This document shows positions 1-29,377 of a stretch of DNA of 29,377 nt, in pieces. Both the position numbers and the translations under genes were made by a program. How positions within the stretch are numbered: position 1 is the first letter of the stretch; every line of letters starts with the position of its first letter. This DNA is from a virus. The stretch spans positions 1-29,377 of the IMG/VR virus record IMGVR_UViG_3300044619_000125, one strand, 5' to 3'. The notes beneath the pieces were generated by a model. It had not been told where the DNA came from. It saw only the letters and a program-made list of their open reading frames with translations, and made no database searches.

Positions 1-240
1 CTTAAAGTCCACAATTGCACCATGAAGCGGCGAGCTGTAGTACATTTGATTAAGCATTTCAGGATAAAGGTTGCCCTCCCCAAATCGGACCCATGATTCC
101 TGAACGTATCTACCATTGATGTATGGCAGTGTCAAGTTGCCTCTTCCTACCGGGAGGAATGGGGTGCTAAATGATTGATACCCCTCCACCATTTCGGGGC
201 CTTTTGGTTTGCTGTTAAATAGTCTTTCGTACCAAGCCAT
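1..240 (-). CDS. Portal protein, N-terminal part (second, divergent copy, cut by the window edge)
   Basis: The first 80 codons of the portal gene run off the left edge in frame. The protein is identical over these 80 residues to the start of the complete portal gene at 27954-29249, although the DNA differs at 14 positions, all silent. The ATG lies directly downstream of the 116-aa gene, with 2 bases between its stop and this start. In the circular genome this is the same gene as the right-hand portal, seen in another variant, not a paralogue. Confidence 0.9.
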   Translation of the reverse strand, partial: MAWYERLFNSKPKGPEMVEGYQSFSTPFLPVGRGNLTLPYINGRYVQESWVRFGEGNLYPEMLNQMYYSSPLHGAIVDFK

Positions 241-368
241 AGTTAGTCATATATTGATGTACCTGCAGGACCACTTACTACCATTCTACCCTCTTCAATA
301 ACTACTCCTGTAGTTTGTGCTATTGTAAGGGGCAAAACAAATGCAGTTGAGCTCTCATATACCTGGTA
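1..368. repeat. Left copy of imperfect terminal repeat
   Basis: Bases 1-368 match bases 29010-29377 with 20 mismatches and no gaps by direct comparison. The repeat holds the 5' part of the portal gene and the 3' part of the 116-aa gene. It shows that the sequence is circular, circularly permuted or terminally redundant, with a unique length of 29009 bases. Because the copies differ, they are not one exact terminal repeat; two strain variants joined during assembly is the simplest reading. Confidence 0.9.
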
Positions 369-593
369 AACGTACTGACCTTTCAAGAGTGCAATATCTG
401 TAGGCTCATCTAGAGTAAACAGGTTGTATCTTTCAGGGTAAGCACTCGTATCAGCAGATGTGAAGAGCTGTGGTGTGCTTGTGGTATTCATTTCATTGGT
501 GAATACAAACAAATAATGCGGTGTACTAACCGTAGTTACCTCTGATAGGGTAAGTACAAATTGATTAATAACACCTTGATCTAAGTATATCAC
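243..593 (-). CDS. Conserved phage structural protein of unknown role (116 aa)
   Basis: This small protein resembles proteins found next to virion genes in other Bacteroidetes phages; I cannot assign a function. It has no signal peptide or membrane segment and is rich in alternating hydrophobic and Ser/Thr residues, as expected for a beta-sandwich. It starts with GTG at 593, pressed against the AATATAGGT motif, and follows a terminator, so it probably begins its own unit running into the portal gene 2 bases downstream. The position between the tail-tube candidate and the portal suggests a virion or neck component. The partial copy at the right window end differs by one residue, Met to Leu, in the EEGRMVV segment. 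Confidence 0.75.
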   Translation of the reverse strand: MIYLDQGVINQFVLTLSEVTTVSTPHYLFVFTNEMNTTSTPQLFTSADTSAYPERYNLFTLDEPTDIALLKGQYVYQVYESSTAFVLPLTIAQTTGVVIEEGRMVVSGPAGTSIYD

Positions 594-602
594 ACCTATA
601 TT
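594..602 (-). promoter_or_regulatory. AATATAGGT start-codon motif, copy 1
   Basis: AATATAGGT on the minus strand directly abuts the GTG start of the 116-aa gene. It is one of five identical 9-mers found by eye, all at starts of virion-region genes. It could be a late-promoter element or a translation signal; the sequence alone does not decide. Confidence 0.55.
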
Positions 603-626
603 AATTTAGGTTTGTCAAATGTTCAT

Positions 627-656
627 AAAAAAAGCCCCACCATGTGGCAGGGCTTC
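627..656 (-). terminator. Rho-independent terminator after the tail-tube candidate
   Basis: On the minus strand AAGCC...CCAC and GTGGGGCTT form a stem with a small bulge and the loop ATG, followed by seven T. It lies 20 bases beyond the stop of the 177-aa gene and would end the head transcript before the 116-aa/portal unit. Confidence 0.75.
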
Positions 657-675
657 AATATAGAGAGGCAGGATA

Positions 676-1209
676 TTAAGGAGCAAGTACTGCTAATGCA
701 GCAGCTTCAGTAATCTCGTATGCAAGGTACTCATTCTCAGCTACCAAAGTAACTGCGTATTTAGAACCATCCGCACGAGCTGTTCCAGAACCCTCAGCAG
801 TTGCAGATACCTGCAAGTAAGGGAAGTACCAATATAAACCGTTTGCATCAAGGATGATAGCGGCTAAGTATTGCTGTCCTGAGCCTAGGATTTTGATAGC
901 ACGGGACTTTGCAGCCTCACGTCTATGGAATACTAGGTTAACAGTCTGAGTTACAAAAGAGCTACCATTCACTAAGTCAATGGTTGAGTCCTCTGTGTAG
1001 TTTGATGTGTTACGTCTAACGTAGAAGTTTTCAAACAATACAGGAGTAGCCTGAAGATTGATTGCTGTTATTGTCCAACCCGCACCCGCTGATGGGTCTG
1101 CAGGAACAATAGAAAGAACCTCATCTTGTTGGTTAATCCAAATACCATAAATACCTCCACTGTTGTTTAGACATGATTTTGCTATAGTTTCTAATGCTTG
1201 ACAAGCCAT
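676..1209 (-). CDS. Putative major tail (tube) protein (177 aa)
   Basis: The gene sits directly after the major capsid gene and is flanked by a terminator on each side, as expected for a highly expressed virion protein. Its C-terminal half (ILDANGLYWYFPYLQVSATA, then a GSGTARADGSKYAVTL stretch, about residues 118-155) resembles the segment in Bacteroidetes siphophage tail-tube proteins where the ligand-like GSGT...DG..Y.LTL pattern recurs. No signal peptide or membrane segment is present. Known: such proteins polymerise into the tail tube around the tape measure. Inference: the family assignment rests on this pattern and the gene context; another minor virion protein is the main alternative. 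Confidence 0.5.
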   Translation of the reverse strand: MACQALETIAKSCLNNSGGIYGIWINQQDEVLSIVPADPSAGAGWTITAINLQATPVLFENFYVRRNTSNYTEDSTIDLVNGSSFVTQTVNLVFHRREAAKSRAIKILGSGQQYLAAIILDANGLYWYFPYLQVSATAEGSGTARADGSKYAVTLVAENEYLAYEITEAAALAVLAP

Positions 1210-1219
1210 GGTTATAAGT

Positions 1220-1247
1220 ATTAAAGAGCCCCCTTGGTAGAGGGCTC
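1220..1247 (-). terminator. Hairpin terminator after the major capsid gene
   Basis: On the minus strand GAGCCC and GGGCTC pair around a 10-base loop and are followed by TTTAAT. The stop codon of the capsid gene is 12 bases upstream. The short T-run suggests partial termination, giving more capsid than downstream transcript. Confidence 0.6.
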
Positions 1248-1258
1248 ATGGTTATTTA

Positions 1259-2179
1259 TTAATTGTAGAAATAGATATCAGATGGGTTCACGAAGTTGAA
1301 ACCAACTTTCATGTTAGCACGAGTTCTGATGTAAGGCTCAGCAACAGTATCAGCTAAGTTAACAGCACGTAAATCAGAGCTATCACCCTCAGCATCGAAT
1401 GCGTAGATAAGGTTGTCTTTCAAAGTGATAACAAATTTGTTATTGCTCATTCCCGGGCAGATAACTATTTTGATACCTAAGTAAGTCAAAGATAAATCTT
1501 GAGTGATGTATGCTTGAGTGTTACCTGAAGCTACTCCTAATCGGTACATATTAACTAACTGAGTAGGCATAAAGATACGCAAGTCAGATGTACGAGTAGC
1601 AATAGTAGCAGGAAGTGCAGATAAAGCAGCAGATAAAGCAGCCTCTAATGCAGCAAAGTTAGCGATTGCAGGAGCAGTAGCAGGATTGATAACGTTTACA
1701 TCAAGACCTAATACTTTTTCATAACCATCACACAAAGCGAGTGTAGGGTTTAATGAAGCAGTGTCACCTTGCCAACGGATTAACTCGATGTTACCATTGA
1801 TTTTGTTAGCCATCTCACCCCAATAGAAAGACATGAAAGATGCAACAGAGAAATCTCCGTTAGATCCTTGGCTCATTTGAAGAGATAAGAAAGATTGCTC
1901 TAAGTCAAACTGACAGATTTGAGCCATTGCAGACAATGCACAAACGTCAATCTCTTTCGCATCTAAATCATCATTAGGAGCTGAGAAAGAACAGCTAGAT
2001 GGTTGTAAGATGTTACCGAAAGTAACAGTTGCTAATTTAGTCTTGTACTTTACACCTGGCAAAGTTCTGTAGTTGTCAGCAGTATCTTCACTCAAGTAGG
2101 CTTGAGAATAGAATGCCTCAGGGTTTGCTGCCAATAAAGCAGTTGGGTCGATTTGTAAGTCGAATTTTAATTTACGCAT
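1259..2179 (-). CDS. Major capsid protein (306 aa)
   Basis: Length, position right after the protease-scaffold gene, and sequence fit an HK97-fold major capsid protein of Bacteroidetes phages. The N-terminal region (residues about 20-60) holds a YLSEDTADNYRTLPGVK stretch typical of the extended arm. The C-terminal part (IFMPTQLVNMYRL, then the Y...G.KIVICPGM pattern, about residues 203-245) resembles the P-domain/A-domain end of this family, and a short Ala-rich linker lies at about 165-190. The gene begins 4 bases after the protease-scaffold stop and a hairpin follows its own stop. No catalytic motifs are expected. Confidence 0.8.
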   Translation of the reverse strand: MRKLKFDLQIDPTALLAANPEAFYSQAYLSEDTADNYRTLPGVKYKTKLATVTFGNILQPSSCSFSAPNDDLDAKEIDVCALSAMAQICQFDLEQSFLSLQMSQGSNGDFSVASFMSFYWGEMANKINGNIELIRWQGDTASLNPTLALCDGYEKVLGLDVNVINPATAPAIANFAALEAALSAALSALPATIATRTSDLRIFMPTQLVNMYRLGVASGNTQAYITQDLSLTYLGIKIVICPGMSNNKFVITLKDNLIYAFDAEGDSSDLRAVNLADTVAEPYIRTRANMKVGFNFVNPSDIYFYN

Positions 2180-2183
2180 GGTT

Positions 2184-3152
2184 TTATTTGTTTATAAATT
2201 TGTTTACACTAGAAAAACGTTGCTGTGCACTCATGGCCACAGCCTCACTCACCACCTCATCCTCTACCTCAGCAGATAGAACTTCCTCTAATTGGTTCTT
2301 AAGGTCAGCTATCATAGCAAGTAAAGCATTCATTTGCTCATCCATTACAGGCTTAACAATAGCAAGGATTGCCTCTGCATCAACTACAGGGTCAACCGCC
2401 ATTGTCTCTTCCTCTGCAGGAATTTCTGCTGTTACTGTCTCTTCTACGACAGTATCTTCTAGGGCTACCTCTTCAGAGGCCTCCACTACTTCAGCATCAC
2501 GTATCTCAGTAACCTCTCCGTCAACTACGACATAGATTTTACCCTCGATTAGATGCTCTCCATCAGGTAATTTGTTCATTTGTATATTGTTTGTTTGTTG
2601 CTCTTTAAGCTTCATCCCAAGGTATCCCTCTATGCTGAAACCAATCTGCTCTTGGCTAACTAGTTCTGCATAGTACTCTTTATCTGTTACCTGGGCCGTT
2701 ACCATCAATGTGCCCTCCGGTACCTCAATACCAAATGATGAATAGGCTTTGTCCTCCATTGGAGTATCTACTATCCATGCCTCAAGGACATAGGCAGGAA
2801 CTGTCTTAGATTGATCGTGCTCAAGATTGAATAAATCTCGGTTGACCATCTGCTTCATGAACTTGCCATGGATTAGCTCAATCTCTTCCTTAGTAAACTT
2901 GACATTGTACTCCTCTTTGCTATCCTCATCAAAGCGGTAAATCTCCATAGGTATCAAAGCAGGTGCAGTGATACGGTACTTTAACTCATCTGAGAAAAAT
3001 AAAGGTTTAGCTTGAGAACTGAATGCCATCCCCTTAACTTTGATTGCAGGTGTAGCTGTAAAAGCTATTTGCTCAATGCCAAGGTCCTCACCATTTTCAG
3101 CGTATGCTGGGTCGATAGTGATTTGATAGGTAGGGATATTCTTTTTTGCCAT
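2184..3152 (-). CDS. Prohead protease fused to scaffold (XkdF-like, Peptidase S78_2)
   Basis: The N-terminal 190 residues match XkdF-like putative serine proteases: LEHDQSK carries a candidate catalytic His112, and IGFSIEGY carries a candidate Ser173 followed by Glu175. The C-terminal half (about 205-322) is very acidic and then helical (VDAEAILAIVKPVMDEQ, LLAMIADLKNQLEEVL), as expected for a capsid scaffold. Known: such fusions guide capsid assembly and are cut away during maturation. The gene lies immediately upstream of the capsid gene. The ATG is 2 bases from an AATATAGGT motif, and a divergent plus-strand unit starts 44 bases away. Confidence 0.8.
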   Translation of the reverse strand: MAKKNIPTYQITIDPAYAENGEDLGIEQIAFTATPAIKVKGMAFSSQAKPLFFSDELKYRITAPALIPMEIYRFDEDSKEEYNVKFTKEEIELIHGKFMKQMVNRDLFNLEHDQSKTVPAYVLEAWIVDTPMEDKAYSSFGIEVPEGTLMVTAQVTDKEYYAELVSQEQIGFSIEGYLGMKLKEQQTNNIQMNKLPDGEHLIEGKIYVVVDGEVTEIRDAEVVEASEEVALEDTVVEETVTAEIPAEEETMAVDPVVDAEAILAIVKPVMDEQMNALLAMIADLKNQLEEVLSAEVEDEVVSEAVAMSAQQRFSSVNKFINK

Positions 3153-3154
3153 CT

Positions 3155-3163
3155 ACCTATATT
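3155..3163 (-). promoter_or_regulatory. AATATAGGT start-codon motif, copy 2
   Basis: The 9-mer lies 2 bases upstream of the ATG of the protease-scaffold gene, the only copy not touching the start codon. It sits in the 44-base divergent gap, back to back with the plus-strand TATATTTG box at 3174-3181. Confidence 0.55.
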
Positions 3164-3173
3164 AAAAAAACTC

Positions 3174-3181
3174 TATATTTG
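3174..3181 (+). promoter_or_regulatory. Bacteroidetes-type -7 box (TATATTTG) for the plus-strand unit
   Basis: TATATTTG matches the TAnnTTTG consensus exactly and ends 15 bases before the ATG at 3197, giving a short leader. The nearest upstream TTTG (3145-3148) is 25 bases away, slightly longer than the usual spacing, so the -33 element is uncertain. This box would drive the only two plus-strand genes of the genome. Confidence 0.5.
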
Positions 3182-3196
3182 TTCAAAAATTAAAAC

Positions 3197-3745
3197 ATGA
3201 TAACTATATTAAACAGGGAAATTCCCAACCAACTTGAAGAGCTAACCATTGAGCAGTTCGAAGCCATCACTGATATCAATAACAATCAGGAACTTGACCC
3301 TATTGATAAGCACCTCCAAGTGTTTGCATACCTAGGCATTCCTGAAAGTGAGTTTTGGGACTATGACGTTGCTGATTTTGTGGGGATGGTCAAAGAATTT
3401 AACTCTGCAGAACGCAAAGAATATCCAACAGTAGAAGAGCTTGAGATTGATGGATACATCTACAAGGCACAATTAAAGTTAACTGTACGGGATACTAAAT
3501 TGATTGAAAAGATAACACTCAAAAAAGAGAAAGGATATATCTCCGAGATGTTAGCAGTCATGTTCAAACGGGAGGACCTTACACCCACTGAACACTACAC
3601 AGATGCACACATCAAGCAGAAAGCAAAGCTCATTAGAAAACTGAATGCAGCTATATCCATTCCTTACGTTATGTTCATAGCACAAAAAATAGGACAGCAA
3701 GCCAATGATCAAGCTACCGCAGAATTGGAGCCAAGTAACGCTTGA
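3197..3745 (+). CDS. Putative tail assembly chaperone 1 (182 aa)
   Basis: This is a soluble, acidic, helical protein without signal or membrane segment. Its N-terminus (PNQLEELTIEQFEAI, then a segment with D..DFVGMVKEF) parallels the start of the next gene's product (PQNWSQVTLEQFIEF ... DVDELAELVAEAKW), so the two are probably related. Two overlapping related proteins near the tail-tube and tape-measure genes fit tail assembly chaperones, which bind the tape measure before tube assembly. The gene overlaps the next by 41 bases in the +1 frame. I see no homopolymeric slippery site in the overlap. It has its own promoter on the strand opposite to all other genes. The function is inferred from context. 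Confidence 0.5.
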   Translation: MITILNREIPNQLEELTIEQFEAITDINNNQELDPIDKHLQVFAYLGIPESEFWDYDVADFVGMVKEFNSAERKEYPTVEELEIDGYIYKAQLKLTVRDTKLIEKITLKKEKGYISEMLAVMFKREDLTPTEHYTDAHIKQKAKLIRKLNAAISIPYVMFIAQKIGQQANDQATAELEPSNA

Positions 3746-4445
3746 GCAGTTCATTGAATTTAGTGGCATAGATAGAGAACAGGGAGCCTACCACTACAAC
3801 AGTGAGGCTCTCTCTATTTTATCAGATGAGCCCATTGAGGTCATTGAGGATATGGATGTGGATGAGTTGGCAGAACTTGTAGCAGAGGCCAAGTGGTGTA
3901 CATCCGAGCCATCCAAAAGATATAAGCATGAACTGCTTGGCATGAAGTTCAAACCATTCAACAAGCTAACCCTGTATGAGTACATTGACCTGGACTATTT
4001 CTTTAGTGATAACTACATAACCAATCTTGACAAGGTATGTGCTATCTGCTACCGGCACAGCAAGGTAAATGAATGGGGTGATGAGGTCCTTGAGCCCTAT
4101 GAGTTTGACTGCAACATTAGAGCAGAGAAATTTCATGACCTACCAATCACCGATGTGTATGGTATTGTGCATGAGTTCATGAAGTACAGGGAGGACTTTC
4201 TTAAAAAGTATGAGAACTTATTTAGTGGTGACCTTGATGAGGACCTTAGTGATGAGGAACGCAGGGAGATGGACCCTGAAGAAATCAAAGAAATTGAGAA
4301 AGAACAGGCTCAAGCTAAGTGGTCATGGGAGCAAACCATCTACGGGTTGACCAATGGGGATATAACAAAGAGTGATAAGGTTGGTGCCCTACCACTCATC
4401 TATGTGTTCAATGTTTTGTCTATGAAGAAAGAGTTAGACATCTAA
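3705..4445 (+). CDS. Putative tail assembly chaperone 2 (246 aa)
   Basis: The first 60 residues resemble those of the upstream plus-strand gene (KLPQNWSQVTLEQFIEF followed by an acidic helical region), and the rest is a longer acidic, Trp/Tyr-rich extension with SGDLDEDLSDEERREMDPEE at about residues 174-193. The ATG at 3705 lies inside the 3' end of the preceding gene, suggesting coupled translation; a stop at 3690 in this frame limits any frameshift product to the last 50 bases of the first gene. The 3' end overlaps by 12 bases the 3' end of the minus-strand 156-aa gene. Chaperone assignment is inferred from pairing and position; a minor virion protein is an alternative. Confidence 0.5.
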   Translation: MIKLPQNWSQVTLEQFIEFSGIDREQGAYHYNSEALSILSDEPIEVIEDMDVDELAELVAEAKWCTSEPSKRYKHELLGMKFKPFNKLTLYEYIDLDYFFSDNYITNLDKVCAICYRHSKVNEWGDEVLEPYEFDCNIRAEKFHDLPITDVYGIVHEFMKYREDFLKKYENLFSGDLDEDLSDEERREMDPEEIKEIEKEQAQAKWSWEQTIYGLTNGDITKSDKVGALPLIYVFNVLSMKKELDI

Positions 4446-4904
4446 TGGGAAGCCCTGCTGAAATCCTGCAGGAGGGTCAAGAGCTTCAAATGTGTACACA
4501 AGTTTGTACTGTCTTTCAAGCACCTCAACTGCTTGGACCAATGGATACTTTTTTGTAATCCATTCAGTGTACTGTCGATATATTTCAGCAACAAGTCCAG
4601 CCTCCATCATTGCATCTGTAAATTGTGCAACGAAATCTCTAGGAGCAATTGAGCCACCATTCGGCCCATAGGCATTAGCTGTTTGTGGCACCCCATTATT
4701 CAGGAAGATAAAATAGTACATGGCCACAATTTGTATCTCAAGTTTTTGAAAGCCTGTTACCTTGGCATTGATACGCACACTTTCTACAAGTGTACCCTCA
4801 CCATCTACTACCTCGTTTCTAATTATTCTCTTGAGGATGGTAGCCATCTTCCTACGTGTAGGATATAGGATGTTAAACTCTCCTGTGTTTGCGTATCTAG
4901 CCAT
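4434..4904 (-). CDS. Putative neck or tail-completion protein (156 aa)
   Basis: The protein is soluble. Its middle part, YYFIFLNNGVPQ followed some 15 residues later by IAPRDFVAQF (about residues 63-93), recalls the fLe.GT...i.aRPFl pattern of HK97 gp10-like tail-completion proteins, though weakly. It follows the 47-aa gene with an 8-base overlap, continuing the tail-fibre unit, and is the last minus-strand gene before the plus-strand island. The assignment is tentative. Confidence 0.4.
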   Translation of the reverse strand: MARYANTGEFNILYPTRRKMATILKRIIRNEVVDGEGTLVESVRINAKVTGFQKLEIQIVAMYYFIFLNNGVPQTANAYGPNGGSIAPRDFVAQFTDAMMEAGLVAEIYRQYTEWITKKYPLVQAVEVLERQYKLVYTFEALDPPAGFQQGFPLDV

Positions 4905-5040
4905 TGATTAATTCTTTATATATATCCATTGTATCATCTATTAGAATAATACCCTTATCCGTTTCAACATGAAGCTGAGTATCACTAACCACCTCAATAG
5001 GGCCTGTGATTGTGTAATCTATTCCATTGTGATTAAACAT
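4897..5040 (-). CDS. Small conserved-context protein (47 aa)
   Basis: An ATG at 5040 overlaps the end of the tail-fibre gene by 8 bases and the frame closes with TAG at 4897, overlapping the start of the 156-aa gene by 8 bases. The product starts MFNHNGIDYTITGPIEVV and is acidic, with two VxxxTDxGIILI-like beta stretches and no membrane segment. The double overlap fills an otherwise empty 128-base gap and is the usual spacing in this genome, which argues for a real gene. The function is unknown; being next to the fibre, it may be a small virion or fibre-associated protein. Confidence 0.6.
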   Translation of the reverse strand: MFNHNGIDYTITGPIEVVSDTQLHVETDKGIILIDDTMDIYKELING

Positions 5041-6394
5041 ACGCAAATACTTTATACATATCTATGTTAGCTACATCGGCAATGTTTTGACATTGCATAG
5101 TAAATAATATATATTGGTTAACTGTTCTATTGAATGCAGTGGTTTGTATAGTGGTACCTGGATTATATTCAATTGTATTTCCTCCTGTTGCCCTAAGACT
5201 TGTGCCATCATAGCTATAGTTACGCTCGCAGTAAAGTATGAACTGCCCAGCATTGAAACTAAATATACCACTAATTAATGTGGCACCTGTTAAGCTGTTG
5301 GTAGTGTTGAAGTAGATACGTCCATACATCTGCCCTACATTGCCTGATTGTCGGTACATCCTAAATACTACCTGCAGGATATTGTTGCTGTTTAATGTAT
5401 TGGCAGGGATGAGTAATGAGTGACATATAGTAATTGCGTTACCTGTAGTAGGGGTGCCTAGTATTCCACTATATCCCATTAGCCTGGGGCCGATGGTTAA
5501 ATTCCCACTACCTAGCAGTGAGTTGTTGTTCACCGTTTTGATGTTGGTACCTGATACCAATGCATCCTGCTTAGCGTTGAATGTACTCCAATTAGCACTG
5601 CTCAATGCACCCCTGTTGGTAGCGGATGCTGTGGGTATATTGAATGCATGATTGCTACCGCTAGATACCACGTTGAAGTCAGTACCTGTAGTGCCTGTGC
5701 TAATGGTCTGCACATCCGCACTCAATCCATTCAATGCAGTCATGCCTGTTCCTGCTATGATACCTGCTTGTTGAGTTACGGTAAAGATAGCTGATGCTGT
5801 TGCAGGAGGAGGGCTTCCTGCAGGATAGAACTCCATGGTAACATCCAAGCTAGTTGCACTCCAATACAGCTCGTAGTAATCACCACCTACTGCATCGAGT
5901 ATGTAGTTCCATGATGTTATCACATGACCAGGACCACCACCATGAGATGATACTACAGCGACAAAGCCTGCACTACCATCTACGTCAACACCATTCTTTC
6001 TTAACCATATAGTTACATCATGAGTCTTGACATCTATGTTTTGATATTGAAAAGAGAATTGAAGATTGTATATCCCTGTGTTAGCTATGGTTATTTCAGT
6101 GTCACTCACTACAGTTACCCCATTGCTGTAGTCCATTGTTCTGAACTTAGTAGGTTGACCTACATTAACAGCAACTAATGGCTGTGTGATGTCATCCTGG
6201 TATTGTGCATAGTAACCTACTGCACCACCACCGCCACCACCTGCTCCATCAATGATTTGTTGACCGGTGATAACTGTGTTCACAGGCAAGCCACCCACTA
6301 TCATGGTACATTCTAGTAAATCAGTAGGCTGTAAATCTCCTGTGTGAGGTGTGAGGGTTGGTCTCCAATCACCCCACCAATTTGGTGCACTCAT
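5033..6394 (-). CDS. Tail fibre / receptor-binding protein with jelly-roll-like domain (453 aa)
   Basis: After an N-terminal part (1-50) and a glycine linker (GAGGGGGG, about 50-57), residues about 70-205 look like a C1q/TNF-type jelly-roll: TGIYNLQFSFQYQN, TIWLRKNGVDV, GDYYELYWSAT. Residues about 260-300 carry two motifs common in phage tail fibres, NRGALSSANWSTFNAKQ and TVNNNSLLGSGNLTI, and the C-terminal 150 residues are beta-rich and probably form the distal tip. Known: such proteins bind host surface receptors. The ATG abuts an AATATAGGT motif, so the fibre may head its own unit. Chaperone activity is not evident here. Confidence 0.7.
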   Translation of the reverse strand: MSAPNWWGDWRPTLTPHTGDLQPTDLLECTMIVGGLPVNTVITGQQIIDGAGGGGGGAVGYYAQYQDDITQPLVAVNVGQPTKFRTMDYSNGVTVVSDTEITIANTGIYNLQFSFQYQNIDVKTHDVTIWLRKNGVDVDGSAGFVAVVSSHGGGPGHVITSWNYILDAVGGDYYELYWSATSLDVTMEFYPAGSPPPATASAIFTVTQQAGIIAGTGMTALNGLSADVQTISTGTTGTDFNVVSSGSNHAFNIPTASATNRGALSSANWSTFNAKQDALVSGTNIKTVNNNSLLGSGNLTIGPRLMGYSGILGTPTTGNAITICHSLLIPANTLNSNNILQVVFRMYRQSGNVGQMYGRIYFNTTNSLTGATLISGIFSFNAGQFILYCERNYSYDGTSLRATGGNTIEYNPGTTIQTTAFNRTVNQYILFTMQCQNIADVANIDMYKVFAYV

Positions 6395-6403
6395 ACCTAT
6401 ATT
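6395..6403 (-). promoter_or_regulatory. AATATAGGT start-codon motif, copy 3
   Basis: The motif directly abuts the ATG of the tail-fibre gene, within a 29-base gap. A CAGGAGGT Shine-Dalgarno-like run lies about 17 bases upstream of the ATG, too far for a standard ribosome site. Confidence 0.55.
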
Positions 6404-6423
6404 ATTTTAACCTCCTGAAATGT

Positions 6424-6867
6424 TTAATTACCTGATAGAGGAACAGCACAGTCAGTCCAATCATTGACGGTTAGTGTAATGTTCATAACATATCCTGCAG
6501 CGTAGTCAAGTAGATCGTTGTTCAATGCCTGGAATGATGGCACCCCCACCACGTCAAAGGCATAGTCAGTACCATCCATGTAGTAAACATACAGGTCATT
6601 CAATATCTGCTGTGTATCACTAAGGATTGTAATGATGTTAGCCCTATCTTTTTGGATGATGTCAAAGCAATAGATGTCAAAGTTAAACTCGCTTGTATTC
6701 TCAGTAGGGATAACACTAACAGGCACCACAAAAACAATAGGATATTTCTCATCCTTAGTAGCGAAGTTGTATAGCTGTTCCTTGAAGTCACTGCCTACTT
6801 TCTTAACCTGCAAATGGTTAGTATAGAACAGCTCGATGTGGTCAATGATTGCTTGTAGTGAGTTCAT
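6424..6867 (-). CDS. Putative tail terminator-like protein (147 aa)
   Basis: The layout fits a family of tail-terminator-like proteins common in Bacteroidetes phages: an N-terminal helix (SLQAIIDHIELFYTNHL), a YPIVFVVPVSVIP strand near residue 43, FDIYCFDIIQKDRAN, a helix with ILSDTQQILNDLY, and a C-terminal beta pair. Known: terminators cap the tail tube and set its length together with the tape measure. The ATG overlaps the stop of the tape-measure gene by one base. The assignment is from pattern and position and is moderately secure. Confidence 0.5.
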   Translation of the reverse strand: MNSLQAIIDHIELFYTNHLQVKKVGSDFKEQLYNFATKDEKYPIVFVVPVSVIPTENTSEFNFDIYCFDIIQKDRANIITILSDTQQILNDLYVYYMDGTDYAFDVVGVPSFQALNNDLLDYAAGYVMNITLTVNDWTDCAVPLSGN

Positions 6868-9071
6868 TATAGTTCAGCGTTTTTGTTAATCTTGTTTATC
6901 TTATTTTGTACGTTGGTTACTTGGGTCTCAGATACTACAGCGGTAACGGTCATGGAGCTTTCATTGGTAGTACCTCCTGCACTCATTGTACCCCCAGCAT
7001 TAGCTGAGCCAAAGAGCTGTGCCGCTTGTGGTACTGATTGTGCTACGTTGGCACTCTCACCACCACCACCTGTACCACCACCACCACCACCACCTGAGGT
7101 AGGAGTACCACCTGAAGTAAGTATCTGCTTAGCTTTTGCAATGTTGGTAGCAATCTGTATAATACCGGTAGCAAACTGAGCTACACCTGCAGCACCTGCA
7201 GTTACACCATTCAATGAGTTGGCATTTGATGCAGCAACGAGGGATGAGATGGCCTTACCTGTATCAATACCTATCTGCACCAATGCCATACTCTTGTTGA
7301 ATTTCTCAAGTTTCTTTTGGTCCTTGATGAATGCAGCACCTACTGTCTGAATACCATTGGCAATATCTGCAGCAAGTTGTAGTCTTGCATCCCTTTCTTT
7401 TTGTGCCGCTTCAATTTTAGCTTTGGCTGCATCCTCTACTATTTTGGTTTCATCGGTTTCATACTTAGCCTTAAGTGCTGCCTTAAGTATCTCATTACCC
7501 TCCGCTAGTTTTAACTCCTCTTCATACTTAGTCTTAAGGGCTTGCAGTTTCTTTTGGTCCTCAGTGAGTTCGCTATCTGCCAAAGTCTTAGCAAGGGTTT
7601 GCTGTTGCTTCAACTTAGCATCTGCACGCTTCTGATTTTCTGCCTCCTCCTGATCGTTGTATAGTTGAGTCAACGTTTTCTTTTGCTCCTCCGTTAGCGT
7701 GGTATCTGCCAAGGTCTGAGCTCTTAGCTTGTCATACTTAGCCTTAGTCATGGCTAACTCTTTCTCCGTTCCCTCCTCCATTAGTTGGAGCTGTAAATCA
7801 GCTATGATGTCATTGCCTTTCTTTAAGTTGTCCTGTTCAGTCTTAGTCTTATCTGCTGCAAGTTTATCAAGTTCCTGTTGCTGTTGCGTTAGATACATAG
7901 CATTGAACTTAGCTTTCTCTTCTGCTGTTTTGTTAGCATCATTCTTAAGGTCATTCATTAACCTGGCATACTTCTCATTTACGATAGCTACCTCTCTTGC
8001 ATTGGCATCCTTAATCTGTGATAGTTCAAAGTCTCTTAGAGTCCTTGCATTGTCAAGTCTATTCTTAGCATTCTGCTTAGCTTTCTCCCTAGCCTTTTCT
8101 GCTGCAGCTGCTGCCTCATCTCCTGCTTTCTTTTCAGCCTCTTTCTCATCCGCTAACTCTTGAGCCTTAATTCTCTTGCGGTCATTGACACCACCTCGAA
8201 TGATTTTATTTTCTTCCTCAATCTGCTTTCTTAATTCAGCTCTTTTCTTAGTTGCCTCTTCACCCTCTTGGTGCCTCATTGCCTCAAGTGCTTTCTTGGC
8301 TGCAGCCTTTCTCTTGATAGACTCTTTCTCTAGTGCTCTTGACTTATCTAACTCTAGCTGTGTGGTATCCTTGCCTGCAATCTTAGCCATGGCAATCTCT
8401 TGGTCGTAGCTTTCAGAGATTGTATCAGCTCTTTTCTTAGAACTCTCTGCTGTTTTCTCATTAGCCTTAGCCATCTTCTCTGCATTCTCATCTGCTGCAA
8501 AGCTAGTCAACCCTAGGTAATCACCTAATGCTTTGAGACCCTCAATCAATGCATTGATAGGTATCATTAAAAAGTCAAGTACTTTTTGTAGCACCCCTAT
8601 CTTGTGGAGGAATATCAGGATGGCAGCAACAATAGCAACAATCACAGCTACTAATAAAAAGATTGGGTTAGCTAGGATGGTAGCACCTAGAGAAACGAAT
8701 GCACCACCAACAGTTGTGATAACGGATGTCAGTGATTTGAATGCACCACCAATAGCCTTGGGGTCGATGTTCCCTAAACTCTTAGCAAACACTTTAGACT
8801 TTTGTGCAGCCTCATCAAAGTCAAGGCTCATCAAACTATCTTTGATACCACCTAACCCATTGCTTACCTGCTCAAACTTGGATCCTGTAGCAAAGGTGTT
8901 CACTGCCTCATTGGCATCTGCTAGTTGGTCCTTAAGTTCCCCTGCTCGCTGTGATAACCTGGCAATATCTTCAGGGTCAGTTGCCTCAGCAATGGCACCC
9001 TTTAATGATTTTAATTCTGCCTTGATGGCACCAATGCCGCCGAGCTTTAATGGTATTTCAACTTCATTCAT
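6867..9071 (-). CDS. Tail tape measure protein (734 aa)
   Basis: Tape measures set tail length and line the tube lumen. This one shows the usual build: an N-terminal helical region (1-110), a strongly hydrophobic stretch at about 115-175 (ANPIFLLVAVIVAIVAAILI), a long charged coiled coil at about 190-600 rich in Ala, Glu and Lys, and a C-terminal glycine-rich low-complexity piece (GGGGGGGTGGGG). At about 1.5 angstroms per residue the tail would be near 110 nm, which is an estimate. It lies just upstream of the terminator-like gene and downstream of the hub gene, an order opposite to that in most siphophages. No lytic domain is visible. Confidence 0.85.
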   Translation of the reverse strand: MNEVEIPLKLGGIGAIKAELKSLKGAIAEATDPEDIARLSQRAGELKDQLADANEAVNTFATGSKFEQVSNGLGGIKDSLMSLDFDEAAQKSKVFAKSLGNIDPKAIGGAFKSLTSVITTVGGAFVSLGATILANPIFLLVAVIVAIVAAILIFLHKIGVLQKVLDFLMIPINALIEGLKALGDYLGLTSFAADENAEKMAKANEKTAESSKKRADTISESYDQEIAMAKIAGKDTTQLELDKSRALEKESIKRKAAAKKALEAMRHQEGEEATKKRAELRKQIEEENKIIRGGVNDRKRIKAQELADEKEAEKKAGDEAAAAAEKAREKAKQNAKNRLDNARTLRDFELSQIKDANAREVAIVNEKYARLMNDLKNDANKTAEEKAKFNAMYLTQQQQELDKLAADKTKTEQDNLKKGNDIIADLQLQLMEEGTEKELAMTKAKYDKLRAQTLADTTLTEEQKKTLTQLYNDQEEAENQKRADAKLKQQQTLAKTLADSELTEDQKKLQALKTKYEEELKLAEGNEILKAALKAKYETDETKIVEDAAKAKIEAAQKERDARLQLAADIANGIQTVGAAFIKDQKKLEKFNKSMALVQIGIDTGKAISSLVAASNANSLNGVTAGAAGVAQFATGIIQIATNIAKAKQILTSGGTPTSGGGGGGGTGGGGESANVAQSVPQAAQLFGSANAGGTMSAGGTTNESSMTVTAVVSETQVTNVQNKINKINKNAEL

Positions 9072-9072
9072 G

Positions 9073-11787
9073 TTATGGCTTGTAATATCTTATTTCAATG
9101 GGTGTGTAAAATAGCAAGTTATCTGCTAAGCCTACACCTATTTGAGTGGTGTTAATAACTATTGTATTGTTGGTCACATTGTATAGTGCTGAGATAAGGC
9201 AGTCAAAAATAGTGTTGCTTACCATTACTACTATCTCACTCGGTAGGATAGTACCTATGTCATAATTTTGTATAGTGCCTAGGTAATCTCCTGCACCAAC
9301 TCGAGTCCATACTATGTCTCCAAAGCTAGACTCTTTCACGTCAACTGTTGGGTTAGCTGTTCCGCTTTGATTAAGTAGTGCAACATAGCTAAAGTATGGA
9401 GGGTCAACAGGTATGCCATTGATTGTACCATACACTCTCAAGTTATCAGTGTAGATACCATCCTCTTCTATCGTAGCATCATCTGCCACCACTACTACCT
9501 TGAGCCCAGGGTTAACATTGTTACCCTTTCCTGTGACTAATCCCGATGTACTGTTAGGTATGATGTTGCTGTTGGCAGTCTTAGTCTTAATGATCGTATC
9601 ATTGGCCACTTGAGTTATGGGACCCACACTACCTGTACCTACACCTGGTGATGGGGAGCCAAGAGCAAAGGGCATCAAGTTCACCTCATTGTCTATGCTG
9701 ATAAGTTCTACCTGTGTGAGCTGATTGCCATTGGCATTGTAATCTATGACCTTGTTAATGTTCCACCATGAGTTATCAATGCGTATCTTATCATTGAGCT
9801 CCAATGGTTGGATGTCAGACTCTTTAAGATTAAAGAATGCAGTCAACATCTTACCGTTGTTTATCTGCCCCATGGTACGTCTCCAGTACCTGTTGTAGAG
9901 ATTGTTCTGCGTTAAGGTACTTGGCATGTAGTAGTAGTATGCACAAGTCGCAAAATTCAAATCCCAAGTAGGGTTGAGTGGGTCATCAAAGTGACCTACA
10001 TACGGGTAGCTTGTGACGTTGGTCATACCCGTTGTGCCATAGTCAAAGATGTTAAACCCTTGGCATGTGGTGAGTCCTACCTCTGCTGTTGAGTCATACA
10101 AAATACGGATGTTAGTATCAGGCTGTGCACCTGCTAACATTGGAACGTATGCACCAAAGACTGTATCAATGATTGGTGTAGGGCTAAACAATACATCCTT
10201 AGTAGTTACATCCTTTACATACTCATTGTCAAAGATAACCTCTGATTGTCCGTAGATTTGATTAGTGGCATTGGTGTAGATCGTATTAGGATCATCCTTA
10301 TCTGCCTTGTATGTGAGTATTACTTTCTTGCTAGTCAGTTCAGGTAGGAATGACAATGACTGCTCTTTATCCTTGGCTAGCTTGTATGTCCAGTCTACCT
10401 CTTTACCTGCATCGTAGTAGTCATCCCTATGGATGAGGTTGAGCTGATTAGGCTGTGACTTATCTACCTCAGCGTACAAGTTGAACATGTTAAATATAGC
10501 CTTAACAAATTCATTCTGCTTTATCTTTTTAGGCACGTAGTCATTCACATCAATGGTACCACCAATGGCCACAATGTTACTGCTCGGGGTGATTGTTATA
10601 TCTGCCGAGTTAATGGTTAGGCTTAATTGATACGGTAAGATATAGTAACCTCCTGCAGTGTTAAAGATAGCCTGTACATTGCTAGTCAATGCAGTGAGCT
10701 GTGGTAGTATGTTGGGGTCACTAGCCTGTATGGTTACTATTAATGTGTCCGTAGTTATGTTGGTAGTACCTGCTCCAGGTGCACCCGGTCCATTGTAAAA
10801 AGGTGAAGCTGAGTTTACGTTGTATGGTGCATTAAAAAAGTTCAGGTAGAATGTAGGTGTACCTACTGATATATTGGCTACAGGACAAATGATGTCAAGA
10901 CTAAAGTTAACCAATATCTTTATCTCATAGTACTGAGCATTGGCTGAACTGATATTGAATGGTGTAGTATACACACCTGTTACCGGGTCAAAGATATTCT
11001 GAGGGTCCTCTATCTCAGTTAGTCCTGTGAATGTATAGGTACCTGTGGTAGGAGTAACTGATAGAGGTGATACCACCGTACTAGGTGTAGTCTTCTCTGC
11101 TCGCACCACATAGTCTAAATAATCAAAGTTATCAATGCCTCCGTTGTATGGAATGATGAGCTTGTCAAACTTAGTAGCACTTAGGCTAGCCCAATTATAT
11201 GTAAACCCTGAGTCAGCAAAGATGCGATCTAAATAAGTCTTGGCAAAGATAGCAGGCTTAAATTCTTGAGTAGTGTAGAACACATCACCACTACCAGGGA
11301 GGAAGTACTTGAAGCCATCCACCACAGTGTTGGTAAATCTGTTGACTACATTGAATGCATCGTATGTGTGGTTGAGGTCGCTGAAGTCTATATCTGTTAG
11401 CTCTTTGTTATTAATGGCTGTAAAGAAATCGGCTTTGCTTTCCTTGACCAATACCTCATACTCTACATGCTCCTCATACCCATCTGTGAGCTGCACCTTT
11501 TTAACAGCTGTGAGTTGTAGGCTTGCATCCTCCATGACCGGTATTCCATCCTGGATAACTGAGCAGGTAGTCACTGCATTGATGTCAAAGGTACCGGCTA
11601 TAATGTTAACATCATAGTAGTGGTTGAGCAGGTCGTTGTTGTTCTTGCTACCCACCAATACAATGGTCTTAGAGAAGTTACCTTTCCTTTGACTAATATC
11701 TCTGATATCTCCTACCTGAAAGTTCAAAGGGAATGAAGTCCCCTCCTTAACATCAAGGTATCCTGTTGCTAGTTGTATCCTAACCAT
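9073..11787 (-). CDS. Tail hub / tail-associated baseplate protein (904 aa)
   Basis: This is the largest virion protein. The N-terminus has the DVKEGTSFPLNFQVGDIRDI and GNFSKTIVLVGS pattern seen in hub-like tail proteins of Bacteroidetes phages. Mid-protein segments such as KESDIQPLELNDKIRIDNSW (followed by WNINKVIDY) are typical of hub domains. The C-terminal 200 residues are beta-rich (IEEDGIYTDNLRVYGTINGI) and may form a fibre-like or carbohydrate-binding part. It overlaps the 483-aa gene by 8 bases and ends one base before the tape-measure start. The exact role (hub, Tal-like or spike) is inferred; no peptidase or lysozyme motif was seen. Confidence 0.65.
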   Translation of the reverse strand: MVRIQLATGYLDVKEGTSFPLNFQVGDIRDISQRKGNFSKTIVLVGSKNNNDLLNHYYDVNIIAGTFDINAVTTCSVIQDGIPVMEDASLQLTAVKKVQLTDGYEEHVEYEVLVKESKADFFTAINNKELTDIDFSDLNHTYDAFNVVNRFTNTVVDGFKYFLPGSGDVFYTTQEFKPAIFAKTYLDRIFADSGFTYNWASLSATKFDKLIIPYNGGIDNFDYLDYVVRAEKTTPSTVVSPLSVTPTTGTYTFTGLTEIEDPQNIFDPVTGVYTTPFNISSANAQYYEIKILVNFSLDIICPVANISVGTPTFYLNFFNAPYNVNSASPFYNGPGAPGAGTTNITTDTLIVTIQASDPNILPQLTALTSNVQAIFNTAGGYYILPYQLSLTINSADITITPSSNIVAIGGTIDVNDYVPKKIKQNEFVKAIFNMFNLYAEVDKSQPNQLNLIHRDDYYDAGKEVDWTYKLAKDKEQSLSFLPELTSKKVILTYKADKDDPNTIYTNATNQIYGQSEVIFDNEYVKDVTTKDVLFSPTPIIDTVFGAYVPMLAGAQPDTNIRILYDSTAEVGLTTCQGFNIFDYGTTGMTNVTSYPYVGHFDDPLNPTWDLNFATCAYYYYMPSTLTQNNLYNRYWRRTMGQINNGKMLTAFFNLKESDIQPLELNDKIRIDNSWWNINKVIDYNANGNQLTQVELISIDNEVNLMPFALGSPSPGVGTGSVGPITQVANDTIIKTKTANSNIIPNSTSGLVTGKGNNVNPGLKVVVVADDATIEEDGIYTDNLRVYGTINGIPVDPPYFSYVALLNQSGTANPTVDVKESSFGDIVWTRVGAGDYLGTIQNYDIGTILPSEIVVMVSNTIFDCLISALYNVTNNTIVINTTQIGVGLADNLLFYTPIEIRYYKP

Positions 11788-13231
11788 TGACCATGTCGTT
11801 ATTAGCTAGCTTGATTGTAATGCTTTGCTTGATTAAGTTCTTATTCCGTTGCTTGTATTTCTCAAATGATGAGGTAACTATATTGCAGCTCACATACTCA
11901 GTGCTTGCCGGTATATCACAGCTCTCATCGTAGTTGCTTATCTTGAAGTATGTGTATGGTGAGCTGATTAGTTCAGTGAAGTAGGTTGCCATGTCCTCAG
12001 TCATCCAATCGGTATTGAGGTCAATGGTGTTATCTACACTCACATAGCTGTTGATGTATCCTCTATCTGTTAGGTTGTAGTTCCATGACCCTGCGTCAAT
12101 GTATCCTGCTACATCCTGATTGTATTGCTCACGCTGTACTGTGCCTCTTTCGTATGCTCTACCTGTGAATGCAAAGCTACCCCATGAACCATAACGGTCT
12201 AGGAATATGATGCTGTACTCCTGCATCCTAACTCTGCGATCTATGTTTACTTTGTATGGCTGTGTAACTTGGTTACCATTGTGCTCATAGTAATACTCAT
12301 AGTAATCAGTGGTAGACTTAATCAATGGCAGTGTACCTGAGATAGCAGTCAATGGTCCTGAGTTGTTAGGACCTACTGCGTTACCTGTTACGTGGTCAGT
12401 GGCAGAGACATTCTTTTCAAACATCTCACCACCATCATTGGTGAAAATAATCTTGTGAGTACCTGGTCCTGGTCCACCATACACTGCGTTCATCCAAAGG
12501 TCTTGAGATAAGGTGCAATAAAATTCTCTAGTAGGGCATGATGTTAGGAAGCTATCTGATGGACTCGTTAGGTAGTAGTTACTGAATAAGTAGTAAGGCC
12601 ATTGAGTCCAAGGTAGTGCACCATTGAATACAAAGTTATTTGCCTTGATTAGTATGTTCCTAGTCACAGTCTTTCTACCATCAGCATAGGTGATATCACC
12701 ATTGATTGCTGCATTGGTTACCAATGACCAAGGGCTATTCACTACCAAGTAACCTACACCAACTGATAGCACAGTGAACAATCCCTCAAGATTAGGGTTA
12801 GCTACCCCACCATCTGATTGAGCTATGACTATCTGATCACCTACCACAAATGTGTTGGCTACATTTATCTGTACGTTCCCTCCGTTGTTAGTTACGGATG
12901 CAAAGTACTGAACTACGGTTAGGTACTCCTCACCTACCTTGACATCATACTTGTAATGGCTGTTAGGTGCATCGTATACTGTGGTGTTGTATGGGAACAA
13001 GTCAAAGCTTACCTTAGATTGTAGTAGCTTGCTTAGGTCAATCTCACCATAGAATGTACTCGCATTAGGTAGCACTCTATACTCTGCTATTTGATTAGTG
13101 GTACCACTCTCATAGATATCAAAGATATACTTGAAACCTGCAAAGCCTGAGTTTGTACTCGCAAAGAAAAACTTAATCGGGTTGTACGCAGGAGTTAACA
13201 CCTGTGGTACAGCTATAGTGAACATTGCCAT
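11780..13231 (-). CDS. Putative distal tail / tail-tip protein (483 aa)
   Basis: A beta-rich protein starting TIAVPQVLTPAYNPIKFFFA and continuing with Y.FDIYESGTTNQIAEYRV, a pattern I associate with tail-tip proteins encoded before the hub gene in Bacteroidetes phages. It contains a KIIFTNDGGEMFEKNV segment (about residues 250-265) and a C-terminal NLIKQSITIKLAN strand. No signal peptide or membrane segment is present. It follows the large terminase after a 31-base gap, begins at an AATATAGGT motif and overlaps the hub gene by 8 bases. A distal-tail (Dit-like) role is an inference from adjacency. Confidence 0.5.
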   Translation of the reverse strand: MAMFTIAVPQVLTPAYNPIKFFFASTNSGFAGFKYIFDIYESGTTNQIAEYRVLPNASTFYGEIDLSKLLQSKVSFDLFPYNTTVYDAPNSHYKYDVKVGEEYLTVVQYFASVTNNGGNVQINVANTFVVGDQIVIAQSDGGVANPNLEGLFTVLSVGVGYLVVNSPWSLVTNAAINGDITYADGRKTVTRNILIKANNFVFNGALPWTQWPYYLFSNYYLTSPSDSFLTSCPTREFYCTLSQDLWMNAVYGGPGPGTHKIIFTNDGGEMFEKNVSATDHVTGNAVGPNNSGPLTAISGTLPLIKSTTDYYEYYYEHNGNQVTQPYKVNIDRRVRMQEYSIIFLDRYGSWGSFAFTGRAYERGTVQREQYNQDVAGYIDAGSWNYNLTDRGYINSYVSVDNTIDLNTDWMTEDMATYFTELISSPYTYFKISNYDESCDIPASTEYVSCNIVTSSFEKYKQRNKNLIKQSITIKLANNDMVNG

Positions 13232-13240
13232 ACCTATATT
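13232..13240 (-). promoter_or_regulatory. AATATAGGT start-codon motif, copy 4
   Basis: The motif abuts the ATG of the 483-aa tail-tip gene. Copies 3 and 4 share a longer context, TTA(A/G)AATAATATAGGTATG. Confidence 0.55.
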
Positions 13241-13262
13241 ATTCTAAGCAGGTAAAGTGTTT

Positions 13263-14414
13263 CTAAAATGCGTAGTAAGAGTCATCCGTATAGTACTCCT
13301 GTCGGATGTGAGTAGTGGCATACCTGATTGCATCCATTGCATCATCCCACATCTTGACCGGCTCGTCAGTGATCATGTCACCTACTTTCTTCCACTTGTA
13401 ATTTTCATACTCTTTGCGGATGGCCTTATCATCTTGGCATAGCACACCAAAGGTCTTGATGTTGTCGATACCTTTCTTAACTACCTTGTTTGCGTTCTGC
13501 ACGTCATAGCCTGCATTGTTCAGCTCGGCAATAATCTCAGGCCGTGCATAGTCTGCAACAATGGTCACAGTCTTTTCAACGTTGAAGCTTTGCATCTTGT
13601 CTATGAGCATTGGAGTAGTCAGGTAGCTCTCATATATCACGGGCTCAATGTAGATGTCATTGTCACACCAATAGACACGCATGAGTGCAGTAGGGTGATT
13701 GTATCCAAAGTCAAGACCATACACATAGTTCACGAACCTAGCAGGGCGGTGTGGTATGAAAGTCCAATTGCTATAGATGTTACTCTTGCTGATAGCTTTC
13801 TCACCCAAGGCATAGATTTGATACAGGGCTTCATCCGTTCTCTTCAGGTCCTCAATCTGTGACCTAATGCTTTGAGGTAGGAATGGGTTGTCTTTGTAGG
13901 TTGACTTGATGAGTACACTCTCTTCCTGTGGTAGCTCATACAGCCATGAGGTACTCTCACTGGGGTTGTAGTCAAAGATAAGCTTGGACTCTGTTCTCAT
14001 GTTGAGCTGAGTGAAGTCATCAAAGTACAGCTCATTGGCTTCATTGCACCATGCTATGTCTCTCTTCCTACCTCTTATCTTTTGCTCATCATCCACACTA
14101 AAGAATTCCACAATGGACCCATTAGGAAACGTGTAGATGTGCTCACTCTTGTTGTGGTCCTCCACTGAATAGATGTTGAGCTCCTTGAGTATCTCAATGA
14201 AGTCCCTGAGCACTGTAGCCCTCAAAGCAGGGAACGTCTTTCTAATGATAGATACTACCTTGTTGTTGTTCTGCAGGCAGTATATGATAACTAACTGACA
14301 AAGGCTGTAGGTTTTGGAGGAACGGGAGCCACCCTCGTTAATTACAAACCTAAGAGCAGGGTCATTTAGTGCCTCATAGTTTTTCTCAAATATTACTGTG
14401 CTCTTTATCTCCAT
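13263..14414 (-). CDS. terL: Large terminase subunit (383 aa)
   Basis: This is the packaging motor and nuclease. The ATPase part has Walker A GGSRSSKT (28-35) and Walker B DIAWCNE (119-125). The RNase H-like nuclease part has YGLDFGYNHPTA with Asp235, VADYARPE with Asp288, and MWDDAMDAIRY with Asp357/358/361. The sequence is closest to PBSX-type large terminases. The gene begins inside the 3' end of a 55-aa gene and 129 bases after the small subunit. The related PBSX-type enzymes use headful packaging, which would agree with the circular permutation suggested by the genome ends. Confidence 0.93.
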   Translation of the reverse strand: MEIKSTVIFEKNYEALNDPALRFVINEGGSRSSKTYSLCQLVIIYCLQNNNKVVSIIRKTFPALRATVLRDFIEILKELNIYSVEDHNKSEHIYTFPNGSIVEFFSVDDEQKIRGRKRDIAWCNEANELYFDDFTQLNMRTESKLIFDYNPSESTSWLYELPQEESVLIKSTYKDNPFLPQSIRSQIEDLKRTDEALYQIYALGEKAISKSNIYSNWTFIPHRPARFVNYVYGLDFGYNHPTALMRVYWCDNDIYIEPVIYESYLTTPMLIDKMQSFNVEKTVTIVADYARPEIIAELNNAGYDVQNANKVVKKGIDNIKTFGVLCQDDKAIRKEYENYKWKKVGDMITDEPVKMWDDAMDAIRYATTHIRQEYYTDDSYYAF

Positions 14415-14553
14415 TAGCTATCTGATATGCATTCATTAACATAGCCATCTGCCTGCCATCACTTGCTACTGCCCTCCTATCTATCCTAACCTGGACTCCT
14501 TTCATTTTGTAGATGTAGTCCTCCACCACTGCACACATGAAATCAATCTGCAT
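14386..14553 (-). CDS. Small protein between the terminase genes (55 aa)
   Basis: The frame starts MQIDFMCAVVEDYIYKMKGV with ATG at 14553, overlapping the small terminase stop by 11 bases, and ends EHSNI at 14386, overlapping the large terminase start by 29 bases. A second ATG in frame lies at 14538. The product is helical, with a QMAMLMNAYQIAN helix near the C-terminus, and has no known motif. The double overlap and the absence of any other use for this stretch support a real gene. It may be a packaging accessory, but that is only context. Confidence 0.6.
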   Translation of the reverse strand: MQIDFMCAVVEDYIYKMKGVQVRIDRRAVASDGRQMAMLMNAYQIANGDKEHSNI

Positions 14554-14965
14554 CCGGTCGGACTATGGTCACCTTGATGCTGTCTATCTTCTCACCCTTG
14601 GTTGTAGTGTCAACCCGTTCAGTTAGGTTGTTGAGTCGTTGAGTAATGGATGCATTGTACTGCCCTGTCATACCTCCCTCGATTTGGTCCATGCGGATTG
14701 CCTCCTCTATGCGTGAGCAGATTGTGGCATACTCAGAATATCGACCATCCTTGTTGCAGAAATAATCATTCACTGTTTGCCCCTTATCTGCTGCAAAAGT
14801 CCTGAATCCCACTTGAGTAAGCGGTCTCTCTAATGGAACTGCTGTAGCTTCACCCGTCTTAGTGGATAGGGAATAGGAGTACCTAGGGTTTTCCTTGCAC
14901 CATCTCTTGTAGGCTTCAAATAGATCCCACATTGCCTCGGGGGTCTCGATGTGTTTAGGCCTCAT
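14543..14965 (-). CDS. terS: Small terminase subunit (140 aa)
   Basis: The product matches the gp3-type small terminases: an N-terminal MWDLFEAYKRWCKENP helix (about 12-27), ERPLTQVGFRTFAA (about 46-59), and an IEEAIRMDQIEGGMTGQYNA core (about 86-105) before NNLTERVD, the signature stretch of this family (QIEGA..G.yn..I..r.lGL). It recognises viral DNA and brings it to the large subunit. It lies at the head of the packaging genes and overlaps the 68-aa gene by 11 bases. Confidence 0.85.
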   Translation of the reverse strand: MRPKHIETPEAMWDLFEAYKRWCKENPRYSYSLSTKTGEATAVPLERPLTQVGFRTFAADKGQTVNDYFCNKDGRYSEYATICSRIEEAIRMDQIEGGMTGQYNASITQRLNNLTERVDTTTKGEKIDSIKVTIVRPDAD

Positions 14966-15161
14966 TACCCTCGTTCTCTACTGCTTTGTACTTTTTAGCT
15001 TTTGGCTCTGCATCTTCAAAGAGATAGCCAAAACCTACCGATGTTAAATACTCTGCCTGTTCAGCTGTTTCTTCTGTTACCGTGAATGGAGTTTCAAACC
15101 CCAACGGATTGTATCGGACCATGTACTGGCCTAGATACTCACTCTTTACTTTCTTTGTCAT
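14955..15161 (-). CDS. Hypothetical protein (68 aa)
   Basis: A small soluble protein: residues 10-50 (LGQYMVRYNPLGFETPFTV then TAEQAEYLTSVGFGYLFE) look like a compact alpha/beta domain, and the last 18 residues are charged (KAKKYKAVENEGNEA). I do not recognise a family. It begins inside the 3' end of a 58-aa membrane protein gene (23-base overlap) and overlaps the small terminase start by 11 bases, so it is translated with the packaging genes. Confidence 0.65.
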   Translation of the reverse strand: MTKKVKSEYLGQYMVRYNPLGFETPFTVTEETAEQAEYLTSVGFGYLFEDAEPKAKKYKAVENEGNEA

Positions 15162-15315
15162 ATTCGTATTCTTGTGTAAATAACCATGCGTAATATAGCA
15201 CTATCCATAGCCCAAAGGCTCTCATTGCCATTGTGGTATTCTCTCTAACTAGAAAGAATGCACCGGTCAAGGCAGTGAATGTAGCCAAGATACTAATTAT
15301 TTGAGATAGTCTCAT
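15139..15315 (-). CDS. Small two-helix membrane protein (58 aa)
   Basis: ATG at 15315 to TGA at 15139 encodes a protein starting MRLSQIISILATFTALTGAF, with one membrane segment at about residues 5-23 and a second at about 32-47 (AFGLWIVLYYAWLF), then a charged tail (QEYEYDKESKE). It overlaps the sigma-like gene by 23 bases and the 68-aa gene by 23 bases. Its ATG abuts an AATATAGGT motif, so it is the first gene of the packaging/tail unit. The function is unknown; a small membrane protein may act at the host envelope, but nothing points to lysis here. Confidence 0.65.
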   Translation of the reverse strand: MRLSQIISILATFTALTGAFFLVRENTTMAMRAFGLWIVLYYAWLFTQEYEYDKESKE

Positions 15316-15838
15316 ACCTATATTGTAATTTGCGTAAATTTTGTTTAATTTCTTTAATCAGGTAATGTGCTGAGGTAACAGGAATATCAAAGTACTTAGC
15401 CATTGCTCGAGCTGTGGTGTATCCCTTATCAATGTATGCCTCAAATACTATCCTGTGAACGTGGTCAGATATCTCACTGCGATAGATTTCAATCATCCCT
15501 TTGTGTGTAGAGTAGATTTTATCCTCCAATATCTTAGCATGTAGATCCTGCTCATCATCTACCTCATCTTTATCTTCATACTCCATTGAATTCACCCTAT
15601 CATCCTTGTGGCTCAGTGACGTGTTCCATAGGATTTGATACTTGATGGTGTTGAGCAGATAGCTCTTCACCTGGTCTTCACTCTCAGCATCTTCATTGAT
15701 GGTTAGCACATGCAGGTATGAGTTATTGATAACTGTATCCGCCTCGATATTGCTCCCCATCTTGGTGAGAAAGTACAGGGTATAAGCCCTGACCTCATCG
15801 AAGTGGTTACTGATGTACCTGTCTAAGACTTTTTTCAT
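15293..15838 (-). CDS. Sigma-factor-like transcription regulator (181 aa)
   Basis: The protein has the layout of an ECF-type sigma factor: a region 2-like part (ADTVINNSYLHV, YLLNTIKYQIL, about residues 33-72), an acidic linker (DKDEVDDEQDLHAKILEDK) and a region 4-like HTH (YIDKGYTTARAMAKYFDIPV, then TSAHYLIKEIKQNLRKL, about 133-170). Known: sigma factors direct RNA polymerase to alternative promoters. It lies at the end of the early block, immediately before the packaging and virion genes, and its 5' end overlaps the 72-aa gene by 32 bases. I infer a late-gene regulator; region 2 is diverged and it may be a sigma-like adaptor, not a full sigma factor. Confidence 0.65.
   Translation of the reverse strand: MKKVLDRYISNHFDEVRAYTLYFLTKMGSNIEADTVINNSYLHVLTINEDAESEDQVKSYLLNTIKYQILWNTSLSHKDDRVNSMEYEDKDEVDDEQDLHAKILEDKIYSTHKGMIEIYRSEISDHVHRIVFEAYIDKGYTTARAMAKYFDIPVTSAHYLIKEIKQNLRKLQYRYETISNN
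15316..15324 (-). promoter_or_regulatory. AATATAGGT start-codon motif, copy 5
   Basis: The motif abuts the ATG of the 58-aa membrane protein and lies within the 3' end of the sigma-like gene. It would mark the first virion/packaging unit. Confidence 0.55.
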
Positions 15839-16025
15839 ACCAATTCATGAAGTCCTTATACCACACTTTCCGCCTCACAGAGGCACAAAAGCACTCCCTT
15901 GGCTGTGGTCCATCGTATTTGACCCTTATTTTATAGAGCTGAACGCATGAATGCTTAGAATACTTTACAGCATCCGCAGTACTATCAATTGAGTCTATTA
16001 GGTCTATGTCAGTTTGTTCAAACAT
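15807..16025 (-). CDS. Hypothetical protein (72 aa)
   Basis: A small basic protein with a C-terminal segment RECFCASVRRKVWYKDFMNW (about residues 43-62) that I believe recurs in Bacteroidetes phage proteins near sigma-like genes; the function is unknown. Cys27, Cys45 and Cys47 could bind a metal, but the spacing is not that of a classical finger. It overlaps the preceding gene by 22 bases and the sigma-like gene by 32 bases. Confidence 0.65.
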   Translation of the reverse strand: MFEQTDIDLIDSIDSTADAVKYSKHSCVQLYKIRVKYDGPQPRECFCASVRRKVWYKDFMNWYEKSLRQVHQ

Positions 16026-16252
16026 AATTCAAGTAAATAGGCACCCAAGGCTGCTTGACAAGCTAGGATAAAGTCCTGATGCCATGCCAATGTAAGCCAA
16101 AAGGCCACACACTTACTGCAACTCAATGCATCTAGTAAGGGTATGGCCCATGTGCCTGGTCTAAAGGACATATATATCCTTGTTAAGGTTGCTTGGAGTG
16201 GCTCGAAATTGCACCACCACCATGCCAAAGGTATCAGAGTTAGGAGTTCCAT
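16004..16252 (-). CDS. Small membrane protein with CSKC motif (82 aa)
   Basis: Two hydrophobic segments (LLTLIPLAWWWCNF, about 3-16, and ILACQAALGAYLLELCL, about 62-78) flank a loop with FEPLQ and a SCSKCVAFWLTL stretch (about 44-55). The FEPLQ ... C.KC..FW.TL arrangement is common to small hypothetical membrane proteins of Bacteroidetes phages. The role is unknown. It overlaps the HTH gene by 13 bases and the 72-aa gene by 22 bases. Confidence 0.65.
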   Translation of the reverse strand: MELLTLIPLAWWWCNFEPLQATLTRIYMSFRPGTWAIPLLDALSCSKCVAFWLTLAWHQDFILACQAALGAYLLELCLNKLT

Positions 16253-16461
16253 TGCCTCAAATATACTCTAAAAAATGAATCATAAATCTCCGTGCCTACA
16301 TTTTTTCCTCTCATGAAGCGGTATAGCTTGGCATAGTTGACATTCATATCCTCAGATAAGTGAGTTAACTTGTAGCGTTTGCCTAGCATTCCGTTAATCT
16401 CTCTTCTCATCCAATCGGACAGCTCCTGCTGCTCAGAAAGGTAAATCGTCACTGCTCTCAA
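16240..16461 (-). CDS. HTH-like DNA-binding protein (73 aa)
   Basis: Residues about 17-53 form a predicted helix-turn-helix of the phage repressor/Cro style: YKLTHLSEDMNVNYAKLYRF, followed by a basic RGKN turn. The start is uncertain: TTG at 16461 (overlapping the preceding gene by 29 bases), GTG at 16452, and ATG at 16410 are possible. I prefer an upstream start because SEQQELSDWMRREI reads as part of the first helix, although an AGGAG lies 12 bases before the ATG. It could be a transcription regulator; no ligand or oligomerisation domain is present. Confidence 0.6.
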   Translation of the reverse strand: MRAVTIYLSEQQELSDWMRREINGMLGKRYKLTHLSEDMNVNYAKLYRFMRGKNVGTEIYDSFFRVYLRQWNS

Positions 16462-16783
16462 GGTCTAAGTCTTTGGTTAGTTTATCAATAGGTGCCTGTT
16501 CAGTTTTGGAGCTAAGGCTCATGGTCCAGGCTTCAATAGAGTTAAAGTACTTGATGGTGCCATCCTGTGCCTCCCATCTACGACCCCGTAGGTTATAACT
16601 TACCTCCACTACCTCACCTGCTTTCAGGTTATTGGCTAGGTCACATTTGTCCTGTGTTAATTGGAACGTGACATACTGAGGGTACTCATCCTGGCTTTTT
16701 AGAGTGACCTCTCTCTTCTTAAATTTGTCAGATACTGACGTTGTTGGGGTAATGAATACCACCTCTCCTTTGAATTTACTCAT
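16433..16783 (-). CDS. SSB-like DUF3127 protein (116 aa)
   Basis: The protein matches the DUF3127 family of Bacteroidetes: VSDKFKKREVTL (about 17-28), YPQYVTFQLTQDKCDL (34-49) and EVSYNLRGRRW (60-70) form an OB-fold-like core. The C-terminus ends SSDDLPF, an acidic tail resembling the DDDIPF peptide by which single-stranded DNA-binding proteins recruit partners. I infer that it acts as the phage ssDNA-binding protein, in line with the nearby annealing protein, exonuclease and primase-helicase. Its start overlaps a 30-aa peptide gene by 8 bases. Confidence 0.75.
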   Translation of the reverse strand: MSKFKGEVVFITPTTSVSDKFKKREVTLKSQDEYPQYVTFQLTQDKCDLANNLKAGEVVEVSYNLRGRRWEAQDGTIKYFNSIEAWTMSLSSKTEQAPIDKLTKDLDLESSDDLPF

Positions 16784-16868
16784 GGTTTATGTATTTGATG
16801 TAATTAATTGTACTTATCCATCCCCACACTATTGCAGGGGCTATTAAAATTGCTAATGCTACTATCAT
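16776..16868 (-). CDS. Single-span membrane peptide (30 aa)
   Basis: ATG at 16868 overlaps the stop of the 82-aa membrane protein gene (ATGA), and TAA at 16776 overlaps the SSB-like start by 8 bases. The peptide starts MIVALAILIAPAIVWGWIST and is nearly all one membrane helix with a short polar tail (NYIKYINHE). The overlaps fill the only gap in this gene run. The function is unknown. Confidence 0.55.
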   Translation of the reverse strand: MIVALAILIAPAIVWGWISTINYIKYINHE

Positions 16869-17113
16869 TTGATTAAAGTTATTACGATTATTGTTCCTAC
16901 TATGTATCCAAAGCTCAGTGCCACTGCATTGAACACTCTCTCACTCCAATTTGTTGCCTCGATCATGTAGCCAAGGAATGGGAGCCCAAGGAATGGACCA
17001 ATGGCAGCGAAAAATATCATACCAGGTGCATTGCCATCGGATACAAATCTAATGTAAAAAGTGCTACAAATCTCTATGATTAGAGCTGATAGAAAAATTA
17101 TAGGGTATCTCAT
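16865..17113 (-). CDS. Conserved phage membrane protein (82 aa)
   Basis: Three hydrophobic segments (YPIIFLSALIIEICSTFYI, then FFAAIGPFLGLPFLGYMI, then ALSFGYIVGTIIVITLI) with short polar loops. IEI.STFYIRFVS...A.GM.FFA.IGPFL is a pattern I have seen in small membrane proteins of many phages, where it is annotated only as hypothetical. It sits among replication and recombination genes and overlaps both neighbours by 4 bases (ATGA). It may affect the host membrane or superinfection; no evidence selects a role. Confidence 0.7.
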   Translation of the reverse strand: MRYPIIFLSALIIEICSTFYIRFVSDGNAPGMIFFAAIGPFLGLPFLGYMIEATNWSERVFNAVALSFGYIVGTIIVITLIK

Positions 17114-17331
17114 TTGTCTAGGTTTACGTCATTATCATTCAGGCTATGTATTAGATATCCCTGTATCTGCTCCACTATCTTATGCTGTTGTTCAGGTAGC
17201 TCTCCATACTTGAGCATACTACGGAGCTCTGCCTTGAGATCCCATAGTACGTTAAACATATCCTGGCCTTTGATGGCACAGTAGTGTTCTGCCTGATCAT
17301 CAGGTAGGTTAAATTCAAGTGTTGCTTTCAT
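17110..17331 (-). CDS. Conserved small phage protein (73 aa)
   Basis: Residues 1-30 read MKATLEFNLPDDQAEHYCAI-KGQDMFNVLW, and residues 31-45 include LKAELRSMLKYGEL; this arrangement (KATL.FNLP.E...F..A..G....vlwdi...LR...KYg) is common in small phage proteins of unknown role in recombination clusters. It is soluble and acidic. It overlaps the YqaJ-type exonuclease gene and the membrane protein gene by 4 bases each. Confidence 0.7.
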   Translation of the reverse strand: MKATLEFNLPDDQAEHYCAIKGQDMFNVLWDLKAELRSMLKYGELPEQQHKIVEQIQGYLIHSLNDNDVNLDK

Positions 17332-17951
17332 TTGTTTTTTAATTGGGTTAATACTTCGTTGTAAAATTCAGTAGCTAAGATAAGCCTCTCAGCCATTTGT
17401 ATCTCAATTTCCTTATCTCTTTCAAAGGTGATGGATGTGATACGCTTTTCAGGTGCAATGTGCTCCACATAGTGCAGTGCTCCATTCTCATACTCACCCA
17501 ATAGCTCAGGTGCAGTAGATACCATGACATAGCACAGCTCAAATTTAGGCATATCATATAACCACATATAGGCACGACCTTGCCATTCATAATCGGATAA
17601 ATCCTTTAGCTCGTATGTAGTAGCAGGGAACGTATCTAAGGACCATGAGGTCTTGATATCTATGATGGATGTATCAGTGATAATATCACAGCATCCGGAT
17701 AACCACTCATTTTCTACCCTTTCCTCATTCTTTTTGTAATCCTCTAACCTAACTAGGTTAAGTAAGTCAATACTGTCCTGTTCCTGTGCTAGTCCTTTGG
17801 TGATGTACTTGCTGTTCAGCTCACTCCTGTAATCAAAGAAATCCTCTTTAGCCTTTTGAATAATGTAGCTCTTAGCTGTTTGACTCAATGCCTCCCCCTT
17901 AGTCCTGGAGGAGGTCATTAATTTACCTAATGATGATGCTCTAAATTTCAT
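17328..17951 (-). CDS. YqaJ-type recombination exonuclease (207 aa)
   Basis: A PD-(D/E)XK nuclease of the lambda-exonuclease/YqaJ type. It shows FRASSLGKLMTSSR at the N-terminus, GLAQEQDSI (53-61, Glu57), GCCDII...IIDIKTSW (87-103) with Asp89, Asp98 and Lys100 as metal/catalytic residues, and YEWQGRAYMW (121-130, Gln124). An Asp replaces the usual Glu of the E-x-K. Known: such enzymes resect 5' ends to leave 3' tails for an annealing protein. The ERF annealing gene is just upstream, separated by a 68-aa gene, and the SSB-like gene is downstream. Confidence 0.8.
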   Translation of the reverse strand: MKFRASSLGKLMTSSRTKGEALSQTAKSYIIQKAKEDFFDYRSELNSKYITKGLAQEQDSIDLLNLVRLEDYKKNEERVENEWLSGCCDIITDTSIIDIKTSWSLDTFPATTYELKDLSDYEWQGRAYMWLYDMPKFELCYVMVSTAPELLGEYENGALHYVEHIAPEKRITSITFERDKEIEIQMAERLILATEFYNEVLTQLKNK

Positions 17952-18154
17952 AATTTTTCTATATGTTGTTTAACATTTTTCCAATACTTTAAGTAGAAAG
18001 AACGCATTTCAGGGTCAATTCGCACAATCTCATACTCATCTATCATTTCTGAAGCAATCAATAATGAAATTGTCTTTGCTTGTTCAAAAGTTATTGGACC
18101 AAATTTTGCCATTGTTTTTACCAATAAATCATTTGCTTTATCTATAGCTGTCAT
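17948..18154 (-). CDS. Hypothetical protein (68 aa)
   Basis: A small, mainly helical protein (MTAIDKANDLLVKTMAKFGP, then FEQAKTISLLIASEMIDEY) that overlaps the ERF and exonuclease genes by 4 bases each, so it is coupled to the recombination pair. I do not recognise a family; no membrane segment or metal site is visible. It could be an accessory of the annealing system, based only on position. Confidence 0.65.
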   Translation of the reverse strand: MTAIDKANDLLVKTMAKFGPITFEQAKTISLLIASEMIDEYEIVRIDPEMRSFYLKYWKNVKQHIEKL

Positions 18155-18687
18155 AGCTGTGCCTCCTGCTCTTTAGTTAGGTTGTACATCTCTTTAATCT
18201 GCTCAGGAGTGAATTTACCATTCTTAACTGCTGCCAGTGCCTTATCCCATCTTTCACCATCTAATGTAGGTTTTGCCTTAGGTGCTTTACTTGCGGTCTC
18301 ACCATCATCATCCACTGCCTGCAGGGATAGTAAACTCACTAGCGTATATCTACGGAAGTAAGTAACTGCACTACCTAGCTTTTGTGCATCCGTAATTGGA
18401 GGCAATGTCATGTATGACTCAAATCTATCCCCATTCTCAATATCAATGATGATAGTATATACCTTGTCATCCTTAACCGGCTGCATTAAAATTAGGCCGC
18501 AGTCCATTAGGATAGGCTCAACCGTCTCAATGATGCTGTTAATATCAGCGTAACTGCGTTTGAAATGTGGGTTGGTCGCATTCTTAATGACCTTACCCAT
18601 TGACTGCTTAGCACAGTGCAATTTTTGATAGATGTTTAGTGCTGTTTTGGCCTGTTCTGCTTCAGGGGTTTTTCTAACTGTTGCCAT
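18151..18687 (-). CDS. erf: ERF-family single-strand annealing protein (178 aa)
   Basis: The ERF family signature is clear: KNATNPHFKRSYADINSIIE (36-55), then VEPILMDCGLILMQP, and AQKLGSAVTYFRRYTLVSLL (101-120). ERF proteins form rings on ssDNA and anneal complementary strands, often to circularise or recombine phage DNA. The C-terminal 45 residues hold a helical tail (LDGERWDKALAAVKNGKFTP, EQIKEMYNL). A TTTG/TATATTTG promoter lies upstream. The nuclease partner is two genes downstream. Confidence 0.85.
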   Translation of the reverse strand: MATVRKTPEAEQAKTALNIYQKLHCAKQSMGKVIKNATNPHFKRSYADINSIIETVEPILMDCGLILMQPVKDDKVYTIIIDIENGDRFESYMTLPPITDAQKLGSAVTYFRRYTLVSLLSLQAVDDDGETASKAPKAKPTLDGERWDKALAAVKNGKFTPEQIKEMYNLTKEQEAQL

Positions 18688-18708
18688 TTTTTAAGGTATT
18701 AATTTTAA

Positions 18709-18742
18709 CAAATATACAAAGAATTTAATTCGTAGATACAAA
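18709..18742 (-). promoter_or_regulatory. Candidate promoter for the recombination operon
   Basis: On the minus strand TTTG (18742-18739) and TATATTTG (18716-18709) fit the Bacteroidetes -33/-7 pattern, with a 22-base spacer at the long end of the known range. The -7 box lies 21 bases upstream of the ERF start at 18687. The -33 element falls inside the 3' end of the VRR-NUC gene. Confidence 0.5.
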
Positions 18743-19180
18743 GTCATTAAAAAAAATTACAAAATCATCAAAGTTTTTTGCGATGTAGTAGGTACCTCCT
18801 GCCTTTTCAATGTTCTCCTGATACCTCTTCTGTGCATCAGACTGCCTATCCTTGCCAATCTTGACCTCTATCTTAACTGAACGGCCTTTAATGGTAGCAG
18901 ATATATCGGCACTCCCTGCAGTAGAGGTTCCTTTTGTCCAGGTCACACCAATGACCTTGCCTGCTGTGGTCTTTTTTTCTCTTGCTGTTCCCATGGTATT
19001 GATGCGTTCAGCCTGATAGCCATGGTAATTAATGTAGTCGCAGATTGCTCTTGTCAATCCGTTTGCTGTTGAGTCTTTGTACATAGTCTTTGGGATATAA
19101 TTAGGGGGGTAATTTGGATGGGTCTCTGCATATCGTTTAATTTTTAACTCATGCATTAACGTTTTATATTCTTTTTTCAT
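18725..19180 (-). CDS. VRR-NUC nuclease, possible Holliday junction resolvase (151 aa)
   Basis: The C-terminal part is a VRR-NUC type PD-(D/E)XK domain: GSADISATIKGR (89-100, Asp92), VKIEVKIGKDRQSD (102-115, Glu105 and Lys107), QKRYQENIEKAGGTYYIAKN (117-136). Known: small stand-alone VRR-NUC proteins from phages resolve branched DNA. The N-terminal 60 residues include NGLTRAICDYINYHGYQAER, often seen before this domain. It lies between the methyltransferase and the recombination genes, so branch cleavage before packaging is a reasonable role. Confidence 0.75.
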   Translation of the reverse strand: MKKEYKTLMHELKIKRYAETHPNYPPNYIPKTMYKDSTANGLTRAICDYINYHGYQAERINTMGTAREKKTTAGKVIGVTWTKGTSTAGSADISATIKGRSVKIEVKIGKDRQSDAQKRYQENIEKAGGTYYIAKNFDDFVIFFNDFVSTN

Positions 19181-19188
19181 CTTATAGG

Positions 19189-19800
19189 TTAAAATAGTTT
19201 TTGCTGTGCCATGTGATTATTCAATCTCTCCATTGCCTTATCAAAGTACTCCTTATCAAGTTCACAGGCGGTAAGTTCAAAGCCATAGTCATGGCAGGCT
19301 ATTGCTATTGAGCCTGAGCCCAGGTGAGTGTCAAGTATTTTGTCTCCTTGCTTTGCGTATAAAGATAGTTGCCATTTGTATAAATCAATACTTTTTTGTG
19401 TTGGGTGAATTCGTGTTTCATCTATTGTATAAAAACCCCTATCACCTGGAGGAGGTTGGTAAAAACATTTTGAGTTAGTATTGAATGAAGTCCAAGCAAA
19501 TTCAGCCATTGAAAAAGTGTGTTTTTGAGTTATTTTTTTATCCCAAATTAAAAAGCATTTTGTTGAGTAAAGATTTTCAATAAAATAATTCCCCCCCCAA
19601 ATAATTTGATTTTTTGAAACACGAAACAATTCATCAAAGTATTCTTTTTTAGGTGTTTCACTATCCCATTTTTTACCATCTTTGAACACCCTTTGTTCAA
19701 TATCAATCCCATACGGCGGGTCAACTATCGCAAGGTCAAAGTAATTATCAGGATACCTAGCCATTAGCTGCATGTTATCCTCGTTTGTTATCTGTATCAT
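19189..19800 (-). CDS. DNA adenine N6-methyltransferase (203 aa)
   Basis: A small N6 methyltransferase of the DPPY-first type: VDPPYGIDI (26-34) is the catalytic motif, WDSE...EYFDELFRVSKNQIIWGG follows, HPTQKS (132-137) and DTHLGSGSIAIAC (157-169) give the SAM-binding motif. No target-recognition insert is large enough to name a site. No restriction enzyme gene is adjacent, so this is an orphan enzyme, probably protecting phage DNA or marking it for replication. It overlaps the primase-helicase stop by 4 bases (ATGA). Confidence 0.85.
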   Translation of the reverse strand: MIQITNEDNMQLMARYPDNYFDLAIVDPPYGIDIEQRVFKDGKKWDSETPKKEYFDELFRVSKNQIIWGGNYFIENLYSTKCFLIWDKKITQKHTFSMAEFAWTSFNTNSKCFYQPPPGDRGFYTIDETRIHPTQKSIDLYKWQLSLYAKQGDKILDTHLGSGSIAIACHDYGFELTACELDKEYFDKAMERLNNHMAQQKLF

Positions 19801-22115
19801 TCCTGTTCTTTTGTTAATTCAAAATATCTGCCATGATGGTCCTTGTTCTTAGTGAACTTGTATCCCTTGTAAAGTGCATACACCTGCACCCATTTAATAA
19901 ACTTCCTGCTGTCAAGTTCCTTGAAGCCATTTGTATCACCTTGGAATGCTTCAGTACAGGACTTGTTGTAGTGTCTTACATCAATGGCAATGTTGCCATC
20001 CATCACAAAGTCATAGAACTCTTTGCAGGTGTTCTGGATAAACCTCTTAGCATCCGCATTGATAGAGATACTCCTCACCAATCCATTCTGCAAGTACATC
20101 TGTAGGTTACTCAGCATGTAGTTATCAAAATGAGCCCATTCATCCTTTGACCACTCATCAAATAGGAGCTTACCATACTCATCCTGTGGGTTCCGTTGAC
20201 TATTGAAGTACTGAAAGAACTCTATCTCATGTCTCCTGCGGTCATGTGATGTACCTGCTCCACTAATTACATAGTTGGTTGTAATTACAATCTTAGGTGA
20301 ACGTTCAAATGGGATGTAAATCTCATCCTTGTTCTTTCTGTTGACCGGTATGCCCTCAGTGATCAGTGAAAACAACTGCTCAAAATCAAAGTGTTTTTTC
20401 ACATCATCAAATGCTAGCACCTGAGTGTCCATGTTGACCCTCTGATACACAAAGTCATTCTTAGATGGGTTGTAAGCCTTGCCATCTATCTTAATAATCT
20501 TGCGGATATTCCCGATGGCTGTCAACATCAAGCTCTTACCACTCCCTCCATTCGGGTTATCATCAATCTCTTGGTCATTGAAGATTATTGCCTTTTGGTC
20601 AGTCTTATCTTTGAATGTGTGGATTAAATATCCTAGCGTTGACTCCATTGCCTTAATCCGTTCACTATCCTGGGCTGAAACCTTATGTACAAAATCTTGG
20701 AAATTGTTATCATGAGATGGCAGTCGGGTAAAGTTTCTTTTAATAATATGCTCTTTCCAAATGTACCCATCAATATCAATGTAACTCAAGAGCTCCACCT
20801 TGTCCTTTGTGACCTCCACCACTCCATTGTTGAATGGGATGTAACTAACGTACCGGCTGTCCTGCAGGATACGCATATCAATTGACTCCAACATATTGAG
20901 ATGGCTCTCAGTAAATAGCTGTGTATTCTTAGCACAATGATTGTACACATCAAGTTCACCCTTAGATAGGCAGTACTTAAGCACAAAGTCCTTGATTAAC
21001 TCCACTGAGCTCTCAGATACCTTGTTCTCTTCAATGTACACATAGGTAGGCTTGTTACTGCGTTCAGGATAGTACTTAGCAAAACCATGCTTGTGCAAAA
21101 AGATAGCATAGTCATGCGGCACGATAGTAATTTTCTTACCATCAGCCTGCCAAAACACATCGTCACTATTCTGAACCTCCTCTTTTACTGACTCAATGAT
21201 ACTACCACTCACCCCTAACTGCTTTTGGATGTCCTCATCCTTTACTCCCTCCTTTAGTTTTACCTTTACCTTGTTAACGGTGTAGGTATCTTCAAAGTAT
21301 TTTGTGTTAAAATTGCTACTCTTGTATGCATTCTCTACGGTGTAGTTAATTTCATTAGCTGTAAAGTCCTCCTGTGCGTATTGTAGCAGGTAGTTTTTAG
21401 CAGCATACTTATCCACCCCATACTCACACATGGTACAGGCCACCTTAAAGGTCCAATTGTTCCTGCCCTCTTCAAACTTCCCATGATTAAACTTCATGAT
21501 TAGCTCAATGATGCGGTCCTCATTAGCAATGGGTAGCACTGCTATCTTCTCAGACTTGTGGTATCCTTTGTCATCGGTGATACCTTGGAACACCTCGCAG
21601 AACTCATTGAGGTATGCCTCAGGATCGTATGACTCAAAGCATACCCTTGATACATTGCTATTAGCTACATCAAAATAATCACTTTGAATGTACTCTTTGT
21701 AGGCTTCAAACCTCCGCTTGTGTTCAAACTTAGTGCTTTCAGGTGTACGTATAACTACCTTAAGTCCATTTCCACTAGGAGATGTGAACATCATGTACAC
21801 ATAGGGGCAATCCATCAACCTCTTGCGTTCTGCTGCCATGGTCTTAGCATCTGGGTACTTGTCAAAGTCCAGGACACAAAGTCCTGAGTGCTTAATCAGC
21901 CCATCATCTTTGCGTTCAGAGAATATACCATTAAACATGATGGCCTTGAGCTGCATTTTGCTGTCAGTATCCCCTGCTCGGAGTTTCTTTATCTTACTAA
22001 TCAGCTCAGGGTTTCCTTGCTTTATTCTGTTGTACACTTCTATTGCCTCAAGTGTGAAAGGTGTCTCTTTGCTGTTAAACAAACTTCGGAAGACTGATAT
22101 TTTAGGGTTAAACAT
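19797..22115 (-). CDS. Primase fused to SF3 helicase (BT4734/VirE N-terminal type, 772 aa)
   Basis: A two-function replication protein. The N-terminus (1-190) matches BT4734/VirE N-type primase-like domains: LCVLDFDKY (79-87) has the D-x-D, and MFTSPSGNGLKVVIRT (109-124) is the second motif. The C-terminal half is a superfamily 3 helicase: Walker A NPNGGSGKS (520-528), Walker B VLAFDD (566-571), sensor KIVITTNY (608-615) and an arginine-finger-like HDRRRHE (624-630). No DNA polymerase is encoded, so host polymerase must extend the primers. The gene starts just downstream of the GACGAT repeat array, the likely origin. Confidence 0.9.
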   Translation of the reverse strand: MFNPKISVFRSLFNSKETPFTLEAIEVYNRIKQGNPELISKIKKLRAGDTDSKMQLKAIMFNGIFSERKDDGLIKHSGLCVLDFDKYPDAKTMAAERKRLMDCPYVYMMFTSPSGNGLKVVIRTPESTKFEHKRRFEAYKEYIQSDYFDVANSNVSRVCFESYDPEAYLNEFCEVFQGITDDKGYHKSEKIAVLPIANEDRIIELIMKFNHGKFEEGRNNWTFKVACTMCEYGVDKYAAKNYLLQYAQEDFTANEINYTVENAYKSSNFNTKYFEDTYTVNKVKVKLKEGVKDEDIQKQLGVSGSIIESVKEEVQNSDDVFWQADGKKITIVPHDYAIFLHKHGFAKYYPERSNKPTYVYIEENKVSESSVELIKDFVLKYCLSKGELDVYNHCAKNTQLFTESHLNMLESIDMRILQDSRYVSYIPFNNGVVEVTKDKVELLSYIDIDGYIWKEHIIKRNFTRLPSHDNNFQDFVHKVSAQDSERIKAMESTLGYLIHTFKDKTDQKAIIFNDQEIDDNPNGGSGKSLMLTAIGNIRKIIKIDGKAYNPSKNDFVYQRVNMDTQVLAFDDVKKHFDFEQLFSLITEGIPVNRKNKDEIYIPFERSPKIVITTNYVISGAGTSHDRRRHEIEFFQYFNSQRNPQDEYGKLLFDEWSKDEWAHFDNYMLSNLQMYLQNGLVRSISINADAKRFIQNTCKEFYDFVMDGNIAIDVRHYNKSCTEAFQGDTNGFKELDSRKFIKWVQVYALYKGYKFTKNKDHHGRYFELTKEQE

Positions 22116-22135
22116 ATTGTAAAAGTATTAAAAAA

Positions 22136-22310
22136 GACGATAAAAGACAATTTGTGACGATGTTTTTATTTTATCGTCACGGCTATAAACTAGTGTGGTA
22201 TTGGGTTTCAGGCAAAGCGTGACGATAAGACGATAAATTTTCCAGAACGCTAGAAATTTTAGTGCTCTATTTTTTAAGACCCCTATATAAGAGTATCGTC
22301 CCATCGTCAC
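22136..22310. repeat. GACGAT repeat array, candidate replication origin
   Basis: In the 217-base gap between the DnaA-like gene and the primase-helicase I count seven copies of GACGAT/ATCGTC: 22136 (+), 22156 (+), 22173 (-), 22221 (+), 22229 (+), 22295 (-) and 22303 (-). Four extend to GTGACGAT. Copies 22221/22229 and 22295/22303 are tandem pairs spaced 8 bases, in opposite orientation. Copies at 22154-22161 and 22173-22180 form a perfect 8-bp inverted repeat around an 11-base T-rich loop. AT-rich DNA lies between the pairs (22233-22275), a possible unwinding zone. No convincing gene lies here. Confidence 0.7.
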
Positions 22311-22318
22311 ACTGTCAC

Positions 22319-22349
22319 AAAAAAGAGGGAGCCTAGACCCCCTCCCCCA
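22319..22349 (-). terminator. Terminator at the end of the early operon
   Basis: On the minus strand GGGAG and CTCCC pair around a 10-base loop (an alternative stem is GAGGG/CCCTC), followed by TCTTTTTT. The TAG stop of the DnaA-like gene is inside the loop. It would shield the repeat array from transcription of the upstream operon. Confidence 0.7.
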
Positions 22350-22830
22350 TATTAACCCTTAAAAAATTATGGTCCTCAAATATAGACACAATCTCGGATG
22401 TAGTCATCTTATCTGTGAATTTTGTTAATAACTTTGGAGGGTAGTTACCGGTGATTGTGACCCTTGCCTCTTCGTCACACATTGGCATGACACTGACATC
22501 AAAGATGTTAACATCGTCACGCTTTTGCTTAATAAGGTCAGGTAGTGGATGGATGTACTTCATGTACCTTTCATCTTTTTTGTCATACCAATACTTGTGC
22601 TCTCTCATCCCATGTATCACTGTGCTGTGGTCTCGGTTGAAAAACTTACCTATCATGCTGTATGTCATGTGCCGGTAGTTGTACATAAAATTGTACAGAT
22701 AGTACCTCTTGTATGTCACTGACTCAATCCTGCTCGGGGTGTTTAGTTGGTATTCCAGGATTAAATTCATTAGATCCTCATTCTGTAGCTTTGTGAGCTC
22801 GAATACTGTTTCGTCTATTTCTCCTCTCAT
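22333..22830 (-). CDS. DnaA domain IV-like initiator protein (165 aa)
   Basis: Residues about 55-78, MTYSMIGKFFNRDHSTVIHG plus MREHK, match the DNA-binding domain IV of DnaA (sYe.IG..FgRDHSTV.HA), including the D-H-S-T that reads the DnaA box (67-70). There is no AAA+ ATPase part: the preceding 50 residues are a short helical lead (NEDLMNLILEYQLN), and the C-terminal 85 residues are unfamiliar (VTITGNYPPKLLTKFTDKM). Known: domain IV binds TTATNCACA boxes. It sits directly beside an array of repeats and 218 bases before the primase-helicase gene, so I infer an origin-binding initiator. A repressor that uses the same fold is the alternative. Confidence 0.8.
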   Translation of the reverse strand: MRGEIDETVFELTKLQNEDLMNLILEYQLNTPSRIESVTYKRYYLYNFMYNYRHMTYSMIGKFFNRDHSTVIHGMREHKYWYDKKDERYMKYIHPLPDLIKQKRDDVNIFDVSVMPMCDEEARVTITGNYPPKLLTKFTDKMTTSEIVSIFEDHNFLRVNMGEGV

Positions 22831-23021
22831 GTTTTCTCTATAAAGTATTTATTAAACTTATCTCTCTTTACTTGCAGGTCTAGCTTCATAAACAGCTGAA
22901 TGTATCTGTATGCTGTGCGTTCACTTGTGCCTAGGTACCTAGCCATCCCCATCACTGTCCTGGGCTTTTCCTGTAGCAATTGCAGGAGCCTTAGCACCCT
23001 GTATATTTTGTGTTGGTTCAT
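22827..23021 (-). CDS. HTH DNA-binding protein (64 aa)
   Basis: Nearly the whole protein is a winged-helix/HTH_11-like domain: HKIYRVLRLLQLLQEKPRTV (4-23), MARYLGTSERTAYRYIQLFM (26-45) and a wing-like basic end LQVKRDKFNKYFIE. No effector domain is present. It overlaps the DnaA-like gene and the 62-aa gene by 4 bases each, so its product is made together with the initiator. It may regulate the early promoter or assist the initiator; the sequence gives no preference. Confidence 0.75.
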   Translation of the reverse strand: MNQHKIYRVLRLLQLLQEKPRTVMGMARYLGTSERTAYRYIQLFMKLDLQVKRDKFNKYFIEKT

Positions 23022-23206
23022 AGCTCCTGTATTCTATAGCCCCATTGCAGGTACTGCTCTAAGGTCTCAGGTTGGTCATTCTCTTGATAAGGGAAGTTTA
23101 ACTGATAAAGAAAGTTTTTCTCATCTGCTCCCATGTAGCACCATGTGCCACCCTCAGGCTCTACTGTATCTTCAAGCCACATTCTGTAGTATTTGACGTA
23201 TTTCAT
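23018..23206 (-). CDS. Hypothetical protein (62 aa)
   Basis: A small acidic, aromatic-rich protein (KYVKYYRMWLEDTVEPEGGT, then NFPYQENDQPETLEQYLQWG) without motifs or membrane segments that I recognise. It is in the early operon, overlapping both neighbours by 4 bases (ATGA). Its dense Trp/Tyr content and acidic charge are reminiscent of phage proteins that bind host targets, but this is not evidence of function. Confidence 0.65.
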   Translation of the reverse strand: MKYVKYYRMWLEDTVEPEGGTWCYMGADEKNFLYQLNFPYQENDQPETLEQYLQWGYRIQEL

Positions 23207-23451
23207 GCTTCAAGTCTTTTAGGGTCATTAACTCCTTTGAACAGGTTGCTTGTAGTGGCAATCATGCCGGTAGCTTTCATAAAGTCAACCTCAGCCTTAG
23301 CACTGTTAATCACAGAATTGGATAGGTTAGATATTGCCTGTGCCTTTTCTACCTCAGTAGCAAGTTGTTCAGGTGTTAGCTCATCATCATTTAATCTCTC
23401 GAGTGCTGCAAAGAGGTGATCACGTAGATCGTTCATTCCATTTCTAGCCAT
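23203..23451 (-). CDS. Conserved small phage protein (82 aa)
   Basis: A helical protein with MNDLRDHLFAALERLNDDEL (6-25), EQLATEVEKAQAISNLSNSV (29-48) and NSAKAEVDFMKATG (50-63). This arrangement (N.LR.HLF..LE.L.D......E.A.a......vI..AK.Evd..k..G) is widespread in phages and prophages of many hosts, always without an assigned function. It overlaps the HNH gene by 8 bases and the 62-aa gene by 4. Confidence 0.75.
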   Translation of the reverse strand: MARNGMNDLRDHLFAALERLNDDELTPEQLATEVEKAQAISNLSNSVINSAKAEVDFMKATGMIATTSNLFKGVNDPKRLEA

Positions 23452-24052
23452 TTTGTTTGTTTTTTATGTGTTTGTTTAATTTTGCTTTAAGCCTGATTAA
23501 TTTTTTAAGGTCATCAGGGAACCTGTGGATTGTGTTACGGGTAGCATTCTCCCCCATTGGGATGCACTCTAGGTTGCTGAGCTGTAAGTTCATGGTGTTG
23601 CCATCAATAAACCGTACAATGTGTTTAGCAGGGATGGGTCCATTAGCCTGCTCCCAAATCAATCTATGAGTTAGCACCCATTTGCTATCTGCAAGCTTAC
23701 TGTAGTAGTACAATCTACCGCTAGTATCTTTGCGTATGCTCATGGCATTGTCCTCTTTGGTGTTGTGAGGCTTATTACCAGGCTTGAACATGGTCTTTGC
23801 TGCATTGGTCAGGAGTAAATTAGGACATTTCTTGCCCTCATTCCATGATTTAGATCCTTTCTTATACCTTGTGTGCTTACCTGCGTTCAATATCAAAGAC
23901 CGGTTAATCTCTTTCTTTATCTTTGGGTCTTTCTTTATACCTCTTTTGTACGTTCTATTGTACACCTGTGATACAGTCAACCCAAGATAGTCACCAAGTA
24001 CTTGAGCAGGTATGTATGGGTAGAGTATTTCTAGTATTTTATCCTGTCGCAT
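23444..24052 (-). CDS. HNH endonuclease-like protein (202 aa)
   Basis: The N-terminus (IPAQVLGDYLGLTVSQVYNR, followed by TYKRGIKK) is an HTH of the kind found in phage HNH proteins. The C-terminal half is HNH_3-like: VLTHRLIWEQANGPIPAKHI, then VRFIDGNTMNLQLSNLECI. The central His usual in VxHIDGN is Arg-Phe here (VRFIDGN), as in some other phage relatives, so nuclease activity is uncertain. I chose ATG at 24052, 10 bases after the stop of the upstream gene; a start 24 codons upstream would overlap that gene by 62 bases. It may be a homing enzyme that has spread into the early operon. Confidence 0.75.
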   Translation of the reverse strand: MRQDKILEILYPYIPAQVLGDYLGLTVSQVYNRTYKRGIKKDPKIKKEINRSLILNAGKHTRYKKGSKSWNEGKKCPNLLLTNAAKTMFKPGNKPHNTKEDNAMSIRKDTSGRLYYYSKLADSKWVLTHRLIWEQANGPIPAKHIVRFIDGNTMNLQLSNLECIPMGENATRNTIHRFPDDLKKLIRLKAKLNKHIKNKQNG

Positions 24053-24062
24053 ATCTTGGTAA

Positions 24063-24311
24063 TTACAAAGTGTCCGTAAATATGAGTTCCTGCTGTCCTG
24101 AATTGGTTGACTTTCCAATGACACAAGGCTTTGGTAGGGAAGTCATAGCTCTCTGCGAGCCTTGATTCATAATAGTAGAGTAATCTGTACATGAGTTTTT
24201 GCATTTAAGGTATTCTAAATAAAGGGAGGTATTAAAGGAGCCCCCCTTGTCTCCTGCAAATGACTGCTTGGTCCACCATCTAGCCATCTCGGATATATCT
24301 CTATGCATCAT
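24063..24311 (-). CDS. Hypothetical early protein (82 aa)
   Basis: ATGATG at 24311/24308 is preceded by GGAGGT, one of the few strong Shine-Dalgarno sites in the genome, which decides the start against a longer frame from 24332. The start overlaps the end of the 96-aa gene by 11 bases. The product begins MMHRDISEMARWWTKQSFAG and has KCKNSCTDY (about 36-44), with little predicted regular structure in the last 30 residues. No family is recognised. Confidence 0.6.
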   Translation of the reverse strand: MMHRDISEMARWWTKQSFAGDKGGSFNTSLYLEYLKCKNSCTDYSTIMNQGSQRAMTSLPKPCVIGKSTNSGQQELIFTDTL

Positions 24312-24591
24312 ACCTCCACTCATCCTCATCAAAATAATTCATAGGGTCCTGCATATCTCTTACCATGTCAGTATCCTGGATGCACCAAATAATCTCTTCG
24401 TTTAGTTGGTCAAGTTCTGTATCAGTTAGGATGTAGTCAAGCTCCACCTCACCAATCACCTGAGTAGCTACCACATTAGTGATTTCCACCTCATAGCTTT
24501 CATCGGTTATGTTAGTTATTTTGAACTCACAGTTACCATGCACATCATCATAGTCAAAATAAGCTACTTCTATTCCTATTGTTACTTGCAT
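24301..24591 (-). CDS. Hypothetical acidic early protein (96 aa)
   Basis: Residues 1-50 are a beta-rich stretch (QVTIGIEVAYFDYDDVHGNC, then FKITNITDESYEVEITNVVA), and 55-96 are acidic and helical (DTELDQLNEEIIWCIQD, DPMNYFDEDEWRYDA). The strong acidity resembles DNA-mimic or inhibitor proteins of phages, but no known family is recognisable. It overlaps a 32-aa peptide gene by 10 bases upstream and the 82-aa gene by 11 bases downstream. Confidence 0.65.
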   Translation of the reverse strand: MQVTIGIEVAYFDYDDVHGNCEFKITNITDESYEVEITNVVATQVIGEVELDYILTDTELDQLNEEIIWCIQDTDMVRDMQDPMNYFDEDEWRYDA

Positions 24592-24680
24592 ATCATAAAA
24601 ATTAAAACGTTATACATTGCTACCATGGTACCCACGACCACAGCAAAGCTTGCTACTACATTCAATAGTTCTTTTTTCAT
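24582..24680 (-). CDS. Single-span membrane peptide (32 aa)
   Basis: ATG at 24680 overlaps the stop of the 55-aa gene (ATGA) and TAA ends at 24582 inside the start of the 96-aa gene (10-base overlap). The peptide begins MKKELLNVVASFAVVVGTMV and is one membrane helix with a Lys-rich N-terminus and a hydrophobic, Met-rich tail (YNVLIFMICK). The overlaps argue for a real gene. The function is unknown. Confidence 0.55.
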   Translation of the reverse strand: MKKELLNVVASFAVVVGTMVAMYNVLIFMICK

Positions 24681-24844
24681 CTGTTAGCGTTTAGGATGGT
24701 TAAAAAATCTTCGGTGTTATCTAATGCTGTCTGAGTCATTTCCTCAGTAGTTTCAACAAGCAGCTGCTCTAAGAATAAAGCAAGTACCTCTGCGTTGTTT
24801 TCGTGTGTCTTGATAAAGTCAAGGGCTCTGTTAAACTGTTCCAT
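24677..24844 (-). CDS. First gene of the early operon, small helical protein (55 aa)
   Basis: ATG at 24844 lies 28 bases downstream of the early promoter's -7 box and the frame ends at 24677 with the ATGA shared by the 32-aa peptide gene. The product begins MEQFNRALDFIKTHENNAEV and continues LALFLEQLLVETTEEMTQTA: an acidic, helical protein without membrane segment. As the first early product it may act on the host, but no family is recognised. A strong Shine-Dalgarno is absent; the leader is A/T-rich. Confidence 0.6.
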   Translation of the reverse strand: MEQFNRALDFIKTHENNAEVLALFLEQLLVETTEEMTQTALDNTEDFLTILNANR

Positions 24845-24871
24845 AAATAATTTTTAAGTGTTAATACCTGA

Positions 24872-24901
24872 CAAAGATATAAAAAGTTTCATAACTGCAA
24901 A
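24872..24901 (-). promoter_or_regulatory. Early promoter, Bacteroidetes type
   Basis: On the minus strand TTTG (24901-24898), an 18-base spacer and TATCTTTG (24879-24872) match the Bacteroidetes TTTG / TAnnTTTG promoter. Transcription should begin about 20 bases before the ATG at 24844. This is the best promoter match in the window and the only one facing the early operon. Confidence 0.7.
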
Positions 24902-24911
24902 ACATTTTGCA
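24896..24911. promoter_or_regulatory. Operator-like dyad over the early promoter
   Basis: TGCAAAACATTTTGCA is a perfect inverted repeat with 7-bp arms and a 2-base centre. It covers the -33 TTTG element completely, so a dimer bound here would block polymerase. The phage encodes two small HTH proteins (64 and 73 aa) that could be the binding factor. Confidence 0.5.
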
Positions 24912-24950
24912 CAAAAAAATTTAATTTTCCACAAATTTAAGATAAGGAAC

Positions 24951-25022
24951 TCACATTATAAGTGTAGAATTGTGGTGAAAATCACATAAAATAAAGGTAA
25001 TAACGTGATAATCACATTATAA
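24951..25022. repeat. Three TCACAT repeats about 30 bp apart
   Basis: TCACATTATAA (24951), TCACATAAAAT (24982) and TCACATTATAA (25012) are spaced 31 and 30 bases, about three helical turns. Two of them end dyads: GTGAAAATCAC (24975-24985) and the perfect palindrome GTGATAATCAC (25005-25015), again 30 bases apart. The array begins about 50 bases upstream of the early promoter's -33 box, fitting activator or repressor sites; a second origin is possible. Confidence 0.5.
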
Positions 25023-25048
25023 TGGGTAATAAAAGGGATAAACTACTG

Positions 25049-25069
25049 CCCTTATGGGTGCTATAAGGG
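25049..25069 (-). terminator. Hairpin after the exonuclease gene
   Basis: CCCTTAT and ATAAGGG form a perfect 7-bp stem with a 7-base loop, starting 7 bases after the exonuclease stop on the minus strand. There is no U-run after it, so it may be an RNA 3' end or processing site, not a classical terminator. Confidence 0.4.
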
Positions 25070-25076
25070 GATAACC

Positions 25077-25853
25077 TTACGAAATGTTTTTCTTACGGGT
25101 GTATAAATACTCCTGATACTTAGTGAACACCAGGTGATTTACTTTGTTATGCTTTTTACAGTCACGACATTGGAGCCAATGGTGCACTGTTCCTGCAGCT
25201 GTGACTACTTTCTTATTGTACCGGTGATTAGTACCACCACATTCTGCACATTCATACTTATCACCACCATGCTGTACTGCATAGTTATGATTTACTAAGG
25301 CATAGCTGTTGAGTTTCTCAAATACTGACTCTAATACCTGCACATCCATCTTGCAATACTCTACCATCTTATCTAATGCATCCTGATCCTTGCGAAAAAC
25401 TATATCTTTCCACAGGTCAAGGCCACCTGTTTCCATCTTGGCACCTACCTTGAGTAGCTTAGCAATGTAGTCAAGCTTGTTGCTGTTAAAATTGAAGTAC
25501 CTTTTAGCCCATTTAAGCGTGTCTATGGTCTTAGGGGATGGCATAACACCAATGCCATGAAATAAAGCTCTTGTACGTATCCACTTGAGGTCAAACCTAT
25601 CACCGTTATGTGCCACAATCTCATCCGCTTCATGAAGTACTTTGACAAATGCCTCAATCATTTTCTTATCACTCTGACTTTTGGACCATGTTAGGCTGTG
25701 AATCTCCTCTTCACCCTCCCATTTGTAGCAGATGCAGATGATAGCACGTTCATGGATGATATCCCCGGGGTTAATTGTTAGGTTGTATCCTGTTCTCCAG
25801 AATACTCCGACATTGAAAGAGGTTTCAATGTCATAAAAAAGTCGTTTTCTCAT
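25077..25853 (-). CDS. DEDD-type 3'-5' exonuclease with zinc-binding C-terminus (258 aa)
   Basis: An RNase H-fold exonuclease like the proofreading domain of family B polymerases: YDIET (Asp8, Glu10), HNGDRFDLKW (82-91, Asp85 or Asp88) and VEYCKMDVQ (164-172, Tyr166, Asp170) give the DEDDy set. The last 60 residues add a zinc knuckle, CAEC (202-205) and CRDC (229-232), separated by a basic linker. No polymerase domain is present. The gene overlaps the spanin by 4 bases and is the last gene of the portal-lysis transcript, far from the other replication genes. DNA repair or nucleic-acid degradation is possible. Confidence 0.75.
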   Translation of the reverse strand: MRKRLFYDIETSFNVGVFWRTGYNLTINPGDIIHERAIICICYKWEGEEEIHSLTWSKSQSDKKMIEAFVKVLHEADEIVAHNGDRFDLKWIRTRALFHGIGVMPSPKTIDTLKWAKRYFNFNSNKLDYIAKLLKVGAKMETGGLDLWKDIVFRKDQDALDKMVEYCKMDVQVLESVFEKLNSYALVNHNYAVQHGGDKYECAECGGTNHRYNKKVVTAAGTVHHWLQCRDCKKHNKVNHLVFTKYQEYLYTRKKNIS

Positions 25854-26296
25854 AGCTTAAACAGCAGGGCAATCCTGTCAAGTAGCCCCTTTTGGATTAA
25901 AAAACGGAGCAATATACCTAGAATAAACGCAACAATAACAGGCCACCATAGTATTTTATACTTGACTACCTCTTTAGCTTGAGCAGTTTTGTAGATAGTC
26001 TTACCTCGTATCCTTTCAACTTTGGTTTTGTACCTGTACTCTATCCTTGTTTGCCATCTAGTCTTTGGCACATACACATTGTTAAACTTTATTACCGTAT
26101 CGCGATACGCAATAAACTTTTCCCAAAAGATAGTGTCATTGTGTACTATTGGGAATGAGTCAATGGTAGTGATGCGGATGGTGTCACTATCCTGGACTAC
26201 TTGCAATCCATTCTTAAGTGCTTTCTTGTAGTGCCATTGAGCACGCTTAGGAGCGGAGCAGGATAACAGGATGAGTATAGGTATCAAATATCTCAT
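25850..26296 (-). CDS. Candidate unimolecular spanin (u-spanin, 148 aa)
   Basis: The N-terminus MRYLIPILILLSCSAPKRAQ has a short lipoprotein signal with a lipobox LLSC and Cys13 as the lipidated residue. The C-terminus has one membrane helix (WWPVIVAFILGILLRFLI, about 117-134). The ~100 residues between are polar and beta-rich (NDTIFWEKFIAYRDTVIKFN, then RWQTRIEYRYKTKVERI). Known: u-spanins, with T1 gp11 as model, tether outer and inner membrane with this architecture and fuse them in the last lysis step. The gene follows the amidase with a 4-base overlap. No ordinary Rz/Rz1 pair is present. Confidence 0.7.
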   Translation of the reverse strand: MRYLIPILILLSCSAPKRAQWHYKKALKNGLQVVQDSDTIRITTIDSFPIVHNDTIFWEKFIAYRDTVIKFNNVYVPKTRWQTRIEYRYKTKVERIRGKTIYKTAQAKEVVKYKILWWPVIVAFILGILLRFLIQKGLLDRIALLFKL

Positions 26297-26940
26297 AGGC
26301 TTTGTAACATCTTAATCATTCTAGGACATGGGTATATATCTGCCTTGTCTTTGCGTACTGAGTTATGCGTGTAGATCCCTGCAGTACCTTTGAATGCCTC
26401 TTTATCAATGGCAAATATCTCAGCCCGGTATGCCTTGGGAATATCATAGGTATCACACAGGTACTCCACCAATTGGCGAGTGCTTTCTATCTGCTCATCC
26501 GTATATTTGTACCAATACTTGTTACCCTTGTAGGGTGTATCTAATGTGGTTACCATTGATGGGTCCACTACACCTTTGACATAATTATAGTACTTGCCAT
26601 CCTTGAGCTTCAATGGACCCCAATTGCATATCTCAATACCAACAGATAGCTTGTTTAGGTTTTGATACTTGAGGCCATGAGCAGAAAAGTCTTGACTATC
26701 TATGCCTAGGTGATAGGCCCAATGCTTAGATGAAAAGCACTGAACAATTGTACCTTTCTCACCTACCACAAATGCGGTAGCTATCCTATCTCCGTTACTA
26801 TTCCACCAACGTGATACAGCTACAGGGTTACCATTGCCTGCGGTGTGGTGTAGATAAATTTGTGTCTTAGGAGCCTCCTCATGGAAGTACTGTGCATTAG
26901 ATAGGCGTTCCTGTAATATCTTGGTTGTGTCTAATTTCAT
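26293..26940 (-). CDS. Endolysin: N-acetylmuramoyl-L-alanine amidase (215 aa)
   Basis: An Amidase_2 / T7-lysozyme-like zinc amidase that cuts between MurNAc and L-Ala in peptidoglycan. Motifs: IYLHHTAGNG (28-37) with the first zinc His, WAYHLGIDS (74-82) with a conserved His, LSVGIEICNWG (98-108), and the C-terminal THNSVRKDKADIYPCPRMI with the last zinc His. I chose ATG at 26940, not 26973, because AAGAGG lies just upstream at standard spacing. It overlaps the holin end by 44 bases. No signal peptide, so release depends on the holin. Confidence 0.88.
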   Translation of the reverse strand: MKLDTTKILQERLSNAQYFHEEAPKTQIYLHHTAGNGNPVAVSRWWNSNGDRIATAFVVGEKGTIVQCFSSKHWAYHLGIDSQDFSAHGLKYQNLNKLSVGIEICNWGPLKLKDGKYYNYVKGVVDPSMVTTLDTPYKGNKYWYKYTDEQIESTRQLVEYLCDTYDIPKAYRAEIFAIDKEAFKGTAGIYTHNSVRKDKADIYPCPRMIKMLQSL

Positions 26941-27388
26941 CGACCTCTTTTTTAATATCCTTAGCTCTAGCAAACAAGTTCTTCATTGCCTGCCACAAGT
27001 CCAATCCTTTCACTGCTTTGTAATTTTCATTTATGCTCATTACCTCGATTGATACCAGGATAAGAGATAGCACCTTAGTAAGCATGAGCTCCACTGAAAA
27101 AAACTGCAGGATTATTTTATTTAGTATGAATTGGTCTATCATGTAGAACATTATCACAGTAACTTCATACAGCAACATCTTGCTAATTATAGCAGATAAG
27201 CCCCTGCTTGTGATTGGCACCTTGTGTTTGATGCTCTTCCATACTCCTGTAATGGTATCCAATAGAATGACAAACCCAACTAGGAACAATAGCCCTGAGA
27301 TTGGCATGAGAAACGTACTGATAACAGCTAACAACTTAAACCAATTGGCCTGCATAGTAGCTAGTAGTATGGTGAGCTGTGACTTCAT
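26897..27388 (-). CDS. Holin, phage holin family 4-like (163 aa)
   Basis: Several membrane segments: WFKLLAVISTFLMPISGLLF followed by LVGFVILLD (about 16-44), LLYEVTVIMFYMIDQFIL (about 72-89) and LTKVLSLILVSIEVMSI (about 103-119). The D..TG.WKS.KH...ITSRGL pattern after the first hairpin is typical of the toxin-secretion/lysis holin family. The C-terminal 40 residues are polar and charged. It times lysis by permeabilising the inner membrane and releasing the amidase next to it. It begins one base into the stop of the connector gene. Confidence 0.8.
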   Translation of the reverse strand: MKSQLTILLATMQANWFKLLAVISTFLMPISGLLFLVGFVILLDTITGVWKSIKHKVPITSRGLSAIISKMLLYEVTVIMFYMIDQFILNKIILQFFSVELMLTKVLSLILVSIEVMSINENYKAVKGLDLWQAMKNLFARAKDIKKEVDEIRHNQDITGTPI

Positions 27389-27954
27389 TACAAGATTAGG
27401 ATGCTGTTATTGTATCCGTTCTCAAGGAAGTTACCACACATCCCTGTGCAGGTAGTTTGATATTGATTGATGCAAGAGCAATGGTTGAACATTGGTCTAA
27501 GGTCAGTGTCCATGTTAGTGGTACTGATAAAGATAGGGAACAGGTTGCGGTTAGCTAGGAGCCATCTAATAAGACGTTGCTCAAAGAATGAAGCTTTCTG
27601 TGCATAGTGCTCCATGCCAAAGGCTACCTCTGAACGGGATACGCTTGCAGAATAATCTCCGTTTTGAGTTTGCAATCCCTTGTTTTTTAACTGATATGTC
27701 AACCCAAACACTGCATCCTCTGCAGATCTCCAAGCAATGACCGGCTGAATGAACTCAACTAGATCTATTTCATCTGGTGTAAGAGTTTGATTGTTGTAAG
27801 CTGTCAACATGTGATTGTAGAACGTGGTGCCCAGGATAGGTTGTATCCTTAGTGCTGATTGTGTAGCAATGTATGGGGTAACATCAGTCACATCCACATT
27901 GGCTGTGATGGGTGTGTTAGTTTTTAGGTAGGTTTCAGTGATAAAATATAACAT
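27388..27954 (-). CDS. Head-tail connector-like protein (188 aa)
   Basis: The protein resembles a family of virion proteins that follow the portal in Bacteroidetes phages: LYFITETYLKTNTPI (2-16), VTPYIATQSALRIQPILGTT (26-45), helical LTPDEIDLVEFIQPVIAWRS, and HYAQKASFFEQRLIRWLL (about 116-133). The last 40 residues contain five Cys (NHCSCINQYQTTCTGMCGNF), an unusual cysteine-rich end that may bind a metal. The helical core and position fit a gp6-type head-tail adaptor, but this is inference. It overlaps the portal stop by one base. Confidence 0.6.
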   Translation of the reverse strand: MLYFITETYLKTNTPITANVDVTDVTPYIATQSALRIQPILGTTFYNHMLTAYNNQTLTPDEIDLVEFIQPVIAWRSAEDAVFGLTYQLKNKGLQTQNGDYSASVSRSEVAFGMEHYAQKASFFEQRLIRWLLANRNLFPIFISTTNMDTDLRPMFNHCSCINQYQTTCTGMCGNFLENGYNNSILIL

Positions 27955-29249
27955 TACTGAGCAGGGTTTGTAGGTTCATCAATTGGAGGTAGTGAGGCTA
28001 GAGCCCGTATCTCATTGGTAGTCATTTTCTCAAGTACTTTACCAAGTAGTGCATCACTCAAGTTGTTTAATGCATCCTTAACTTTTGCTGTTTCTTCATC
28101 TACCTCAACAATAGCATCACCAATGATTTGAAAGTTATTGATAGTAAACTCAGCAGGGATGCGTGCAATAGTCAGTATCTCTTGGAAGATAGTCACTACT
28201 TGTTGACGTAGTTCCATCACTACATTTTTCTCAAATATCACATAGGCCTGCTTGATATCAGAGCCACTGCCTAGGCTACCTGTGGTACGTACCCCCATCA
28301 AGATAGGGTCAATGGTATGTGAGAAACAAATCTGCTCAGTGTTCAATGCAGAAGCCTCATGAAATAGCTTGTCATTGCCGTTGGTAGGTAGGCTTTCAAT
28401 CTTTGGAAGTTGGTCCGCACTGTTAGCAAAGAATGCCACAGCTTTACCTGCATTGGCTGCACCTTTCAACCTGTCAATGGTTTCCTTGATCATGTGTTTT
28501 TCCTCCTCAGACTGTGGTCGTTTAGGGAACATCATAGCAAAGGATGGGAACACACTATTTTGAATGTTACTTTTTGCGAAGTACGACAGTTCGCCCGAGA
28601 GAAACGCAAAATTTAGACAGGAACTATATGTTGGTATTGGATAGTAGTCCTGACCAACTGACTTGACCTCATAACAATATAGCTGAATTTCATCCGTACA
28701 GGTGATATGATAAGGCTTAATTACCTCAGTATCTATCCTGGTCGACCAATCATCTGATAAATAGTAGTATCTTTTACATGGTGATACCCTTACTTTCTCA
28801 GGACTTACATTCTCAATCTTGATAAGTTTCTTTTTTTCACCAAAATATAGCTTGAAGTACACACGATTGTGGATGATTAACTGCTTAGTTACTGCCTTAA
28901 CGGTGTGCTTAAGGTTCGCTTTCTTTTCAAAGCTAAACATCTCTAGCTTCTCCTGTGGTGTTAGCTTGTCAGTGGTAAGGTTAAACCCTCCACCAATCAC
29001 AGCATTTGTCTTAAAGTCCACAATTGCACCATGTAATGGCGAGCTGTAGTACATTTGGTTTAGCATTTCAGGATAAAGGTTGCCCTCACCAAATCTAACC
29101 CATGACTCCTGAACGTATCTGCCATTGATGTATGGGAGTGTCAAGTTGCCTCTCCCTACCGGTAGGAATGGGGTGCTAAATGATTGATAGCCCTCCACCA
29201 TTTCGGGGCCTTTTGGTTTGCTGTTAAATAGTCTTTCGTACCAAGCCAT
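27954..29249 (-). CDS. Portal protein (431 aa)
   Basis: A PBSX/HK97-style portal that forms the dodecameric packaging vertex. Features: RFGEGNLYPEMLNQMYYSSP (52-71, a common start of the family), a VSPEKVRVSPCKRYYYLSDD wing region (about 149-168), QSEEEKHMIKETIDRLKG (about 246-263) and the LNTEQICFSHTIDPILMGVR (about 298-317) segment followed by GSLGSGSDIKQAY, which is typical of portals of this group. The gene starts 2 bases after the 116-aa gene and ends one base into the connector gene. The left-edge copy encodes the same first 80 residues. Confidence 0.88.
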   Translation of the reverse strand: MAWYERLFNSKPKGPEMVEGYQSFSTPFLPVGRGNLTLPYINGRYVQESWVRFGEGNLYPEMLNQMYYSSPLHGAIVDFKTNAVIGGGFNLTTDKLTPQEKLEMFSFEKKANLKHTVKAVTKQLIIHNRVYFKLYFGEKKKLIKIENVSPEKVRVSPCKRYYYLSDDWSTRIDTEVIKPYHITCTDEIQLYCYEVKSVGQDYYPIPTYSSCLNFAFLSGELSYFAKSNIQNSVFPSFAMMFPKRPQSEEEKHMIKETIDRLKGAANAGKAVAFFANSADQLPKIESLPTNGNDKLFHEASALNTEQICFSHTIDPILMGVRTTGSLGSGSDIKQAYVIFEKNVVMELRQQVVTIFQEILTIARIPAEFTINNFQIIGDAIVEVDEETAKVKDALNNLSDALLGKVLEKMTTNEIRALASLPPIDEPTNPAQ

Positions 29250-29377
29250 AGTTAGTCATATATTGATGTACCTGCAGGACCACTGACTACAAGCCTACCC
29301 TCTTCAATTACTACTCCTGTAGTTTGTGCTATTGTAAGGGGCAAAACGAATGCAGTTGAGCTCTCATATACCTGGTA
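29010..29377. repeat. Right copy of imperfect terminal repeat
   Basis: Corresponds to bases 1-368 with 20 substitutions (14 in the portal part, 6 in the 116-aa gene part) and no indels. See the left copy. Confidence 0.9.
29252..29377 (-). CDS. 116-aa structural protein, C-terminal part (second copy, cut by the window edge)
   Basis: The last 41 codons and the stop of the gene at 243-593. Relative to the left copy there are six base changes, of which two fall in one codon and change Met to Leu (EEGRLVV); the others are silent. In the circular genome it is the same gene in another variant. Confidence 0.88.
   Translation of the reverse strand, partial: YQVYESSTAFVLPLTIAQTTGVVIEEGRLVVSGPAGTSIYD

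Follow-up and report, generated by a model that had tools for sequence, protein, structure and literature searches.

The late promoters of phage T4 consist of a single TATAAATA element, are read with gp55, and need the sliding clamp. Salmonella phage 7-11 encodes a sigma factor, gp47, that together with host core polymerase reads late promoters of the form GTAAtg-16-aCTA, and gp36 of phage phiEco32 reads tAATGTAtA; the authors of that work foresaw more sigma/promoter pairs of this kind (PMC8948821). In jumbo phage phiKZ, the late motif TATG overlaps the ATG, transcription starts at G, and the promoters are read by the phage's own multisubunit polymerase and have no upstream box (PMC7598289, PMC5312081). 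Among bacteria, known leaderless genes carry a TANNNT element whose first base is some 12 nt ahead of the start codon (PMC3160421), and TAnnTTTG is the signature of primary-sigma promoters in Bacteroidota (PMC7366714, PMC6847099, PMC9723704).

We analyzed the IMG/VR virus record IMGVR_UViG_3300044619_000125 over its whole length of 29,377 nt (positions 1–29,377), here called the window. The two ends of the window are direct repeats, 1–368 and 29010–29377, with 20 mismatches in 368 positions. Given this repeat, the window nearly amounts to a whole phage genome of ~29.0 kb that closes into a circle. The mismatches perhaps indicate that the record was joined from slightly different population variants. 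The phage belongs to a large uncultivated group comprising hundreds of contigs. As judged from its sequence, the host is most likely a member of Bacteroidota, because the window contains boxes of the TAnnTTTG type.

The closest characterized system is phage 7-11, a likeness backed by the protein fold, the layout, and where the gene is located. Both phages combine a small phage sigma or sigma-like protein, bipartite late promoters at block starts, and early genes with host primary-sigma promoters, the last assignment holding in the window at the consensus level. As in 7-11, a shared motif is located upstream of the virion-gene blocks, and, as in the pair of 7-11 and phiEco32, a different sigma goes with a different promoter among the relatives. 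However, the promoter sequence is not that of 7-11, and the setting is Bacteroidota rather than enterobacterial. No sequence match between gp47 and the 181-aa sigma-like protein of the window was obtained in any search run. The T4 system also pairs a phage sigma-like protein, gp55, with an AT-rich downstream element at late genes, but uses one element where the window has two boxes. The phiKZ motif resembles the present one in its overlap with the ATG, whereas its polymerase, its start at G, and its lack of an upstream box set it apart. The bacterial TANNNT genes likewise have a box that precedes the start codon by a short and almost constant distance; here, the distance is 10 instead of ~12 nt and the box occurs only at late block-first genes. 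Finally, the Bacteroidota primary-sigma promoter (TTTG/TAnnTTTG) is similar in its two boxes and their spacing, but the late promoters of the window contain no TTTG in either box.

We propose that a phage sigma drives late transcription from five promoters, P1–P5, to give leaderless or nearly leaderless mRNAs, and place the probability of this whole scheme at roughly 0.77.

Candidate late promoters of the window

The 9-nt sequence AATATAGGT is present in five exact copies, all on the minus strand, at 594–602, 3155–3163, 6395–6403, 13232–13240, and 15316–15324. Four copies abut an ATG or GTG, and the fifth is 2 nt away from its start codon. A sequence-only reading had described these copies and found no others by eye, which holds for exact matches in the whole window. 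It had also judged the copy number to be beyond chance. Dinucleotide shuffles contain 0.47 copies on average, slightly more than the 0.2 expected in that reading, and none of 100 shuffles reaches five. When one mismatch is allowed, 16 sites are found, a number attained by 9 of 100 shuffles. Thus, the signal is carried by the exact sequence and its position.

Each copy precedes a gene block, as the sequence-only reading had assigned. The first genes after the five copies encode a 58-aa membrane-type protein followed by TerS and TerL, the tail module, the fibre, the protease and capsid, and a 116-aa protein followed by the portal. From these products, we infer that the genes behind the AATATA sites are late. 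Two features had been overlooked: a second box upstream of the 9-mer, and a sigma-like gene whose end runs across the last copy. The second box, [A/G]AAC, is located 17–18 nt upstream of AATATAGGT in all five copies, the spacer being 18 nt long in four of them and 17 nt in the other. By chance, all five copies would show [A/G]AAC at any one of three allowed offsets with a probability of about 1e-8.

P1 (15316–15346, minus strand) is composed of AAAC (15346–15343), an 18-nt spacer, AATATA (15324–15319), and GGT, and is followed by the ATG at 15315 of the 58-aa protein that leads the TerS and TerL block. P1 is contained within the 3′-terminal part of the sigma-like gene and is conserved in clades A, A2, D, and H. 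P2 (13232–13262, minus strand) contains AAAC (13262–13259), 18 nt, and AATATAGGT before the ATG at 13231, where the tail block with the 483-aa, 904-aa, and tape-measure genes begins. P3 (6395–6425, minus strand) has the same composition, with AAAC at 6425–6422 and the ATG of the tail fibre gene at 6394. P4 (3155–3184, minus strand) carries GAAC (3184–3181), the 17-nt spacer, and AATATAGGT, and is separated by AG from the ATG at 3152 that opens the protease and capsid block. P5 (594–624, minus strand) has GAAC (624–621), 18 nt, and AATATAGGT in front of the GTG at 593, and would serve the 116-aa protein and the genes from the portal onward. This GTG aligns with ATG in relatives.

A terminator-like hairpin with a T-run (631–656, minus strand) ends just before the upstream box of P5. 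With a terminator in this position, the transcript of the 116-aa/portal block should start after the hairpin. A second terminator-like hairpin (1229–1243, minus strand) is located between the capsid gene and a 177-aa gene (676–1209) and may attenuate transcription past the capsid gene. The 177-aa gene has no late promoter of its own. A generic sigma-70 promoter scan revealed no excess of sites (36 versus 40 expected), and the TAnnTTTG box is absent from all five late sites.

Promoter architecture in relatives

The pattern AAAC-N18-AATATA is found in relatives in 327 distinct coding-strand contexts versus 9 on the reverse strand, and a backwards control pattern gives 9 matches in all. The spacing peaks sharply at 18 nt, while other gaps mostly occur in 3–21 contexts, the largest number being 53 (13 nt). 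The sequence-only reading had called for a motif search of relatives; the two-box form is carried by 26 of 27 near-complete ones. The 9-mer as a unit proved to be clade-specific, and the core consists of AATATA plus the upstream AAAC.

In 20 genomes that were inspected over their full length, the promoter classes recur: P1 ahead of the 58-aa gene, P2 following TerL, P3 at the fibre gene, P4 at the protease gene, and P5 ahead of the 116-aa gene. The P4 sites of relatives share the 17-nt spacer wherever the site is listed. Clades B, C, E, and G contain an additional promoter, P6, before the tail gene that is located at 4434–4904 (minus strand) in the window. Clade A lacks P6 at this gene and has P3 instead, in front of the fibre gene that lies upstream. 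Two cultured Bacteroidota phages with ~33% identical terminase have no such promoter set.

The three bases after AATATA differ by clade, being GGT, AGC, TAT, GTT, or AGT. The form in clade B is TGC-AATATA-AG, and in clade F all four promoters have become AACATA and the ATG has moved one base further on. Downstream and flanking bases agree at 0.65 between different promoters of one clade and at 0.40 between clades, a difference reached in none of 2000 permutations. The agreement within clades and the concerted change in clade F are what a single trans-acting reader predicts.

One further class, AAAC-N18-AATATAGATG at position +594 in clades B and C (L044, L069, and relatives; ~594 nt past the beginning of the sigma gene), was rejected because it is conserved coding sequence for the peptide VDNIDVSKY. 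Motif counts in phages of this group can be misled by it. Clade H AATATAAGTATG resembles ATATAAGTA, the yeast mitochondrial promoter, and the likeness is taken as coincidence.

The start codon follows AATATA at a distance of 3 nt in 232 of 334 ORF-containing contexts, of 4–5 nt in 56, of 14 nt in 22, and of less than 3 nt in three. The distance spans 3–19 nt with a floor of 3, whereas the spacing between the boxes is fixed. This combination argues for a promoter and against a ribosome-binding site, for which the opposite pattern, a fixed distance to the start codon, would be seen. We regard it as highly probable on this pattern that [A/G]AAC-17/18 nt-AATATA-GGT is a promoter.

The sequence-only reading had left two meanings of the 9-mer side by side, a late promoter giving leaderless mRNAs and a translation signal that replaces Shine-Dalgarno. 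The former has been strengthened by the second box, the conservation, the position at block starts, the terminator, the concerted change, and the sigma-like protein; the latter is not supported. Translation initiation in Bacteroidota favors A at −3 (PMC6847099), but this position is G in clade A. A translation signal would agree with the contact between the 9-mer and start codons and with the ability of AGGT to pair with the 3′ end of 16S rRNA; AGGT is not found in other clades, however, and no AGG-type complement at all is conserved across them. The element is also confined to block-first genes, and its spacing to the start codon varies while that to AAAC does not, all of which makes such a signal very unlikely. 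Still less credible is a site for an unrelated DNA-binding protein, such as an operator, or a promoter of a single-subunit RNA polymerase. The motif is indeed short and strict, and TATAGG resembles T7-type promoter cores, but two boxes in a 17–18-nt layout are typical of sigma promoters, and no polymerase match was found among the window proteins scanned, which represent part of the ORFs. A genome search with PF00940 carries no weight, since the control queries failed as well.

A sigma-like protein as the candidate reader

The gene of the 181-aa sigma-factor-like protein (15293–15838, minus strand) is located directly upstream of the terminase block. Two AlphaFold2 models of the protein have pLDDT values of 75 and 80. 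Foldseek searches against the PDB returned almost exclusively sigma factors, with 9n9q_C as the best match (E = 3.9e-4, probability 1.00) and Mycobacterium tuberculosis SigL and SigH and Escherichia coli SigE among the others. Matches among viral models (BFVD) are almost all annotated as ECF/sigma-70 proteins. In addition, when the C-terminal (region-4) domain is taken by itself, it resembles the −35-binding domain in 3hug with a TMt of 0.64. The E-values are modest, and the loose placement of the two domains makes the global TM low and their arrangement uncertain. The models lend moderate support to sigma region 2 and region 4 folds, mostly of the ECF type. The protein has no sequence-profile match in Pfam, PHROGs, or the PDB, no relative in the cultured-phage records searched, and none in GTDB genomes in a prophage/host search. 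Relatives retain the gene in its position adjacent to the terminase block.

It is quite probable that P1–P5 are read by this protein. Residue 67 is Tyr in clades A, A2, and D, which have G after AATATA, and Arg or Lys in clades B, C, F, and H. A strict covariation of residue and base was nevertheless rejected, as clades E and G have Lys at residue 67 together with G, and no single residue tracks the promoter bases strictly. The promoters might instead be read by an alternative sigma factor of the host, or be activated by another phage protein, with the 181-aa protein acting elsewhere. Bacteroidota hosts do possess several ECF sigma factors (PMC9723704). Yet the clade-wide changes to AACATA in clade F and to TGC-AATATA-AG in clade B fit a reader that evolves with the phage, and the sigma-like gene is both conserved and placed at a late-block boundary. 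We therefore consider this explanation improbable.

With the 181-aa protein as the reader, the early/late switch would proceed as follows. Host primary-sigma promoters of the TAnnTTTG type would serve the early genes. The phage sigma would then be made, join host core RNA polymerase, and open P1–P5 for the terminase, tail, fibre, protease/capsid, and portal/lysis blocks. The first transcribed nucleotide would probably be the fourth one beyond AATATA, in most cases the A that opens the start codon, leaving the majority of late mRNAs with no leader or one of 1–3 nt. This scheme would give the uncultivated phage group an early/late switch that can be read, together with a named candidate for its regulator; the clades offer many natural sigma/promoter pairs that changed together.

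Transcription start and host-type promoters

The fourth base after AATATA is mostly a purine even in contexts that have their start codon at another position: it is A or G in 96 of 102 of them, although these are not mutually independent, and in 12 of 14 in a de-duplicated set. The purine at this position and the distance floor together point to a start there, usually at the A of ATG. We lean slightly toward late transcripts that start on the start codon and are leaderless. The broader proposition, that the phage sigma makes polymerase start at the fourth nucleotide after the hexamer and so renders nearly the whole late program (terminase, tail, capsid, and portal) leaderless in hosts without Shine-Dalgarno pairing, is given an even chance. 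GTG, used by P5, is a weaker leaderless start in E. coli.

A start at this position is closer to the box than in phage 7-11 and in standard sigma promoters. Phage 7-11 starts 6–9 bp from its promoter element, whereas here the element abuts the start codon, suggesting ~4 nt as judged from the position of that codon. The promoter box of Flavobacterium johnsoniae is located at −12 to −5. In the standard sigma register, RNA would start ~7 nt after the hexamer and lose the start codon, and a leaderless transcript needs 2–3 nt less. The late sites also depart from the TANNNT rule of bacterial leaderless genes: in the commonest arrangement Y-AATAT begins 10 nt before the start codon, and C occupies its first position at 13 of 39 sites. 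This clash between standard geometry and an adjacent start codon is the most interesting point of the system.

The same promoters and the same phage sigma might thus be used with transcription starting off the start codon, the leader coming from another start and the closeness of AATATA to ATG reflecting a different use. Standard geometry speaks for such leaders, as do the shares of leaderless or short-leadered mRNAs in host-type bacteria, which are 13% in F. johnsoniae, 5.5% in F. psychrophilum, and ~3.7% in B. theta (leader <10 nt). Against them stand the distance floor and mode, both 3 nt, the purine kept at the fourth position even off the start codon, and the terminator immediately upstream of P5. 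We consider leadered transcripts possible but doubtful. If transcripts do start on the start codon, the phage would be an unusual virus that runs its structural genes on leaderless mRNAs. It would then offer a direct test of translation initiation by ribosomes of bacteria without Shine-Dalgarno signals, and of the shortest distance from its recognition box at which a bacterial-type RNA polymerase is able to initiate.

Host-type TTG...TAnnTTTG elements near an ATG are found in relatives 27 times on the coding strand versus 4 times on the reverse strand, and precede early-type genes. Two early-type boxes of the window have equivalents in relatives: TATCTTTG at 24872–24879 (minus strand), with TTTTG upstream, and TATATTTG at 18709–18716 (minus strand), 21 nt before the ATG of a 178-aa gene. 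The distance from such a box to the ATG is 3–35 nt in early genes, whereas the late box abuts the start codon. Another TATATTTG box (3174–3181, plus strand), for the divergent gene at 3197, overlaps the upstream box of P4. This overlap may explain the 17-nt spacer of P4.

The two plus-strand genes by the divergent P4 region, 3197–3745 and 3705–4445, overlap by 41 nt, have similar starting sequences, and look like tail-assembly chaperone genes. Two minus-strand genes of the replication region, 22333–22830 and 16433–16783, encode a helix-turn-helix protein resembling DnaA (PF08299) and a protein with DUF3127.
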